Program-made: the position numbers and the translations under genes
Notes under the pieces: generated by a model
What the model was told of the DNA's origin: nothing
The model's input: only the letters and a program-made list of their open reading frames with translations
Databases searched by the model: none
Shown: positions 1 through 64,000 of the stretch, one piece after another
Numbering within the stretch: position 1 is the stretch's first letter
Layout: each line of letters opens with the position of its first letter
NCBI RefSeq assembly: GCF_009193295.2
Contig: NZ_CP059973.1
Location: 62,001 to 126,000 of the forward strand
Origin: Bacteroides luhongzhouii
Lineage (GTDB): Bacteria > Bacteroidota > Bacteroidia > Bacteroidales > Bacteroidaceae
Reading direction: 5' to 3'
DNA: 64,000 nucleotides

Positions 1-835
1 ATAAAGGCTCTTCAGGATTCAAAAAAGAACAATGATATTGTTTTGAGAAACCGGCCCATTTACCTAAACTCTGAATATTGGCATCTGGATAAATTCGTTT
101 TAATGCTGCCGGAACATGCCCATTAAATGCAGGTAATACGGGTTTCATATTTAATTCCCGTTCACGGGACAATATTTTTTTCTGCAAATCAACTTGATTC
201 TCTAACCATTCTATTGGTAATGGTCCATTCCAAGAATCAATATTTGCCATCCGATGCCAAGGTAAATACACAGGTCCGGTGAAATAGGAAAGAATCTCCT
301 TATCATGCAAACCGATTTCCTTCCATACTTTATACCACACTGCTTCTTGTCCCGTTATGGCTAAAGGCATATTGATGCCGTTAAGAGCCATCCAATCTAT
401 GAACCGCTCCCAATCAGCCCATTTCCAAAAAGGCATACTATACCCAAAAGTACAATAGTTTAAAAAGAAACGCCGATCTACTTTTGCGGGAATTTCTATC
501 GGCTCTGGAATTTCAGGTAAAGTTTCCGGCATTTCCACCGGTTGACTGGCATACCAGGAAACCGTAGTCAAACAATAGTACTTCAAATAATAATTCAAAC
601 CAACAGCCATCGAATTAGCATTGTTCCCACTTATCTGTATTTTAGAGTTACTTATGGACTCTATCCTAAAAAGATCTTTCTCACTGTCTGTTTTCTTAAA
701 CTGAAACTGATCCACATAAGTTGGAATTAATCGTTTCAACATAGATTTGGCAACTAAAACATCACCATTCGACTTGGCTTGAATGGGCAAAGTCACCATT
801 ATAAACAACAAAAGAGAATAACAAGCATTCTTCAT
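1..835 (-). CDS. alpha-N-acetylglucosaminidase (GH89), N-terminal part, cut by window edge
   Basis: About 278 codons are visible, from an ATG at 835 to the window edge; the C-terminal half, including the catalytic residues, lies outside. The first residues form a signal peptide (MKNACYSLLLFIMVTLPIQA), so the product is exported. GH89 landmarks match the adjacent full-length paralogue: FFLNYCTFGYSMPFWKW, then DWMALNGINMPLA, then YFTGPVYLPWHRMANIDSWNG, then ELNMKPVLPAFNGHVP. GH89 enzymes remove terminal alpha-linked GlcNAc from glycans such as heparan-type chains or mucin O-glycans. It is the last visible gene of the PUL 1 operon, 54 nt after the second GH89 gene. The family is clear; substrate and completeness are not visible. 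Confidence 0.9.
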   Translation of the reverse strand, partial: MKNACYSLLLFIMVTLPIQAKSNGDVLVAKSMLKRLIPTYVDQFQFKKTDSEKDLFRIESISNSKIQISGNNANSMAVGLNYYLKYYCLTTVSWYASQPVEMPETLPEIPEPIEIPAKVDRRFFLNYCTFGYSMPFWKWADWERFIDWMALNGINMPLAITGQEAVWYKVWKEIGLHDKEILSYFTGPVYLPWHRMANIDSWNGPLPIEWLENQVDLQKKILSRERELNMKPVLPAFNGHVPAALKRIYPDANIQSLGKWAGFSKQYHCSFLNPEEPL

Positions 836-889
836 CTTTCAAATATTTAGAGTAAACTATATATACAATTTATCACGCAGCGTGGAATA

Positions 890-3052
890 TCACAAAGCCA
901 CAGCATCTCTCACCAATTTTACAGCCTCATCCAGAGGTTCTTGAAAGGGCTCCGTAGTATTATGCCATGGTGTAGTTATCCACTTTTCCTCCCAATCATC
1001 CTTTTTTTTATCGGAAAAATAAAGTTGCAAACGAGGTATATAATAATCCTTTATTAAACCAGACCATGTACGCGCAGCATAATCTTCCTGTATTCCTCCC
1101 CACGTTGTTATTAAACGTTTTGCATTTGCTTCATAAAAATCTTTTTCCACTACAGACTGACCGCAGTTTCTAGCCTGTTCGACCCACCTGTCCAGTCGAT
1201 GAAGAGGATGAGACAGAAGCAGTTTATCTGCCTGCTGTAACAAAGCAACAACCTTTTCCAATAGTTTATTAGCCTCATTCTTAGCACCCATCTGTTTCTT
1301 TTCCAATGCTTTTACATATAATAAATCGGCTTTTGCACATAAGTAATAAGAAGCAAATTCAATAGCATCATATTTATAAAGATCAGATTCTTTCAAATTA
1401 TCAGAGCAACTTAAAAACAATTCTATGGCATGAAAAAAGTCATCACTCATATCCACTTTGCTCTTTCTCCTACTATCAGGTACAGCAGTTTGCCAAGTAA
1501 AACGGGGATAAGAATAGAATGTACCATATGAGCTTTTTCTTAACAAACTCCATGCCTCACTCATCTTCTTCGGATATCCCCCATAACGGGCTATACAATA
1601 TTCTTTCAACCATAAATCCAAATCTATGGCAGATTTACTCCACCCAACATCTGCAAGCAGTTCATATATGACCTCATTATTCTCAAGACCTTCCGGTGCA
1701 GAACCGAAACCAACTAATTTTTCTCCATATTTAGAGTGCAAGGCCTCAATCGAAGCTGATGCATATAATCCCAAATCTCCAGTCAACAAATTCTTACCTC
1801 CAAAATTCGGAACATAACTAAAGATCCATTTCTTACCATAAAATCCTTCATGCGCTTTCCAAGTTTGTTCCGTCTTCCATACCCACTTCGGGAATTCATT
1901 CCCCAAATCGATTATTATCATCTTATCATCCGGCACATGACTTAACAAAGCTGTTAAGCTTTCCTTGTCCCAAAAAGAATGATGATAGCCGAAGGTCCAC
2001 CCTTGAGTCACCCATACTGCATCAGGATTACCTGCAGAGATAGATTTGTAAATGGTTTCACCATATTGGGAAAGCAACTTATGTTTTCCTTCCGTATCAT
2101 CTTTCGCTACGGGAAGCTCCATCTCATTAAAACTATCCGACAGGTAAAAATCATTTTTCCCGAATTCTTTTTCCCACTCTTCCACAAACATCTTTCCTAT
2201 CTCCACAAAAAAAGGAGAGTCCGGAGGCAATACATAGGCATTGTATTTTTCATCAAAACCTCCCCATTTCAAATGATTAAACTTTATCTCCGGGTGTTTC
2301 TCCACAAAGGCCATAGGTACAAATCCTGCAAAAGCCGGTGCGATGGGATGCATATTCAATTCTCGCATCCGATTTAAAATTAAGTGTTGCAGATGTATCT
2401 GATCTTTTTGCCAGCTGTCAGACAGTCCTCCATCCCAAGAATTCAAATTTCCCATGCGATGCCATGGCAAATGAGCCGGAGCTGTAAAAAAAGACTGTAT
2501 ATCCTTTTTATCTAATCCCAAACGCAACCACACACGTTCGGCTATGGCCTCTGCCGCTACTGTAGCCAAAGGCAGATTTACTCCATGTAAAGCCATCCAA
2601 TCAATCTCCTTTTCCCAACGTTCCCAATTCCAATAAGGAGCAGTATAGCCATAAGTACAAACATTCAAGAAATATCTATAATCATACGGAGTCGTTTGCT
2701 TTGCCGAATTATACTCCGGCCATGTTTCAGGTAAAGAAAGGTGCTCTCCACTCCAGGTTTTCATGGCTCCACAAACATTTTTCAGGTAATATCGAAAAGC
2801 AAAACATAAAGCAACTTGGCTACTTCCACTAATGGTCAAGACTCCTTTAGAAGACTCTATCAAGAAGGTCTCTTTCCCTTCACAAGGTTCTATCATCTTA
2901 AAAATAACATTTTTAAGACCATCCCCAAATTGTCTGTTTATTACTTTTTGTGCAGGAAAGCTTTTATCAGTAGCAACAGCCATAGATACCGATAAACAAT
3001 AAGTATAAACAAGCAACAATAACATACTCTTCTTACCAAACAAGTTTTTCAT
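890..3052 (-). CDS. alpha-N-acetylglucosaminidase (GH89), exported
   Basis: The 720-residue protein has a full NAGLU layout: signal peptide (about residues 1-27), N-terminal alpha/beta domain, central TIM barrel and C-terminal helical domain. The barrel begins near FLNVCTYGY (129-137). DWMALHGVNLPLA (151-163) and LPWHRMGNLNSWDGG (195-209) are typical of GH89. The likely acid/base is Glu310 in SDSFNEMELP and the likely nucleophile Glu453 in GSAPEGLENNEV, by analogy with human NAGLU and the clostridial enzyme. It releases non-reducing-end alpha-GlcNAc, probably in the periplasm. It lies between the broken GH92 gene and a second GH89, so the locus carries a tandem GH89 pair. Its ATG is at 3052; upstream is only a short gap to the GH92 remnant. 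Confidence 0.93.
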   Translation of the reverse strand: MKNLFGKKSMLLLLVYTYCLSVSMAVATDKSFPAQKVINRQFGDGLKNVIFKMIEPCEGKETFLIESSKGVLTISGSSQVALCFAFRYYLKNVCGAMKTWSGEHLSLPETWPEYNSAKQTTPYDYRYFLNVCTYGYTAPYWNWERWEKEIDWMALHGVNLPLATVAAEAIAERVWLRLGLDKKDIQSFFTAPAHLPWHRMGNLNSWDGGLSDSWQKDQIHLQHLILNRMRELNMHPIAPAFAGFVPMAFVEKHPEIKFNHLKWGGFDEKYNAYVLPPDSPFFVEIGKMFVEEWEKEFGKNDFYLSDSFNEMELPVAKDDTEGKHKLLSQYGETIYKSISAGNPDAVWVTQGWTFGYHHSFWDKESLTALLSHVPDDKMIIIDLGNEFPKWVWKTEQTWKAHEGFYGKKWIFSYVPNFGGKNLLTGDLGLYASASIEALHSKYGEKLVGFGSAPEGLENNEVIYELLADVGWSKSAIDLDLWLKEYCIARYGGYPKKMSEAWSLLRKSSYGTFYSYPRFTWQTAVPDSRRKSKVDMSDDFFHAIELFLSCSDNLKESDLYKYDAIEFASYYLCAKADLLYVKALEKKQMGAKNEANKLLEKVVALLQQADKLLLSHPLHRLDRWVEQARNCGQSVVEKDFYEANAKRLITTWGGIQEDYAARTWSGLIKDYYIPRLQLYFSDKKKDDWEEKWITTPWHNTTEPFQEPLDEAVKLVRDAVAL

Positions 3053-3127
3053 AATACAAAATTATTATTAAAGTAACTAATCTATTTAAAAAGTTTACAT
3101 GTCTGCCAAAGCTTCAAACAATAAGAA

Positions 3128-3866
3128 TTACTGCACCTTAAACAACGAATCAAATTCTGTCCATTTTCCCAAAGCCTTGGCCATCTGTGCAACGCAATAA
3201 TCGTCATAAATACCTTCCAAGAGTTTGGACACTGTCTCGCGACCATTATCGATATCCGCACAATGTATAATCATCTACAAACTTCTGTTCAGCCTCAAGC
3301 ACATTATCCTTTATATTGTCCACATTCCAACTTCTACCATATTGTAAATCAATCAATAGATGAGCCGTTTGATTATCTTTATATGTATAACGATGATATG
3401 CGACGTGATCCAAAGCTGTTAATTCAACTCTGACCTGATGAGTGATTAACTCAACAGCATAATAGCCTGGCGCAGCCTGTTCCGCTTCTTTCTTATAAGT
3501 CGAACGAAAATCAGAACGTTTTCCTGTCCTTTTCACTTCACCCGAATAGGGCAACAACAAAATATCAGACAATGACGGGCAACCCACCCCGTTTAAATGA
3601 GTTTGAGTAAATCCCCATATATATGGATCACTATATTGATAACCGGAAATATGCTTCCCTTCATAACCTGTATAATAATCAGAAGTAGTCTCCGGACTAG
3701 GTTGAACAAATCCTAACGGTCTAATAGCACCAGGAAAACAATTGCCACCCCCCTGAGTACCTATAAAAGGATTTACATATTGCGTATAATCCTTTAAGCC
3801 AATAGAGGCATTGGCATATAAGCAGTATAATAAATCGAATATAAATATCCAGCAAAAATGGCGCAT
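3128..3866 (-). pseudogene. GH92 alpha-mannosidase pseudogene with internal deletion
   Basis: The first reading frame (ATG at 3866, stop at 3246) encodes a signal peptide and about 185 residues of a GH92 N-terminal domain: YTQYVNPFIGTQGGGNCFPG, the Pro-rich IRPLGFVQPSPETT, and SGYQYSDPYIWGFTQTHLNG. GH92 enzymes are normally over 700 residues with a C-terminal catalytic domain. Straight after the early stop, the sequence resumes in another frame (3128-3250) as GRETVSKLLEGIYDDYCVAQ followed by MAKALGKWTEFDSLF and a stop. That segment matches the ETVSKTLEYAYDDWCIAQ-type motif of the GH92 catalytic domain. I conclude that roughly the middle third and the C-terminus were lost by an out-of-frame deletion. 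An ATG at 3866 is preferred over the GTG at 3890 because it begins the signal peptide. Confidence 0.88.
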
Positions 3867-3892
3867 CTTAATAGAATTATCAATAATCACAA

Positions 3893-4981
3893 CTAATCAT
3901 CAATGGAAAACTTATACTTTGTATATTGCAAATATTCTTCATCAGTATCTAAAAATACAGATGGAAAACACTTCCAATGTACCGCATCCGGGTATCCTTG
4001 AGTTTCTAAAGCAATTCCAGCATTCGCATAATAAGGAATATTACCTTTTCCCACATCAGAACCATCCATTAAATAACCTGTGTATACCTGCAAAGATGGC
4101 TGATTGGTATAAATAGATAATCTCCGTCCACTATTTTTATCGTACAATTCTGCAGCAAGCGAACGGTCATTTTCATTACATAACGTATAAGCAAGTGAGA
4201 AACCATTCTGTCGCTTAATCCCTAAGTAATCAGTCACTAAAGCATCAGAAATCTGTCGCGGTTTCCTAAAGTCCAATACAGTTCCGGCTACAGAAATCAA
4301 CTCTCCTGTAGGAATCAATTCATCATCACAAGCTATTATTTGAGATGAACACAATCTAAGACTATGGGATAAAACATCTTTATTCTTCCGAACTCCAGAC
4401 AAGTTAAAGAATGCATGATTTGTCACATTTATAGGCGTTACTTTATCAGTTGTAGCTTTACAAACCATTTCTATTGAATTATCGTCCGTTAATGTATAAC
4501 TCACAGAAATACTTACATTCCCGGGATACCCTTCCTCCCCATCTTCAGACAAACAAGCAAAAATGACTGTTTCTTCTCCTTTTTCATTCTGCTTAACCGA
4601 ACTATCCCAAAAACGATTATGAAATCCTAAAATTCCTCCATGCAGATGATTAAATGTAGGTTTACCATATATATCATTGGCAGCCAAATCATAAGACTCC
4701 TCACCTATACTAAAATGAGCATTTTTAATACGCCCACAAACACGTCCGACAATAGCACCATAATATTGTTCAGAAGCACATTCATAGCCCGCCAAATCAC
4801 TGAATCCTAACAAAACATCGTCAAAACAGCCATTCCTGTCGGGAACAAACATATCTAACCAGCGCGCTCCATAGGGCGAGAAGCGGGCAACTAAACCATT
4901 GCTATTCCTAAGTGTAATCACCTGCTCTTTCTTATTATTCGTCTGCCTGTTTATCATAGCTGAAGTAGAAGCTCCAATCAT
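3893..4981 (-). CDS. aldose 1-epimerase (mutarotase)
   Basis: The 362-residue protein carries the GalM signatures in order: an early Gly-Arg turn (SPYGARWLDMFVPDRNG), GRVCGRI (variant of GRxxNRI), a HLHGG motif, VTNHAFFNLSG with the catalytic His region, and ALETQGYPDAVH near the C-terminus with the catalytic Glu. It interconverts alpha and beta anomers of free aldoses, which helps downstream enzymes use sugars released with one configuration. No convincing signal peptide is seen at the chosen ATG, so a cytoplasmic location is likely; a start at the ninth residue (Met9) is possible. The stop of the upstream GH31 gene is only 4 nt away, which implies co-transcription and probably translational coupling. 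It is PUL-associated rather than the housekeeping copy. Confidence 0.92.
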   Translation of the reverse strand: MIGASTSAMINRQTNNKKEQVITLRNSNGLVARFSPYGARWLDMFVPDRNGCFDDVLLGFSDLAGYECASEQYYGAIVGRVCGRIKNAHFSIGEESYDLAANDIYGKPTFNHLHGGILGFHNRFWDSSVKQNEKGEETVIFACLSEDGEEGYPGNVSISVSYTLTDDNSIEMVCKATTDKVTPINVTNHAFFNLSGVRKNKDVLSHSLRLCSSQIIACDDELIPTGELISVAGTVLDFRKPRQISDALVTDYLGIKRQNGFSLAYTLCNENDRSLAAELYDKNSGRRLSIYTNQPSLQVYTGYLMDGSDVGKGNIPYYANAGIALETQGYPDAVHWKCFPSVFLDTDEEYLQYTKYKFSIDD

Positions 4982-4985
4982 TTTT

Positions 4986-7127
4986 TTATTTTATAAATGC
5001 CCATTTATTGATGTTATATCTCCGTCCACTGAAAGAACCTTGACGTTTGTAATAGCCTTTTCCCTTTTTAACTCCCAATGTCAACCAATTGTAACAATTC
5101 TTATTTTCAAAATCATAACTAACTCCGTCATCTTCAAATAATGTACATTGCTTTCCATCAGGATTGCCATAGACATGGCAGGTTATATTAAAAACGGAAG
5201 TTTCAGAAACAAACTGCAACGGATCTGCCAAAGGTAAAATTGTACCGTCTTTAACGAACAAAGGCATTTCATCCAAAGCAATGGCAACTTCGTATTCTCT
5301 ACCTCCCTCGTAACGTTCATTCGTATTAAAATTATACCATGCACCTGCCGGAAAATAGACTTTTCTCTTTCCAGTATCATCCAGTAAAGGGGCAACCAGC
5401 AAATTATCTCCCATCATATATTGATCTGATAGATTCAGTGTTTTAGCATCCATAGGAAAATCCATCAACAAAGGACGAAATGGAGGAATACCTTCCATAT
5501 GATAACGGGCAAATGTATCATATAAATACGGTAACAACCTCATGCGGGTATTTATAAGTTTGCGCGTTATATTTTCCATTTCAACACTGTCGGCCAAAAA
5601 AATTCCAGTATTATTCTTATCTTTATCATATTGCAACCAGGGAGGATTCTGCAGGAACCAACTATCTACCACAGCGTGAGCCGACAACAACACTAGTTGC
5701 AAACGTCTAAAAAATTCAGATTTAGATCCGGACTGACGAACTTCCGGAGACCACAACAAACCACCAAAAGCTGAGTTACTGATCATTTGAATGTAATCTT
5801 TATATCCATAAATATCACTATATAAAGAAGCCGGAACCGAAGAAGCGAACAAACCGGAAGAGCGATAATCTTGAAAGGTTCTCCGATTCTCGCTTTCATA
5901 CATATCATTTAATGTTCTCAAATACAATAGCCCCAATGCCTGATGCATTTGTTCACCATCCATCCCGGAAGGGAAAGTGCTCATTTCAGGAAATCCCCAG
6001 GTTGAATTGCCTACAGAAATATCAGAATTATCACACTCATCCAATTTGAATCCCGAAATACCTTCTCTCATGAGCTGTTTATGATAATCAGAGAAACGCT
6101 TTCTTGTTTCCGGCAATGCAAAATCCGGGACTAAGCCACCCCAAACCAGAAAATCTCCTGAATAATCTTTTAGCGGCTCCCACAATGGTGATGTAGGATG
6201 TACATATGCATGTTCCCAAAGATTCACTTTATAGTTATTCTCATTCAGGGCTTTTAACATTGAACGATGATTTGGAAAACGTTTCTCATTCCAAACATAA
6301 GAACAAGAATAAGCTGCGGTATGCCATCCCGGTTCCAGTCCAATCACGTCACAAGGAATCTTCTTATCTCTGAAATAAGCCTGTACCCTCATCACGCCTT
6401 CTTGAGTAAAATCTGTTTTCGTTCTATATTTGAATCCAAGTCCCCACATCGGAGGCAAACAGCCACCTCCGGAAAGCAGATTGTATTTCTGGACAACTTC
6501 TTTTACATTGGAAGCTTTAAAAACAAAAACTTCAACTCCTTTACAATTGGGAATATCAATATAGACATAATTGCCTGATTTCTTGTTTTCATAAAGTTCT
6601 TCTGTTGAATTCTTTACTTCACCATTTGAAGAAATTATTTTCTTTTGGGTATGTTTTTCAGTATGCGTGCCACAATAAAAGGTTGTATAGCGCAATGTAT
6701 TAATCAGAATGCCATATCCTTTGCTTGAAATATAAAATGGCTGAGGGGCATGCGTGTATCCTAATGTGTTCAGAGGATGGTCATTTACTATCGGTTTTTT
6801 CTTCAGTCCCCTCTGTTGGAATGAACCTATTTGAAGTCCAAAGCCATAAAGCTGTTCGTCATTCAGCAATGGTATACGCACCCGTCCACCACGGCTAGAA
6901 ATTTGCAAGTCTATATCTTCCAATATAAAAGGAAGCGTACCTTCAGGTAGTTTTTCCAAACTTCCCTGTTTGGGTTTCTTCGGACAAAAATCATAAGGGG
7001 TATGTTCGTCCGGAGTTCCTACAGACAAACGGATAATTCCGTTACCCAATGTATCTATTGAAATTTTATTATATCCGTATACAGACGTACAACACCAAAC
7101 GAATAAAACGGAAAGAAATATTTTCAT
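4986..7127 (-). CDS. GH31 family alpha-glycosidase, exported
   Basis: The 713-residue protein has a signal peptide (about 1-18), an N-terminal beta-sandwich, a TIM barrel and C-terminal beta domains as in GH31. The barrel carries YRTKTDFTQEGVMRVQAYFR, DVIGLEPGWHT, and the nucleophile motif GFKLDECDNSD with Asp363. The candidate acid/base is Asp438 in SLYSDIYGYKD. The usual DMNE or KTDFGE nucleophile contexts of alpha-glucosidases and alpha-xylosidases are replaced by KLDECDNSD, so the substrate cannot be read from the motif. It belongs to the PUL 1 operon between the lyase gene and the aldose epimerase gene. Family assignment is firm; the leaving sugar is unknown. Confidence 0.9.
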   Translation of the reverse strand: MKIFLSVLFVWCCTSVYGYNKISIDTLGNGIIRLSVGTPDEHTPYDFCPKKPKQGSLEKLPEGTLPFILEDIDLQISSRGGRVRIPLLNDEQLYGFGLQIGSFQQRGLKKKPIVNDHPLNTLGYTHAPQPFYISSKGYGILINTLRYTTFYCGTHTEKHTQKKIISSNGEVKNSTEELYENKKSGNYVYIDIPNCKGVEVFVFKASNVKEVVQKYNLLSGGGCLPPMWGLGFKYRTKTDFTQEGVMRVQAYFRDKKIPCDVIGLEPGWHTAAYSCSYVWNEKRFPNHRSMLKALNENNYKVNLWEHAYVHPTSPLWEPLKDYSGDFLVWGGLVPDFALPETRKRFSDYHKQLMREGISGFKLDECDNSDISVGNSTWGFPEMSTFPSGMDGEQMHQALGLLYLRTLNDMYESENRRTFQDYRSSGLFASSVPASLYSDIYGYKDYIQMISNSAFGGLLWSPEVRQSGSKSEFFRRLQLVLLSAHAVVDSWFLQNPPWLQYDKDKNNTGIFLADSVEMENITRKLINTRMRLLPYLYDTFARYHMEGIPPFRPLLMDFPMDAKTLNLSDQYMMGDNLLVAPLLDDTGKRKVYFPAGAWYNFNTNERYEGGREYEVAIALDEMPLFVKDGTILPLADPLQFVSETSVFNITCHVYGNPDGKQCTLFEDDGVSYDFENKNCYNWLTLGVKKGKGYYKRQGSFSGRRYNINKWAFIK

Positions 7128-7210
7128 ATTATATTTTTTAATGAATTTATTTTTCTAACAAGACTTCCTTTCATCTTACGCTTCTACCGAAATTTAGATA
7201 TCTAAGGCAA

Positions 7211-9106
7211 TCAATCAACAAAAGTCCAAATGGCTTTAATATCCATTTTTTTACCTTTGGTTCGAATAATCAACGGGTAGACATCTTCACCTTTCTTCAA
7301 TCCTTTAGGTGGAATACCGGGAGCTACTCCAATAAATAATTCATACGGAGAATGAACTACTAAAGAGAGTTTTGTTCCATCACTCATAGAAAAAGAAAAG
7401 GTGCCTTTACCAGGACTCCTACGTACTTTTGATATCCTTTCATATTCAAGTAATGTGTCTTTCCTTTCTGACGGTAGAGAGATGGAATCACGCAATATCA
7501 ATGTATAGTCATAAGTATGTTCCACATCCGACTCACATGTAAAATGATCTACCAACTTTATACCTTCTAAGGAAAGAGTGCGATGCATATTCACTCCTAC
7601 ATATGCACTGTCAGACACAGCCTCTATTACACCTCCGCGAGAAGTCGGCTTAAATAATACTATTTTCCCCTTAGATGCTTTTTGATCTTTCTTATCAATA
7701 GTCACTGTGTTATGAGATATTGTTTTTCGATACCAGGCATAGCAATCCGGCACACCATAAGCTGTAGTTCCCAAGTCCGGCAGGATTTCCCTACGTCCGT
7801 CATGAATGCTGATAGACAATTTATCCGGATGTCCATGCAACCCACCACTGGGACCATTCTTCAGAACAACCGTTTTATTCTTAGAGCGCAATACACCAAC
7901 ACCTAAATCGGGAAATAAATGACTACTTAAAGAAACTCCGGAATCATGACATTTCAGCTCCATTCCATTAATTAACGCATCTGGTGATTTCCGTTCTATT
8001 TTCTCATAACAAGCTGCCAATACATCTATTATCTTTTGATTTCCTGTACGCAAAGCAACTATTTCATATAAGCCAGCCTGTTCTAACAATGTTGTTCCAT
8101 ACCAACCGTCGTTTTGAGAAGGAAACATTAGATCCGAGTAAAGCATATTGACCGGAGACAAAAACATATTAATAACCTTCTCGTCATACAGGTTTATATG
8201 ACGACACCTTACTGCCTCAGCAGAAAGAAGAATAGCCCTTAAAGGGTAAAAATGATAAACAACCGATCCTTCATTCCACCAGCCATCATTATATACATTC
8301 TTTTTCTGCATATCATAATATCCCAGATCCGGTTTGTTTAAAGCAGCATTGATGATAGAATCATTTTTCAAAGCAACCCCTAATGCTATTATTCCTCCAT
8401 TATGCCAAACTTGCCAGTTCCCCTTATCGCGGCTGGATAGCAGCAAGTCTGCACAGGGACGCAGGAAACCTTTTTCTATTTGAAGACGTTCTTGCGGTGT
8501 CATTTCTACAGAAGCAACCAAAAATGCACGGGCCGCATCTATAGCCCATACAGCTTCATCCAAGCTTTGGGAGAACAGTTTGCCGCTAGTGCCCGGAGTA
8601 TATTTTCGCTCCCGGTCATGGATTTTATAGGCAGGATACTTATGAGATAAGTCCAAGAGCATGGAAGTTATATTATCCGCATATCTTTTTTCATCTGTGG
8701 CTAAATACAAATACATATTCGCCTTCAAATAGTCCAAGTTAGCTCCATGAACAAAATTCACCCATGCCCAGTCATACCTGTCAACATCACTCCATTTCTT
8801 CTTACATACTGTGCAATAGTGCGCTTTGGGGCTTTCCCAGTCAAATACAAATTGGGTGTTATGAATCGGACAAAAATAATGATGCCCATGCCCACCTTCC
8901 AAAGCTGGTATAGCTAATGAATGTTTTTCCCTTTCCGCAATGGTTCCAGCAAGTTCACCCAAAATTTTCTTCCCCCACTTTGTCTTAGACGAGGATTTTA
9001 TATTACTGATATCCTCTGCAGAATAAAAATAAAAATTCTCATCTTGTTGGGCAAAAGCTGTTCCAACAAAAAATAACAAGTATATAAATAAAACAGATTT
9101 ATTCAT
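7211..9106 (-). CDS. heparinase II/III-family polysaccharide lyase, exported
   Basis: With the ATG at 9106 the protein has 631 residues and starts with a clean signal peptide (MNKSVLFIYLLFFVGTAFAQ). An ATG six codons upstream (9124) is possible but gives a worse leader. An N-terminal alpha-toroid is followed by a C-terminal beta-sandwich typical of heparinase II/III-like lyases; landmarks are HGHPDKLSISIHDGRREILP, DLGTTAYG and KTISHNTVTIDKKDQ. Near residues 79-101 is a Cys-x2-His and Cys-x2-Cys pair that looks like a structural metal site. Such enzymes cleave uronic-acid glycans by beta-elimination, leaving an unsaturated uronic acid, the substrate of the adjacent GH88. The 8-nt overlap with the GH88 stop suggests coupled translation. 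The exact PL family cannot be fixed by eye. Confidence 0.85.
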   Translation of the reverse strand: MNKSVLFIYLLFFVGTAFAQQDENFYFYSAEDISNIKSSSKTKWGKKILGELAGTIAEREKHSLAIPALEGGHGHHYFCPIHNTQFVFDWESPKAHYCTVCKKKWSDVDRYDWAWVNFVHGANLDYLKANMYLYLATDEKRYADNITSMLLDLSHKYPAYKIHDRERKYTPGTSGKLFSQSLDEAVWAIDAARAFLVASVEMTPQERLQIEKGFLRPCADLLLSSRDKGNWQVWHNGGIIALGVALKNDSIINAALNKPDLGYYDMQKKNVYNDGWWNEGSVVYHFYPLRAILLSAEAVRCRHINLYDEKVINMFLSPVNMLYSDLMFPSQNDGWYGTTLLEQAGLYEIVALRTGNQKIIDVLAACYEKIERKSPDALINGMELKCHDSGVSLSSHLFPDLGVGVLRSKNKTVVLKNGPSGGLHGHPDKLSISIHDGRREILPDLGTTAYGVPDCYAWYRKTISHNTVTIDKKDQKASKGKIVLFKPTSRGGVIEAVSDSAYVGVNMHRTLSLEGIKLVDHFTCESDVEHTYDYTLILRDSISLPSERKDTLLEYERISKVRRSPGKGTFSFSMSDGTKLSLVVHSPYELFIGVAPGIPPKGLKKGEDVYPLIIRTKGKKMDIKAIWTFVD

Positions 9107-10304
9107 CACTGTTTGGCTTACCATTATTATAAATTTTATTCAAACGGATTAATGCCTCTATATAATAATAATCAGCATATATGATTGACGCATCTATTTC
9201 CGTTCCACCAGGCTTATGTCCTGTGGAATGAAGAAGAAACGCATTATTAGTTTGTCCGCCTCGATAAGCTGGAGAAGATAATGCCTTTATCATTTCTACT
9301 GCAGAATTAAAATAGGCATCCGCCTTTGCCTTGTCTTTCACATACGAGCTCAGTTCTAACAGTCCCGAAGCCACCACAGCAGCTGCCGAAGCATCACGAG
9401 GTTCATTGAGTAAATTGGGAACATCAAAATCCCAATAAGGAATATAGTCCTCAGGCAGTCTTTTCAAATAAATGTCTGCCGCCTTTTGTGCTATCTCCAA
9501 AAAAGACGGTTCACCCGTTTCTCTATAACACATGGTGAAACCATAAATAGCCCATGCCTGTCCCCGTGCCCACATTGACTTATCCGCATACCCTTGATGT
9601 GTTAATTGGCTGATTCGCTTCCCATTGATTGTGTCATATACAACCACATGACAGGTACTGTAGTCTTCTCTGAACTGATTTCGTGAAGTCACCAGCGCAT
9701 GGCTATAAGCTATATTGTACAAATCTTTGCCTCCCCCGTTTTTAGAAGCCCAAAACAGGAGTTCCAAGTTAAGCATATTGTCAATAATCGTATTATGCGG
9801 CCATCCCTTTTGTTTCCGCATTCCGGGCCACGAGTGAATCGTCCCCACTCTCTTGTCAAACAAAGTGGCTAGCGAATCAGCTGTACGAAGCAATATTTCT
9901 TTGTATTTTTGCTCTCCTGTAAGCCTGTAAGCATTGCCGGAACTACAAAACATCATAAAACCCAAATCATGATCATCGGCTTTACGATCTACTACAGGAA
10001 ACAGGGCTGAAGAGTAACGTTCAGCCTGTTTCTTGATTTCATTATCACGCGTATACTCATACACATACCATAAAATACCCGGCCAGAAACCACTTGTCCA
10101 ATCATAAATGGAAGTACAATTCCATTGTTTTTGTCCCTCACCGGACAAAATATTCCGTGGCATTCGGGTTGTATCATTCAACACTGCAAGACTTTTTTTA
10201 GTTTGTTCCTCACAATAATTCAATGAAGAAGCCACATCAAAATCAGAATGAGAAGAACATGAACAGAAAAGTGCAAGCAGACTACCTAATATACATTTCT
10301 TCAT
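9099..10304 (-). CDS. GH88 unsaturated glucuronyl hydrolase, lipoprotein
   Basis: The 401-residue protein is an alpha/alpha-toroid hydrolase that removes the 4,5-unsaturated uronic acid from oligosaccharides made by polysaccharide lyases. Characteristic motifs are YDWTSGFWPG (67-76), HDLGF with Asp113, and NTIIDNMLNLELLFW with Asp175. The two Asp residues correspond to the catalytic pair (Asp88 and Asp149) of the Bacillus unsaturated glucuronyl hydrolase. The N-terminus MKKCILGSLLALFCSCSSHS ends in a lipobox-like cysteine, so it is probably a periplasmic-face or surface lipoprotein. Its start lies 1 nt after the stop of the upstream GH97 gene, and its end overlaps the heparinase-like gene. 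The neighbouring lyase supports the assignment strongly. Confidence 0.94.
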   Translation of the reverse strand: MKKCILGSLLALFCSCSSHSDFDVASSLNYCEEQTKKSLAVLNDTTRMPRNILSGEGQKQWNCTSIYDWTSGFWPGILWYVYEYTRDNEIKKQAERYSSALFPVVDRKADDHDLGFMMFCSSGNAYRLTGEQKYKEILLRTADSLATLFDKRVGTIHSWPGMRKQKGWPHNTIIDNMLNLELLFWASKNGGGKDLYNIAYSHALVTSRNQFREDYSTCHVVVYDTINGKRISQLTHQGYADKSMWARGQAWAIYGFTMCYRETGEPSFLEIAQKAADIYLKRLPEDYIPYWDFDVPNLLNEPRDASAAAVVASGLLELSSYVKDKAKADAYFNSAVEMIKALSSPAYRGGQTNNAFLLHSTGHKPGGTEIDASIIYADYYYIEALIRLNKIYNNGKPNSDE

Positions 10305-10305
10305 A

Positions 10306-12180
10306 TCACTTTTTCAATTCTTTAATAATCATTGTAGCACCACCACGAGGTAAAAGCGACAAATTCAGTATTGTCCGACTGGTTACTTTCTTCGTTTTAA
10401 TATCCACATGTGTTCTTGTTTTTACTTTTTCGCCTCCATCTGTAAATAGAGTCAGTTCATACTTCTTGTTTTTATCCAAAAAGTCGAGAGAGATGTCCAA
10501 ATCTCTTGCATCATTATTAGTAATGCATCCGACGTACCAAACACCCTCTTTTTTACGGGCCATCGCTATATATTCTCCAATAGCACCATCAAGCGTCTTT
10601 GAATCATCCCATGTAGTGGGTAAGTTATCAAAGAAAAATAATTCGGGTTCATCTTTTACATCTTCCGGTGTGTCGTACCAATACAAGAACTGCAAAGGAC
10701 TGTAATTAATAACGGATAATGCCATCTGATGGCAAGAGGTATTTAGCAATGAACGTGCATTTAGACTCTGTGCCAATCCGGGTTTCAGCTCTTTTCTATG
10801 ATAATAACAAACTGTACAGTCTGCTGCGCCACTAATAAAGCGAGTAAACGGTAATGTGGTATTATTTACCCCATCAGGAAATTCTTCATTGCCTCTCACA
10901 CCTTCTTGAGTCAACAAGTTTGGATAAGTGCGACTAAAACCGGTTGGCCTATATTCATCATGAATATCAACCATCAGGTGGTATTTCGCACATTTCTTAA
11001 CAGCCTCGTGAAGCCAGATATTCCACCTGAACGAACCGACATGAACAAAACCAAATTTAATACCAGCGATCCCCCAAGACTCATACAATGGTAGAATCTC
11101 ATCCAAATGTGCAGCAAGAGCACGTTGATTGACATACAGCCACACCCCAACTCCCTTACTTTTTGCATACTGCACAACGGTAGGTATATCCAAATCATTC
11201 ACAGAACAACGTTGCGGATCAACGTCTGACTTTCTGGGATCTGAATCTTTTGAAGTTTCGGAGCCATACCAGCCTGCATCAAAATGAATATAATCAAGAT
11301 TTCTTTTTACTGCAAAATCCACTACTTTTTTTGCTCCCTCTGTTGTCAAAGAAACAGTACGGATAATGCGTCCGGGCTTAATCCATTCCGTATCCTCTAT
11401 TTGGCAAGCCTGGTTAAGGTTCAAAATAAGATCATTATTGTTGATTAGGTCTTTAGGCTGTTCACCCACCATCACCACTCTCCAAGGAGTTTCAAAGGGA
11501 GCTATGTCTTCCACAGCATCATACATTTTACAACGAATCACATTACTTTCACCTTTCCGCAACACAAACTTAGTTCTACTATAATTTACCATTTCCGCTT
11601 CTGCCAGACTTGCATACAATCCATTTTCCAATTGGAGCGTCAACGGTCTCTCGGCCTCACCCGGCCAGTCCTTCACTAACATACGTTTGTGCTCTGCTTG
11701 AGCAAAAGGCGCAAACCAGCAGTAAGTATTTTCAGGGACGACAAAAGTTGTTTCTTCTTTACTAATACGCAGATAAGAACTGCCTAAATATTTATATCTA
11801 AAACCAATACCTGAATTATAAGCTCTCACAATTAATGCAAGCCGACTCCCCCGTCCTTTTATTTTCAACGTATAGTTATATTCTTTGTAACAATCCTCGA
11901 CTACGGCTCGTTCACCATAAACCGGATGCCAAGTCTTATTTACAGATAAAGAGTCAATACGCTCGATTTCCAGATTTTGCGACCAACCATCTATACCAAG
12001 TTGTGACTCCAAAATGACAGGCTTTCCTTTATAAGAAATCTTGTATTTCAGCAAACCGCCTGCCTCGTAGGCAGAGAATGCAACATTATTATCAGGAGAG
12101 AACAAAACCTTGACGGTATTCTCAGCGTATCCCGACATCATACTTAATATGAAAAGAAGAATAAAACTAAAAATCTTCAT
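10306..12180 (-). CDS. GH97 glycosidase with inverting (SusB-like) active-site signature
   Basis: The 624-residue protein has a signal peptide (about 1-19), an N-terminal super-sandwich domain, a TIM barrel and a C-terminal beta domain. At the strand where retaining GH97 enzymes have a nucleophilic Asp (GIKVDF type), this one reads GIKFGF with Gly377. It has Glu409 in DIHDEYRPTG and Glu426 in LLTQEGVRGNEEFP. Those features match the inverting alpha-glucosidase branch (SusB), where two Glu residues serve as base together with calcium. The predicted activity is removal of terminal alpha-linked glucose or a close relative; linkage is not determined. It is packed in the operon between the phosphatase-fold gene and GH88. 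Confidence 0.92.
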   Translation of the reverse strand: MKIFSFILLFILSMMSGYAENTVKVLFSPDNNVAFSAYEAGGLLKYKISYKGKPVILESQLGIDGWSQNLEIERIDSLSVNKTWHPVYGERAVVEDCYKEYNYTLKIKGRGSRLALIVRAYNSGIGFRYKYLGSSYLRISKEETTFVVPENTYCWFAPFAQAEHKRMLVKDWPGEAERPLTLQLENGLYASLAEAEMVNYSRTKFVLRKGESNVIRCKMYDAVEDIAPFETPWRVVMVGEQPKDLINNNDLILNLNQACQIEDTEWIKPGRIIRTVSLTTEGAKKVVDFAVKRNLDYIHFDAGWYGSETSKDSDPRKSDVDPQRCSVNDLDIPTVVQYAKSKGVGVWLYVNQRALAAHLDEILPLYESWGIAGIKFGFVHVGSFRWNIWLHEAVKKCAKYHLMVDIHDEYRPTGFSRTYPNLLTQEGVRGNEEFPDGVNNTTLPFTRFISGAADCTVCYYHRKELKPGLAQSLNARSLLNTSCHQMALSVINYSPLQFLYWYDTPEDVKDEPELFFFDNLPTTWDDSKTLDGAIGEYIAMARKKEGVWYVGCITNNDARDLDISLDFLDKNKKYELTLFTDGGEKVKTRTHVDIKTKKVTSRTILNLSLLPRGGATMIIKELKK

Positions 12181-12189
12181 AACCTTATT

Positions 12190-12969
12190 TTACTTATTAA
12201 CTAATTCTATTTCAGACACAATCGGCAAATGATCGGAGAGCAATATATTCTCTACTTTAGAAGAGAGTAGTCTCCAACTCTTTTGGGGATAACCAAACAA
12301 ATAATCTATCTTATTCCGAGGATGCTTGGAAGGGGATGTCAATACGGTATTATCTGAAAGAGACTGCCATGTCTTAAAATATTTTTTTATCTCGTCAGAA
12401 TCCGGTTTTGTATTAAAATCTCCCCCTAAAATAATAGGGAAACGCTTTTCTTCCAGTATTTTGGTAATCACCTTCAACTGCTCGGCACGAGATTCAGAAG
12501 AGGTGTAGTCCAAATGGGTAGAAGCGACTATAATTGTATCTCCACTTGGCAATTCCATCTCAGCCATCAACAGTGCACGTGCTTCATGCCGGACATCCTG
12601 TTTAGGCAACATAATCTTTTGTACATTTATATACGGATATTTAGTCAACATTCCAATGCCATAAAAACCACCCGCATAAGGTATAGTTTTGCCATACAGA
12701 GGAAACAGCTTTGTGTAATAGCCCAGCTCCGTTATAAAGTTCTTGTCATGCTGATGTGGTGTTCTCTCACGTCTGGTCATGCAATCCAGTTCTTGTAAAG
12801 CAACGAAGTCCGGTTCATTTCCAGCAATAAAATCTGCAATATTCTTCAATGAAGAAAGCTCCCCAAAACGCAGATTATAAGTCATGACCTTTAAACGCAC
12901 TGGTTCCTGGGCAGACAAACAAGAAAACAGAGAGGTAATGAAAAAAACAAGAAATATTTTCAGTTTCAT
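12190..12969 (-). CDS. secreted endonuclease/exonuclease/phosphatase-family hydrolase
   Basis: The 259-residue protein has a signal peptide (MKLKIFLVFFITSLFSCLSA) followed by a full EEP (DNase I/sphingomyelinase-like) fold. Visible motifs are MTYNLRFG (Asn at the metal site), FVALQELD with the metal-binding Glu, ASTHLDYTSS, ILGGDFNTKPDS and the C-terminal SDHLPIVSEIE with the catalytic Asp-His. Family members hydrolyse phosphodiester bonds in nucleic acids, phospholipids or sugar phosphates. A secreted copy inside a glycan-degrading operon could act on a phosphodiester-linked substituent of the substrate; that is inference. It sits between the GH97 gene (9 nt away) and a 94-bp inverted repeat region. 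Confidence 0.88.
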   Translation of the reverse strand: MKLKIFLVFFITSLFSCLSAQEPVRLKVMTYNLRFGELSSLKNIADFIAGNEPDFVALQELDCMTRRERTPHQHDKNFITELGYYTKLFPLYGKTIPYAGGFYGIGMLTKYPYINVQKIMLPKQDVRHEARALLMAEMELPSGDTIIVASTHLDYTSSESRAEQLKVITKILEEKRFPIILGGDFNTKPDSDEIKKYFKTWQSLSDNTVLTSPSKHPRNKIDYLFGYPQKSWRLLSSKVENILLSDHLPIVSEIELVNK

Positions 12970-13024
12970 AGTTCCAATTCAGCTTTAAACTTATCACTCC
13001 AATTATAATTACTAATAAAATAAC

Positions 13025-13118
13025 AGGGGCTAACTAAAAAGTTCTATTTACAATATTCTTTCTACATATGTCTGTAGTCAGAGGGGGGTATTAAGTTAAA
13101 ACTTTTTAGTCAGCCCCT
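13025..13118. repeat. 94-bp inverted-repeat unit with 19-nt ends
   Basis: Two 19-nt arms (13025-13043 AGGGGCTAACTAAAAAGTT and 13100-13118) are inverted copies with one mismatch. They enclose about 56 nt that contain a smaller CTACA/TGTAG hairpin. The unit fills the gap between the surface lipoprotein gene and the EEP gene. It could be a small non-autonomous transposable element (MITE-like) or a long transcript hairpin that adjusts expression of the downstream enzymes. No clear target duplication was seen at the flanks. Confidence 0.7.
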
Positions 13119-13165
13119 TTATGAATAGCTTCTACCTTGCTACTTGATTCTTTCCTTATCCGAAA

Positions 13166-14821
13166 TTACAATGGAAAAGGAGCATAGGGTGCTATAGACC
13201 CACCCGTATTTGCAGCACGTTCATCTGTCAATGGATACTTCACATCAAACACCATAGTCCAATGACCATTAGCTTTCTTTGTCACACTTTTCACATAAAA
13301 AATGGCAAATGCAACATTGCTGACACCCACAGCTGGTGATACAGTCGGATGGGAATGAGTACCCCAACCGAAAAGGAAACCTCCCTCTTTCTTACTTGTA
13401 TCATTAAATGTATCGCCCACCCGACGACTTGCTGTGTAAATCTTATAATTTTCACCATCAGGAGAAGGAGGTATGATACTTGATTCCAAGAATTCTTGCA
13501 ACCCTTGCTCAGATGAGATAGCATCAAACGCATCCTTAGTTATTTTTCCCCGCTTAGCAGATATAAAGGCATAAGTCAATGTCTCAAAACCAGTAATATA
13601 AGGTTTAGATGCATTATAATAAGCATCACCTGCTCCATAAGCATGAGGTGACAAAGGTTGAACCCCATTTCCTTTGTTTGCCAAGTAAAAATCAATTCTT
13701 TCTTGTTTATTTATCGCTGTTGATACACCAAATACAGGGGTTTCTTCAAATAATGCAAGGAAACAAGCATTATCTGCAGGGTCTGTAGACATAGTAACAT
13801 CTGTCAAAGAAGCAACTCTGGATGCACTTAATACCTTTACTCTGGGTTTCTCGGTAGTTGTTACATTTCCTTGATTGGCTGCAACAATCTCCACAGATTC
13901 CATCCCCTCTTCACCTGTTAACTGGATAGAGAATTTAGCTTCATTCCCTTCACTGTCAATGAGAGGTAATTCTGTATAATTGCCCAATGAACCATTTTTC
14001 TTTATTGCATATTTCACGGAAACGATATCAGAACCTGATGCTATTATTCCATCAATTGACTTTACCTTACCTATAATAGTTCTGTTCAATTCTGTCAAAT
14101 CACTGGTAAATGTCAGGTCCAAGAAATCTTCCATCACTACATTCAGAACTTTAAATTCTTTAGTAGCAACTCCACCATGAACATTAGCTGCTTTTACAAG
14201 AACAGACTGTAAGCCAGCCTCTACCGGAATAGAGAGCTCAAAATTAGTAGAAGATAAACTTCCTTGAACTGCCTCTTTTTCCACTCCATTAACCACCGGA
14301 ACAGCCCAAACTGAAGCCAGTTCGTATTCGCTCTGAATCTCTCCTTTGATATTGAAAGGAATGCCTACGCAAACCGTCTTTTTCTGGTCAACATTATCCT
14401 TAAATGCTAAAACAGGAGCGTTTCTTACTTCTGCAACAGTAACCGTTCTCTTGTACAATTGATCGTTTTTGTCAAATACAGCAAAGAATATATGGGACAT
14501 ATTCTTGACCACCGGAATTTTAACTGACAATATATCATTCGATGATTTTTCAGGAACCGGAATATCTACCGCATTACCAATCACAACCTTACCTTCATCA
14601 TTTTTCACGCCCACTTTGTAATAAGCACTCTTTATGCCGGCCTCAGAGGCGACATACAAGGGTATCTCCAATTCACCATTTTCATCCAAATATTCGTATT
14701 GATCCGGAGTATCCTTTAAATCAATAGAATAACTTACATAATCGTCGTCATAGTCACATGCTCCCAACAAAAGTGAAAACACCATAACAACAAATAGATT
14801 TATAAAACTATAGTTTTTCAT
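13166..14821 (-). CDS. PUL 1 surface lipoprotein, probable glycan-binding protein
   Basis: I do not recognise a named family for this 551-residue protein. It starts with a lipoprotein signal (MKNYSFINLFVVMVFSLLLGAC) followed by DYDDDY, an acidic stretch like the Bacteroides lipoprotein export signal for surface display. The body contains repeated beta-rich segments of about 90 residues (for example VRNAPVLAFKDN, then a sentence of alternating hydrophobics), suggesting several Ig-like domains. The C-terminal about 200 residues are different and may form the binding module. Its place directly after SusD is where SusE/SusF-like surface glycan-binding proteins are usually encoded, so that role is inferred. 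Confidence 0.7.
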   Translation of the reverse strand: MKNYSFINLFVVMVFSLLLGACDYDDDYVSYSIDLKDTPDQYEYLDENGELEIPLYVASEAGIKSAYYKVGVKNDEGKVVIGNAVDIPVPEKSSNDILSVKIPVVKNMSHIFFAVFDKNDQLYKRTVTVAEVRNAPVLAFKDNVDQKKTVCVGIPFNIKGEIQSEYELASVWAVPVVNGVEKEAVQGSLSSTNFELSIPVEAGLQSVLVKAANVHGGVATKEFKVLNVVMEDFLDLTFTSDLTELNRTIIGKVKSIDGIIASGSDIVSVKYAIKKNGSLGNYTELPLIDSEGNEAKFSIQLTGEEGMESVEIVAANQGNVTTTEKPRVKVLSASRVASLTDVTMSTDPADNACFLALFEETPVFGVSTAINKQERIDFYLANKGNGVQPLSPHAYGAGDAYYNASKPYITGFETLTYAFISAKRGKITKDAFDAISSEQGLQEFLESSIIPPSPDGENYKIYTASRRVGDTFNDTSKKEGGFLFGWGTHSHPTVSPAVGVSNVAFAIFYVKSVTKKANGHWTMVFDVKYPLTDERAANTGGSIAPYAPFPL

Positions 14822-14953
14822 AATGTCTGTTTAATAAAGATTTTCAATGAAATTAATCGGCAAGAAGATAGAGTATTTATCTCCATTCAGTAATAAATCT
14901 AAATCAACTTGCCAATTAATAATTATCTAAATAATACCTATATCAACAAATTA

Positions 14954-16690
14954 TCAGAATCCTGGATTATTGGGGAACTCTGCTTGGGAATTCGCATCAA
15001 TAACCGATTGGGGAATAGGACCTAGGTTATTTCTTTCTCGCACTGTCTTTGCAGAAGCCTCATAACCAAACCTCTTAACCCTATCGTAAAGCAGTCCCAT
15101 ACGGCATAGGGTAAGTGTACGGAATTCTTCAGCATAAAGTTCACGGGCTCTCTCATCCAGTAGATAATCAATGTTCACATCTGCAGCTTCCACCGGTTTT
15201 GCATTGGCACGGTTTCTTACTACATTGATATCTGCAGCGGCTTTATCTTTGTTGTCATTCTTCAAATACGCCTCAGCACGTATCAAATAAGTTTCAGCTA
15301 AACGAATAGCGTACCATTCCATAACAAAACCATTAGCCGGTTCGGCAGCATAGTGCCAATCTGAACCACATTTCATGATACGAGGATAAAAACGCTCCAT
15401 TGTATCTTGTCTGGTAGTTAGCCACTCTTTCTTAATAATATCACCCGGTCTCAGTTTTACTACAATATTTGTTCCATCCTCCAAAGTCACACCTGTTTCG
15501 TAAACCTTATTAGGATCATCCACTTCAACACCATTAACGATTGGTTTAGGAGCTCTATAAATACGATTGATATTGAATTCCGCATTACGCTGATCCTCCG
15601 AACCTGATTTTCCCCACAAATCATAACAGAAGTACGGAGTAGGACGTACCCAAGAAATACCACGGCCAGTCCAGTCACGGGCATTTCCGTCATAACCAAA
15701 TTTTGTAGTTCCCCAAAAAGCTGGCCAGAATACACGTTCTTGATCAGTACGGGTAGCTAAACCATCATTTAATCCACCCTGTACGAATTTATCTACCTGA
15801 ATAACCCAAATAGACTCTTTGTTTCCAGTCTGATAACTAAAATTCGAGAATCCATCTTCGCTTTTCATTTGGAACAGATCCCAAAAGGCATCCTTCCCTG
15901 CTACATCCTTACGCCATCCAAAGCGTTCTGTCATCAAATGATACTCTCCTACCTTTTGGTCAATTACCATAGAGGCTGCATCTATCGCTTTTTGATACAT
16001 GCTCTTATCGCCAGTTTCATCCCCAAGAGCAATATACATCTCTGCTAAATAATGATAGGCAGCTGCCTGAACCACTCTTCCTGGCTCTGTTACAGAAACC
16101 GGAAGGTTCTTAGCCGCAAAATCAAAGTCCTCGATACATTGTCTATACACATCCTCACGACTATCACGTGTATAAGCAAGGGATGGAGTTCCTACCGGCT
16201 CCGTCAGGATAGGTACCCCTCCAAACAGAAAACCTAAATAACGGTAACAATATCCTCTAAAGAAACGGGCTTCTGCCTGGGCCGCCAACTTTTCAGCCTC
16301 ATTGCTCCATCTTACATCCGGATTTTCCGTCTGCTTCAACAATGTATTCACATTATAAAGCATACCAAAATGACGTCCATAAACAACACGGTAAATATCT
16401 GTGGTCGAATTTACCAAACTCCAGTCTGTATACATATCCATATCAGAAACTGGACGAAACATAATATCCGTACCAATACCAAATTGAAAGAAATAATTAG
16501 GATCATCCCTAAAATTATAATTCTGACGAACAATTCGGTAAAATTCATTCAAACCAGTTCTGAACTGGGAAGCATTTAAATAAGAATTATCGACTGTAAG
16601 AAAATCATCTGCATTCTCCTTCAAAAAATCACTGTCATTACATGCACAGAGAGAACAGAGTGACAATGCCAAGCATATTAATTTTTTCAT
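14954..16690 (-). CDS. SusD/RagB-like outer-membrane glycan-binding lipoprotein
   Basis: The 578-residue protein has a lipoprotein signal with the cysteine in CLALSLCSLCACNDSDF, followed by the alpha-helical TPR-rich SusD fold. Typical landmarks are ANNAEKLAAQAEARFFRGYC-type helices (here NEAEKLAAQAEARFFRGYCY), and a C-terminal WYAIRLAETYLIRAEAYLKN followed by NVVRNRANA and LLDERARELYAEEFR. SusD proteins form the lid over a SusC pore and bind the oligosaccharide on the cell surface. It is encoded 21 nt after SusC, and the two form the import complex of PUL 1. Confidence 0.96.
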   Translation of the reverse strand: MKKLICLALSLCSLCACNDSDFLKENADDFLTVDNSYLNASQFRTGLNEFYRIVRQNYNFRDDPNYFFQFGIGTDIMFRPVSDMDMYTDWSLVNSTTDIYRVVYGRHFGMLYNVNTLLKQTENPDVRWSNEAEKLAAQAEARFFRGYCYRYLGFLFGGVPILTEPVGTPSLAYTRDSREDVYRQCIEDFDFAAKNLPVSVTEPGRVVQAAAYHYLAEMYIALGDETGDKSMYQKAIDAASMVIDQKVGEYHLMTERFGWRKDVAGKDAFWDLFQMKSEDGFSNFSYQTGNKESIWVIQVDKFVQGGLNDGLATRTDQERVFWPAFWGTTKFGYDGNARDWTGRGISWVRPTPYFCYDLWGKSGSEDQRNAEFNINRIYRAPKPIVNGVEVDDPNKVYETGVTLEDGTNIVVKLRPGDIIKKEWLTTRQDTMERFYPRIMKCGSDWHYAAEPANGFVMEWYAIRLAETYLIRAEAYLKNDNKDKAAADINVVRNRANAKPVEAADVNIDYLLDERARELYAEEFRTLTLCRMGLLYDRVKRFGYEASAKTVRERNNLGPIPQSVIDANSQAEFPNNPGF

Positions 16691-16711
16691 ATCTTTCCTC
16701 TATTTTTAAAT

Positions 16712-19700
16712 TTAAAATGTAACTTCCACTCCCATAGTTATATTACGCAAAGCAGGATTACCATGAGCATAGGCCGTACCTGTTTCAGGATCGATTCCTT
16801 CCCAAGAAGTAAATGTCAGAAGGTTCTTTGCAGCCACATAGAATTTCAAGCTCCGAACAGGAGTTTTACTTAAGAGCTTTTCGTCAAATCTATAAGCTAA
16901 AGAAAGGTCTTGCAGACGTAAAAAGTCATGACGCTGTGGGAACTTATACTGATAAGGATTCGTATAATTTGGACGAGGAACCTTGTTAGAAGGGTGTTCA
17001 GGCATCCAATATTCCTTATTCAGCCAGTTAGCAGTACCACCACCGCCAAAGGTTCCAACATAATTAGCATAAATATTATCAGCAATATAATAATTATTTT
17101 TTCCACCACCAGAAATCCAGTTCAGTAAAAAATAGAGTTCAAAGTTTTTATACGTCAAGGTGTTGGACATTGTCATTGTAAAGTTAGGCTTAGAATACCC
17201 TACAATTTTACGGTCACCGTTAGCATCAATCTTACCATCATTATTTAAATCCTTGAATTTGACATCACCTGGATTACCACCATAAATTGCCATATATTCG
17301 AGGTCATCTTCCTGAATAATGCCGTCAAATACATAAGTATAGACTGCACCTAATGATTTGCCAATAAAAAGATTATTAGCGATATCATCATCTTCTACAC
17401 CATCGCCATCACCATCCAAGCCATATAGTGAAACCACCTTATTACGGTTCATCCAAAAATTCAGACCTGTAGACCAAGAGAAATCTTTTGTCTCAATATT
17501 CCTTGATCTCAAAGAGAATTCAAGTCCCCAGTTTTTCACTTCACCAATATTATCGGATACATTCTGAAAACCATTCATTACAGGAATAGCACGATTCAAC
17601 AACAGGTCAACAGTTCTTGAAGAGTAATAATCGATATTACCACTCAAACGATCATTGAACATTGAGAAATCGACTCCAACATTCCATGCACCAGTCTTTT
17701 CCCAAGAGAGTGCCTTGTTAGCTAAGCCACTTGAAGCTGAAGTGTTTGCTGTTTCCTGACCGAACAGATAAGATCCGGAACCCATTTTTGAGAAAGTGGA
17801 ATAAGAACCAACAGACGGATTACCATTTTCACCATAAGATAATCTAAATTTCAAGTAGTTGATTAGCTTCACATGATCTCTAAAAAAAGCTTCATTGCTC
17901 ACAGTCCATGCACCGGCTAACGAGAAAAAATCACCGTATTTATTACCATCCGCAAAACCGGAATAGCCATCACGACGTATAGAAGCAGATGCATGATAAC
18001 GCTGTTTATAAGCGTAATTGGCACGAGCCATATAGGCCAATTGAGAAAGAACTGTTTTATCGGTATTAATACCTCTTTTTGCAGGATTACCTAATTCTAG
18101 CGAATGAATACCCAGAACTGTAGAGCCTGCTGCTTTGAAATCTTTAGCACTCAATTCAGACTTGGTAGTAGTTGCCCTCTGACGTTCTGCCAATAAAGTC
18201 AAGTCTACCGAATGATCACCAAATGTACGATTGAAGTTGACCAAATGGTTCATAAACCAGTCTGTACGTGTAGAATGACTTTTGCTACCATTTGCGTCTA
18301 CCAAATACTTCGTTTGATCATAGAGGTCTTTTTCATCCAATGTATTCATAAAATAACGCTCATCTTGGAAGTTTGCACCATGTCCTTCCCAACGATTTAA
18401 AGAGAAGTTGAATGTATAAGACAAACCTTTTATCCAAGGCAAATCAACACGAGCAAATGTCAAACCATTATAATTCTGATTTCTGTCTTCATTGAATTGT
18501 CTTGTCTGCCACAACGGGTTAATAGTAGTCTGATGTCCCTGAGGAGAACGCTCCATCTCGTGTTCAAATCCTTCAAAACGAACATACTTATAACCATAAG
18601 GAGTGTTGTTTACAGCGTTTCTCATATCCGCTTCTTTACCGTCCGCATTTTTGTTAACAACAGATAACTTTAAACCAACCTTCAGCCAGTCTGTAACCTG
18701 TGATTCTATTTTGGAGGTTACAGAGAACTTTTTGAATTGGTCATTGTACATAATACCATCTTGATCAAGAAACTGACCAGAAACATAATAGTTCAGTTTA
18801 TCCGTTCCACCGGAAATACTAAGCTGATAATCTTGAGAAAGCCCCATACTAACACATTCATCATACCAATCAATTATATTGCCCTCCTGGTAAGCAGAAT
18901 ATTCATATGGGGTCAACAGATTCTGCAATTCTAAATCTGCTTCAGAAGCACCGTTCATTCTTCTTAAGTCTTTCTTTAATTGAAGATATCCTTCAGGAGA
19001 AAGCATATCCGGCCTCGTTGTAGGAGTCTGAAAGCCTACAGTCGCGCCAAAACGTATAGTCGGCTTTTCACTCTTACCACGTTTAGTTGTAACCAAAATT
19101 ACCCCATTGGCAGCTCTCGAACCATAAACTGCTGCGGAGCTTGCATCTTTCAGAACATCGACTGAAGCAATATCACTAGGATTTAACTCATTCCAACTTC
19201 CGAGATGAACAACACCATCAACAACAATCAATGGATTATTGGATGCCTTAATAGAGTTTTGACCACGGATATTAAAGCTAGGATTACCTCCCGCATTAGT
19301 AGCAGTACCAATGTCTAAACCTGGAAGTTGACCTTTCAAAGCATCCAACACGTTCATATTAGGAAGAGACATACGAGGAGAATCTTCTAATCTAATGGAA
19401 GCAATAGACCCTGTCAAGTCCTTCTTCTTAGCAGAGCCATAGCCTATCGCAACGACTTCATCTAGAATCTGTGAATTCTCTTCCATCCCAATTTTCAATT
19501 TCTTCACGGCAGAAGTCACTTGAACTTCTTTTGAGTTGTAACCAATGTAATGTACCACCAATGTACCGTTTATAGGTATATTGATCACAAAATTACCATC
19601 CACATCAGATACGACACCATTTTGCGTTCCTTTTTGAATAACCGATGCTCCAATCAAAGGATCACCAGTCCCCTTATCAAACACATATCCCTTTACACTT

Positions 19701-19795
19701 ATGTTTTGCGCAAACATAAATGTAACAGATAAAGCACATAACAAACTAAAAATCCAGAAACGTTTGTTCTGATCCATAAAATTACTACATTTCAT
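16712..19795 (-). CDS. SusC/RagA-like TonB-dependent transporter
   Basis: The protein has about 1027 residues from the ATG at 19795 (an ATG at 19777 is also plausible; the TTG at 19801 is unlikely). After the signal peptide (RFWIFSLLCALSVTFMFAQ) come a CarboxypepD_reg-like domain (SVKGYVFDKGTGDPLIGASV), the plug with LDEVVAIGYGSAKKKDLTGS, NIRGQNSIKASNNPLIVVDG and ASSAAVYGSRAANGVILVTT, and a long beta-barrel ending in an aromatic C-terminus. There is no N-terminal STN domain, so it is not linked to an anti-sigma factor. It imports oligosaccharides across the outer membrane with TonB energy. A promoter with operator-like repeats lies 70-135 nt upstream. Confidence 0.96.
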   Translation of the reverse strand: MKCSNFMDQNKRFWIFSLLCALSVTFMFAQNISVKGYVFDKGTGDPLIGASVIQKGTQNGVVSDVDGNFVINIPINGTLVVHYIGYNSKEVQVTSAVKKLKIGMEENSQILDEVVAIGYGSAKKKDLTGSIASIRLEDSPRMSLPNMNVLDALKGQLPGLDIGTATNAGGNPSFNIRGQNSIKASNNPLIVVDGVVHLGSWNELNPSDIASVDVLKDASSAAVYGSRAANGVILVTTKRGKSEKPTIRFGATVGFQTPTTRPDMLSPEGYLQLKKDLRRMNGASEADLELQNLLTPYEYSAYQEGNIIDWYDECVSMGLSQDYQLSISGGTDKLNYYVSGQFLDQDGIMYNDQFKKFSVTSKIESQVTDWLKVGLKLSVVNKNADGKEADMRNAVNNTPYGYKYVRFEGFEHEMERSPQGHQTTINPLWQTRQFNEDRNQNYNGLTFARVDLPWIKGLSYTFNFSLNRWEGHGANFQDERYFMNTLDEKDLYDQTKYLVDANGSKSHSTRTDWFMNHLVNFNRTFGDHSVDLTLLAERQRATTTKSELSAKDFKAAGSTVLGIHSLELGNPAKRGINTDKTVLSQLAYMARANYAYKQRYHASASIRRDGYSGFADGNKYGDFFSLAGAWTVSNEAFFRDHVKLINYLKFRLSYGENGNPSVGSYSTFSKMGSGSYLFGQETANTSASSGLANKALSWEKTGAWNVGVDFSMFNDRLSGNIDYYSSRTVDLLLNRAIPVMNGFQNVSDNIGEVKNWGLEFSLRSRNIETKDFSWSTGLNFWMNRNKVVSLYGLDGDGDGVEDDDIANNLFIGKSLGAVYTYVFDGIIQEDDLEYMAIYGGNPGDVKFKDLNNDGKIDANGDRKIVGYSKPNFTMTMSNTLTYKNFELYFLLNWISGGGKNNYYIADNIYANYVGTFGGGGTANWLNKEYWMPEHPSNKVPRPNYTNPYQYKFPQRHDFLRLQDLSLAYRFDEKLLSKTPVRSLKFYVAAKNLLTFTSWEGIDPETGTAYAHGNPALRNITMGVEVTF

Positions 19796-19865
19796 AAACA
19801 AAGATTTAATTAAACAAAGTTTATATTACGGACTTAATTACAACTAACAATTCTTAAGAATATTG

Positions 19866-19930
19866 CAAAATAAGCGAATAATTCAAGAGACTCAAATAGA
19901 CTATTTATCTAAAAAGATAGACTATTTTAC
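19866..19930 (-). promoter_or_regulatory. susC operon promoter with tandem AraC-type operator repeats
   Basis: On the minus strand a Bacteroides-type promoter can be read: -33 TTTG (complement of 19893-19896), 19-nt spacer, -7 TTATTTTG (complement of 19866-19873; one mismatch to TAnnTTTG). Overlapping and upstream are two copies of ATAGACTATTT (19896-19906 and 19917-19927) exactly 21 bp apart, two helical turns, as for AraC-family half-sites. The proximal copy overlaps the -33 box. The distal copy extends to AGATAGACTATTTTAC (19915-19930), nearly identical to a site before the MFS gene. I infer binding of the divergent AraC regulator. Confidence 0.7.
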
Positions 19931-19984
19931 TGCAAACATACAATCTTACGTACACTACTGTTTTATACTGATACTGATTTGAGA

Positions 19985-21934
19985 CTAATAAATCTTAGCA
20001 ACCCAACCACCGCCTGAAGCTAAAGATATATTCAGAACTTCCCCACCTTCAACCTCTATAAGTTCATGTTTATAATCAATAGCACGAATATCAGCATTAA
20101 TACCATCTTTAAAAATCTCCATCTTATACTTCTTCCCTTTAGGCAAAAAGCTTAAATCCAGTTTCATCTTTCTTGGACTCCAATCTGTAATAGCAGCTAC
20201 ATACCATGAATCTCCACTTCTACGAGCCATAGTCACGTAATCACCTATTCTACTGTCAAGTGGCACGATTTCATCCCACTCAACAGGGATATTTACCAAA
20301 AACTCCGTACATTCGGCCTCTTTATAATAGTCAGATTGAGGATCTGGCAACATCTGCATAGGACTTTCAGCAATAACGGCCATTGCCATGAAATGTGCCC
20401 TTGTACCTTGCCCCATCGGTGTGTCATGGTTAAAACGAAATGATTTTTTGGTAGCATTATTCAATGTTCCGGGGATGTAATCCATGGGACCGGCCACATT
20501 ACGAATAAAAGGAAGCATGCAACGATTATCCGGATTATCTTTATAAGTTCCACCATTCTGCTCAAATTCCACCAAAGCCTCTCTTGTCAAAACATTGGGA
20601 TAGGCTCTTCTTAATCCATCAGGACGGTATGCGCCATGGAAATCAAGTACCATCTTATACTCAGCCGCTCTTTTTGCAGCTTTCCAGTAGAAATTAGATG
20701 CCTCTTGATCGGAACGGTTGATAAAATCAATCTTTAATCCTTTGATGCCCCATTCGGAAAATTTAGCCAACGCAGCTTCCATCTGGCTATCAAATAGATC
20801 GTAAGTGACCCAAAGCATCACATCCACTCCTTTTGAAGTAGCATAATCTACCACCTCCTTCATATTAAGACCGTCAATCGTCCGTGTCAAATCCTCTTTA
20901 TATGTCCAACCATCATCAAATAAGAAATAACGAATGCCAAAATGGGAAGCGAAATCTATCATATATTTAGCAGTCTCTGTATTAATGCCAGCCTTAAAGT
21001 CTACATTATATAATCCCCGTCGTGCCCACCAGTCAAAGGTTACCCATCCCGGCTTTATCCAAGAGGGAGCCTCAATCTGACATTTAGGTGCCAACTGATA
21101 AACCAACTGATTATTCAGCAAATCCTTATCTTCCGAAGCTATAGCAAACACACGCCAAGGAAAAGTTCTCTTTCCGGACGTCTTAGCTATGTAATTCTCA
21201 CAAGTAAGAATTTGTCTTCTGTTCTTTGAATTACCTTTAACATTATAAGTCTTAGGATAATTCCAGAAATGAGCTCTCAAATCCCTATTCCCTTTTTCTA
21301 ACCATAAACAAGGATAATCCTGCAAATCAGACTCTAATAAAAGCACATTCACTCCCGATGGAGTTTTTACTAAGGCCGGATAATTACCAGTTACCCCTTG
21401 CTCTATATCTTGAATTTTCTGTTCTACATAAGGTGCCTCATAGTCACTATTCATATTAGCGTCTTTCTGAAAAAACAAAGTGGAAGAAGGATCAAAAGCA
21501 AAGTCTGCAGCTTCATCAAAAATTGTAAGCTCCCCTTTACAATTGGTAGAGATGCGATAAGCTACTCCATTATCATATAAACGAATTTCCAGCTTTGTCT
21601 TGTCAGCAAACAGTAATGAAATCTCATTATATCGATCAACTATCCGAGAATTTTTCTCCTTTATTTCCGGCACAATTATTTGATCAACAGCATTTTTCTT
21701 TATCGAATGTACTTTTGCATTTAGCTTAGGTAACATACCTTGATCTGTATCCAAGTAAATATCACGAACTGTAAACAGGACATTTTCTTTGTGCAGTACC
21801 TGCATAGAAACATTCTTTTCAGCCGTCACGACAACATGCAATACTTTATTTGGCGAGGAAAGATTAACCTCTTTAGCCCCTGCAAACAAAGGATACAGAA
21901 GCAATAAAAGCAGATTGATTTTTAGTTTATTCAT
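19985..21934 (-). CDS. GH97 glycosidase with retaining-type active-site signature
   Basis: The 649-residue protein has a signal peptide (about 1-20) and the GH97 three-domain layout. In the barrel, GIKGLKIDFINRSDQ carries Asp403, the nucleophile position of retaining GH97 enzymes such as the alpha-galactosidase BT1871. DFHGAYRPDG has Gly434 in place of the base Glu of SusB-type enzymes, and VLTREALVEFEQ carries Glu452, the likely acid/base. The best prediction is a retaining alpha-galactosidase or related activity; the sugar is inferred. It is the last gene of the MFS-DUF5107-GH97 unit and is followed by 183 nt containing the susC promoter. Confidence 0.92.
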   Translation of the reverse strand: MNKLKINLLLLLLYPLFAGAKEVNLSSPNKVLHVVVTAEKNVSMQVLHKENVLFTVRDIYLDTDQGMLPKLNAKVHSIKKNAVDQIIVPEIKEKNSRIVDRYNEISLLFADKTKLEIRLYDNGVAYRISTNCKGELTIFDEAADFAFDPSSTLFFQKDANMNSDYEAPYVEQKIQDIEQGVTGNYPALVKTPSGVNVLLLESDLQDYPCLWLEKGNRDLRAHFWNYPKTYNVKGNSKNRRQILTCENYIAKTSGKRTFPWRVFAIASEDKDLLNNQLVYQLAPKCQIEAPSWIKPGWVTFDWWARRGLYNVDFKAGINTETAKYMIDFASHFGIRYFLFDDGWTYKEDLTRTIDGLNMKEVVDYATSKGVDVMLWVTYDLFDSQMEAALAKFSEWGIKGLKIDFINRSDQEASNFYWKAAKRAAEYKMVLDFHGAYRPDGLRRAYPNVLTREALVEFEQNGGTYKDNPDNRCMLPFIRNVAGPMDYIPGTLNNATKKSFRFNHDTPMGQGTRAHFMAMAVIAESPMQMLPDPQSDYYKEAECTEFLVNIPVEWDEIVPLDSRIGDYVTMARRSGDSWYVAAITDWSPRKMKLDLSFLPKGKKYKMEIFKDGINADIRAIDYKHELIEVEGGEVLNISLASGGGWVAKIY

Positions 21935-21956
21935 ATTTTTCAGACATAAGAAGTTA

Positions 21957-24900
21957 TTACTTATTTATCATATTATTATGTATCTGTACACCTTGATGAT
22001 TATTATCCAAGTGGGATGCAATATCAAAATAGCTTTTTGCCTTCTCCATATTACCAAGCCCCAAATGTCCAAGTCCCATCAGATAGTTGCAATGAACGAG
22101 ATTTTTCTTATTCATATCATCTTCCCAAATTTGTAAATCAGGAAGAGATACTGCAAAATAGTCCATTTTGAAGCGATCAAATAAATGTTTTTCACCAAAA
22201 TCAATCAACCGATTAAAACGACTACGAGCATTCTCTTCATCCCCCATTTTCAAGAAGGCTAACCCCTGATAAAATATTTTATCAGGTTTCTGATCATTAT
22301 AATACATTGCAGCTACCGGCAGGCTATCTCCCAGACTAGCTTTCACAAATAAGCGTTGTGCTTCTGCATCCCGTCCCATCGCTTGCATAATACAACCCTT
22401 ATAATAATTGAAATCATTTTCTTGAGCTCCTTGCAACTTACCCTCTCCCAAGTTATGAGGATAGACAAAACATTCATCTATCAACTTCAATGCTTTTTCA
22501 TATTCCTTCAAGTTCAGATATTTTTTCACCAATTCTACACGAGACAATTGATATTGAGCAGGTACTTTCCCTTCGCCACCTTCCCAAGGATGAAAATGGC
22601 GGTTATCAATCATGTGGATAGCTTCTTCATAACGCCCTAACTGATTTAACAATGTCACATACTCCAGATAAAGATCGTCACGCGAGAACGTAACCTCTTT
22701 ATGTGCATCAAGTAAAGACAGTCGCTCTTCATGCGGACGGTTAAGACACTTATATAATTGATCCAGTTCCATCAACACACGAGCATCCTTTACATCCAAC
22801 AAAAAAGCCTTCTCTAATAAAGCAACCGCCTCTTGTTTTCGATCTAATTTATTAAAATATGCCAGAGAAAGATTACGGAATACAACTGGAAAAGTAGCAT
22901 CCTGTTCAACAGAGGTCTCCCAAGCAGCTACAGCTTCCGCATATTGCCTCTTGTCATACCACAAGTTACCCAAATAATACAAAGCTTTAGGAGCCTTCTT
23001 TATAAGTCCAATAACGGTTTGAAGAGCTAATATTGCCTCCAAAGTGTTTGGAAAACAATAATCCGGCGATTGTAATTCAGCCACTCTCGCCACAGCCGTA
23101 GCTGCTTCTGTCTCACCAAGCCGAAGCAAAAACCAAGCCTTATAGTAATATAATAGTGTCGGTTGTAATACCGAAAAATCAATTGCGGCATTCACCACTT
23201 TAAGTGCTTCCTCCCAACATCCGCATGAAGCATAATCCAAAGCAAGCTCTTCGTAATTATGGCTTTCTCTACGCATTTGTGTCATCAATAAATGCAGATT
23301 TTCTTCATCTCCTGTTATAAGGTATTTTTCAAAACTACATCCAAAGTTAAAGTGATCATAGGATAATGATTCCTCTATCAATGCCAAAGCTTTATCCATT
23401 TCTCCCAAATGGCGCAAAATGATTGTTTTCAAATGCCTACCTCGTAAATTACACCAATTTCGCATTAATGATTTGTCTACTTCATAAAGCGCATTTTCCC
23501 AGTCATTCCATGTTGCTGATATCTGTGCTAAAGAATAATAACTCATATGCTGCCATGCATCATTCCAGCATGCCTTATAAAAATAGTCATATGCTTCAGT
23601 GAGCTTGTCTTGATATTTAAGAGAGAGTCCCAAGTTATATAGCGGCTCTCCGTCATAAGGATTCGGATTTTTCTCTGTCAAAGTCTTTACTGCCTGACGT
23701 AAATAAGATTCAGCCTTGGCAAACTGTCCTTTACGCAATAGCCAAAGTCCCATAGCATTGTTATTTCGAACATCACTCGAATCTCTATTCAGGGCTTCTT
23801 GATAATAATCTGTAGGCATATAAGTAGCATGGCGATACTGTTCCAAATGCAAACCGGTTAGATACAGTTGTTCTGTAGTCGAGACATCTTTCGGATCTAA
23901 AGCCGCCTTAGCCGCTTCCGGTACCTCTTTAATGTCTTCTGGCTCTGGTCTCCATTTCAACAAGCACTTACCTTTGGAATTAGAGATAGTGACACATACG
24001 TCTTTAATCTCTATAATTTCGACCTTTTCTCTCAAATCATTTTCAGGAGTAACATCTCTGATAATATCAAGGACTGTATTCCCAAATTGAGTTACAGTTA
24101 TATGAAGTCCGGTTTGTGTTGACGTAGCAAATACCTTCAAAATTGCACAGTCCACTCCGATTTCAATATTCATCAATATGTCTTCAGAAGCATTTTTCAC
24201 TACCCCCAATTCTCTATAAGGAATAAAATATTGAACAAATGTTTTTTCCTCATAAGGTTGCAGCCATGTAAAATCAGGTTGATTGTCTGTGTACACACCG
24301 GCCATTAGCTCAATATACGGACCATCTGTATCCGTTAAGTTACGATCCCATGCTTGGCCAAAGTCTCCATTACCCCATGTCCATTGTTTCTTACCTGGTG
24401 AAATATGGTGGTTTGCCACATGTAAAACTCCTGCACGTGTATCGTTCTCGTATCCACCTACAAAGTTATATTTTGAACGTATAGCCATATATGAAGTAGG
24501 TACAGGGATATTTTTATAACGAGAGATATCAACTCCGGAGGAATAATCCATTTTATAATAGGTTCCCGTAGCAATAGGATAACGAGAGACGTCACGTTTA
24601 CCATGGTCGAAAACTGCATTAACATCTTCGGGAAACACCGACTGATAATATTCATTCACTGCAACAGCAGGATTGGCCCACCACAAGAATGTTTGAGGGA
24701 AAGGAGTCGGATTATATACTTTCCCTTGTATTTCAAGTCGGGCACATCCCGGACGTAATGTAAAACCAGCCATACCTTTTTGATGGAACATACGTTCTCT
24801 TTCATTTACCCAAACGATTGCACTACCATCTTCTTTCTTTTCTATATGATAGTCAACCGGCAAATAAGTGCTCGGACGATGGTGTTGTGGCCAGTTAAAC

Positions 24901-25250
24901 TCAATACCTCCAGAAATCCACGGTCCGGTTAATCCCACCAAAGCCGGTTTAATGACATGATTATAATATATAAAATGACGTTGTTTCACCTTGTCATACG
25001 CCATTTGTACGCGTCCTCCCAATTCGGGCAAAATCATGACTTTGATATATTCATTTTCCAGATAGATTACATGATAACTTTGCTCCTTACAAGTATCTTC
25101 TATCTTTTCAATAACAGGATATGGATAAACGACTCCACTACTACCTTGATATACCCGCTTCTCAAGAAACATGGGATTTTTCTCGGCTTTACCGATAGCA
25201 TAGGTAGGAAGAAGAATATCCTCCTCCCAAACTTTTACTTCTTCAATCAT
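21957..25250 (-). CDS. DUF5107-like domain protein with C-terminal TPR repeats
   Basis: This 1097-residue protein has no signal peptide and should be cytoplasmic. Residues about 1-400 resemble DUF5107, a mutarotase-like beta-sandwich: the segments ILPELGGRVQMAYDKVKQRH, GPWISGGIEFNWPQHHRPST, GKVYNPTPFPQTFLWWANPA and HHISPGKKQWTWGNGDFGQA are rich in conserved aromatic and His residues. From about 470 to the end are many tetratricopeptide repeats (for example YQEALNRDSSDVRNNNAMGL and KALYYLGNLWYDKRQYAEAV). Its biochemical role is not established to my knowledge. Between a sugar transporter (7 nt upstream) and GH97 it probably handles an imported sugar or oligosaccharide. The family match is by eye. 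Confidence 0.8.
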   Translation of the reverse strand: MIEEVKVWEEDILLPTYAIGKAEKNPMFLEKRVYQGSSGVVYPYPVIEKIEDTCKEQSYHVIYLENEYIKVMILPELGGRVQMAYDKVKQRHFIYYNHVIKPALVGLTGPWISGGIEFNWPQHHRPSTYLPVDYHIEKKEDGSAIVWVNERERMFHQKGMAGFTLRPGCARLEIQGKVYNPTPFPQTFLWWANPAVAVNEYYQSVFPEDVNAVFDHGKRDVSRYPIATGTYYKMDYSSGVDISRYKNIPVPTSYMAIRSKYNFVGGYENDTRAGVLHVANHHISPGKKQWTWGNGDFGQAWDRNLTDTDGPYIELMAGVYTDNQPDFTWLQPYEEKTFVQYFIPYRELGVVKNASEDILMNIEIGVDCAILKVFATSTQTGLHITVTQFGNTVLDIIRDVTPENDLREKVEIIEIKDVCVTISNSKGKCLLKWRPEPEDIKEVPEAAKAALDPKDVSTTEQLYLTGLHLEQYRHATYMPTDYYQEALNRDSSDVRNNNAMGLWLLRKGQFAKAESYLRQAVKTLTEKNPNPYDGEPLYNLGLSLKYQDKLTEAYDYFYKACWNDAWQHMSYYSLAQISATWNDWENALYEVDKSLMRNWCNLRGRHLKTIILRHLGEMDKALALIEESLSYDHFNFGCSFEKYLITGDEENLHLLMTQMRRESHNYEELALDYASCGCWEEALKVVNAAIDFSVLQPTLLYYYKAWFLLRLGETEAATAVARVAELQSPDYCFPNTLEAILALQTVIGLIKKAPKALYYLGNLWYDKRQYAEAVAAWETSVEQDATFPVVFRNLSLAYFNKLDRKQEAVALLEKAFLLDVKDARVLMELDQLYKCLNRPHEERLSLLDAHKEVTFSRDDLYLEYVTLLNQLGRYEEAIHMIDNRHFHPWEGGEGKVPAQYQLSRVELVKKYLNLKEYEKALKLIDECFVYPHNLGEGKLQGAQENDFNYYKGCIMQAMGRDAEAQRLFVKASLGDSLPVAAMYYNDQKPDKIFYQGLAFLKMGDEENARSRFNRLIDFGEKHLFDRFKMDYFAVSLPDLQIWEDDMNKKNLVHCNYLMGLGHLGLGNMEKAKSYFDIASHLDNNHQGVQIHNNMINK

Positions 25251-25257
25251 GTTTTAT

Positions 25258-26634
25258 CTATTTTTTTATTAATTCTTTTTCTAATTCTTCTAATGTCTTT
25301 CCTTTTGTTTCAGGCAAATTTGACCGGATAAAAAGAAAGCCCGCCAAACAAATGCCACCATACAACCAGAATATACCTGCTGCTCCTACAGATTCATTAA
25401 GAATAGGGAATGTATACGTCAAGAGGAAGCAGGCCACCCATAAAAAAAATGTTGAAAGAGCCATTGCCATTCCCCGTATTCTCACCGGAAATATTTCAGA
25501 AAGTACTACCCAGACAACGGGAGCTAATGACATGGCATAACAAGCAATGGCCAATATGACAAGCAACAACATTGGCCATCCGCTCACCCCGCAATAATAA
25601 CATGTACCCAAAATAAGATAGATTGCCGCCAATCCAATTGAACCTATAAACATTAGATTCCGGCGTCCCCACTTATCCACAGTGTAGATAGCCACAAATG
25701 TAAAAATAACATTGGTAACACCTGTCACCACAATATTCATCAAAACATCAGAGACTTGATAACCAGCTGCGGAAAATATTTCGTGCGCATAATTGAAAAT
25801 AACATTAATACCACACCATTGCTGAAAGATAGCCAGTACGATACCTATTATCAGCACTTTTCGAACTGACAAATGAAAAAGTTGTCTCCAATTGCTTTGC
25901 TGTTGCTGCTCTGTAACTAGCCGAATTATCTCTGACGAGGTCTGCTTTGCATAATCATCTCCACCTATTCGAGCTAAAATGATTTGCGCTTTATCCATCT
26001 GTTGATTAGCCGCTAACCAACGCGGGCTTTCAGGGATCATAAATGCAAGAATAAAAAACAGCCCTGCAGGAACCAACTCTCCCCAAAACATCCATCTCCA
26101 AGCCCACTCCACGCTTTCCGCACTAAGAGTAGTTGAATCCGCCGCATAATACTCTCCTATCTGCCAATTAGCAAGTTGAGCCATCAATATACCTAATACA
26201 ATAGTTAATTGATTTAAAGAAACGAATTTTCCTCGAACCGGAGCTGGAGCCACTTCCGCTATATACACAGGGGATATATTGGATGCGATTCCAATGCCAA
26301 ATCCACCCACAATCCGATAAAAAATAAACCAGTCAAAATCATTAACCGCACCCGTTCCATAAGCTGACAACACAAAAAGAAATGATGCAATAATCAGCAT
26401 TTTTTTACGTCCATAACGGTCACTCCAACGTCCTGAGAGTAAAGCCCCAACCAAACATCCGACCAAAGCGCTACTCATAGCCCAACCTCGAAGCACAGGC
26501 AAATCTTCCAATCCCCAAAAAGGTTCATAAAAAATCTTAGCACCACCAATCACTACCCAATCATAGCCGAATAACAGCCCACCCATAGCCGAGACCAGGC
26601 AAATCAATAACAGATAAACATTATTCTTTTTCAT
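25258..26634 (-). CDS. MFS sugar transporter (sugar porter family)
   Basis: The 458-residue protein has 12 predicted membrane segments. The sugar-porter signatures are LSGRWSDRYGRKKML between TM2 and TM3, VYIAEVAPAPVRGKFVSLNQ, PESPRWLAANQQ before the central loop, QQWCGINVIFNYAHEIF in TM7, the VDKWGRRNL loop, and PETKGKTLEELEKE at the C-terminus. It should be a proton-coupled monosaccharide importer of the inner membrane, resembling XylE and GLUT-type carriers. It is the first gene of a unit with the DUF5107-TPR protein and GH97, and a promoter/operator lies just upstream. The transported sugar cannot be read from the sequence. Confidence 0.93.
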   Translation of the reverse strand: MKKNNVYLLLICLVSAMGGLLFGYDWVVIGGAKIFYEPFWGLEDLPVLRGWAMSSALVGCLVGALLSGRWSDRYGRKKMLIIASFLFVLSAYGTGAVNDFDWFIFYRIVGGFGIGIASNISPVYIAEVAPAPVRGKFVSLNQLTIVLGILMAQLANWQIGEYYAADSTTLSAESVEWAWRWMFWGELVPAGLFFILAFMIPESPRWLAANQQMDKAQIILARIGGDDYAKQTSSEIIRLVTEQQQQSNWRQLFHLSVRKVLIIGIVLAIFQQWCGINVIFNYAHEIFSAAGYQVSDVLMNIVVTGVTNVIFTFVAIYTVDKWGRRNLMFIGSIGLAAIYLILGTCYYCGVSGWPMLLLVILAIACYAMSLAPVVWVVLSEIFPVRIRGMAMALSTFFLWVACFLLTYTFPILNESVGAAGIFWLYGGICLAGFLFIRSNLPETKGKTLEELEKELIKK

Positions 26635-26656
26635 AATATATCAATAGAAGTTGCTG

Positions 26657-26720
26657 CAAAGGAAAACAATAATATTTATACAGGAAATAGAAAAAAATAT
26701 ATAAAGATGGACTATTTTAC
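26657..26720 (-). promoter_or_regulatory. MFS operon promoter with AraC-type operator-like motif
   Basis: Minus-strand elements repeat the susC layout: a weak -33 TTTC (complement of 26684-26687), a 19-nt spacer, and a -7 TTCCTTTG (complement of 26657-26664). The distal motif AGATGGACTATTTTAC (26705-26720) matches the susC site at 15 of 16 positions. The proximal copy is reduced to AAATAG (26685-26690), 26 nt from the distal ACTATTTTAC against 27 nt at susC. Identical placement relative to the promoter supports common control, probably by the adjacent AraC-family protein. Confidence 0.65.
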
Positions 26721-26847
26721 TACTTAGCAAAATACAGACTATAAAAATAGCATAAAGACCATAAGTCAATCAGAAGAAAAAAAGTAATCACTACTATCTA
26801 CTATGTTAAAATGCAATATAACAAACTGACTATATTTATAATATATA

Positions 26848-26855
26848 TATATTTG
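26848..26855 (+). promoter_or_regulatory. candidate -7 box for the araC-type gene
   Basis: TATATTTG matches the Bacteroides TAnnTTTG -7 consensus perfectly and lies 82 nt before the regulator ATG. No convincing -33 TTTG is found at the usual spacing, so support is partial. The surrounding sequence is very A/T-rich. Confidence 0.45.
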
Positions 26856-26937
26856 TATTCATTTACATTGCTAATTTTCTACATAGCTTATACATAATTA
26901 GCCATAAAACTCTAATAACACTTTCAATAATAATACT

Positions 26938-27825
26938 ATGATTAAGAAAAAAGATGGATTTAGCGGCGAAAGAGCAGTTGTACTTCCCCAGTTCATTATA
27001 CATGAAATGGAAGAAAATCCCGTATCGACTCATTTACATATTACCGATATCGGCTATTACCCCAAAGCAAAATTTCACTTTATCGAGCGGTCAGAGCCTA
27101 TCTCCCAGTATGTATTTATTTATTGTTATGAAGGTAAAGGATGGTATCAACTAAATGGAAAAAGATATACTGTCAATGCCAATGAGTATTTCATCTTGCC
27201 TGCTGGAATTCCTCACTCCTATGGTTCTGCTGATGATTCACCATGGACTATCTATTGGATACACTTCAAAGGGAAGCTGGCTCCCTATTTTTCTGCGCAA
27301 TGTTCACATCCCATAGAAATCAAACCTGGAATACAGTCCCGGATTAATAACCGAATAGACATGTTTGAGGAGATTTTGCATACGCTAGGAATGGGCTATA
27401 GCCACGAAAACCTATTGTATACCTGCTCCATTTTCTATCACTATCTTGGAACATTAAGATATCTCCAGCAATATAGAGGAGCCGTTCAACAGGATTCAAA
27501 CTCTACAGATATAATCATTGAAACAATACATTACATGAAAGAGAACATTGAACGAAAACTAACACTCCAAGAAATCGCCAAACATACAGGATATTCAATT
27601 TCTCGTTTTTCTTCATTATTCAGCCAACGAACAGGATATTCCCCCCTGACTTATTTTAATATGCTCAAAATCCAACAGGCATGCTATCTGTTGGACTTCA
27701 CAAACATCAAAATTAACCAAGTCTGTTACAAAATAGGCATTGACGATCCTTATTACTTCTCACGTCTATTCAATAAAATCATGGGAATGCCTCCTAAAGA
27801 ATACAAAAAACTCAAAAAAGGCTGA
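26938..27825 (+). CDS. AraC-family transcriptional regulator with cupin sensor domain
   Basis: The 295-residue protein has an N-terminal AraC-binding cupin (about 30-150; YCYEGKGWYQLNGKRYTVNA, FILPAGIPHSYG) and a C-terminal double helix-turn-helix (about 195-292; LTLQEIAKHTGYSISRFSSL and INQVCYKIGIDDPYYFSRLF). The cupin normally binds a small sugar signal and the HTH pair binds two direct-repeat half-sites. It is divergent from the MFS-DUF5107-GH97 unit, and matching bipartite sites precede that unit and susC. I infer it activates PUL 1 in response to a monosaccharide, so this PUL uses an AraC activator rather than a hybrid two-component or ECF sigma system. Confidence 0.93.
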   Translation: MIKKKDGFSGERAVVLPQFIIHEMEENPVSTHLHITDIGYYPKAKFHFIERSEPISQYVFIYCYEGKGWYQLNGKRYTVNANEYFILPAGIPHSYGSADDSPWTIYWIHFKGKLAPYFSAQCSHPIEIKPGIQSRINNRIDMFEEILHTLGMGYSHENLLYTCSIFYHYLGTLRYLQQYRGAVQQDSNSTDIIIETIHYMKENIERKLTLQEIAKHTGYSISRFSSLFSQRTGYSPLTYFNMLKIQQACYLLDFTNIKINQVCYKIGIDDPYYFSRLFNKIMGMPPKEYKKLKKG

Positions 27826-27849
27826 AGAAGACCATATTATATCTCACTA

Positions 27850-27887
27850 TTAATCCTCCTTTTTAGTGGATTAAAAAGGAGGATTAA
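27850..27887. terminator. bidirectional hairpin terminator between the araC-type gene and dnaE
   Basis: A perfect 15-bp stem (27850-27864 and 27873-27887, arm TTAATCCTCCTTTTT) encloses an 8-nt loop. It lies 25 nt after the regulator stop and about 100 nt after the dnaE stop on the other strand. The stem has A/T tracts next to the loop rather than a classical trailing T-run, but its position between convergent genes supports a termination role. Confidence 0.75.
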
Positions 27888-27990
27888 TACAGAAACCGGA
27901 TTTTATATTTTACTGTGCCTTAATTTTTGCCAAATATTTTTTATTTGCCATTTATTAAAGGACTGATATTCATCTGAGAAATACATATAA

Positions 27991-30900
27991 TCAATTTATA
28001 TGAAATCCCAATTCGGGACGCTCTTTTAAATATGTTATTAAATCCCGCCCCACCGAAAGCTTAATTGGACGAGAAATCAAATCAATTGACATGTGGCTTA
28101 CATCAGCATCATCCGTCACTTTAAAATACAATTCTGTATTTCCCGGATGTTCCTTAGTCAGAGTGGCAAGTTCAGTAACCAAAGCCGAGTTCAAGACTGA
28201 CAGAGGAATGATAATCGTGATCTTCTGCACCAGTTCTTCTTTCACGTCGGGAAGAAGCTCCATAGAAGTGATTTTCACTTCCAATTCATCCTGCCGCCAT
28301 TGTTTCGCTTGGCAACGGGCTTTAATATATAGGAACGTTCCTTCGTTGAGATATCCCTGATAAGTCACCCAGTCATTTCCCCAGAATGGGATTTCGGTAG
28401 AACCGGAATAATCTTCAATCTTAGCAATACCATACGGATTTCCATTCTTGCTGACTCCGCGACGAACACTAGTCACAATCCCTCCCATCGTTATTTCACG
28501 ACCAACAAGTGCAGCTTTATCTTCCAAATCCGCCATCCGTGTATTGCAGACATGTTCCAATACGATAGAAAATTCATCCAACGGATGAGCGGAAAGATAG
28601 ATACCGACCAAATCACGCTCACGATTCAGCCGATCAAGATCACTCCAACGTTCCACACCTTGAGGAATTTCAGGAGTTGCAACATCAATAACGTTTTCAC
28701 CACCGAACAAAGAATTGACAGCAGCTGCCTTATCTGCCTGATAGCGGTTACCATAGCGCATCAATGTTTCCAGAAATACTTCACCTTTAGAGTTTACAGC
28801 AAAATATTGTTCCCGCTTCAGTTCAGGAAAACTATCAAACCCTCCGGCTAATGCCAGACATTCCATATTTTTCTTGTTGCAGGCATTCAGGTTGACACGT
28901 TGCACAAAGTCGAATATACCGAGGAAAGGACCATTCTTACTACGTTCCTCCATAATACTTTGTACAGCAGCTTCACCTACACCTTTGACAGCACCAAGTC
29001 CGAAACGAATATCACCGTCATGATTTACAGTAAATTTCAGGTTACTTTCGTTTACATCCGGTCCCAGCGTCTGAATACCCATTGCCTTACATTCGTCCAT
29101 CAGTTTCGTAATATCGGTAATGTTCGACAAGCTTCGACTCATCACTGCAGCCATATATTCAGGAGGGTAATTTGCTTTTAGATAGGCTGTTTGGTAAGCT
29201 ACCCACGAATAACAAGTAGCATGTGATTTATTGAAAGCATAAGACGCAAACTTTTCCCAGTCGGTCCAAATCTTTTCAAGCACTTTCGGGTCGTGTCCGT
29301 TCTTACGCCCACCTTCAATAAATTTAGGTTTCATGTGATCCAGCTTGTCACGCAACTTCTTACCCATGGCTTTACGGAGTGCATCAGACTCACCACGGGT
29401 AAAGTCAGCCAATAAACGTGACAGAAGCATCACCTGTTCCTGATAAACCGTAATGCCATACGTATCCTTCAAGTATTTCTCCATTATCGGAATATCATAC
29501 TCAATCGGCTTGCGTCCATGTTTACGGTCGATAAAATCAGGTATATAATCCATTGGTCCCGGACGATAAAGGGCATTCATGGCAATCAAATCTTCGAATG
29601 TAGAAGGCTGCAATTCGCGCAGGTACTTCTGCATACCGGCAGATTCAAACTGAAATGTACCAATCGTACGTCCGTCACTATATAATTTATATGTAGCCGG
29701 GTCAGAGATGTCTATCGCATCAACGTCTACTTCAACATTACGACTTAAACGGATATTTTCAACGGCCTCTTTGATAATAGACAAAGTTTTCAGGCCAAGG
29801 AAGTCCATCTTAATCAATCCGGTATCTTCAATCACCGAACCTTCATACTGGGTAACAAGCATTTTTTCGCCCGTTTCCTTATCATCAGCAGTGCTGACAG
29901 GTACCCAATCGGTGATATCGTCACGACAGATAATCGTACCACAAGCATGTACACCTGTACCACGCACGTTACCTTCAAGCATCTTAGCATACTTGATCGT
30001 ATCTCGAACCAACGGATCGGATGATGCTTCCGCAGCTTGCAGTTCGGGAACATATTCAATCGCATTCCGCAAATTCAATTTCTTATCAGGAATTTTATCT
30101 GGCACTAATTTAGCCAATCGGTCAGACTCCGAAAGAGGTAGCTTTTGCACACGGGCAACATCCTTGATAGCTAACTTAGTAGCCATTGTACCATAAGTGA
30201 TGATATGAGCAACTTTTTCCTGACCATATTTATTCGTTACCCAACGAAGTACTTCACCACGTCCGTCATCATCAAAGTCGACATCAATATCGGGCAAGGA
30301 GATACGGTCCGGATTTAAGAAACGCTCAAACAGCAAATCGTACTGGATAGGGTCGATTTTCGTAATCCCCAGACAATAGGCCACTGCCGAACCAGCAGCC
30401 GAACCACGCCCCGGACCAACCGACACACCCAGTTCCTTACGTGCCGCATTGATAAAATCCTGTACAATCAAAAAGTATCCGGGGAAACCCATCGTTTTCA
30501 TGATATACAGCTCGAAGTTCATTCGTTCTTTAACTTCTTCCGACAGAGGTTCGCCATAAATTCTCTTGGCTCCGTCAAAAGCCAATTTAGCTAGATAATC
30601 CCCTTCAAGTTTAATACGATAAAGTTTATCATAACCACCCAGGCGTTTAATTTTCGCTTTCGCATCCTCTTCACTCAATACCACATTACCATGTTCATCC
30701 TGAGTAAATTCGTCAAACAGGTCTTTTTCCGTAAACTTCGCCCGATACCCTTCTTCCGTTCCAAAATCTTCGGGAATAGCAAAAGTAGGCATGATAGGTG
30801 CATGATCGATGGAGTAATATTCTACCTTGTCAAGAATCTCCAGTGTATTGCTCAACGCTTCGGGCACGTCAGCAAAGAGTTCGTTCATCTCTTCTCGTGT

Positions 30901-31797
30901 CTTCATCCATTCCTGCTTGGTATAAAGCATACGAGTAGGATCATCCAAGTCCTTACCAGTACTCAAACAGATCAAACGGTCGTGCGCTTCCGCATTCTCT
31001 TCATCTACAAAGTGAACATCATTCGTACAAATCAGTTTAACATTGAACTTCTTAGCATATTCAATCAGATATTTGTTCACATTCACCTGCAACGGATAAC
31101 ATTCGTGATTGGCACGGGGAACAGTCGCTTTATGACGTTGTAACTCCAAATAGTAGTCATCACCAAACAAGTTCTTATACCATTGAATAGCCTCTTCAGC
31201 CTCTGCAAATTGCCCGGCAGTAATTCGTTTCGGCACTTCACCACCAAGACAGGCCGAACAGATAATAAGTCCCTCGTGATATTTTTCCAGTTCGCTGCGG
31301 TCAGTACGCGGACGCATATAATATCCGCGCGTCCATGCGTGCGATACTAATTTAATAAGATTATGATAACCTTTTTCATTCTTAGCTAATACGATCAGGT
31401 GATAACCACTTTGGTCGGGTTTACCCTCTTTTAAGTCCATAGTGCGGCGCGCAACATACATTTCACAACCGATGACAGGTTTGAAAAGCTTATTTTCCGC
31501 TTCCACTATCTTAGCTTTACATGCAGCAATCTCCGCCTCTTTATCCGCACACTCTATTGTGCCGGCCTCAATTCCTGCAATTCGCTTCTTCAAATCTTTG
31601 ACTTCACCTCTTGGACCGCTGTTCTTTTTATTGACGTAGTTCGTAAATTCCTTGATACCGAACATATTTCCATGATCGGTCACGGCAATCCCCTTCATCC
31701 CGTTTTGCATCGCTTTATCGACCAGACGAGCTACGCTAGCCTGACCATCCAACAGAGAATATTGAGTATGGACATGTAAATGAACGAAATCCTGCAT
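27991..31797 (-). CDS. dnaE: DNA polymerase III alpha subunit
   Basis: The 1268-residue protein is the replicative polymerase catalytic subunit. It starts with the PHP domain (HLHVHTQYSLLDGQASVARL, then VTDHGNMFG). The palm domain holds the catalytic triad segments (GPGRGSAAGSAVAYCLGI and SLPDIDVDFDDDGRGEVLRW), followed by the finger domain with RPGPMDYIPDFIDRKHG and the thumb, then helix-hairpin-helix and OB-fold (MGGIVTSVRRGVSKNGNPYG) modules at the C-terminus. Length and domain order are normal for DnaE of this phylum. A -7 box (complement of 31851-31858, TATTTTTG) lies upstream. It is the boundary of the conserved chromosome backbone next to PUL 1. Confidence 0.98.
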   Translation of the reverse strand: MQDFVHLHVHTQYSLLDGQASVARLVDKAMQNGMKGIAVTDHGNMFGIKEFTNYVNKKNSGPRGEVKDLKKRIAGIEAGTIECADKEAEIAACKAKIVEAENKLFKPVIGCEMYVARRTMDLKEGKPDQSGYHLIVLAKNEKGYHNLIKLVSHAWTRGYYMRPRTDRSELEKYHEGLIICSACLGGEVPKRITAGQFAEAEEAIQWYKNLFGDDYYLELQRHKATVPRANHECYPLQVNVNKYLIEYAKKFNVKLICTNDVHFVDEENAEAHDRLICLSTGKDLDDPTRMLYTKQEWMKTREEMNELFADVPEALSNTLEILDKVEYYSIDHAPIMPTFAIPEDFGTEEGYRAKFTEKDLFDEFTQDEHGNVVLSEEDAKAKIKRLGGYDKLYRIKLEGDYLAKLAFDGAKRIYGEPLSEEVKERMNFELYIMKTMGFPGYFLIVQDFINAARKELGVSVGPGRGSAAGSAVAYCLGITKIDPIQYDLLFERFLNPDRISLPDIDVDFDDDGRGEVLRWVTNKYGQEKVAHIITYGTMATKLAIKDVARVQKLPLSESDRLAKLVPDKIPDKKLNLRNAIEYVPELQAAEASSDPLVRDTIKYAKMLEGNVRGTGVHACGTIICRDDITDWVPVSTADDKETGEKMLVTQYEGSVIEDTGLIKMDFLGLKTLSIIKEAVENIRLSRNVEVDVDAIDISDPATYKLYSDGRTIGTFQFESAGMQKYLRELQPSTFEDLIAMNALYRPGPMDYIPDFIDRKHGRKPIEYDIPIMEKYLKDTYGITVYQEQVMLLSRLLADFTRGESDALRKAMGKKLRDKLDHMKPKFIEGGRKNGHDPKVLEKIWTDWEKFASYAFNKSHATCYSWVAYQTAYLKANYPPEYMAAVMSRSLSNITDITKLMDECKAMGIQTLGPDVNESNLKFTVNHDGDIRFGLGAVKGVGEAAVQSIMEERSKNGPFLGIFDFVQRVNLNACNKKNMECLALAGGFDSFPELKREQYFAVNSKGEVFLETLMRYGNRYQADKAAAVNSLFGGENVIDVATPEIPQGVERWSDLDRLNRERDLVGIYLSAHPLDEFSIVLEHVCNTRMADLEDKAALVGREITMGGIVTSVRRGVSKNGNPYGIAKIEDYSGSTEIPFWGNDWVTYQGYLNEGTFLYIKARCQAKQWRQDELEVKITSMELLPDVKEELVQKITIIIPLSVLNSALVTELATLTKEHPGNTELYFKVTDDADVSHMSIDLISRPIKLSVGRDLITYLKERPELGFHIN

Positions 31798-31850
31798 AAT
31801 GATAAGTAGTTAAATTGAAGGCATAAAATTACTACCTCTTGGGTTATAAA

Positions 31851-31858
31851 CAAAAATA
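31851..31858 (-). promoter_or_regulatory. candidate -7 box of dnaE
   Basis: The complement reads TATTTTTG, a perfect TAnnTTTG match, 54 nt upstream of the dnaE ATG. A well-placed -33 element is not obvious. Confidence 0.5.
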
Positions 31859-31901
31859 ATCCTCAAAAAGTTATCAACATTCACATTTCTATGCTCATTT
31901 A

Positions 31902-31933
31902 CTTGCTGATTTTTTAAATTAAGTATATTTTTG
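31902..31933 (+). promoter_or_regulatory. promoter of the psd-pssA operon
   Basis: CTTG (31902-31905, -33 variant of TTTG), a 20-nt spacer and TATTTTTG (31926-31933, perfect -7) give a well-formed Bacteroides promoter ending 26 nt before the psd start codon. It diverges from dnaE. Confidence 0.65.
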
Positions 31934-31958
31934 CAGACAATATCATTAAACAGCATTC

Positions 31959-32645
31959 ATGGGCCGACTAAAAAAATTAAAAAAAATACGTATTCACCGC
32001 GAAGGAACACATATATTATGGGCTAGCTTCTTGCTATTGCTATTGATTAATGCAGCTCTTTATTGGGGAATCGATTGCAAAATACCTTTTTATGTGGTAG
32101 CAGTAGCGAGTATAGCAGTCTATCTGCTGATGGTGAATTTCTTTCGATGTCCGATCCGTCTCTTCGGGCAGGACACTGAAAAGATTGTCGTAGCACCCGC
32201 CGATGGAAAAATCGTCGTCATCGAAGAAGTTGATGAAAACGAATATTTCCATGACCGCCGCTTAATGATATCCATCTTCATGAGCATTGTGAACGTACAT
32301 GCCAACTGGTACCCGGTAGATGGTACTATTAAAAAGGTAGCGCATCATAATGGAAACTTTATGAAAGCATGGCTGCCGAAAGCCAGCACAGAAAACGAAC
32401 GTTCTACGGTAGTGATCGAAACTCCGGAAGGAGTGGAAGTACTCACCCGGCAAATCGCCGGAGCAGTGGCACGCCGTATTGTCACCTACGCTGAAGTAGG
32501 AGAAGAATGTTATATTGACGAACACATGGGATTTATCAAATTCGGTTCCCGTGTGGATGTGTATCTACCCATCGGCACAGAAGTATGTGTCAGCATGGGA
32601 CAATTAACGACCGGTAACCAAACGGTTATCGCCAAACTTAAATAA
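31959..32645 (+). CDS. psd: phosphatidylserine decarboxylase proenzyme
   Basis: The 228-residue protein converts phosphatidylserine to phosphatidylethanolamine at the inner membrane. Two N-terminal hydrophobic helices (about 19-62) are followed by the catalytic domain with [28 protein letters not shown] and the self-cleavage site [10 protein letters not shown]; Ser197 in the Gly-Ser pair would become the pyruvoyl group of the alpha chain. The size corresponds to the short Psd type common in Bacteroidetes, rather than the about 320-residue E. coli type. The phosphatidylserine synthase gene follows after 10 nt, so substrate-making and substrate-using enzymes are co-transcribed. Confidence 0.96.
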
Positions 32646-32655
32646 TTCTGTCACA

Positions 32656-33363
32656 ATGACAAACATTATTAAAAATAGTATTCCAAATACTGTAACCTGC
32701 CTGAACCTTTTCTCCGGTTGTATTGCCTGTGTCATGGCTTTTGAAGCAAAATATGAACTGGCTCTACTTTTCATCGCTTTAAGTTCTATCTTCGATTTCT
32801 TCGACGGATTGTTGGCTCGTGTACTCAATGCCCATTCCATTATTGGAAAAGACTTGGACTCATTGGCTGATGATGTCAGCTTCGGGGTTGCTCCTTCACT
32901 GATCGTATTCTCTCTATTCAAAGAGATGTACTATCCGGCAAATATGGAATTCATCGCTCCTTATCTACCTTATTTGGCATTCTTGATTTCTGTTTTTTCA
33001 GCATTGCGTCTGGCAAAATTCAACAATGATACACGGCAGACGAGTTCTTTTGTCGGACTTCCGGTACCTGCCAATGCTCTGTTTTGGGGCTCATTAGTGG
33101 CAGGGGCACATGACTTCCTAATATCAGCCAACTGCCATCCTGTCTACCTTCTTATACTTGTCTGCCTGTTTTCCGGACTGCTGGTATCAGAAATACCGAT
33201 GTTTTCTTTGAAATTTAAAAACCTTTCATGGAATGACAACAAAATCAGTTTTATATTCCTGATTATCTGCATTCCCCTCCTTATATTTCTTGGAATTAGT
33301 AGCTTTGCTGCCATTATTGTATGGTATATTTTACTTTCACTTTTTACAAGAAAAAGTAAATAA
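32656..33363 (+). CDS. pssA: CDP-diacylglycerol--serine O-phosphatidyltransferase
   Basis: The 235-residue membrane protein carries the CDP-alcohol phosphotransferase signature DGLLARVLNAHSIIGKDLDS followed by LADD (DG-x2-AR-x8-G-x3-D-x3-D), with about seven hydrophobic segments. It makes phosphatidylserine from CDP-diacylglycerol and serine. It directly follows psd in the same operon. Length is normal for the membrane-integral class. Confidence 0.96.
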   Translation: MTNIIKNSIPNTVTCLNLFSGCIACVMAFEAKYELALLFIALSSIFDFFDGLLARVLNAHSIIGKDLDSLADDVSFGVAPSLIVFSLFKEMYYPANMEFIAPYLPYLAFLISVFSALRLAKFNNDTRQTSSFVGLPVPANALFWGSLVAGAHDFLISANCHPVYLLILVCLFSGLLVSEIPMFSLKFKNLSWNDNKISFIFLIICIPLLIFLGISSFAAIIVWYILLSLFTRKSK

Positions 33364-33430
33364 ACAATCTCTTGGCACGTTTGTTGTACTATGAGTTTTA
33401 TCGAAGTAACAACATAAAAATCATAGCCCG

Positions 33431-33721
33431 ATGCATATACTTTTATTCATACTCATTTTTATCATTGCCATTTTTGTATTTGGCCTTTCTATTGTCGGAT
33501 TCATCCTAAGAACGATTTTCGGATTAGGACGCAGTTCTTCTTCATCCCGCCCGAAACAAACAGAATCAGGACGTACAAGCCAACAGGACTATGAGCAAAG
33601 GAATCACCGTTCAAATGACAATGAAGAGGAAATATATTCCGAGAATGTTCCGGAGAAAAGACATAAAAAAATATTCACCCAGGATGATGGTGAATATGTA
33701 GATTTTGAGGAAATCAAATAG
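33431..33721 (+). CDS. small single-pass membrane protein, DUF4834-like
   Basis: The 96-residue product begins with one strong membrane helix (MHILLFILIFIIAIFVFGLSIVGFILRTIFG) and continues with a Ser/Arg/Gln-rich and then acidic cytoplasmic tail ending in IFTQDDGEYVDFEEIK. It resembles the DUF4834 proteins found after pssA in Bacteroides; that name is from memory and not verified. The gene is 67 nt after pssA on the same strand and convergent with tadA (14 nt gap). No function can be stated. Confidence 0.75.
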   Translation: MHILLFILIFIIAIFVFGLSIVGFILRTIFGLGRSSSSSRPKQTESGRTSQQDYEQRNHRSNDNEEEIYSENVPEKRHKKIFTQDDGEYVDFEEIK

Positions 33722-33735
33722 ACATTACACTGCTT

Positions 33736-34173
33736 TCATTTCCGTTTCGCCGCAAAGAACTCTTTCATTAGCGCAGCGCATTCGTCAGCCATTATCCCTT
33801 TTACAACCACTGTTTTAGGATGTAATGCCGCACCGGCATATTTCTGATAGCCCCGTTTTTCATCTTCGGCACCAAATACAAGTTTGCCTGTTTGTGCCCA
33901 AGCAATAGCTCCTGCACACATCACGCAAGGCTCAACTGTGACATACAGGGTACATTCGTTTAAATACTTACCGCCAAGCACATTGGCAGCAGCTGTAATA
34001 GCCTGCATCTCGGCATGAGCCGTTACGTCATTCAATGTTTCTGTGAGATTATGGGCACGTGCAATAATCCGCTCTTTACAAACCACGACAGCTCCTACGG
34101 GAACTTCTCCTCGCTCGGCAGCCTTACCTGCCTCTATCAAAGCCTGTTTCATGAAGTAAATATCGTCAAGCAT
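33736..34173 (-). CDS. tadA: tRNA adenosine(34) deaminase
   Basis: The 145-residue cytidine/deoxycytidylate deaminase-fold protein has the zinc and catalytic motif HAEMQAI (His-Ala-Glu) and PCVMCAGAIAWAQ (Cys-x2-Cys). It should convert adenosine to inosine at the wobble position of tRNA-Arg(ACG). Length, the GAVVV segment and the C-terminal region fit TadA better than a free-nucleoside deaminase. It is transcribed convergently with the DUF4834-like gene. Confidence 0.94.
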   Translation of the reverse strand: MLDDIYFMKQALIEAGKAAERGEVPVGAVVVCKERIIARAHNLTETLNDVTAHAEMQAITAAANVLGGKYLNECTLYVTVEPCVMCAGAIAWAQTGKLVFGAEDEKRGYQKYAGAALHPKTVVVKGIMADECAALMKEFFAAKRK

Positions 34174-34221
34174 CCCCCTCTTTATTTTTTTATCTACAAT
34201 TTCTAATTTAATAATGATCCC

Positions 34222-34455
34222 CTATCGCCTCATATCGTGTTCACCAAAAAGGGTGGGATAATCTTCTTCCATATTCTTATGGATAAACATGAGAATCGTT
34301 TCACGAAGCCAACGTGACTTATTCGTTATCTTATATTTCTCAAGATAACGATCTACAATCAGCTGTTCTTCGTCGCTCAACAAAATGCTCATCCGTCGTT
34401 CCCTTTTGGTACACTCGACGTGCATTTTCAGGCACTTTTTACTCCTTTTTCTCAT
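34222..34455 (-). CDS. small hypothetical protein, possible ribbon-helix-helix-like
   Basis: The 77-residue product starts with a basic N-terminus (MRKRSKKCLKMHVECTKRER) followed by RRMSILLSDEEQLIVDRYLE and KSRWLRETILMFIHK, an arrangement of strand plus two helices like short ribbon-helix-helix DNA-binding proteins. No family is recognised with certainty. A perfect -7 box TAATTTTG (complement of 34464-34471) is directly upstream of its ATG. It is divergent from the yraN-like gene. The real start could be the internal Met11. Confidence 0.6.
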   Translation of the reverse strand: MRKRSKKCLKMHVECTKRERRMSILLSDEEQLIVDRYLEKYKITNKSRWLRETILMFIHKNMEEDYPTLFGEHDMRR

Positions 34456-34522
34456 ATCTTCTGCAAAATTACTTTTACTTCTGTAAATACAAAGAATAAA
34501 AGCAGTAAATTTGCAAAAAAAG

Positions 34523-34888
34523 ATGGCTGAACATAATGATTTAGGAAAAGCCGGAGAAAATGCCGCCGTAGTTTATCTTGAACAGAAAGGATATCTTATT
34601 CGTGACCGGAATTGGAGAAGGGGACATTTCGAACTGGACATTGTAGCCGCAAAAGGTAATGAACTGATTATAGTAGAAGTGAAGACCCGCAGCAATACCC
34701 TATTTGCTGAGCCGGAAGATGCTGTAGATTTGCCTAAAATAAGACGTACAGTACGTGCAGCAGATGCCTATATCAGATTGTTCCAGATTGACACTCCTGT
34801 ACGCTTCGATATCATTACTGTAGTAGGCGACAACAGGAATTTCAAGGTTGAACATATAGAGGAAGCGTTTTATCCTCCTTTATATTAA
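34523..34888 (+). CDS. YraN/UPF0102 family nuclease-like protein
   Basis: With the ATG at 34523 the product has 121 residues and the Holliday-junction-resolvase-like fold of the UPF0102 family: LGKAGENAAVVYLEQKGY, RNWRRGHFELDIVA, IIVEVKTRSN and the C-terminal FDIITVV. Conserved Glu, Asp and Glu-x-Lys positions fit a nuclease-type active site, but the cellular role of the family is not settled. A TTG at 34511 lies inside a perfect -7 box (TAAATTTG, 34506-34513), so the ATG is preferred; it would start only a few nucleotides after the transcription start. Confidence 0.93.
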   Translation: MAEHNDLGKAGENAAVVYLEQKGYLIRDRNWRRGHFELDIVAAKGNELIIVEVKTRSNTLFAEPEDAVDLPKIRRTVRAADAYIRLFQIDTPVRFDIITVVGDNRNFKVEHIEEAFYPPLY

Positions 34889-34990
34889 AAAATGCTGGAA
34901 CTTTATTCATCATTATAAAAGCTGTGAAATTCGTGCTTTAATTTATGATATAAACTAATTATGAAAACATATTATAATTATTAATTCATT

Positions 34991-35347
34991 ATGAATGTAG
35001 AAACTGTCAGAGAATACTGCTTGAACAAGAAAGGAGTCACCGAATCTTTCCCTTTCGATGATGTATCACTGGTTGTAAAGGTTATGAACAAAATGTTTGC
35101 TCTCATTGACCTGGAAGAAGCTAATCACATCGCACTAAAATGTGATCCGGAAAAAGCAATCGAACTGCGTGAACATTATTCGGGAATTGAAGGAGCTTAT
35201 CATTTTAATAAAAAATACTGGAATAGTGTCCGCTTTGACAGTGACGTAGACGATAAATTGATGAAAGAGCTTATCGATCACTCTTATGATGAGGTAATCA
35301 AGAAATTTACTAAAAAGTTACGCACAGAATATGATGCCCTCCCCTGA
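34991..35347 (+). CDS. MmcQ/YjbR family protein
   Basis: The 118-residue protein matches the MmcQ/YjbR (double-wing, CyaY-like) family: VREYCLNKKGVTESFPFDD at the start, LVVKVMNKMFALIDLEE, LKCDPEKAIELREHYSGIEG and AYHFNKKYWNSVRFD. Family members are thought to bind DNA, with little functional proof. Its stop codon overlaps the start of birA by 17 nt, so the two are translated from one message. Confidence 0.93.
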   Translation: MNVETVREYCLNKKGVTESFPFDDVSLVVKVMNKMFALIDLEEANHIALKCDPEKAIELREHYSGIEGAYHFNKKYWNSVRFDSDVDDKLMKELIDHSYDEVIKKFTKKLRTEYDALP

Positions 35348-36089
35348 TATATTCCCGGTTCCATTGATTCGTATCAGCGAGACGAACTCCACCAACAATT
35401 ATTTGCAGTCTCTCTGTTCTGAACAGAAGTTGGAGGAATTAACTGTCGTTGTCGCCGATTTTCAAACTTCCGGTCGGGGACAGCGTGGCAATTCTTGGGA
35501 ATCAGATCCTGGCAAGAACCTTCTTTTCAGCACCGTTATCTTCCCCGAGTTTTTGGAAGCACGACGTCAGTTTCTCATTTCACAGATTATATCTTTAGCT
35601 ATTAAAGAAGAATTAGATACATATACCACCGACATTTCTATCAAATGGCCGAATGATATTTATTGGAAAGAAAAGAAAATATGTGGGATGTTGATAGAAA
35701 ACGATCTGATGGGGCGGAACATCAGTCAAAGTATTGCAGGAATCGGAATTAATATTAATCAGGAAACATTTCACAGTTCTGCTCCTAACCCCGTTTCACT
35801 GCTACAAATCACAGGAAAAAAGTATGCTCTACTCGAAATACTGAAAAATATCATGCTGCGTATCCAATCTTATTATGGCTTGCTCAAAAAAGGTGATACG
35901 ACATCAATAGCCTGTCAATATGAAAAATCTCTTTTCAGAAGGGAAGGACTGCATCGATACAAAGATGCCAACGGAGAATTTCTTGCACGAATCGTTTGTG
36001 TAGAACCAGAAGGAAGGTTGATTTTAGAAGATGAGATGCTGATGAAAAGAGACTATATGTTTAAGGAAGTGGAATATTTACTGAAATAA
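35331..36089 (+). CDS. birA: biotin--[acetyl-CoA-carboxylase] ligase
   Basis: The 252-residue enzyme attaches biotin to the biotin carboxyl carrier protein. It has the ligase core without an N-terminal HTH: SETNSTNNYLQSL, QTSGRGQRGNSWES (biotinyl-adenylate loop with GRGxRG), SIKWPNDIYWKEKKICGMLI, and GIGININQE, followed by a C-terminal SH3-like domain. Lacking the DNA-binding domain, it is a group I ligase and not a repressor. It overlaps the preceding gene by 17 nt. Confidence 0.96.
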   Translation: MMPSPDIFPVPLIRISETNSTNNYLQSLCSEQKLEELTVVVADFQTSGRGQRGNSWESDPGKNLLFSTVIFPEFLEARRQFLISQIISLAIKEELDTYTTDISIKWPNDIYWKEKKICGMLIENDLMGRNISQSIAGIGININQETFHSSAPNPVSLLQITGKKYALLEILKNIMLRIQSYYGLLKKGDTTSIACQYEKSLFRREGLHRYKDANGEFLARIVCVEPEGRLILEDEMLMKRDYMFKEVEYLLK

Positions 36090-36114
36090 GCTATCCTATT
36101 CCAGATCAAAACAT

Positions 36115-36122
36115 TATCTTTG
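36115..36122 (+). promoter_or_regulatory. candidate -7 box of the metalloprotease gene
   Basis: TATCTTTG is a perfect TAnnTTTG match, 34 nt before the ATG at 36156. An upstream in-frame TTG (36120) overlaps this box, so the box also helps decide the translation start. Confidence 0.55.
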
Positions 36123-36155
36123 GAACGTGCGTTTTTATATAAAACTCTTTCATTT

Positions 36156-37448
36156 ATGAAAACAAAACTAATTTTCTTCCTTCCATTGTTATGGATATTA
36201 ATAGGATGCGATGATTCAGATTCTGCAACATTAAATATATCAGAATCAAAGTTTGATAACATCAGCGCAAGCGGTGAATCATTAACGATAGATATTACAT
36301 GTAGTTCTTCATGGACTGTAACAAGTAATAAACAATGGTGTATTCCTAATACACAAAAAGGAGAAAACGATGGAAAGTTAATCCTGACTGTCAACGCTAA
36401 CTTGGAATCCAGTCCCAGAACCGCAACTATCACTATTATAAGTCACAAAGTTAACAAAACGGTTCAAATCATTCAAAAAGGCTCTACCAATACAGCAGAA
36501 GAATACCATTATGAACTCCCTGTAATCTTCCATGTATTATATAAAGAAAAAAATGATCCGCTTCAATACGTTAGCCAAAGCCGTTTAAACAATATACTCA
36601 ATACAGTAAACAGCTTATATAAAGATGCAACTAAAAGTGTAGACATGAATCTGACTTTTACACTTGCAACTAAAAATCCGAATAATGAGGTTCTACCCAC
36701 TCCAGGTGTAGAATATAAAGAATGGCCAGATAACTATCCCATTGACTGTGAAGTTTTCATGAATGATAATTCGGGCAAGTATGTTGATTTTTTATGGGAT
36801 CCTAACCAATATATCAACATTATGATATATAATTTTGCGTCAGATCCCAACTCTAATTCAACTATATTGGGAATATCTCATCTTCCTTTTTCCACCATCA
36901 ATAATAACTTTTTGGAAGGACTTAATTCTACACAATACACTCACCTAGAAAAGAATAATCTGAAGTTTCCTTATTGTGTATCCGTCAACAGTTTATTTAT
37001 TAATGAACCATCTGGCACTAAATATTCTGAAGCCGATATCAGAGTAACCTTAGCTCACGAGTTAGGTCACTATCTGGGCTTACGCCATGTGTTCTCTGAA
37101 GAAGAATCTGGTGGTTTATTAGATGAATGTAAAGACACCGATTATTGCAAAGACACTCCTTCTTATAATAAGATAGAATATGATAATTGGCTCAATGAAC
37201 TGCCAGGAACTAGTTATGAATTAGAATATTTATGCCAAAGAAGTAACTGCCAAGATACTAAATTTATATCTAAAAATATTATGGATTACTCCTACAGTTA
37301 TTCAAACCAATTCACTCAAAATCAACGTGAACGTATCAGACATGTCTTATCCTATAGTCCTCTGATACCTGGACCGAAAAAAGGAGACATTGATACCCGA
37401 GCACTTAATGAAAGTCCCTTGGATTTACCAATACGCACTATAAAATAA
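36156..37448 (+). CDS. BACON-domain zinc metalloprotease lipoprotein (pappalysin-like metzincin)
   Basis: From the ATG at 36156 the product has 430 residues. A lipoprotein signal (MKTKLIFFLPLLWILIGC) is followed by an acidic DDSDS, then a BACON domain (about 25-110; ISASGESLTIDITCSSSWTV) and a metzincin catalytic domain. The zinc motif is LAHELGHYLGLRHVF (HExxHxxGxxH) and the Met-turn NIMDYSYSYSN; nearby Cys residues probably form disulfides. It resembles the zinc-dependent metalloproteinase lipoproteins of Bacteroides fragilis (BF0631-type), which are thought to act on the cell surface. The substrate is unknown. It is a single gene, with a hairpin terminator right after the stop. Confidence 0.92.
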   Translation: MKTKLIFFLPLLWILIGCDDSDSATLNISESKFDNISASGESLTIDITCSSSWTVTSNKQWCIPNTQKGENDGKLILTVNANLESSPRTATITIISHKVNKTVQIIQKGSTNTAEEYHYELPVIFHVLYKEKNDPLQYVSQSRLNNILNTVNSLYKDATKSVDMNLTFTLATKNPNNEVLPTPGVEYKEWPDNYPIDCEVFMNDNSGKYVDFLWDPNQYINIMIYNFASDPNSNSTILGISHLPFSTINNNFLEGLNSTQYTHLEKNNLKFPYCVSVNSLFINEPSGTKYSEADIRVTLAHELGHYLGLRHVFSEEESGGLLDECKDTDYCKDTPSYNKIEYDNWLNELPGTSYELEYLCQRSNCQDTKFISKNIMDYSYSYSNQFTQNQRERIRHVLSYSPLIPGPKKGDIDTRALNESPLDLPIRTIK

Positions 37449-37465
37449 CAAATTGAGTATAATTG

Positions 37466-37500
37466 AAAAGAGGTGAACCACTTAGCGATTCACCTCTTTT
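37466..37500. terminator. hairpin terminator overlapping the end of the TPR gene
   Basis: A 12-bp perfect stem (37466-37477 AAAAGAGGTGAA and 37489-37500) with an 11-nt loop is followed on the plus strand by T-rich sequence. It terminates the metalloprotease transcript. Because the opposite-strand TPR gene ends at 37482, its last codons are part of the right arm, so the hairpin serves both convergent genes. Confidence 0.8.
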
Positions 37501-38165
37501 TCTATCCTCAATATCTTATCCAATGTCTTTTGAGCTTCTGTTGATGGAAAACGCAAAATAACTTTCTGCAAAGAGTTACGCGCTTTCTCATACCGGGTAG
37601 TGAACAACTTCGATAATCCATCCCGGTAACGGGCATACTGCATTTTAGTGGGAGAAGAAAGTTTCTTATAATCCGTCTCCAGCTTTCTCTTCTCCTGTTC
37701 CGCTGTCAAATAATAATAGTTACCTAAAAAGATATTAGCCGCCAGATTATCCGCCTCAAGTTGCAGTATTTTTTCGTACATACGCAAAGCATCTTTTTCC
37801 TGCCCGCGACATACCTGCATTTCCGCGCAAGCTTCCAAACAATCTACATTATTAGGAGTCTTTTGCAGTAATTCCTTGTAAAATAAATAGGCTTTATCGT
37901 AATTCCGATTCTTTTTATAGGCAAGCGCTAATTCTGTAGCCAGTTTGGAGCTAATTTCACTGTTCTTGTCTACATTCGTCCAATAATACATTTCCGTACG
38001 GTCTATATTCAGAGCGATAGTCTGCCGGAAATAGCTCACAGCCTGCCCATTCTGCCCTGCCTCAATGGCAGCAGACACTTTTTGTAACATCTCATCAACC
38101 GACTGCGCATTCAGCACCAGCGGCAATGAAAATAAAGAGATAAGAAAAATAGTTAAGGTCCTCAT
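37482..38165 (-). CDS. exported TPR-repeat protein
   Basis: The 227-residue protein has a signal peptide (MRTLTIFLISLFSLPLVLNAQ) and then tetratricopeptide-like helices throughout, for example DKAYLFYKELLQKTPNNVDC and KDALRMYEKILQLEADNLAA, followed by a C-terminal helical segment. TPR proteins scaffold other proteins; no partner is evident. It is divergent from the MATE gene, and a perfect -7 box TATCTTTG (complement of 38199-38206) lies upstream. The family and location are clear, the role is not. Confidence 0.88.
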   Translation of the reverse strand: MRTLTIFLISLFSLPLVLNAQSVDEMLQKVSAAIEAGQNGQAVSYFRQTIALNIDRTEMYYWTNVDKNSEISSKLATELALAYKKNRNYDKAYLFYKELLQKTPNNVDCLEACAEMQVCRGQEKDALRMYEKILQLEADNLAANIFLGNYYYLTAEQEKRKLETDYKKLSSPTKMQYARYRDGLSKLFTTRYEKARNSLQKVILRFPSTEAQKTLDKILRIEKEVNR

Positions 38166-38226
38166 AATCCATCTGATTGCTATTTAGTTCGTGACACACA
38201 AAGATACAATAAAAAAATAAAAAATG

Positions 38227-38234
38227 TACCTTTG
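38227..38234 (+). promoter_or_regulatory. candidate -7 box of the MATE gene
   Basis: TACCTTTG is a perfect TAnnTTTG match 44 nt before the MATE ATG. No clear -33 box at the normal spacing. It is in the intergenic region shared with the divergent TPR gene. Confidence 0.45.
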
Positions 38235-38277
38235 TTCGCGAAAAGAACAATCAATTTGATAAAAGTGTTTTTATACA

Positions 38278-39606
38278 ATGACAGATAAAAAAAAATCCTC
38301 CGTAAACAGACGAATATTACAGATAGCCATCCCATCGATTATATCGAATATTACCGTTCCGCTACTGGGACTTATCGATGTCACGATCGTAGGACATCTC
38401 GGTTCTCCGGCGTACATTGGAGCCATTGCAGTAGGAGGAATGTTATTCAATATTATCTACTGGATTTTTGGATTCCTGCGCATGGGGACAAGTGGAATGA
38501 CTTCACAAGCGTACGGCCAGCATAATTTAAACGAAATCACCCGGTTACTACTACGTTCCGTTGGAGTAGGATTGTTTATAGCACTTTGCCTATTGATACT
38601 CCAATATCCTATCCTGAAACTGGCATTTACACTGATACAAACCACACCGGAAGTCGAGCAATTGGCAACGACTTATTTCTATATCTGTATTTGGGGAGCC
38701 CCAGCCACATTAGGACTTTATGGATTCGCCGGCTGGTTTATCGGGATGCAGAATTCACGCTTTCCCATGTATATCGCTATTACTCAAAACATTGTCAACA
38801 TTGTGGCCAGTCTATGTTTTGTCTACTTATTGGATATGAAAGTGGCAGGAGTGGCAACAGGGACTTTAATTGCTCAATATGCAGGTTTCTTCATGGCTAT
38901 TCTGCTATATATGCGCTATTACAGTGCACTTAAAAAGCGGATTGTATGGAAAGAGATCATACAGAAACAAGCCATGTACCGTTTCTTTCAAGTTAACCGG
39001 GACATATTCTTCCGTACCCTCTGTCTTGTTATAGTCACTATGTTTTTTACTTCTGCAGGAGCCGCCCAAGGAGAAATCGTATTAGCTGTAAACACCTTGC
39101 TCATGCAGTTATTTACTTTGTTTTCGTACATTATGGACGGATTTGCTTATGCTGGTGAAGCACTGGCCGGTCGTTACATAGGTGCTAAAAATCAAATAGG
39201 CTTGCGTAACACAGTACATCAACTTTTCTATTGGGGATTCGGTCTTTCACTGGTATTCACAATTCTCTATGCAACTGGCGGAAAAGAATTCCTGGGATTA
39301 CTAACCAATGACACTTCAGTAATCAGTGCTTCAGACACTTATTTTTACTGGGCACTGATTATTCCGTTAGCCGGTTTCTCCGCTTTCCTATGGGATGGCA
39401 TTTTTATCGGTGCCACTGCTACCCGGCAGATGCTTTACTCCATGTTAGTCGCTTCTGCCAGCTTTTTTGGGGTCTATTACGCTTTCCATCCACTTTTAGG
39501 AAATCATGCTCTATGGTTGGCTTTTCTCATTTATCTTTCACTGCGAGGAATTGTACAAACCCTTTTGGGAAGGCAAATAATGAAAAAAGTAATCGCATCC
39601 CAGTGA
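38278..39606 (+). CDS. MATE family efflux transporter
   Basis: The 442-residue protein has 12 membrane helices and MATE/DinF-type features: ILQIAIPSIISNITVPLLGL in helix 1, DVTIVGHLG, MLFNIIYWIFGFLRMGTSG, and a mirrored second half with FSYIMDGFAYAGEALAGRYI. It exports organic cations or drugs using a sodium or proton gradient, in the inner membrane. The DinF-like sub-branch is suggested by LGLIDVTIVGHLGS-type sequence. The gene is followed after 54 nt by pyrH. Confidence 0.94.
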   Translation: MTDKKKSSVNRRILQIAIPSIISNITVPLLGLIDVTIVGHLGSPAYIGAIAVGGMLFNIIYWIFGFLRMGTSGMTSQAYGQHNLNEITRLLLRSVGVGLFIALCLLILQYPILKLAFTLIQTTPEVEQLATTYFYICIWGAPATLGLYGFAGWFIGMQNSRFPMYIAITQNIVNIVASLCFVYLLDMKVAGVATGTLIAQYAGFFMAILLYMRYYSALKKRIVWKEIIQKQAMYRFFQVNRDIFFRTLCLVIVTMFFTSAGAAQGEIVLAVNTLLMQLFTLFSYIMDGFAYAGEALAGRYIGAKNQIGLRNTVHQLFYWGFGLSLVFTILYATGGKEFLGLLTNDTSVISASDTYFYWALIIPLAGFSAFLWDGIFIGATATRQMLYSMLVASASFFGVYYAFHPLLGNHALWLAFLIYLSLRGIVQTLLGRQIMKKVIASQ

Positions 39607-39627
39607 GGCTATCCGATAAATTATCTC

Positions 39628-39635
39628 TATATTTG
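39628..39635 (+). promoter_or_regulatory. candidate -7 box of pyrH
   Basis: TATATTTG, a perfect TAnnTTTG match, 26 nt before the pyrH ATG and just after the MATE stop codon, suggests pyrH has its own promoter. The -33 position is not convincing. Confidence 0.5.
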
Positions 39636-39660
39636 CGGCAAACAATAAAAAGCAAAAGGT

Positions 39661-40371
39661 ATGGCAAAGTATAAAAGAATCTTACTAAAGCTTAGTGGAG
39701 AGAGCTTAATGGGCGAAAAGCAATACGGCATTGACGAAAAAAGACTGGCAGAATATGCTGAACAAATCAAAGAGATCCACCAGCAAGGGGTACAGATTGG
39801 TATCGTTATCGGAGGAGGCAATATATTTCGCGGACTAAGCGGAGCCAATAAAGGTTTTGACCGTGTGAAGGGTGACCAAATGGGAATGTTGGCTACCGTT
39901 ATCAACAGTCTCGCTCTAAGTTCTGCTCTTGTGGCTACCGGCGTAAAGGCACGTGTGTTGACAGCAGTACGGATGGAACCTATCGGCGAATTCTACAGTA
40001 AATGGAAAGCTATCGAATGTATGGAGAACGGCGAAGTGGTCATTATGTCCGCTGGAACGGGAAATCCTTTCTTTACTACTGACACCGGTTCTTCACTTAG
40101 AGGTATAGAAATCGAAGCAGACGTTATGCTGAAAGGTACTCGTGTAGATGGTATTTACACAGCTGATCCCGAAAAAGATCCTACCGCTACCAAATTCGAC
40201 GATATTACATACGATGAAGTACTGAAACGTGGTCTGAAAGTCATGGATTTGACAGCGACTTGTATGTGCAAAGAAAACAATCTGCCAATCGTCGTATTTG
40301 ATATGGACACAGTAGGCAACCTAAAGAAAGTTATCAGTGGAGAAGAGATAGGTACGTTAGTACATAACTAA
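39661..40371 (+). CDS. pyrH: UMP kinase
   Basis: The 236-residue amino-acid-kinase-fold enzyme phosphorylates UMP to UDP in pyrimidine biosynthesis. Signatures are YKRILLKLSGESLMG (phosphate loop), IGIVIGGGNIFRG, RVKGDQMGMLATVINSLAL, the GTGNPFFTTDT motif and KGTRVDGIYTADPEKDPTA. Length is normal. It is an essential core gene and marks the left boundary of PUL 2. Confidence 0.97.
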   Translation: MAKYKRILLKLSGESLMGEKQYGIDEKRLAEYAEQIKEIHQQGVQIGIVIGGGNIFRGLSGANKGFDRVKGDQMGMLATVINSLALSSALVATGVKARVLTAVRMEPIGEFYSKWKAIECMENGEVVIMSAGTGNPFFTTDTGSSLRGIEIEADVMLKGTRVDGIYTADPEKDPTATKFDDITYDEVLKRGLKVMDLTATCMCKENNLPIVVFDMDTVGNLKKVISGEEIGTLVHN

Positions 40372-40391
40372 TTCTAAAATACACTGTACTA

Positions 40392-40439
40392 AATCCCGTA
40401 CACGTAATAGCAAACTTCAACTATTATGTGTACGAGATT
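40392..40439. terminator. hairpin terminator between pyrH and the hybrid two-component gene
   Basis: Two 19-nt arms (40392-40410 AATCCCGTACACGTAATAG and 40421-40439) pair with two non-Watson-Crick positions around a 10-nt loop. It lies between the convergent pyrH stop (40371) and the regulator stop (40469). A flanking T-run is weak, so a bidirectional role is inferred from position. Confidence 0.65.
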
Positions 40440-40468
40440 AATATAACAAACATGCAAGGATTAAATTA

Positions 40469-43400
40469 TTATATCGTTTTCCTATACTGCATAGGGCTCA
40501 TTCCAAAATATTTAGTGAATGCGCGGCTAAAATTAGATTTTTCCTGATAACCGCAATCAAAAGCGATTTCGGCAATAGTCTTGTCAGTATGTTTCATCTC
40601 ATTTACAGCATAATCCATTCTTGTCTTTATAATAAAGTTATAAGGGGTTATGCCCATTAACGCTTTTGTCTTTCGCGCTAATTGCGAAGAACTCATACAG
40701 AGTTCTGAAGAAAGAATTTCCAGATTAAAATCTGGATCTGCCATATTTTCCCATATTATTTCCGTCATCTTTTGCACAAATGGATTGATGTATTTTCCCT
40801 CATAATCGTTGCTTACACTGTCCTGCTGTCCTTTCAGAGTTGCATACTTCTCCCACCATTTTCTTCTGTTGGATAAAATATTGCTAACACGTGCTTTAAG
40901 TATAGGAGCACTGAAAGGCTTGGTGATATAATCATCTACTCCCACATAAAAACTCTTCAATATCTGCCGCTCTTCATTTAGAGCAGTCAATAAAATGACT
41001 GGAATATGATTAATACGTTCATCACTCTTTATTTTCTCCAAAAGTTCTGTTCCATCCATTTCTGGCATCATTACATCACTAATAATTATATCTGGGATAT
41101 ATTCTAATGCTTTCTCCATTCCGTCCATTCCATTTACTGCCTCAATAATTCTGAACTCCGGAATCAATATAGACTTTATAAATAAACGCATATCACTATC
41201 ATCTTCCACCACCAAAATGAGACCGCCATCACTGCATCTCGATGATTCTTCCTGAACGTCCACCGCTTTCTCTACCTCAATTCCCTCTACAGATGGAACC
41301 ACTTCTTCAGTCTTTCCGGAAGAAACGAAACTTGAATTAGATATTGGAAGCAAAACGGTAAAGGTAGAGCCCTTATCCTGCTCGCTATCCACATAAATAT
41401 GACCACCCAACAGATGTATCAATTCTTTAGTCATATTCAGACCAAGCCCTGTTCCACCTCTATTTTTTATTCTCTTCTCGTTGATCTGATAGAAGATCGT
41501 AAAAAGTTTCTCCAAAGACTCTGCCGGTATCCCTACTCCATCATCAACCACTTTAATGGATACATACATTTTCCCTTTCTCTTGGGCTTGATCCAAAATA
41601 ACAGAGATATGCCCTCCCTCATCCGTATAATTAAAAGCATTCGACAGTAAATTGTACAATATCTTATCCACCTTATCCTTATCAAAGTCTATCACCAGTT
41701 TATCAAACGATGAACTGAAAGAATAAGTCACATTCCTTTGTTCAGCATGGAATTTGAATATTTCAAAGACCTCCTTAAGAAAAGGAATAATATCTTGAGT
41801 AACAAGTTGAACCGACAACTTATTGGCTTCTATCTTCCTAAAGTCTAGCAACTGATTGATTAAACGCATCAGACGACTGGCATTCCGGTGCATGACTTCC
41901 AACAAGGATTTGTCATTCCGGTCCTTCACCTTGACCATAATATGTTCCAAAGGACCCAATATCAAGGTAAGACTTGTTCGGAACTCATGGGATATATTGG
42001 CAAACAGTTGCAGTTTCAATTCATCCGCCTCATGCTGCCGCTTCGCTTCCAGACGTTCCAGCTCAATCTTTGCTTTGATCTTTTCTCTGTTCACAAAGTA
42101 ATAGAGAATGAAAATAAAGAAACCGACAAACAACGAAAAATAAATAAGGTATGCCCACCACGTTTTCCACAAAGGAGGTAAAATAACCACCTTAATCTCC
42201 GCTCCTTCTTCATTCCATACTCCGTCATTGTTAGCCGCCTTCACTTTGAATACATAATTTCCCGGCGGAAGATTTGTATAAGTAGCGTATCTTTTATCAG
42301 ACTTTGTATAAATCCACTGATTATCAAACCCCTCCAACTTGTAAGCATATTGGTTTTTCCCCGGTGAGAGATAGTTCAAAGCTACAAACTGAAAAGAGAA
42401 CATAGACTGCCAATGCTTCAACACGATTTTCCGTGTCTGTTCCACAGGAAGTTTCAATACCGAATTATCGCCAGGGACAACAGATTGATTAAATATCTGA
42501 AAATCTGTGATATAAACGGCAGGCACTATTGTATTTTTCTTAATTGAATCGGGATTAAAACTATTAAAGCCGTTGATTCCTCCAAAAAGTATTTCCCCGT
42601 CTCTACCTTTGGAAAAGACTCCTTGGTTAAACTCATTACTTTGCAAACCATCATTTTCGTTGAACACACGGAATGTATGTAACAAGTAGTTGAACTGTAT
42701 CACACCAATAGTAGAACTAATCCACAGATTGTTTGACTCATCTTCTACAATACCCATTACCACATCTCCCACTACCTCACCCGGGCGAGTTATCAAAGAA
42801 AAGGAACTGTCCGCTCTGTTAAAACGATGCAAGCCACCCTTCGTTCCAATCCACAACGTCTTATTCTTATCTTCGTGAATGGAAGTAATGACATTATCAC
42901 TAATTGATTTATTGTCTTCAGGATTTACCTCATAGTTAGCAACTAACGTACCATCTAAGCCATAATGCTTCAGCCCCCCCTCTGTCCCCAGCCAAAGTTC
43001 CCCATAGCTGTCGCGAACAATAACAGTCACTTTTTCTTCCGGATAAATCAAATTCTTGCTCTGGAACAACGGGGTAAACACTTTGGTCTGCGGATTGTAG
43101 TTTAGCGCTCCTATTTCTGTTCCTATCCATATAGATCCGTCAACATCTTCATAAAAGGCATTGACAGATCTAAAAGGAACACAATTCTTCCATGGAGACT
43201 GCATTGTTATCTCTTCATAACTCTTCTCTATTAAATCATATTTACCTATTTTGTTATGACTATAGCCAAACCACAAATTCCCCTTACTGTCTTCAAACAT
43301 TACGATTTTCCAAATTTTCTCATATCGAAGATTTGTGTAGTCCACAGCCTTTACTTCATTTGTTTTTTCATTAAAACTTATCAATTTGTTCCGTCCTTTG

Positions 43401-44611
43401 ACTAGGATTTGTCCGCTTTTATCTTTCAAAATAGAGAAAATATATCCGTCTTTCGATTCTTCATCCCAATCTTTGATGTTATATGTATTAAACTTCATCA
43501 TCAATGGATTATAGAAGTGTATACCATTCCATGTCCCAACCCACATGGAACCAGATCGATCTCGATATGCACAAGTCACGCTGTTCGTCAAAAGATTCCA
43601 ATCACCTTTTCCTGCAACAATATGCCTGAACTCTTGTTTCTTTCTTTCAAAAATGGAGATTCCACCGCCCTGTGTAGTTATCCACATATCCCCATTAGTA
43701 TCTTCTACAATGCCCGTCACTGTTTCATGACTCAGGCTTTTGGAATCTCCATTGATATGAGTGTATTGTTTCCACTCTTTTGTCTCAGGATTTATACAAA
43801 AGAGTCCGCTATGATCCGTCCCAATCCATACATTACCGTAGCGATCATGATATTGGCATGTCAAATGCCTGCATGGCACATCTTCCGAGATGTTCGGAGA
43901 ATTCATATAGTACGTAAACATCTTTGTCTTCGGGTCAAAACGATTCAATCCGCCTCCCCAAGTCGTAATCCATATACAACCGTCACGGGCTATCGCAATG
44001 GAAGTAGTGGCATTATGTGAAAGGCTGTTGCTGTTATTAGGATCCGACTCATAGCAAGAAAAGTCGCCTGTATCCGGGTTTAGACAGACAAAACCTTTCC
44101 GGTCCACAGCTATCCAAAACAAACCGTCTTTATCTTCTACTATTCCGGATATATCTCCAGCACCCAAAACTTTTGAATCTTCCAAGACACATGTGTAATT
44201 TGTAAACTTCTCCACCTCTGGATTGAACTTACTGACGATGCCGTTCAATAGACCCACCCAAAGATTGCCATGACTGTCTTCATACAAACAACGTATATTA
44301 TTGCCGCCAATGCTAGTCTTGTCGAAAGGATTCCGTTTATATATCTTAAAGTCGTAACCGTCAAAACGGTTTAGTCCGTCAGTTGTCCCAATCCAAATAT
44401 ATCCTCTTCTATCCTGCAAGATATCGGTAATATAACTGTTTGAAAGACCGTTGGAAATGGTTAAATGTTTGAATTTCAGAGGTTGATTCTGAGCATACGG
44501 ATATAAACAGAAAGCCAACATAAAGAAATAGACAAAAGTCCGTTTTGAACGAAATTCAGTCTTCACCAGACAGAACAGACAAATCAATATATCTATAAGG
44601 TTAACTCTCAT
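40469..44611 (-). CDS. hybrid two-component system sensor-regulator (HTCS)
   Basis: From the ATG at 44611 the product has about 1380 residues. After one or two N-terminal hydrophobic segments comes a large periplasmic sensor with two seven-bladed propellers (repeats like DRRGYIWIGTTDGLNRFDGY) and a Y_Y_Y domain (about 730-795). Next are a membrane helix (about 800-820), a histidine kinase (His875 in ISHEFRTSLT; ATP-binding NLLSNAFNYT and GGTGLGLNM), a receiver (phospho-acceptor Asp1179 in IISDVMMPEMDG) and an AraC-type HTH (about 1279-1380). HTCS proteins sense oligosaccharides in the periplasm and activate their PUL. The in-frame start at 44662 is less likely, since a -7 box (44633-44640) lies inside it. 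It should control PUL 2. Confidence 0.95.
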   Translation of the reverse strand: MRVNLIDILICLFCLVKTEFRSKRTFVYFFMLAFCLYPYAQNQPLKFKHLTISNGLSNSYITDILQDRRGYIWIGTTDGLNRFDGYDFKIYKRNPFDKTSIGGNNIRCLYEDSHGNLWVGLLNGIVSKFNPEVEKFTNYTCVLEDSKVLGAGDISGIVEDKDGLFWIAVDRKGFVCLNPDTGDFSCYESDPNNSNSLSHNATTSIAIARDGCIWITTWGGGLNRFDPKTKMFTYYMNSPNISEDVPCRHLTCQYHDRYGNVWIGTDHSGLFCINPETKEWKQYTHINGDSKSLSHETVTGIVEDTNGDMWITTQGGGISIFERKKQEFRHIVAGKGDWNLLTNSVTCAYRDRSGSMWVGTWNGIHFYNPLMMKFNTYNIKDWDEESKDGYIFSILKDKSGQILVKGRNKLISFNEKTNEVKAVDYTNLRYEKIWKIVMFEDSKGNLWFGYSHNKIGKYDLIEKSYEEITMQSPWKNCVPFRSVNAFYEDVDGSIWIGTEIGALNYNPQTKVFTPLFQSKNLIYPEEKVTVIVRDSYGELWLGTEGGLKHYGLDGTLVANYEVNPEDNKSISDNVITSIHEDKNKTLWIGTKGGLHRFNRADSSFSLITRPGEVVGDVVMGIVEDESNNLWISSTIGVIQFNYLLHTFRVFNENDGLQSNEFNQGVFSKGRDGEILFGGINGFNSFNPDSIKKNTIVPAVYITDFQIFNQSVVPGDNSVLKLPVEQTRKIVLKHWQSMFSFQFVALNYLSPGKNQYAYKLEGFDNQWIYTKSDKRYATYTNLPPGNYVFKVKAANNDGVWNEEGAEIKVVILPPLWKTWWAYLIYFSLFVGFFIFILYYFVNREKIKAKIELERLEAKRQHEADELKLQLFANISHEFRTSLTLILGPLEHIMVKVKDRNDKSLLEVMHRNASRLMRLINQLLDFRKIEANKLSVQLVTQDIIPFLKEVFEIFKFHAEQRNVTYSFSSSFDKLVIDFDKDKVDKILYNLLSNAFNYTDEGGHISVILDQAQEKGKMYVSIKVVDDGVGIPAESLEKLFTIFYQINEKRIKNRGGTGLGLNMTKELIHLLGGHIYVDSEQDKGSTFTVLLPISNSSFVSSGKTEEVVPSVEGIEVEKAVDVQEESSRCSDGGLILVVEDDSDMRLFIKSILIPEFRIIEAVNGMDGMEKALEYIPDIIISDVMMPEMDGTELLEKIKSDERINHIPVILLTALNEERQILKSFYVGVDDYITKPFSAPILKARVSNILSNRRKWWEKYATLKGQQDSVSNDYEGKYINPFVQKMTEIIWENMADPDFNLEILSSELCMSSSQLARKTKALMGITPYNFIIKTRMDYAVNEMKHTDKTIAEIAFDCGYQEKSNFSRAFTKYFGMSPMQYRKTI

Positions 44612-45006
44612 AATTAAATCACTTCTTCGATACAAATATACATATAAAAAACAAATAGCCATCTGTCCGATGATTTTTATTTAGGAGAGTATCAGAAGTC
44701 CTTTTTTAGTTCTTTCAATTAAGCTGAAAAGTCCACACACCTTCACGCCACCCACCGGTAATCTTCTTCATAGATGATTGATTTACCAAAATCGTTCCCC
44801 TCGCTTTACAGCTTTCTGAAGTGCTTTCGTATTATCTACGACACTCGCGTCAGGCGAGAAGCCATAAGCAACCGCATCGACGGATTCCTCCGTAGATACA
44901 GAAACGCCCAATGGCAGTCCCCAAACAAAGCGACGAAGAATATTATCCTTTTAAGTATTCTCATTGGAAATAAGTTTTATTAGTCATTAATCGAAGATAT
45001 CAATTG
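44612..45006. other. 395-nt gap upstream of the HTCS gene
   Basis: The only recognised element is a perfect -7-like TATATTTG on the minus strand (complement of 44633-44640), 22 nt before the preferred HTCS start. A TTTG at normal -33 spacing was not found. A 69-codon plus-strand reading frame in this gap shows no recognisable features and I do not call it. Confidence 0.5.
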
Positions 45007-45213
45007 CTACAAACAGGATATAACATCCTCCTTGAGATCAGTTTCTATTTCAATTCTTTTTAAAATTTCATCAAACACCCTTTCTCGCGCAGCTTCAGCA
45101 TCCTCCAACACTTCGAAAGAGACCGGCATTTCTAAGATCTCTTTGTCCGAAACCATAAACAATGCATCTATATCATATTTATTCGGAGGTATATTCTTAT
45201 CCATATTTACCAT
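45007..45213 (-). CDS. small acidic hypothetical protein
   Basis: The 68-residue product from the ATG at 45213 (a TTG at 45231 is possible) reads MVNMDKNIPPNKYDIDALFM and then SDKEILEMPVSFEVLEDAEA, with a helical, acidic C-terminal half. No family is recognised. A perfect -7 box TATGTTTG (complement of 45260-45267) lies 47 nt upstream, which supports a real gene. It is upstream of the HTCS gene on the same strand, 395 nt away. Confidence 0.5.
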   Translation of the reverse strand: MVNMDKNIPPNKYDIDALFMVSDKEILEMPVSFEVLEDAEAARERVFDEILKRIEIETDLKEDVISCL

Positions 45214-45624
45214 GAGTCTAATTCTTTCCAATGTTTTCCCTTTAGCTATAAAGAGTACACAAACATAAATACTCCTATAGCCTTTTGGAAAGAATTAACA
45301 TAAAGCAATGAGTTCTTTTCCTCCACTGACAGATTTACAATTATTGCAGTCCGATAAAATTCGTAAAGGCATATAAATGATTCCCGAGGCACTGCAAAAT
45401 TGCATTTCGGGATCTTTTTTCAAGAACAAGATCATCTGTTAAAAAAAATAACTCTAGAGGGGTTATCAATCCCCTTCACTTTTCACCATCTCTTTCACTT
45501 TGCCTAAGAATGCTATATCATTATAGCTAATGGGGATATGTTCCAACTACCTAAATAAAATGCTATGGTGGGTTAACTTAACTCATCCTTTCTGTTTTTA
45601 TCAACGAAATTTTGCTATTGACCA
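45214..45624. other. 411-nt gap between the small acidic gene and the beta-helix gene
   Basis: It contains the minus-strand -7 box (45260-45267) for the small gene and a plus-strand hairpin terminator (45379-45420). No reading frame longer than about 25 codons with recognisable features was seen. The rest is A/T-rich with nothing I can name. Confidence 0.5.
45379..45420 (+). terminator. orphan plus-strand hairpin with T-run
   Basis: A GATC(C)CGA-type stem (45379-45387 pairing with 45407-45414, one bulge), an inner TGCA/TGCA stem and six T residues (45415-45420) form a typical intrinsic terminator. No plus-strand gene ends just before it, so it terminates an unannotated transcript or is a leftover of a lost gene. 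Confidence 0.6.
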
Positions 45625-47103
45625 TTAATTTTCCACAGAATATTCAAATGCACCTATATCCCAATTAGAGGGATCTCTTTTCTTTCCATTATAATCTGTA
45701 TCAAACAGCAATTCTTCACTGCCAAGCAGTGTGATGGGGACAGCTCTATTTATTGCAGGAGAAGAAACCTGCAAATTAAAGTTATACTCACTACCATTTA
45801 CAAACAAAGGATCTTGGTTAAGTATATCATTACTGGTCAGATTGCTCTCTGTAAAACTATTAACTCCCCCGGAATTGCCCGGTTTAAAATAGCAATAGAG
45901 ATTATGACTGATATCATGCGGAGCAGCCACTTCGTGCCATATTGAAAATCTTTGTTTATTTGCTTCATTGAAAAAGAGATTGTTTTTAATCACTAAGTTT
46001 TCATTTTCCTCATTTTTGCTGTAATTAGCGATCTCTCCACCAAACCCACTAGTGGTGTTGGTGTTATAAAAGGTATTATTAACAATATAAATATTCGTAA
46101 ACTTCCCGTTTTGAACATTTTGAAATACAAATCCGGACAGTTTACTATTTACTATCACATTATTATAATAATATATGTTATCAGCATGTCCACCTAGTTC
46201 GCCCGCGACAGCAAGCCCTCCCGTATTAATCGCCTTATTACCAAATACTCTTATATTACTAGATTCTCTACTTCCGGCATCCACATAAATAGCCAACGGA
46301 ACTATATCATGAATATAATTATACGATATTTTCCCATCATACGAACTACCCTTGGTATCAATACCTTCCCCTCCGGCAGCTCCATCCACTGTAGAACCAT
46401 ATACTTCATTATGACTTATCTCAAATTGATTCGTCCTTGCCAAGGTGATGCATTCTTGACTTCCATTCCCATTCGAATCACGTTCATGTTCCTGACATGC
46501 TTTCTCCACATTATTATTTGTGATAGTCATATTGGAGGCATTTGCCACATACATTCCGGACGCTCGAGTGTTATAAGTAGAACATTTATTAATAATAATG
46601 TTATCACAATAATTCTCTACACTAAAGCCATACCATCTCGAATTTATCACTTTTAGACCTTCTATCTTTATATATTTTGCCTTGTCTATTTTAAAAACAC
46701 TGGTGAAACGCTCTGATACGCCATTATGTTCGTCATCAATAATAACCTTTCCTTCATTTTTTGCAACAAAAAGAGTAGGAGCTACCTGATTACCGCTACA
46801 ACGTGCGCCTATCGTCACCTGCTCATGATAAGTTCCATCCAAGATGACTACAGTATCTCCACCGGCAATCGTATTGGCCGCTTTTTGAATTGTGCGCCAA
46901 GGAGTCGATTCATTCTTTGCTTTATCATCGGAATAATTGTCGTTTCCCGTTAATGACACATAATAAGTTTTAGAATTTTGAAACGAAGGGTCTTGGGGTT
47001 GAGCACCTGAAGTTTCCTCTTTGATAATCTCTTTACTATCATCAGAAGTACAACTGCTCGTTAATAACAAGCAAACAAAAGTAAGTAATAGTATTTTATT
47101 CAT
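45625..47103 (-). CDS. right-handed parallel beta-helix lipoprotein
   Basis: The 492-residue protein has a lipoprotein signal (LLLTFVCLLLTSSC) followed by TSDDSKE, compatible with surface export. A DUF1565-like entry segment (YYVSLTGNDNYSDDKAKNES, WRTIQKAANTIAGGDTVVIL) leads into parallel beta-helix coils rich in Asn ladders (KCSTYNTRASGMYVANASNM, YYYNNVIVNSKLSG), ending with RDPSNWDIGAFEYS. Such folds occur in polysaccharide lyases (PL1, PL6, PL9 and others) and in some glycosidases, but no catalytic signature is clear here. It is the last PUL 2 gene before the regulator region. Related proteins are encoded at 49523 and 55032. Confidence 0.85.
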   Translation of the reverse strand: MNKILLLTFVCLLLTSSCTSDDSKEIIKEETSGAQPQDPSFQNSKTYYVSLTGNDNYSDDKAKNESTPWRTIQKAANTIAGGDTVVILDGTYHEQVTIGARCSGNQVAPTLFVAKNEGKVIIDDEHNGVSERFTSVFKIDKAKYIKIEGLKVINSRWYGFSVENYCDNIIINKCSTYNTRASGMYVANASNMTITNNNVEKACQEHERDSNGNGSQECITLARTNQFEISHNEVYGSTVDGAAGGEGIDTKGSSYDGKISYNYIHDIVPLAIYVDAGSRESSNIRVFGNKAINTGGLAVAGELGGHADNIYYYNNVIVNSKLSGFVFQNVQNGKFTNIYIVNNTFYNTNTTSGFGGEIANYSKNEENENLVIKNNLFFNEANKQRFSIWHEVAAPHDISHNLYCYFKPGNSGGVNSFTESNLTSNDILNQDPLFVNGSEYNFNLQVSSPAINRAVPITLLGSEELLFDTDYNGKKRDPSNWDIGAFEYSVEN

Positions 47104-47183
47104 CTTATTTTAAATAAAAAAAACAATACAAACCCAAACTATAACACCCATATACTTTTATACTTATTTCCATCCCCCCGAAC

Positions 47184-49463
47184 CTATTCTTTCAACTTGT
47201 AATAGCAAAACAAAGGCCATGTATGAGGATGTGAACAATACCCTTGCACCACATGCCGATAATCGGGATATGAAACCCAGAACGCATAAAGCCCCTCCCG
47301 GTAAATCGTAGAGTTTATCTCATCAGGGGCCGTCCAGTGTCCGACCCAATAGTGAGGATAGTTTTTGGCATAGTTATCGAAAGAAAACCGGCGAAACAAG
47401 CGCCAGGCTTCTTCTTTATCAAAAGTAGCCACCCCCAGCAGAAACGGATATTCCAATGAATACCAAATGCCACAGTCTTCGCCACCTTCAATGTTCCAAA
47501 GCGGACGCTCACGGTTTCGCACTCCTATTTTCTCAGGTTCCAGAATCCGTTGTTTTATATAGGAATATAGCACCTGTTTACGTTCCGCTGGCAAAGACGG
47601 GATTTGCAGCAAATAGGATTGCGGTTCAAGACATACGTTATCGACTCCAAAATGGAGCTCGGACGCAAGATAAGCGCGTGCCGAGAAAAGACGGTCCCCA
47701 AAATCATTCATATAATCCGCTTCCAACTGGAGGCGATACTCCTCCAACACCCGGACGAACGCAAGCGCATCTTCCCGCAACGACTTTCTCAGACAATCTA
47801 TGAATTTAGGAAAGACAGCTAATGCCATGGCACTGTTGAGATGTGATTCTGCCGACCATTCATATCTGTTGGGTGAATAACGATGTAGAAAGCTATCAGC
47901 CCAATCAGAATTAAGCAGACGAATCAACCCAGTAGGACCCGTCCGTATCTCATCCCTGAGATAAACAAAATACTTTTGCAGCAAGGAAAAGACTTTCTCC
48001 TTCACGCCACATTCAGCAGGGTAGATTTCAATTTCTTCCTCCAAGAAAGCATAATCAGTCGTTATGCGGAGATACTCCGCCACTGTATTCAGCATATACA
48101 ACTGCTCGTCACTTTCCTTATAAATACCCGGTACCGTATAACCGAATCCAGAATTCCCCCTCTTAATCTCACCGTCACGCTCGGAATGCTTCATGACATA
48201 TCGGATGCATGATTTAGCCAATGAAGGATTGTAATAGATTGCGCCCAAGGCTGCCTGCAGGTGGTCGCGATTGGCTATGTTATCACCAAAATGATAAGAA
48301 TAGACCGAGCCTTGGGGAATGAATGTTTCATGATAGTATTCACTATATTTGGCCGACGCCTCCACCGCATGGGCATTCCACAACAACTCCCGACGAAGCA
48401 CTTCATCTTTTTCTTGCGTGAGGTCGGGCAGACGTGTCCTCCACAATGCGGCGAAAGCTCCCGCACGGTTTGTCTCGTCAGCATCCCGCAAAAAGTTTTC
48501 TACCTGACGCCCGACGGAACCGTACTCTTTTTCATCAAACAGCCCGATTACAATTTGCAAGGTTCTGCTCTCACCGGGAGCCAATGACAGATAGCATACA
48601 GACTCCAGTTCATTGCTTCCATATCCTCGCACAGATGAGTCAATATTCTCCTCACCTTTGACATGCATAAATACCGATGGAGGATTTATATCGTACATGT
48701 AGTGCTGGCATTCTGTTTCAGGTAACACCAAAAAGCGATTGGCACAAGCTCCTATCCGAGCTACGGCATTATCGCCATCTTGTCCTACCTCAAATTTTAC
48801 AGGATAGCGCATAGGGCGCTCGCAAGGTGAATGAAGTTGCATGTTCATGCTCACATAATTCACGGGCATGCTCTCGGCATACTTCACCGCCAAGGTCTTC
48901 TGACCTCTATTATGCAAAGTAACCGAAATGAGGAAAGAAGGCGTTCCCTCATTGATATTCTCGGAGGGGCGTACTGAAAGGAGACGGGTGCAGGACACTC
49001 CTTCATCCAACTCATAATCGTAACGAGCAAACCCTACTCCAAAGAGGCGTTTTACTCGCTTGGAATCCGATGCAATGGAATTCACTCCTACAAGCTCCGT
49101 CTGTTGGCTCTTCTTTCCATGAGTGAGTATCACATAAGCCTCATTACTGCCATAGTTTGGCTGCCCCTCATTGAAGTTAATACGCGCCCAGACTCTCTGC
49201 GCCGTCATGAACTGAAAGATACCACTGACATGGGTAAACAGCCCCAACCGATAGTTGCCCAACAAGAAGTAAGGATCCGCAGGCAGATTCGATTCGTTGC
49301 CTTCATTGTCGAGTGCCTGAAAAGGCAAATCTCCCAGATATCGGTAGGCGGGAAATCCCTGAATTGTGGAAGTCCATTCTCCAATCTGCTGACCTTTCAT
49401 TGAAGAAAAGGATAAAAAAGATATAAGAACTAATATCAGACAATGTCTCATTTGTTTTTCCAT
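47184..49463 (-). CDS. exported GH94-like (alpha/alpha)6-barrel protein
   Basis: The 759-residue protein has a signal peptide (HCLILVLISFLSFSSMKGQ). An N-terminal beta-sandwich (about 20-330) is followed by a helical toroid resembling GH94-type enzymes: GDNIANRDHLQAALGAIYYN, TGPTGLIRLLNSDWADSFLH, YEWSAESHLNSAMALAVFPK, LWNIEGGEDCGIWYSLEYPF. Candidate catalytic acids are the Asp of SDWADS and the Glu of EGGEDCG, but I cannot assign them firmly. GH94 enzymes are usually cytoplasmic phosphorylases; an exported member is more likely a hydrolase or unclassified family. It lies between two beta-helix genes in PUL 2, so it probably acts on the same glycan. Confidence 0.72.
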   Translation of the reverse strand: MEKQMRHCLILVLISFLSFSSMKGQQIGEWTSTIQGFPAYRYLGDLPFQALDNEGNESNLPADPYFLLGNYRLGLFTHVSGIFQFMTAQRVWARINFNEGQPNYGSNEAYVILTHGKKSQQTELVGVNSIASDSKRVKRLFGVGFARYDYELDEGVSCTRLLSVRPSENINEGTPSFLISVTLHNRGQKTLAVKYAESMPVNYVSMNMQLHSPCERPMRYPVKFEVGQDGDNAVARIGACANRFLVLPETECQHYMYDINPPSVFMHVKGEENIDSSVRGYGSNELESVCYLSLAPGESRTLQIVIGLFDEKEYGSVGRQVENFLRDADETNRAGAFAALWRTRLPDLTQEKDEVLRRELLWNAHAVEASAKYSEYYHETFIPQGSVYSYHFGDNIANRDHLQAALGAIYYNPSLAKSCIRYVMKHSERDGEIKRGNSGFGYTVPGIYKESDEQLYMLNTVAEYLRITTDYAFLEEEIEIYPAECGVKEKVFSLLQKYFVYLRDEIRTGPTGLIRLLNSDWADSFLHRYSPNRYEWSAESHLNSAMALAVFPKFIDCLRKSLREDALAFVRVLEEYRLQLEADYMNDFGDRLFSARAYLASELHFGVDNVCLEPQSYLLQIPSLPAERKQVLYSYIKQRILEPEKIGVRNRERPLWNIEGGEDCGIWYSLEYPFLLGVATFDKEEAWRLFRRFSFDNYAKNYPHYWVGHWTAPDEINSTIYREGLYAFWVSYPDYRHVVQGYCSHPHTWPLFCYYKLKE

Positions 49464-49522
49464 GGATTAAATGTGCGAACCCTCTTTAAACAATACCATC
49501 GGCTCATCTATGCGCCCTCCTG

Positions 49523-50890
49523 TCATTGCTCAAAAGCCCCTCGATCTCTTCCCGCTCCTTTTGGACGTTTCTTTCCTTGATGATCCGTAGGCTGCGCCAC
49601 GTCGTCCGTACCGGAATGCAAAGCCGGACTTCCTTTTTTCAGTTTAAAATCTCCGATGGAGAGATTTATATGAGGATTTACAAAACGAGGATCAGCAACA
49701 ATGTCGTGTTCTCCTTTAAAAACATTCTGGTCTACAGGATAAATATTATAGTCCCAACGAATGTCTGTGTTCTTATTATTAGAGGTCACTTTTCCACCGG
49801 GACGGGGAACGATGATATTATTTAGAATTACAATGTCATGTGAACGATTAGGAAACAGTTCCTGATAATCTACTGAGGTACCGTTCCAATACGTTGTATT
49901 GTTGATAATATCTACATGAGAAGTACGGAAAGTGTGTATACCCGATCCCCCGTTATAGGCACTTACATTGTTGGCTATCAAGGAGCGATTCTTCCAGATG
50001 GGTCTTGAAGTTTTTTTATCGGATACCGTTCGTTGTGTTCCAGACTGAGAAGTTTGCTCCACCACAGCGTCAGCATTGGGATTGGTGGCTCCTTGCCCGT
50101 TTTGATCGGTTACGTCGAGTAGAATTCCATTGCCATCACTCAATTTTCCTGTTCTTCCCCAAGGAACAAAGCATTTATTATTCCACACCAAGTTACGTTG
50201 GATGATAACATGATAACCGGGTGCATCGTCGAAAGCCCAGTTATTAAGAAAAGTAATTCCCGAACCAGCATACCGCATGAACCACGCATTGTCAAAAACC
50301 TTACAGTCCTCAATTGTTACATAATCTGTTTCAATAGCGGTAATTCCACCACCACACTTAGCTACTGTACAATTACGTATAATGACATGATGCGGTTTAT
50401 CATTTGGACAGTTGTTACGCCCATTGACGAATATTCCGTTTGTATTGAAAACAGCACTTGGGGTGGGCTTTTGCGCATCTGCCAAAGCATGTATAAGAGC
50501 GATAGAATCATTCTTACCTATCACGGTAAGTCCTTCAAGTATGTGATATGAGGCTTCTACCGTGATACCTCCCCAACCGACTGGATGTATTTCAGGGGTA
50601 TGACCTGGTATAGCTTGCCAAGTTATCCAAGCATCGGGTCTTCCCGATTTCTTTATCAACAGTACGGAACTGCCGTTCGAGTCATCTTTGTCGGTGTATA
50701 TGCCATTGCCAATGCGTACTACATCGCCAGGTTGTACCAAAGTTGCTGCCTTCTGCAAGGTGCGAAAAGCTGTTTTTTCTGTTTTTCCGTCGTTGGTATC
50801 GCTACCGACACCGGTTACGTACCATACCTGCGCCTGTACAAAAGTAATTGTCAGGGTAAAAAGAACGATAAGAGTTAGAATTCGTTTCAT
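49523..50890 (-). CDS. exported right-handed parallel beta-helix protein
   Basis: From the ATG at 50890 (an upstream ATG at 50902 is possible) the product has 455 residues and a signal peptide (MKRILTLIVLFTLTITFVQAQ) without a lipid cysteine. The body is a beta-helix with a DUF1565-like start (VWYVTGVGSDTNDGKTEKTA, PGDVVRIGNGIYTDKDD), then PHHVIIRNCTVAKCGGG, SGIHTFRTSHVDIINNTTYW, and the end PKGAGRDRGAFEQ. It is closely similar in layout to the 55032 protein (HHVIIRNC, SGIHSFKANHVDIFNNTAYH), so the two are likely duplicates. The fold suits a lyase or hydrolase on acidic polysaccharide; the activity is unknown. It is the first PUL 2 gene left of the transposable elements. Confidence 0.85.
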   Translation of the reverse strand: MKRILTLIVLFTLTITFVQAQVWYVTGVGSDTNDGKTEKTAFRTLQKAATLVQPGDVVRIGNGIYTDKDDSNGSSVLLIKKSGRPDAWITWQAIPGHTPEIHPVGWGGITVEASYHILEGLTVIGKNDSIALIHALADAQKPTPSAVFNTNGIFVNGRNNCPNDKPHHVIIRNCTVAKCGGGITAIETDYVTIEDCKVFDNAWFMRYAGSGITFLNNWAFDDAPGYHVIIQRNLVWNNKCFVPWGRTGKLSDGNGILLDVTDQNGQGATNPNADAVVEQTSQSGTQRTVSDKKTSRPIWKNRSLIANNVSAYNGGSGIHTFRTSHVDIINNTTYWNGTSVDYQELFPNRSHDIVILNNIIVPRPGGKVTSNNKNTDIRWDYNIYPVDQNVFKGEHDIVADPRFVNPHINLSIGDFKLKKGSPALHSGTDDVAQPTDHQGKKRPKGAGRDRGAFEQ

Positions 50891-51085
50891 TTTAATATTC
50901 ATTTTAATATTTAGAACTATATAAGAGTTATTAAATCATCACCCCACTGTACAGTATACAAATTTGTGTCTACCTTTCAACTTGGTGTTTTATCCGTTAT
51001 TTTAAAAGAGTAGTTTATCCAGATTTGCCTATATGTTTTTTTATTTTATTTACTATTATCTAAGAAATGACAGAATAGGAAAGAA

Positions 51086-51842
51086 GGGGTTGTGTCAAAA
51101 TGCTGGCACAACCCCCATCCTAAGATGATGCTTAAGGTGATTATCTATGCCTACATGAACAATATCTATTCTTGCCGTAAAATAGAGAAGCTTCTTCTTC
51201 GTGACATTCATTATATCTGGCTTTCCGGTAATGAGCATCCGGATTTTATCACGATCAACCGTTTTCGTAACCGTGTAAAGGAGGAGATAAATCATGTATT
51301 CACCCAGTTGGTTCTTGTTCTTGCCGACAAAGGTTTCATCAGTCTTGACGTGGAGTATATCGACGGCACTAAGATTGAGTCCAAAGCCAACAAATATACT
51401 TTTGTCTGGCGCAAGAGTGTTGAAAAGCACCGTGCGAAGTTGCTGGACAAGATTCGCATCCTTTTGAAACAGGTGGATGAAACTATCGCACAAGAGAACT
51501 CGGTAAAAGACACCTCAGTTGAATTTACTCCCGCCATGCTTCTCTGATATAGTGAATGAACTTAAAGAAGCCCTAGAACGCCAGCCTGCAACAAAGGATA
51601 AGGAGCAGAAGAAAGCCCTTCGTGAAAAGAAGAAACAACTCAGGGAACTTGAAGGGTATCGTGACAAGCTTATGGAATACAACAGTCACCTTGATACCCT
51701 TGGAGAACGTAACTCCTATTCCAAGACCGATCCTGATGCCACATTCATGCGCATGAAAGAAGACGCCATGAAGAACGGGCAGACCAAGCCCGGATATAAT
51801 TTGCAAATAGGTACTGAAAACCAATTTATTATAGACTTCATT
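51086..51842 (+). pseudogene. decayed IS1182-family transposase
   Basis: Two frames together encode fragments of an IS1182-type transposase: HPHPKMMLKVIIYAYMNNIY-like N-terminal core (51092-51547, YIDGTKIESKANKYTFVWRK) and, after a frameshift near 51530, [47 protein letters not shown] and [13 protein letters not shown] (to about 51835). The first about 60 residues, the DDE-containing C-terminal half and a start codon are missing. At 51086-51115 is a GGGGTTGTG/CACAACCCC hairpin that may derive from the terminal repeat. The copy stops at ENQFI where an IS110-type element begins. It is dead. Confidence 0.85.
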
Positions 51843-51895
51843 TACATTTGCAGTATTAAATATCACAATAAAATATAAGTGTATATTTGAAAAGA

Positions 51896-52032
51896 AGAGT
51901 TGCAGTGAACTAACTTTGACACTAGTCTTAAATGACTATAGGCTGAATCAGACTGCAACTCTCTTAATAGGAGAACCTGGCCAGTTAGAATTGTAGGTTC
52001 ACGACCTAATAAATGTATTAGCTGTTTCTCCT
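51896..52032 (+). ncRNA. candidate IS110 bridge RNA region
   Basis: The non-coding leader of the transposase folds into two large stem-loops. Stem A pairs 51896-51906 with 51952-51962 (11 bp, AGAGTTGCAGT) around 45 nt containing a TAGTC/GACTA hairpin (51923-51927 with 51934-51938). Stem B pairs 51969-51975 with 52026-52032 (AGGAGAA with TTCTCCT) around a TAGGT/ACCTA hairpin (51994-51998 with 52004-52008). Bridge RNAs of IS110 elements lie in this position and have target- and donor-binding loops in such stems. The assignment is by structure and position only. Confidence 0.5.
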
Positions 52033-52060
52033 TCATGTTTAATACTGTAAATACAAAGTT

Positions 52061-53056
52061 ATGAATTATTCTCATTTTGTAGGTCTTGATGTAGGAAAAA
52101 AAACTTTCGATGCATCATTAATGTCTGCGGACGAAAAAGAGTTGTCTCACAAGTCTTTTGATAACACTCCAGAAGGGATCCAATCTTTATTGGATTGGAT
52201 AGCTGGTTATCATCTCTCTTTATCCAAACTCTTATTCTGTGCTGAAAACATGGGAAGTTATGTCACAGAGTTATCTGTTTCCAGTGTCTCCATGGGATTT
52301 TCCCTGGCTTTGGTTTGCCCGTTGACCATCAAGAAGTCCATAGGCTTGCAACGAGGCAAAAATGACCGCATTGACGCCAAAAGAATAGCGAACTATGCGG
52401 TATTACACTATCGAAAACTGGAGTTATACAAATTGCCTGACAAAGACTTGGTGAGACTACGAGGATGGATTATTATACGTGACAATTTGGTCAAGCAAAA
52501 AGTATCAAGCATAAAGTTATTGGAAACATTCTCCCAGATGGCTAAGTTGGCTAATGCGACAGAAGCCATTTCTTTTTTGGAAGAGCAGCTCAAGTCGATA
52601 AAAGAAAAGATCCTGGAGGTGGAAGAGGATATGGAGCAACTAATAGCTGTCAGTACATCGCTTTACACAAACTACTTGCTATTAAGAAGTATAAAAGGAA
52701 TAGGAATTATCAATGCTATTGTATTACTGTGTGTTACTGACAATTTTCAAAGATTTGACAACCCGAGGAAATTTGCCTGCTATTGTGGGGTTACCCCATT
52801 TGAACATACTTCAGGTATTTCCATACGGGGAAAAACGCAGACTTCTTCATTGGCTAACAAAGAAGTAAAAGTATACCTTACCCGGGCAGCTATTACTGCC
52901 ATCTCTTGGGATCCGCAGATGAAAGCATATTATAAAAGGAAAATAGCGGAGGGGAAACATAAAGCATCTGTAATCAATGCTGTAAGAGCCAAAATCATAG
53001 CAAGGTCTTTTGCTGTGATACGAAGGCAGACTCCATTTGTAACATTAGCCGTATAA
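52061..53056 (+). CDS. IS110-family transposase (recombinase)
   Basis: The 331-residue protein appears intact. The N-terminal RuvC-like DEDD domain has Asp10 (FVGLDVGKKTFDAS), Glu62 (CAENMGSY), Asp102 and Asp105 (GKNDRIDAKRIANYA), spaced as in IS621. The C-terminal Tnp_20 domain has LRSIKGIGIINAIVLLCVTD, PRKFACYCGVTPFEHTSG with a candidate catalytic Ser251, and a conserved-looking helix pair before the end. IS110 recombinases insert by RNA-guided recombination with a bridge RNA encoded in the element ends. It has a normal length, and the adjacent structured leader supports activity at least until recently. Confidence 0.92.
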   Translation: MNYSHFVGLDVGKKTFDASLMSADEKELSHKSFDNTPEGIQSLLDWIAGYHLSLSKLLFCAENMGSYVTELSVSSVSMGFSLALVCPLTIKKSIGLQRGKNDRIDAKRIANYAVLHYRKLELYKLPDKDLVRLRGWIIIRDNLVKQKVSSIKLLETFSQMAKLANATEAISFLEEQLKSIKEKILEVEEDMEQLIAVSTSLYTNYLLLRSIKGIGIINAIVLLCVTDNFQRFDNPRKFACYCGVTPFEHTSGISIRGKTQTSSLANKEVKVYLTRAAITAISWDPQMKAYYKRKIAEGKHKASVINAVRAKIIARSFAVIRRQTPFVTLAV

Positions 53057-53138
53057 TAAAAAGGTCCCTAACTTCGAAAACATCTTAGGTTTAGGAGTAG
53101 CTATACACTTCTGAAGAGTAGTTATGTCTATATACGAA

Positions 53139-53178
53139 CTTACCCAAGGATACGTTAATGTTCGTAAACTTGGGTAAG
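53139..53178. repeat. inverted repeat near the right end of the IS110-type element
   Basis: A perfect 10-nt inverted repeat (53139-53148 CTTACCCAAG and 53169-53178 CTTGGGTAAG) encloses 20 nt with a TACGAAC/GTTCGTA-like pair overlapping its edges. It may be a terminator-like hairpin at the element end or part of the right flank. It lies about 120 nt before the end of the minus-strand beta-helix lipoprotein gene at 53297. Confidence 0.6.
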
Positions 53179-53296
53179 ATTTTATAGATATTGTTTGGAG
53201 GGGACTTAGAATTCAGCCTCTTTTTTCTAATTGTCCTGAAAAAGTTCTTCTCCTTCCACCTTTTCCAGGTATTCTCCTTATTCTTAATTTATTCTT

Positions 53297-54997
53297 TTAC
53301 GGTACCACTTTCCAGAGCGGGTTGGTCATCTCTTTATTACTTAAATTATCATCCTTGCTTAGGTTGTCATCTACTTTTCTATGGTTAGCCGCACCACCGT
53401 CTCCTGTTGTGGCAAAACAGAACACCTGCTGCCCTGTTCTTCCCGCACCTCCTGCTGTGGTTATTTCAGCTGTATTGTTTTCGATAACTCCACCGGTTTT
53501 AATAAATGGCGTTCTTCTTATAGCCATTACACCACCTGCCACGCAATGCGTATTAAAGCAGGTTTCTAATTTATTACCAGAAATCAAGCCACCTTTCATA
53601 TAGAAACTACCCCAGTTCAAGCATACAGCCACACCTATGATATTTCCACTACCTCCTACAAGTTCATTATTACAAATTTCGCCTCCATTCATAGTAAAGC
53701 TTGAAGCACCATCGGTTACATAAACAGCTGCGGCTCTACCTGTAGCACCCTTTATATCGGATATTTTAGCACCATCCTCCATCACCAAATGCCCGCCACC
53801 GAGTATATTGAAAGCGTAGTAGTTACCTATATTATCAGCAGTGACTTTAATGTTCTTATGCAATACAAAGGTACCTCCATTTATTGTGAACACGTTGCCA
53901 TTTATAGTGCGCTTGATAACACGTTCCGTGCCTTTTCCCATGAAGTGCAGAGTAACGCTCTTGTTATTGAAAGACAATTCATTATTGGAAGTGATATTGT
54001 TTGCCAATAAGAGTGTATATTCGGCGGGGGTGTCTAATGAAAGGCTTTTCAAATAATTAATGGCTTTTACCATGATATTATCTCCATTTATGCTTTCCAA
54101 GTCTATAGGTTCAGGCAAATCACCCGAATTTACATCCCATTTAGCATAGAGGGTTAAATCCTCTACTACTTCAGTATCGAAATCATAAGCTATTGTCAAC
54201 TGTTCATCAGTATACCAGCCACCGAAAGTATAAGTACCCATTTCGATATTTACTTTTCCTGGATACAATCCTTCGTCCAGCCCACCTTCTTTTGTCGGAT
54301 CGGTTGGCTTATTAAGTTTATTGCCTTTCTCTATCACAGCATTTTCAATGGATGTACCACCGTTAGTGTTGAAAGTAACAGTAAATTCACTAGCATCTAC
54401 GGTTACAACGCAAGTCGCTGTCTTTTCACCATCAAGTGTGGTCGCAGTAATAGTAGCCGATCCTATGGCTCTGGCTTCAACTTCACCCGTTTGACTCACA
54501 CTGGCTACTGCCGCATCGCTTGTGGTCCATGCAACGGTTTTAACGGTAGCATTGTCCGGAACGATAGTAGCGATAAGGGTTTCCTTTCCACCAATCAACA
54601 AAGGAAGCTCGGTTTTATTGAGACTGACGCTAGTAACAGATACCAAAGATTTCATTACTTTAACCTCGCAGACAGCAACCTTACTACCGTCTACAGTGGT
54701 CGCAGTAATGGTAGTTGTTCCTACAGTTTTAGCTTCTACCTCACCCACACTACTCACAGTGGCCACGCCGGTGGAACTGCTGCTCCAAGTAACGCTTTTA
54801 TTGGTCGCATTCTCGGGAGCAATGATTGCTTTGAGAATTTGTTTTTGTCCTTCAATCAATAACAGAGTCGGATTATCGAACGATACATCGGTTACCGGAA
54901 CTGTTTCTTCATTGTCCCCACAAGATGTAATAAGAACTGTGGCACAACAAAAGAAGATGACCATGATATATATATTTAAAAAAAACGACTTTATCAT
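53297..54997 (-). CDS. BIG2/InlB-repeat/beta-helix surface lipoprotein
   Basis: From the ATG at 54997 the product has 566 residues; an ATG at 55060 would overlap the upstream gene and delay the signal peptide. The lipoprotein signal (IYIMVIFFCCATVLITSC) is followed by GDNEE. Then come two BIG2 Ig-like domains (VTDVSFDNPTLLLIEGQ and VTSVSLNKTELPLLIGGKE), a Listeria-Bacteroides/InlB-type repeat (VTFNTNGGTSIENAVIEKGN, TFGGWYTDEQLTIAYDF, LYAKWDV) and a C-terminal beta-helix (FTMNGGEICNN, FYMKGGLISGNK). The domain mix suits a surface glycan-binding or adhesin-like protein rather than a catalytic enzyme. It follows the beta-helix gene at 55032 and precedes the IS region. Confidence 0.88.
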   Translation of the reverse strand: MIKSFFLNIYIMVIFFCCATVLITSCGDNEETVPVTDVSFDNPTLLLIEGQKQILKAIIAPENATNKSVTWSSSSTGVATVSSVGEVEAKTVGTTTITATTVDGSKVAVCEVKVMKSLVSVTSVSLNKTELPLLIGGKETLIATIVPDNATVKTVAWTTSDAAVASVSQTGEVEARAIGSATITATTLDGEKTATCVVTVDASEFTVTFNTNGGTSIENAVIEKGNKLNKPTDPTKEGGLDEGLYPGKVNIEMGTYTFGGWYTDEQLTIAYDFDTEVVEDLTLYAKWDVNSGDLPEPIDLESINGDNIMVKAINYLKSLSLDTPAEYTLLLANNITSNNELSFNNKSVTLHFMGKGTERVIKRTINGNVFTINGGTFVLHKNIKVTADNIGNYYAFNILGGGHLVMEDGAKISDIKGATGRAAAVYVTDGASSFTMNGGEICNNELVGGSGNIIGVAVCLNWGSFYMKGGLISGNKLETCFNTHCVAGGVMAIRRTPFIKTGGVIENNTAEITTAGGAGRTGQQVFCFATTGDGGAANHRKVDDNLSKDDNLSNKEMTNPLWKVVP

Positions 54998-55031
54998 AAT
55001 TCTTTTATTTATAAAAATTATACTTTCTAAT

Positions 55032-56348
55032 TCATTCGTAGGCTCCACGATTCTTTCCATTAGAGGCTGATCCGAGAGCTACGCTACCCGGTTTGAGATG
55101 AAAATCGGCAGCCTCACGATCCAGACTGAGGTTGACAAACATAGGGTCGCCTACAATATCGTTTGGCCCTTTATGTGCCACAGTTCCTCCAAAATAGACA
55201 TTATAGTCATAAACTTCGGTATCATTACCGGGCTTCTCATTACACTTGTTACCTTCACGAGCGTACATAATGTTGTTTTTAATATTCACGTCTGTACACT
55301 GGTTAGAGTGGATATCGGCATACCCCACTACCATACCGTTGTGGTAGGCAGTGTTATTGAAAATGTCCACATGATTAGCCTTAAAAGAGTGAATGCCCGA
55401 CCCACCGTTATTCACACTTATGTTATTCTGCACCAGCGTACGCCCCATATAAGGCCTTGGGTCAGTATCTTTTATCATGTCGCTAGCACGATTGTTAATA
55501 TCAATAATAATACCATTTCCATCAGAAAGATTTTTGGTACTATTCCAAGGTATCATCGTTTTGTTGGAGTGACAGTAATTACCGATTATTTTAATTTTGT
55601 AATCAGTCTTATTATCGCTGTTATAGGGAACAATCACACTGATTCCACTACAGGCATACATCGTATACCAAGCATTGTTATAGACTACATTGTTTTCAAA
55701 GGTTATATAATCGGACTGCCCCGCACCTAATCCGCCACCTGGAAAATCGTGTACGATACAGTTGCGTATAATCACATGGTGACACAGTTCTCCGCTACCT
55801 ATGGAAATGGCGTTTGTATTGTAAACGGCCGCCTGATCATATTTTATAGTTCCATCTAACCAAGTTTGGTACATATTATACGCATCGTCATAATTGAGAC
55901 GCTGATTATAACCTTCGAATTCGATACCATCGAAAATAATGTAAGAAGCATCAATTACTACCGCATTCCACACACCTACACCACCCGCTAAGATTTTAGG
56001 TTTATGACCTTCCATCGCTTTGAAAGTAATATACTTTTCTTCAGTACCGGAGTGTTCACGCTTTAAAGCGATCACTGGTTTAGCAACAGACTCATACGTT
56101 CCGTTCATTAAGTTCACCACATCTCCCGGTCTTATAACCGACAAAACCTTATCGAAACTTTTAAAAGGAAAAGCCGCAGCTTTGCCATTATTGCTATCTG
56201 AACCTTCTGGAGACACATAGTAAACGCTCTCCGTAGGTTTTGAGTTTGTATTCGATCCCGATCCGGCATCTAATATCGGGTCATCGCCACCGCAACCTGC
56301 TACTAACAAAGAGCAACATAATATAACACTGTAATATATTTGTTTCAT
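55032..56348 (-). CDS. right-handed parallel beta-helix lipoprotein
   Basis: The 438-residue protein has a lipoprotein signal (IYYSVILCCSLLVAGC) followed by GGDDP. The DUF1565-like start is YYVSPEGSDSNNGKAAAFPF and IRPGDVVNLMNGTYES, then Asn-ladder coils with HHVIIRNCIVHDFPGGG, SGIHSFKANHVDIFNNTAYH and DYNVYFGG, ending NGKNRGAYE. It is a likely duplicate of the 49523 protein, here lipid-anchored. The function is probably cleavage or binding of the PUL 2 glycan. The stop of the DUF1735-like gene is only 1 nt upstream, so the genes are coupled. Confidence 0.87.
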   Translation of the reverse strand: MKQIYYSVILCCSLLVAGCGGDDPILDAGSGSNTNSKPTESVYYVSPEGSDSNNGKAAAFPFKSFDKVLSVIRPGDVVNLMNGTYESVAKPVIALKREHSGTEEKYITFKAMEGHKPKILAGGVGVWNAVVIDASYIIFDGIEFEGYNQRLNYDDAYNMYQTWLDGTIKYDQAAVYNTNAISIGSGELCHHVIIRNCIVHDFPGGGLGAGQSDYITFENNVVYNNAWYTMYACSGISVIVPYNSDNKTDYKIKIIGNYCHSNKTMIPWNSTKNLSDGNGIIIDINNRASDMIKDTDPRPYMGRTLVQNNISVNNGGSGIHSFKANHVDIFNNTAYHNGMVVGYADIHSNQCTDVNIKNNIMYAREGNKCNEKPGNDTEVYDYNVYFGGTVAHKGPNDIVGDPMFVNLSLDREAADFHLKPGSVALGSASNGKNRGAYE

Positions 56349-56349
56349 A

Positions 56350-56934
56350 TTATTTGATTATACCCTGAATAAAATTTGTATCAATACATATCACTGCTGT
56401 GTCTAAATCATCATTAGTCGCAACAGACGAACTCGATATTTTTACAGCAACTGCAAACTTTTTCCCGGCATTAACACCCGTCAGTACATTTAAATCAATA
56501 ACCATCTGAAAAGGAGTAGATGCAGCATTTGAAACCATATTAACTGATGAAGGAATTGAATATGCCGACGCTGGCAAAGGTAAAGTTCCAATCGGCAAAC
56601 GCCCGTCCATTATCATGGTATTGACAATGGAATGATCTATTGATATATCCACTGTGGATGCTTTGAATTCAATCCCCGACTGAACCACACCCAACAATAC
56701 AATAAACTTATTATTGGCTTTATCGATCTCATATCTTTTTGTCCCGCCGGGGGTTACAAGAGAAGGATTCTCCGGATTCGGAGCGTCAATATTCCAAACA
56801 GGTTCCAATGCCATTGGTTGATATATCGTCGTTTCCGGATAATCGGCATCGGCATATTCATCATAGCCGCATGAAGCAAAAGTCGTCGCTAACACCCAGC
56901 CGCATATTAGCATAAAAAGTATATTCTTTTTCAT
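56350..56934 (-). CDS. DUF1735-like surface lipoprotein
   Basis: From the ATG at 56934 (a GTG at 56943 is possible) the product has 194 residues with a lipoprotein signal (KKNILFMLICGWVLATTFASC) and an acidic GYDEYADADYPE after the cysteine. The segments GTKRYEIDKANNKFIVLLGV, VQSGIEFKASTVDISID and PLPASAYSIPSSVNM resemble DUF1735/BT_3987-like N-terminal domains. Proteins with this domain often follow SusD and bind glycans at the surface, sometimes fused to a catalytic domain; here only the short module is present. It is encoded between SusD and the beta-helix gene. Confidence 0.82.
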   Translation of the reverse strand: MKKNILFMLICGWVLATTFASCGYDEYADADYPETTIYQPMALEPVWNIDAPNPENPSLVTPGGTKRYEIDKANNKFIVLLGVVQSGIEFKASTVDISIDHSIVNTMIMDGRLPIGTLPLPASAYSIPSSVNMVSNAASTPFQMVIDLNVLTGVNAGKKFAVAVKISSSSVATNDDLDTAVICIDTNFIQGIIK

Positions 56935-56963
56935 ATTCGTCACACTTTATAAAATACATTTCA

Positions 56964-58685
56964 TTACCATAACGGATTTTGTTCCCAATCAGGCAACTTG
57001 TTTAGTTCACTCTGCGGAATCGGGTAGAAATACATCTTCTTCTCAAAGGACCTGTCTTCCAACTTTCCAGCAACATACGTAAAGCCACCGTTAGGTTGCT
57101 TAGTGATATCAACTTTGCGTAATGGTTGCTTCAATGTTTCCTCGTCCATCCAGCGACGAAGATCAAACCAACGTTTACCCTCAAAACAAAGTTCAACAAA
57201 GCGCTCTTGCCTGATCAGTTTCCGAACCTCATCCTGCGACAAACCAGCGGGCAGTCCCGGCATATCCGCACGGCTACGAATCAAATCATAATACTTTTTA
57301 ATATCACTGTCGCCCGGCTTATATTCATTCAATGCCTCTATATAATTTAGATAAATTTCGGCAAGACGAGTATAGATCCACGTATGAACAGACGTTTCAT
57401 TTTTAGTCAAATTGGACCATTGATATACGAACTTTTTAATATAATATCCGGTAGGAGTCGCATTACGTACTCCTGCTCCATCTCGTCCGCCTGCCCATAT
57501 CTCCACATTGCGCTCCTTAAACCACTCATTATTTACCAATATGAATGCCTTCAGACGTGAATCTCTGTTTTCATAAGGATTCGCCTTGTGTGTGGGATTC
57601 GACCAGTCAAAATTTTCCGATGCCGACGCATTTACTTTTACCTGAAAAGCATCCACCAGATTTTGGGAAGGGCAATTTCCTCCCGTTACTAAATCATAGC
57701 TGATCGGCAAATTCACCTTTTCAAAAGAATTGCTTGCCGCATCCCGACGACAGAAAATGATTTCCTTACTTCTGAAGGCGGTTGTTCCAAATAAGTTGGC
57801 ATAGGTATCTAGTGCGTAACCGGCTTCACCTGACATATCAATGACCGCCTTTGCCGCATCCGCCGCAGCTTTCCAACGAGCATTCCGATCTCCTGCCGGT
57901 AACGAAATCAATTCAGGATGCGCATAGCCACTTGCCCAAGACGGATTATTCCACAATTCACTTGCCGCAAAAAGTAATACTTGGCTTTTCAGCGCTTTTG
58001 CAGCCCCTGCCGTTAGGCGTCCGAGTTCAGCATCCGGTTGCTTAACCGGCAATGCACCTTCTTTAGACACCTCATCACACCAATAAATAATCTCATTTAC
58101 ACATTCTTCCAAGGTGTTACGTTTCAAGGTAGAATAATCGGTATCCAATTTTAGCTTTTCTTTTACAATTGGCACACCACCATAGCGTTTTATCAATTCG
58201 AACATATAGAATGCGCGCAACAACAACACTTCATATTTCAGTTGTTGGACATCTTTCAACCGAGCCTCATAAGTACCCGGTTGTGAAGGATTATCACGTA
58301 CGTCATCATAGTTAATATTATCCGCATTCTCCAAAAAATTATATACCTTACGAATGGATGCATAGTATCTGTTCAGCGGATTATCCGGCATATCAGTAGG
58401 AAGCCAGCTCCCCGTATTGAATTTCTGCACGGCATGCGTTTGAATCGTAAATTCAGCCTCATCCGTTGCAGCAGCCATCATAGCCGATGATGCGGATCCC
58501 CAAATTTCCGACAATCCCTGAGGAAGATCACCATATACAGAATAGGCTACATTCATCGCGTTTTCATACGATGAAAACGCGATAGTCTCATTCAAAGCTG
58601 TTTCAACATCCCTGTCCAAATAGTCCTCACACGAAGTCAGCACAGTCAGACAAGGCAGCATAAATAGTAATATTTTCTTTTTCAT
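56964..58685 (-). CDS. SusD/RagB-like outer-membrane lipoprotein (pair 2)
   Basis: From the ATG at 58685 (a GTG at 58694 is possible) the product has 573 residues with a lipoprotein signal (KILLFMLPCLTVLTSC) followed by EDYLDRDVE. SusD-family features include LKYEVLLLRAFYMFELIKRY, GGVPIVKEKL, IYTRLAEIYLNYIEALNEY, IRSRADMPGLPAGLSQDEVR and RQERFVELCFEGKRWFDLRRW. It binds glycan at the mouth of the adjacent SusC. It follows SusC by 28 nt. Confidence 0.96.
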   Translation of the reverse strand: MKKKILLFMLPCLTVLTSCEDYLDRDVETALNETIAFSSYENAMNVAYSVYGDLPQGLSEIWGSASSAMMAAATDEAEFTIQTHAVQKFNTGSWLPTDMPDNPLNRYYASIRKVYNFLENADNINYDDVRDNPSQPGTYEARLKDVQQLKYEVLLLRAFYMFELIKRYGGVPIVKEKLKLDTDYSTLKRNTLEECVNEIIYWCDEVSKEGALPVKQPDAELGRLTAGAAKALKSQVLLFAASELWNNPSWASGYAHPELISLPAGDRNARWKAAADAAKAVIDMSGEAGYALDTYANLFGTTAFRSKEIIFCRRDAASNSFEKVNLPISYDLVTGGNCPSQNLVDAFQVKVNASASENFDWSNPTHKANPYENRDSRLKAFILVNNEWFKERNVEIWAGGRDGAGVRNATPTGYYIKKFVYQWSNLTKNETSVHTWIYTRLAEIYLNYIEALNEYKPGDSDIKKYYDLIRSRADMPGLPAGLSQDEVRKLIRQERFVELCFEGKRWFDLRRWMDEETLKQPLRKVDITKQPNGGFTYVAGKLEDRSFEKKMYFYPIPQSELNKLPDWEQNPLW

Positions 58686-58713
58686 TTCTTTCACTTTTTA
58701 GAAATTAAACACA

Positions 58714-61536
58714 TCAGAACTGCAGTTTCACACCGGCACTTACTGTTCGCATGGCAGGAACTCCCGAAAGACCTTCCGGATCCGCATTGCTCATATCATG
58801 CAAATGATGCAGGCTGAATAAATTAGTACCATTCAAGAAGAAACGAATTTTATCTGCATAAACAGCTTTGCTCCACTTCTCCGGCAAAGTGTATCCGACT
58901 TCTACATATCTTAGCTTCAAGAAAGAACCATTTTCCTGCCAGAATGAAGAATATTTCGTATTATTCGGATTCGCTTGCGTAGACAGTCTCGGATAAATAG
59001 CAGTCTCCTTGGTTGCTTCCGTCCAACGGTTTAAAGCAGACTCGGGAGCCGCATACTGGTTTTGGAAAGCCCAATAAGTACTTCCGGACAAATACACCGT
59101 CCGGTTACCTACCCCATAGAACATGGTTTCAAAATCAAAGCCCTTATATTTCAATCCTAAAGTCAAACTGGCGGAATATTGCGGTGTACCTGTATACCCA
59201 ATAGGACAAGCATCCTGATCGTCAATTTGTTTATCACCGTTCATATCCTTGTATTTAATATCACCGGGACGCACATCACCAAAAGTCTGCGTTGGTGAGT
59301 TTTTAATATCATCCTCATCCCTAAACAGTCCCAAAGCTACCAGACCAAATCCCTGATCCAACGCCTGTCCGGTTCTCAATTGATACGGATAGATACGGTA
59401 TTCCTCTGCCATATAGTCTATCTTGTTCTTGGCATACCAGAAATTACCTTGCGCATAATACTCCAGTCCGTTATTTAAAGCACCACTGTATCTCAATGAA
59501 GCCTCAAAACCTTTGTTCGTTGTCTTTCCCATATTGAGTGTAGAGAATGTCATACCCAAGAGACCCGGAATTGCTCCTGTAGGAGATACCAATATATCGG
59601 AACGCTTATGGCAAAAATAATCCAAACTTACATCCAATTTATTCCAAAGTGTAGCGTCAACGCCTATATTCAATCTCTTCTCACTCTCCCAAGTTCTGTC
59701 AGGATCGGCTGCAACGTCTTCCATAAGACCTGATACCGATGTTTGTGTAAAACCTTTATAGTAACCGGCACTATATTTATAATCCTGTGTATCAGCATAC
59801 CTTTTACTACCAACAATGGCAGCGTTTCCTACTGTTCCGTAAGAGCCTCTCACTTTCAAGAAAGTCAGAAGGTCGTTTCCTTTCAGAAAATCTTCATTAG
59901 AAACAATCCAACCCAATGATACGGCAGGAAAAAGTCCGAATCGATTGCCACGCGCATAAAGATCGGAACCTTCGTACGCGAAAGCGACTTCCCCGACATA
60001 CCGCTGATCATAACCATACGAAACACGACCACGTATTCCTACATTCTTATAGGGGAATTGGTTATCTCTAAGACCACTGTCTGTAAGTTTATACATTTCC
60101 TGCGTGAAGAATGCCACATTAGCATCCACACTATGGCAATTCCTAAAGATGCGGCTATAGTCAATCGTAGCCTCATAAGTTGTATTGCGCCATTGGTCAG
60201 ATTGTGAGTCATCTATCGACATAGGCGTTTTCTCACTATACCCGTTGTAGACGTATTCATCTCCGGACATAGCCAAAGCATAATAAGGATACTTCTTACT
60301 CTTATTGTAATGACCTATAAAGTAGTTGTTGAACGAGAAAGCAGCCGAGATGCTTAATCCCTTCGTCAATGCGTCCAAATCGTAGCGTATACGCAAGTTG
60401 GACTGAATATTACGTGCATTGTAAGAATTGTAACCCGTTTCAGTCAAATCACCCACCGGATTGCTGAATGTCTCGTTTCCACCAAACGACCCATTCGGAT
60501 TGCGCACAGGAAAAGCGTTCGGGGGCAACAATGACAGTTTGTTATATACGTTCCACGCACCACCGGCAGGTCCCGACTGATCCTGAATATTAGCAGCCAG
60601 TCTCATCTCGGCTGATAGATTTTCCGTGATATTCACATCTACATTCGCCCGAATGTTATAGCAAGTGTACTTACTGTTGGAACTTGTTTCACGCTTACGG
60701 TCTGTTCCCTTAAAGAAACCGCTGTTATCCGAGACATTCAATAACGCAAAATATCGGATGATTTCATTTCCACCACTGAAATTCAGATTATAGTTCTGTA
60801 ATATCGAGCTTTTCTTCAGTACCTCATCATACCAATCGACATTGGGATACAAATAACGGTTACTCCCTGTTTTATATGCATCCATCGCATCAGTTCCTGT
60901 ATAAACGGGATCCAATCCGTCATTGGCACGAGCTTCATCATAAAGTTTCGCATAATTATACGAATCCAAATATTTGGGTGTATGGAAAGGTGTGTTAAAG
61001 CCCAACTGTGCGCTAAAGTTCACTTCCAAAGGTTTTACCGATCCTTTTTTAGTAGTCACTAACAATACCCCATTTGCACCACGCATACCATAGACAACAG
61101 CTGCCGCCGCATCTTTCAATAAGGTAATGGATTCTATCTCCTGCACAGCCAACTGATCGAATGTAGACTCGAAACCATCTACAATTACTAGAACCGAACG
61201 GTCTGTTGTACTGAATGTATTAAATCCGCGGGCATTCATAGTGGGCGAGTCACTACCCGGCTCACCGCTTCCTTGCATCACAGTCAGTCCGGGAATTTCC
61301 CCATACAATGTATTCATCACATTTTGCGTAAATGACTTTTCCAGTTTAGAACCTTTTACCGTTGACATGGCACCGGTTACTTTCCAAGGAGAGATTTCAC
61401 CCAATTGGGTTACAACAATTGAATCTTTCTTCATCCAATCCGCAGCAACACGCTCCTGTTGTGCCTGTACCGTTGAAGGAATCAACAGACAAACGGGGAG
61501 AAGCCGCATTATAAAATTTCTATATTTCATTGTCAT
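58714..61536 (-). CDS. SusC/RagA-like TonB-dependent transporter without the usual N-terminal extension
   Basis: The 940-residue protein has a signal peptide (RNFIMRLLPVCLLIPSTVQAQ) but no CarboxypepD_reg-like or STN domain; the plug follows about 35 residues later (VTGAMSTVKGSKLEKSF, VMNTLYGEIPGLTVMQGSGE, VYGMRGANGVLLVTTKKG). The beta-barrel is complete, with DVRPGDIKYKDMNGDKQIDD and a C-terminal aromatic end (VSAGVKLQF). It imports oligosaccharides with its SusD. The missing domain makes it about 90 residues shorter than usual SusC proteins, including that of PUL 1. An ATG two codons later is also possible. Confidence 0.95.
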   Translation of the reverse strand: MTMKYRNFIMRLLPVCLLIPSTVQAQQERVAADWMKKDSIVVTQLGEISPWKVTGAMSTVKGSKLEKSFTQNVMNTLYGEIPGLTVMQGSGEPGSDSPTMNARGFNTFSTTDRSVLVIVDGFESTFDQLAVQEIESITLLKDAAAAVVYGMRGANGVLLVTTKKGSVKPLEVNFSAQLGFNTPFHTPKYLDSYNYAKLYDEARANDGLDPVYTGTDAMDAYKTGSNRYLYPNVDWYDEVLKKSSILQNYNLNFSGGNEIIRYFALLNVSDNSGFFKGTDRKRETSSNSKYTCYNIRANVDVNITENLSAEMRLAANIQDQSGPAGGAWNVYNKLSLLPPNAFPVRNPNGSFGGNETFSNPVGDLTETGYNSYNARNIQSNLRIRYDLDALTKGLSISAAFSFNNYFIGHYNKSKKYPYYALAMSGDEYVYNGYSEKTPMSIDDSQSDQWRNTTYEATIDYSRIFRNCHSVDANVAFFTQEMYKLTDSGLRDNQFPYKNVGIRGRVSYGYDQRYVGEVAFAYEGSDLYARGNRFGLFPAVSLGWIVSNEDFLKGNDLLTFLKVRGSYGTVGNAAIVGSKRYADTQDYKYSAGYYKGFTQTSVSGLMEDVAADPDRTWESEKRLNIGVDATLWNKLDVSLDYFCHKRSDILVSPTGAIPGLLGMTFSTLNMGKTTNKGFEASLRYSGALNNGLEYYAQGNFWYAKNKIDYMAEEYRIYPYQLRTGQALDQGFGLVALGLFRDEDDIKNSPTQTFGDVRPGDIKYKDMNGDKQIDDQDACPIGYTGTPQYSASLTLGLKYKGFDFETMFYGVGNRTVYLSGSTYWAFQNQYAAPESALNRWTEATKETAIYPRLSTQANPNNTKYSSFWQENGSFLKLRYVEVGYTLPEKWSKAVYADKIRFFLNGTNLFSLHHLHDMSNADPEGLSGVPAMRTVSAGVKLQF

Positions 61537-61563
61537 ACTTCTATACGATATTTAACCTACTAA

Positions 61564-63348
61564 TTACCAACCGGGATTCTGTATCATGTATCCCTTATTT
61601 ACCTCACTTTCAAAAATTGGATGCAGATACATATTGCGATTGAATACACGTTTCTCATATTCGGATATTACATAATCACATTTTTGAGACAGTCCTGTTC
61701 CACTCTTACGCGTTATGATAACTTTATAGAATGCCCCTTGCATAACCCCTTCCTTCTCAGCATCCATCCAACGGCGGATATCCCATAAACGGTGATCTTC
61801 ATAAGCCAACTCGACAGCACGCTCATTCTTTATACGATCACGCATCTGCTTTTGTGACAAACCAGTCGGCAGATCAGGCATACCTGCACGGTCGCGAATC
61901 GTATTGACAGCATCATACACTTCTTGAGATGGCGACGAAAGATATTCATTCAACGCTTCCGCATAATCCAGATAAAGCTCACCAACACGGAATAAGATAG
62001 CATTTGCCTCCATCTGATAATTAGTAGAGTTACTCATAGCATAAGGTATGAGCTTATGCATTATCACACCCGTTGCGTTCGTACCGGGACCAGGACTTTG
62101 TCCTTTAGCTCCTTCATATAGCTGCATATCCGTATAGAGATGATTCCAACTCGATCCGTTATATGCCATCGTTTGTCTGAAACGAGGATCCAATTCAGCA
62201 TATTTCTCCATCAGATCCGTACCTGGTATGCCCGGTTCATTCCATGTTTGGGGATCACCGTTCATCTTTTCATATTTGCATACAAAGTTATGCGGCACGC
62301 ATACTGCATTTCCCGCCCAACCGTTCATACCTAAACCTGCGGGCAGTATCAATCCCCAAGGTGCTTGCCAGTTACCTTTTTTACCGTCAAACTTCTCTGC
62401 CAAGATAATTTCTTCATTATCATATGTATCCCATACTTTACGATAATCATTCTCCACATCATCGTTATCCAACAATTTGAAACCGGACGTTCGGGCAGCA
62501 TCCAGAGCTGCCAATGCAGCATCTGCCGCTTGTTTCCAGCGTTGCGGGTCACGATTACCATAACATACCAGTTCCGGATGATCAGTCGGTAAATAAGGCT
62601 CATCCGTATTAAAGAGCGGACTTGCAGCGTACAATAGTGTCTTCGCCTTCAGCGCCAAAGCCGCGGCATCCGTAACGCGTCCACGTTGGTTGGCATTATA
62701 TACAACGCCTTTCAACAGTCTGGCAGATTCATTACAATCATTCACAATATAATTCACAAAATCCGCCACTGAAGCACGTGGTTTATTCCAATCGTCAGCT
62801 TCCGTCAAACGTTTGTCCACAATAGGCATTCCACCATAACGCTTAAACATTTCAAAATTATTCAACGCACGGAGAAACAGCGTTTCGCCCAAATATTGGT
62901 CTTTTTCTCTCTGCGTAAGTGTAGTTCCCGGTAAACGTTCAATAATAATATTGCAACGACGGATGGCCGTCCAACGCAAATCAAAACGCTTATCTTCCTG
63001 ATTTTTGATATTGTTAGCCAATATAGATCCTGTATTCCACTCCTGTGAGGTAAAAAAACTTTGTGCCATCTCCGCTTCATCGCACATAGGAGCCGTCATG
63101 CACATAGACGGATTCGGATTCACACTCCCATTATTCGTATTATACGGATAATAGGAATGAATGCCATACATATACGTACCGAAGACAAATGTCTCTATGT
63201 CTTTTTTGGTAGAGAAAATGGTATCTTCTGTAATATCCACCCCGGGAGGTTTGTCCAAGAACTCATCAAAGCCTTTCACACATGAACTGACAGAAGTACA
63301 AATGACTGCCAACAAAAGAAGTATCTTAATTATAAATCTATTTCTCAT
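61564..63348 (-). CDS. SusD/RagB-like outer-membrane lipoprotein (pair 1)
   Basis: The 594-residue protein has a lipoprotein signal (IIKILLLLAVICTSVSSC) and the SusD fold: DIETFVFGTYMYGIHSYYPY, LGETLFLRALNNFEMFKRYG, GGMPIVDKRL, VGELYLDYAEALNEYLSS, NTIRDRAGMPDLPTGLSQ and NERAVELAYEDHRLWDIRRW. It resembles the second SusD (56964) in its C-terminal half, suggesting duplication of the SusC/SusD pair. It follows the partial SusC after 23 nt and precedes the complete SusC by 27 nt. Confidence 0.96.
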   Translation of the reverse strand: MRNRFIIKILLLLAVICTSVSSCVKGFDEFLDKPPGVDITEDTIFSTKKDIETFVFGTYMYGIHSYYPYNTNNGSVNPNPSMCMTAPMCDEAEMAQSFFTSQEWNTGSILANNIKNQEDKRFDLRWTAIRRCNIIIERLPGTTLTQREKDQYLGETLFLRALNNFEMFKRYGGMPIVDKRLTEADDWNKPRASVADFVNYIVNDCNESARLLKGVVYNANQRGRVTDAAALALKAKTLLYAASPLFNTDEPYLPTDHPELVCYGNRDPQRWKQAADAALAALDAARTSGFKLLDNDDVENDYRKVWDTYDNEEIILAEKFDGKKGNWQAPWGLILPAGLGMNGWAGNAVCVPHNFVCKYEKMNGDPQTWNEPGIPGTDLMEKYAELDPRFRQTMAYNGSSWNHLYTDMQLYEGAKGQSPGPGTNATGVIMHKLIPYAMSNSTNYQMEANAILFRVGELYLDYAEALNEYLSSPSQEVYDAVNTIRDRAGMPDLPTGLSQKQMRDRIKNERAVELAYEDHRLWDIRRWMDAEKEGVMQGAFYKVIITRKSGTGLSQKCDYVISEYEKRVFNRNMYLHPIFESEVNKGYMIQNPGW

Positions 63349-63371
63349 AGCTGAATTATTTTATGAATGAA

Positions 63372-64000
63372 TCAGAATTTAATGTTCACTCCTATATTAT
63401 ATATCTTGGTGATAGGATACGGCTCATAATTCGTTGCTTGTTGAGCTGTTTCGGGGTCTACACCTTGGAACATATCCGACCATGTAATCAAGTTATTACC
63501 ATTGATAAACACACGCATGGAAGACATGCGCAGTTTCTTCAACCAATCCGATTTTAAGGTATAACCTATCTCCACATTCTTCAAACGCAAATAACTTGCG
63601 TCCCGAGTCCAGAAGGTAGAATTCTGATAATTATGTTTCTGGGTAGCATTACCTTCCGATAAATGAGGGTATTTTATCGGCAACCCTTGTTCATAACGTT
63701 CCTGACTCCAGCTCTCCAATAAAGATTTGGGCGCGGAAAAGTTTTCTTGAAAACCTCGCGTATAAAGACGTGAATATTGTAATGAAACATGTCCAGCACC
63801 TTGAAATAGCACCGAGATATCAAATCCTTTCCAGTCACCTCCAAACGAAAGGCCATATATGATTTCCGGATAGTTGGAATATCCTATGGGCACTTCGTCA
63901 TAACTATTGATAATGCCGTCTCCGTTCACATCCCGATATATCAAATCTCCCGGTTGAATTTTGTTGTTTTGCCAACTGGACATCGGACGATTCGGGTCAT
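63372..64000 (-). CDS. SusC/RagA-like transporter, C-terminal part, cut by window edge
   Basis: About 209 codons are visible up to the window edge. They show the SusC C-terminal barrel: GDLIYRDVNGDGIINSYDEV, GYSNYPEIIYGLSFGGDWKG, VLFQGAGHVS, ASYLRLKNVEIGYTL and VFINGNNLITWSDM, with a terminal aromatic residue (NIGVNIKF). The Met at 63983 is internal; the frame continues upstream past the edge. It is the first visible gene of PUL 2 and pairs with the SusD at 61564. Confidence 0.95.
   Translation of the reverse strand, partial: DPNRPMSSWQNNKIQPGDLIYRDVNGDGIINSYDEVPIGYSNYPEIIYGLSFGGDWKGFDISVLFQGAGHVSLQYSRLYTRGFQENFSAPKSLLESWSQERYEQGLPIKYPHLSEGNATQKHNYQNSTFWTRDASYLRLKNVEIGYTLKSDWLKKLRMSSMRVFINGNNLITWSDMFQGVDPETAQQATNYEPYPITKIYNIGVNIKF

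What the first reader, a model, noticed from the sequence alone, without database searches (positions are those of the whole stretch)
19866..26720. Shared bipartite operator overlapping the -33 box of two PUL 1 promoters
The motif AGATrGACTATTTTAC occurs before susC (19915-19930) and before the MFS operon (26705-26720), 15 of 16 bases alike. At susC a second copy of ATAGACTATTT lies exactly 21 bp away, the spacing of AraC half-sites; at MFS the second copy is weak (AAATAG). At both places the proximal half overlaps a -33 box followed by a 19-nt spacer and a -7-like box. This gives a concrete operator for the divergent AraC-family protein and predicts stronger control at susC than at MFS.
Basis: partly seen in the sequence, partly recalled or inferred. 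Interest (0 to 1): 0.7.

Follow-up and report, generated by a model that had tools for sequence, protein, structure and literature searches.

The report
AraC-type operator pair in PUL
Two promoters of one sugar-degradation gene cluster carry the same two-part regulator binding site, which is conserved in many related bacteria together with a neighbouring AraC-type regulator gene, so it is very probably that regulator's switch; the arrangement is well made but of a known kind.

Summary
Both motif copies are in place; the exact pattern occurs nowhere else in the 5.76 Mb genome. Of 80 araC-type loci, 46 have TCYAT-TCYAT at exactly 21 bp on the MFS strand (no other spacing from 8 to 44 exceeds 7); in 45 of 46 a -7 box starts 27 nt after half 2. 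Two models without window sites rank the MFS and susC sites first and second genome-wide. Of 158 same-genus genomes, sites (R1, E<=1e-5) occur in 40 of 40 with a close AraC relative and 5 of 118 others. The nearest relative keeps the susC operator. Elsewhere sites precede MFS, SusC and glycosidase genes. Best reading: class-II AraC-type activator sites, half 2 on the -33 position. One claim fails: the 'weak' MFS half is the family consensus, and MFS outscores susC in every model, so stronger control at susC is not supported. Binding and expression are untested. New member of a known kind.

The parts
19915..19933 (-). susC operator, half 1 (distal; A-box-like GTAAAAT plus TCTATC)
19894..19900 (-). 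susC operator, half 2 (TCTATTT), 21 bp from half 1, overlapping the -33 box
19893..19896 (-). susC promoter -33 box TTTG
   Evidence: consensus as quoted in PMC7366714
19866..19873 (-). susC promoter -7 box TTATTTTG, 27 nt after start of half 2
26705..26723 (-). MFS operator, half 1 (GTAAAATAGTCCATC); with half 2 the best operator match in the genome
26685..26691 (-). MFS operator, half 2 (TCTATTT), 20 bp from half 1, overlapping the -33 position
26657..26664 (-). MFS promoter -7 box TTCCTTTG, 27 nt after start of half 2
26938..27825 (+). AraC-family regulator (cupin-type sensor plus two-HTH DNA-binding domain), inferred binder of both sites
   Evidence: Pfam AraC_binding, HTH_AraC, HTH_18; co-occurrence
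25258..26634 (-). MFS sugar porter, first gene after the MFS operator
   Evidence: Sugar_tr / sugar porter family
21957..25250 (-). DUF5107 + TPR protein, next gene on the same strand (same operon inferred from the 7-bp gap)
19985..21934 (-). GH97 glycoside hydrolase, third gene (same operon inferred from the 22-bp gap)
16712..19801 (-). SusC-type TonB-dependent transporter, first gene after the susC operator (an in-frame ATG begins near 19795)
14954..16690 (-). SusD-type lipoprotein downstream of susC
26848..26855 (+). Candidate -7 box TATATTTG of the araC gene itself, 90 nt before its ATG
   Evidence: sequence only

Best explanation
The two sites are operators of the AraC-family protein encoded at 26938-27825. 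A dimer binds a direct repeat: half 1 (A-box-like RTAADAT plus B-box TCCATC) and half 2 (TCTATT), normally 21 bp apart. Half 2 sits on the -33 position of a Bacteroides primary-sigma promoter whose -7 box starts 27 nt after half 2. With its sugar ligand bound, the regulator occupies half 2 and recruits RNA polymerase (class-II activation, as at E. coli araI1-araI2), turning on MFS-DUF5107-GH97 and susC-susD together. Shown: the sites, their geometry, conservation, genome-wide rank and co-occurrence with the regulator. Inferred: binding, activation rather than repression, operon extents, and a ligand imported by the MFS porter.
For: 46 of 80 araC loci have TCYAT-TCYAT at 21 bp on the MFS strand against at most 7 at any other spacing from 8 to 44; a -7 box starts at 27 nt in 45 of those 46 (52 of 54 with 20- and 22-bp spacings included). 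The G of a -33 TTTG at the 19-nt spacer position is present in only 2 of 46 sites, as expected where an activator replaces that contact. Model R1 (39 sites, none from the window): MFS rank 1 (E 1.3e-8), susC rank 2 (3.1e-7); rank 3 (5.8e-4) matches only model positions 29-73 and lies inside an ORF that reads like susD. Model R2 (14 sites; by coordinates none is an araC place printed): the same two rank 1 and 2. R1 sites at E<=1e-5 in 40 of 40 genomes with a close AraC and 5 of 118 others; R2 sites at E<=1e-4 in 39 of 40 and 6 of 118. susC operator kept in G047 although about 3.8 kb lie between GH97 and susC there. The site stays beside the regulator also where the divergent gene is not MFS (GH2, GH92, GH95, DUF5107). 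The C-terminal HTH region aligns with E. coli AraC 2k9s, DDPYYFSRLF against DDQLYFSRVF.
Against: No binding, expression or start-site data. 11 of 80 araC loci show no site above the cut in the DNA held (some contigs are short). At the looser cut E<=1e-3, R1 sites are in 15 of 118 genomes without a close AraC, 8 of them with no homologue better than 1e-54. G046's site lies beside a different AraC-type protein, so specificity may be shared among AraC types. A TTTG occurs somewhere within -2 to +12 of half 2 in 10 of 54 sites, so the -33 element is not always lost. Activation rather than repression rests on geometry alone. The window's MFS site has 20-bp spacing.
Confidence: 0.83

Rival explanations
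1. Same operator and regulator, but the AraC-type protein represses by blocking the -33 position and is released by ligand.
For: Half 2 covers the -33 position; susC in the window has a full TTTG there.
Against: The -33 TTTG at the 19-nt spacer position is nearly always incomplete (G in 2 of 46 sites), so most of these promoters look activator-dependent; a pure repressor would not need so rigid a half 2 to -7 distance (45 of 46 at 27 nt).
Confidence: 0.1
2. [quoted passage not shown]
For: HTCS motifs in Bacteroides are also direct repeats averaging 21 bp (PMC3878776, passages); the best PDB sequence match of the regulator's domain is an HTCS protein.
Against: Co-occurrence with this one AraC group (40 of 40 against 5 of 118); the site stays beside the gene across genera; I saw no HTCS among the ORF translations listed for window 1-40000; window 40000-64000 was not examined.
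Confidence: 0.05
3. The conserved block is a promoter signature of an alternative sigma factor or a chance AT-rich similarity, not an operator.
For: AT-rich; 1 of 60 shuffles reaches a 15/16 match between the two intergenic regions; the 11-base core is not enriched in the window.
Against: The -7 box fits the ordinary sigma-ABfr one; the spacing between halves varies (20-22) while half 2 to -7 does not; the best of 2.96 million first-order Markov positions scores 8.6, against 40.2 and 55.4 for the window's sites.
Confidence: 0.02

Closest known systems
E. coli AraC at araBAD (araI1-araI2)
   Same: Two-HTH AraC-family regulator with cupin-type sensor domain; araI2 binding recruits RNA polymerase and araI1 binds more tightly (passages of PMC4760080), like the strong half 1 and short proximal half 2 here. 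That E. coli's sites are direct repeats 21 bp apart with TCCAT in the B-box and araI2 at the -35 is recalled, not looked up.
   Different: Bacteroides primary-sigma promoter (-33/-7); the protein scores 102 bits against the AraC equivalog cutoff of 208; targets are PUL genes; no looping site was sought.
HTCS operators of Bacteroides thetaiotaomicron (PMC3878776)
   Same: AraC-type DNA-binding domain; direct repeat averaging 21 bp; regulons with SusC/SusD genes (passages).
   Different: HTCSs are hybrid sensors with a periplasmic domain; this is a one-component protein beside an MFS porter.
RhaR (BT3768), the AraC-family regulator in that study's monosaccharide table
   Same: One-component AraC-family regulator of sugar genes in Bacteroides.
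   Different: Rhamnose regulon; its motif was not seen here and no orthology was tested.

Membership tests
AraC/XylS family regulator | C-terminal domain with two AraC-type HTH motifs | tested here: met
   HTH_AraC 3.4e-18 (2 stretches), HTH_18 4.9e-17
AraC/XylS family regulator | N-terminal cupin-type ligand domain (sugar-sensing branch) | tested here: met
   AraC_binding 4.2e-17
E. coli AraC orthologue (arabinose regulator) | NCBIfam AraC equivalog score above curated cutoff | tested here: not met
   102.4 bits against cutoff 208
AraC-type class-II operator | Two half-sites in direct repeat about two helical turns apart | tested here: met
   46 of 80 loci at 21 bp; window 21 and 20 bp
AraC-type class-II operator | Proximal half overlaps the upstream core promoter element | tested here: met
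   Half 2 start to -7 box 27 nt in 45 of 46 and at both window sites; positions of start sites themselves not mapped
AraC-type class-II operator | Regulator binds and activates from this site | not testable with these tools
   Needs EMSA and expression data
HTCS-controlled PUL | Hybrid two-component sensor encoded in the locus | tested here: inconclusive
   None recognised among the ORF translations listed for window 1-40000; only selected ORFs were scanned with Pfam; 40000-64000 not examined

The most novel reading that the evidence does not exclude
A portable control cassette: one AraC-MFS pair, spread through several Bacteroidales genera, keeps a fixed operator-promoter geometry and captures different degradation genes (SusC, GH2, GH31, GH35, GH36, GH92, GH95, GH97) simply by having the half 1 / half 2 / -7 unit before them, so that a cytoplasmic sugar signal rather than a membrane sensor switches whole PULs.
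Probability: 0.45. Interest if true: 0.62.

Novelty: new member of a known kind. Interest (0 to 1): 0.45.

Why it matters
HTCS, SusR-like and ECF sigma systems are the PUL regulators treated in the passages I saw (PMC3878776, PMC10766802). This gives a precise, scannable operator for a one-component AraC-type regulator whose close relatives are in 40 of the 158 same-genus genomes searched, and it predicts regulon members genome by genome. It also offers a natural system for asking how an activator replaces the -33 contact of the Bacteroides primary sigma factor.

Tried and rejected
Look-alike at 22153: in coding sequence of the DUF5107/TPR gene, with similar minus-strand matches in many relatives' loci; rejected as coding.

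Rank-3 genome hit for R1 (G000:C1:5206526): inside an ORF that reads like susD (by its translation; not scanned with Pfam), matching only model positions 29-73, so no half 1; rejected.

Fixed-geometry autoregulation of araC: on the araC strand the first -7-like box lies 23-26 nt from half 1 in 13 of 54 loci, elsewhere at many other distances. In the window the candidate araC -7 box is about 140 nt away. Not supported as a general rule.

In G047 the PWM gives 45.1 (MFS) and 45.4 (susC), R1 35.1 and 24.2 bits; score is not regulation strength.

Literature: 8 searches were answered. Six papers were opened and only passages around my search terms were seen: PMC3878776, PMC7366714, PMC4760080, PMC12125979, PMC10766802, PMC5061871. 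None of those passages describes this operator or regulon; their supplements and figures were not seen, and subscription papers are not in the library.

Caveats on counts: the PWM was trained on 46 of the sites it then re-finds; R1 training loci partly overlap the 158 genomes. R2 was made to avoid this; I compared its 14 training loci with the araC places printed by coordinates, by eye, and found none in common (that printed list is cut at weak matches). Multi-genome model searches use stricter filters that lose some weak matches. The 'close AraC' cut (E<=1e-95, 40 genomes) was set; 14 further genomes have a more distant homologue (1e-54 to 1e-87), of which 3 have a site at 1e-5 and 7 at 1e-3; of the other 104, 2 have one at 1e-5 and 8 at 1e-3. 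L068 is one of the 54 but was matched on the wrong pair of half-sites; it was dropped from the logo, and near-identical sites were removed, leaving 46 of 53. The gene classes were assigned against a reference set that holds some of the same ORFs, so single-member classes rest on the Pfam.
Full report
WHAT IS THERE. The window carries a PUL on the minus strand: MFS sugar porter (25258-26634), DUF5107/TPR protein (21957-25250), GH97 (19985-21934), then after a 183-bp gap susC (16712-19801), susD (14954-16690) and further genes. An AraC-family regulator (26938-27825) lies divergent to MFS. Further down are a 551-aa protein without Pfam match, an endonuclease/exonuclease/phosphatase protein, a second GH97, GH88-like, heparinase II/III-like, GH31, aldose epimerase, a GH92 N-terminal piece and NAGLU.

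MORE THAN CHANCE? On its own the 15/16 match is modest (1 of 60 shuffles), and the 11-base core is not enriched in the window. But ATRGACTATTTTAC is exact at only these two places in the 5,760,088-base genome. Eighty relatives of the regulator were fetched from named genomes (340 stretches encoded relatives, best 80 kept); many are divergent to an MFS gene. In their upstream regions (up to 420 nt, MFS strand) 46 of 80 have TCYAT-TCYAT at 21 bp; the next commonest spacing is 17 with 7, and the opposite strand has at most 1 at any spacing. A T[AT]nnTTTG box then starts exactly 27 nt after half 2 in 45 of 46, or 52 of 54 with 20- and 22-bp spacings included. The window's two promoters share the 27; their half-site spacings are 21 (susC) and 20 (MFS).

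THE CONSENSUS. On the coding strand half 1 reads about AAtMRTAADATnGTCCATC, half 2 TCTATTT, then at +27 TAnnTTTGCA (46 non-redundant sites). With a 19-nt spacer the -33 TTTG would start at the fifth base of TCTATTTG; its G is present in 2 of 46 sites, while a TTTG anywhere from -2 to +12 of half 2 occurs in 10 of 54. The published promoter is TTTG near -33 and TAnnTTTG at -7 (PMC7366714, passage). Half 2 therefore occupies the -33 position and mostly replaces it, the expected form of an activator-dependent promoter. susC in the window keeps the full TTTG; MFS has TTTC.

GENOME-WIDE AND HELD-OUT TESTS. A PWM from the relatives scores 55.4 (MFS) and 40.2 (susC), the only window positions above 15; the best of 2.96 million Markov-simulated positions is 8.6. 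It finds a site above 15 somewhere in 69 of the 80 loci, training sites included. Model R1 (39 sites, none from the window) ranks MFS first (37.1 bits, E 1.3e-8) and susC second (32.6 bits, 3.1e-7) in the genome; the third hit (22.1 bits) is inside an ORF that reads like susD.

CO-OCCURRENCE. Of 158 same-genus genomes, 40 have a close AraC relative (E<=1e-95). R1 sites at E<=1e-5 are in 40 of 40, against 5 of 118 others, three of which carry a more distant homologue; at E<=1e-3 the others rise to 15 of 118. R2 at E<=1e-4 gives 39 of 40 against 6 of 118; the one missed is G047.

THE SUSC SITE. In the nearest relative, G047 (AraC 89% identical), the orthologous susC (84% identical) has the operator directly before it (score 45.4, spacing 20), although about 3.8 kb lie between GH97 and susC there instead of 183 bp. 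Alignment of the four promoters keeps GTCYA, TCTATT and TTTGCA in all four (pairwise intergenic alignments). Spacings 20 and 21 occur the other way round at susC and MFS in the two genomes, so the 20-bp spacing is not a mark of a dead site.

REGULON IN RELATIVES. Over the loci examined (L001-L080, L160-L184 and the window), 97 distinct sites score above 25: 61 before MFS; 7 before susC genes, the window's and G047's included; 11 before GH2-type genes; 2 each before GH31, GH35, GH36, GH97 and DUF5107; 1 each before GH92, GH95 and a SASA esterase; 2 before proteins not assigned to an enzyme family; 3 without an assigned gene (families). This set was enriched by fetching regions because they held sites, so the proportions are not a census. 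The signal is probably a sugar imported by the MFS porter; families that often act on galactosides (GH2, GH35, GH36, GH97) are among the targets, but this is inference.

HOW IT WORKS. See Best explanation. The DNA-binding domain aligns with E. coli AraC (2k9s) over 96 residues and with an HTCS protein (12aw). In E. coli the distal araI1 binds more tightly and araI2 binding recruits polymerase (PMC4760080, passages), which matches the strong half 1 and the short, promoter-proximal half 2 here. That E. coli's half-site also contains TCCAT is recalled, not looked up.

The MFS second copy is not weak but the family consensus; its spacing is one base short. All three models score MFS above susC in the window, and susC has the better core promoter. 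Stronger control at susC is therefore not predicted.

VERDICT. A conserved, regulator-linked operator pair; a new member of a known kind (AraC-type class-II sites; HTCS sites of Bacteroides share the 21-bp repeat, PMC3878776, passages). Its interest lies in the tight geometry, the breadth of spread and the recruitment of SusC and many glycosidase genes to one cytoplasmic regulator. Binding, activation and ligand are untested.

Noticed in passing
window 3246-3890 (-): A 214-aa ORF matches only the first 170 of 236 positions of the GH92 N-terminal domain; it looks like a truncated GH92 gene.
   Followed up: partly
window 890-10304 (-): The PUL includes NAGLU, heparinase II/III-like, GH88-like and GH31 genes, which may point to a uronic-acid-bearing glycan as substrate (inference).
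   Followed up: no
L160 8731-15374: In G047 the MFS, DUF5107 and GH97 genes each match in two separate pieces, possibly assembly errors.
   Followed up: no
L181 around 2633: G046 has an operator-like site (score 35.1) beside a different AraC-type protein (21% identical over 181 residues), so related AraC types may share this geometry.
   Followed up: partly
L172 3647-3692, L175 3731-3776 and L044 7288-7340: Two back-to-back operators a few tens of bases apart face divergent genes: GH97 and GH2-type (L172, L175), MFS and an 808-aa protein without Pfam match (L044).
   Followed up: partly
L079 around 15605: Before an MFS gene, TCCATC is followed by an inverted copy (GATGGA) rather than a direct repeat.
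   Followed up: no
G000:C1:421467, 627797, 4797958, 5428900: Four equally scoring partial R2 hits of the same length (48 bases), possibly copies of a repeated element; their letters were not looked at.
   Followed up: no
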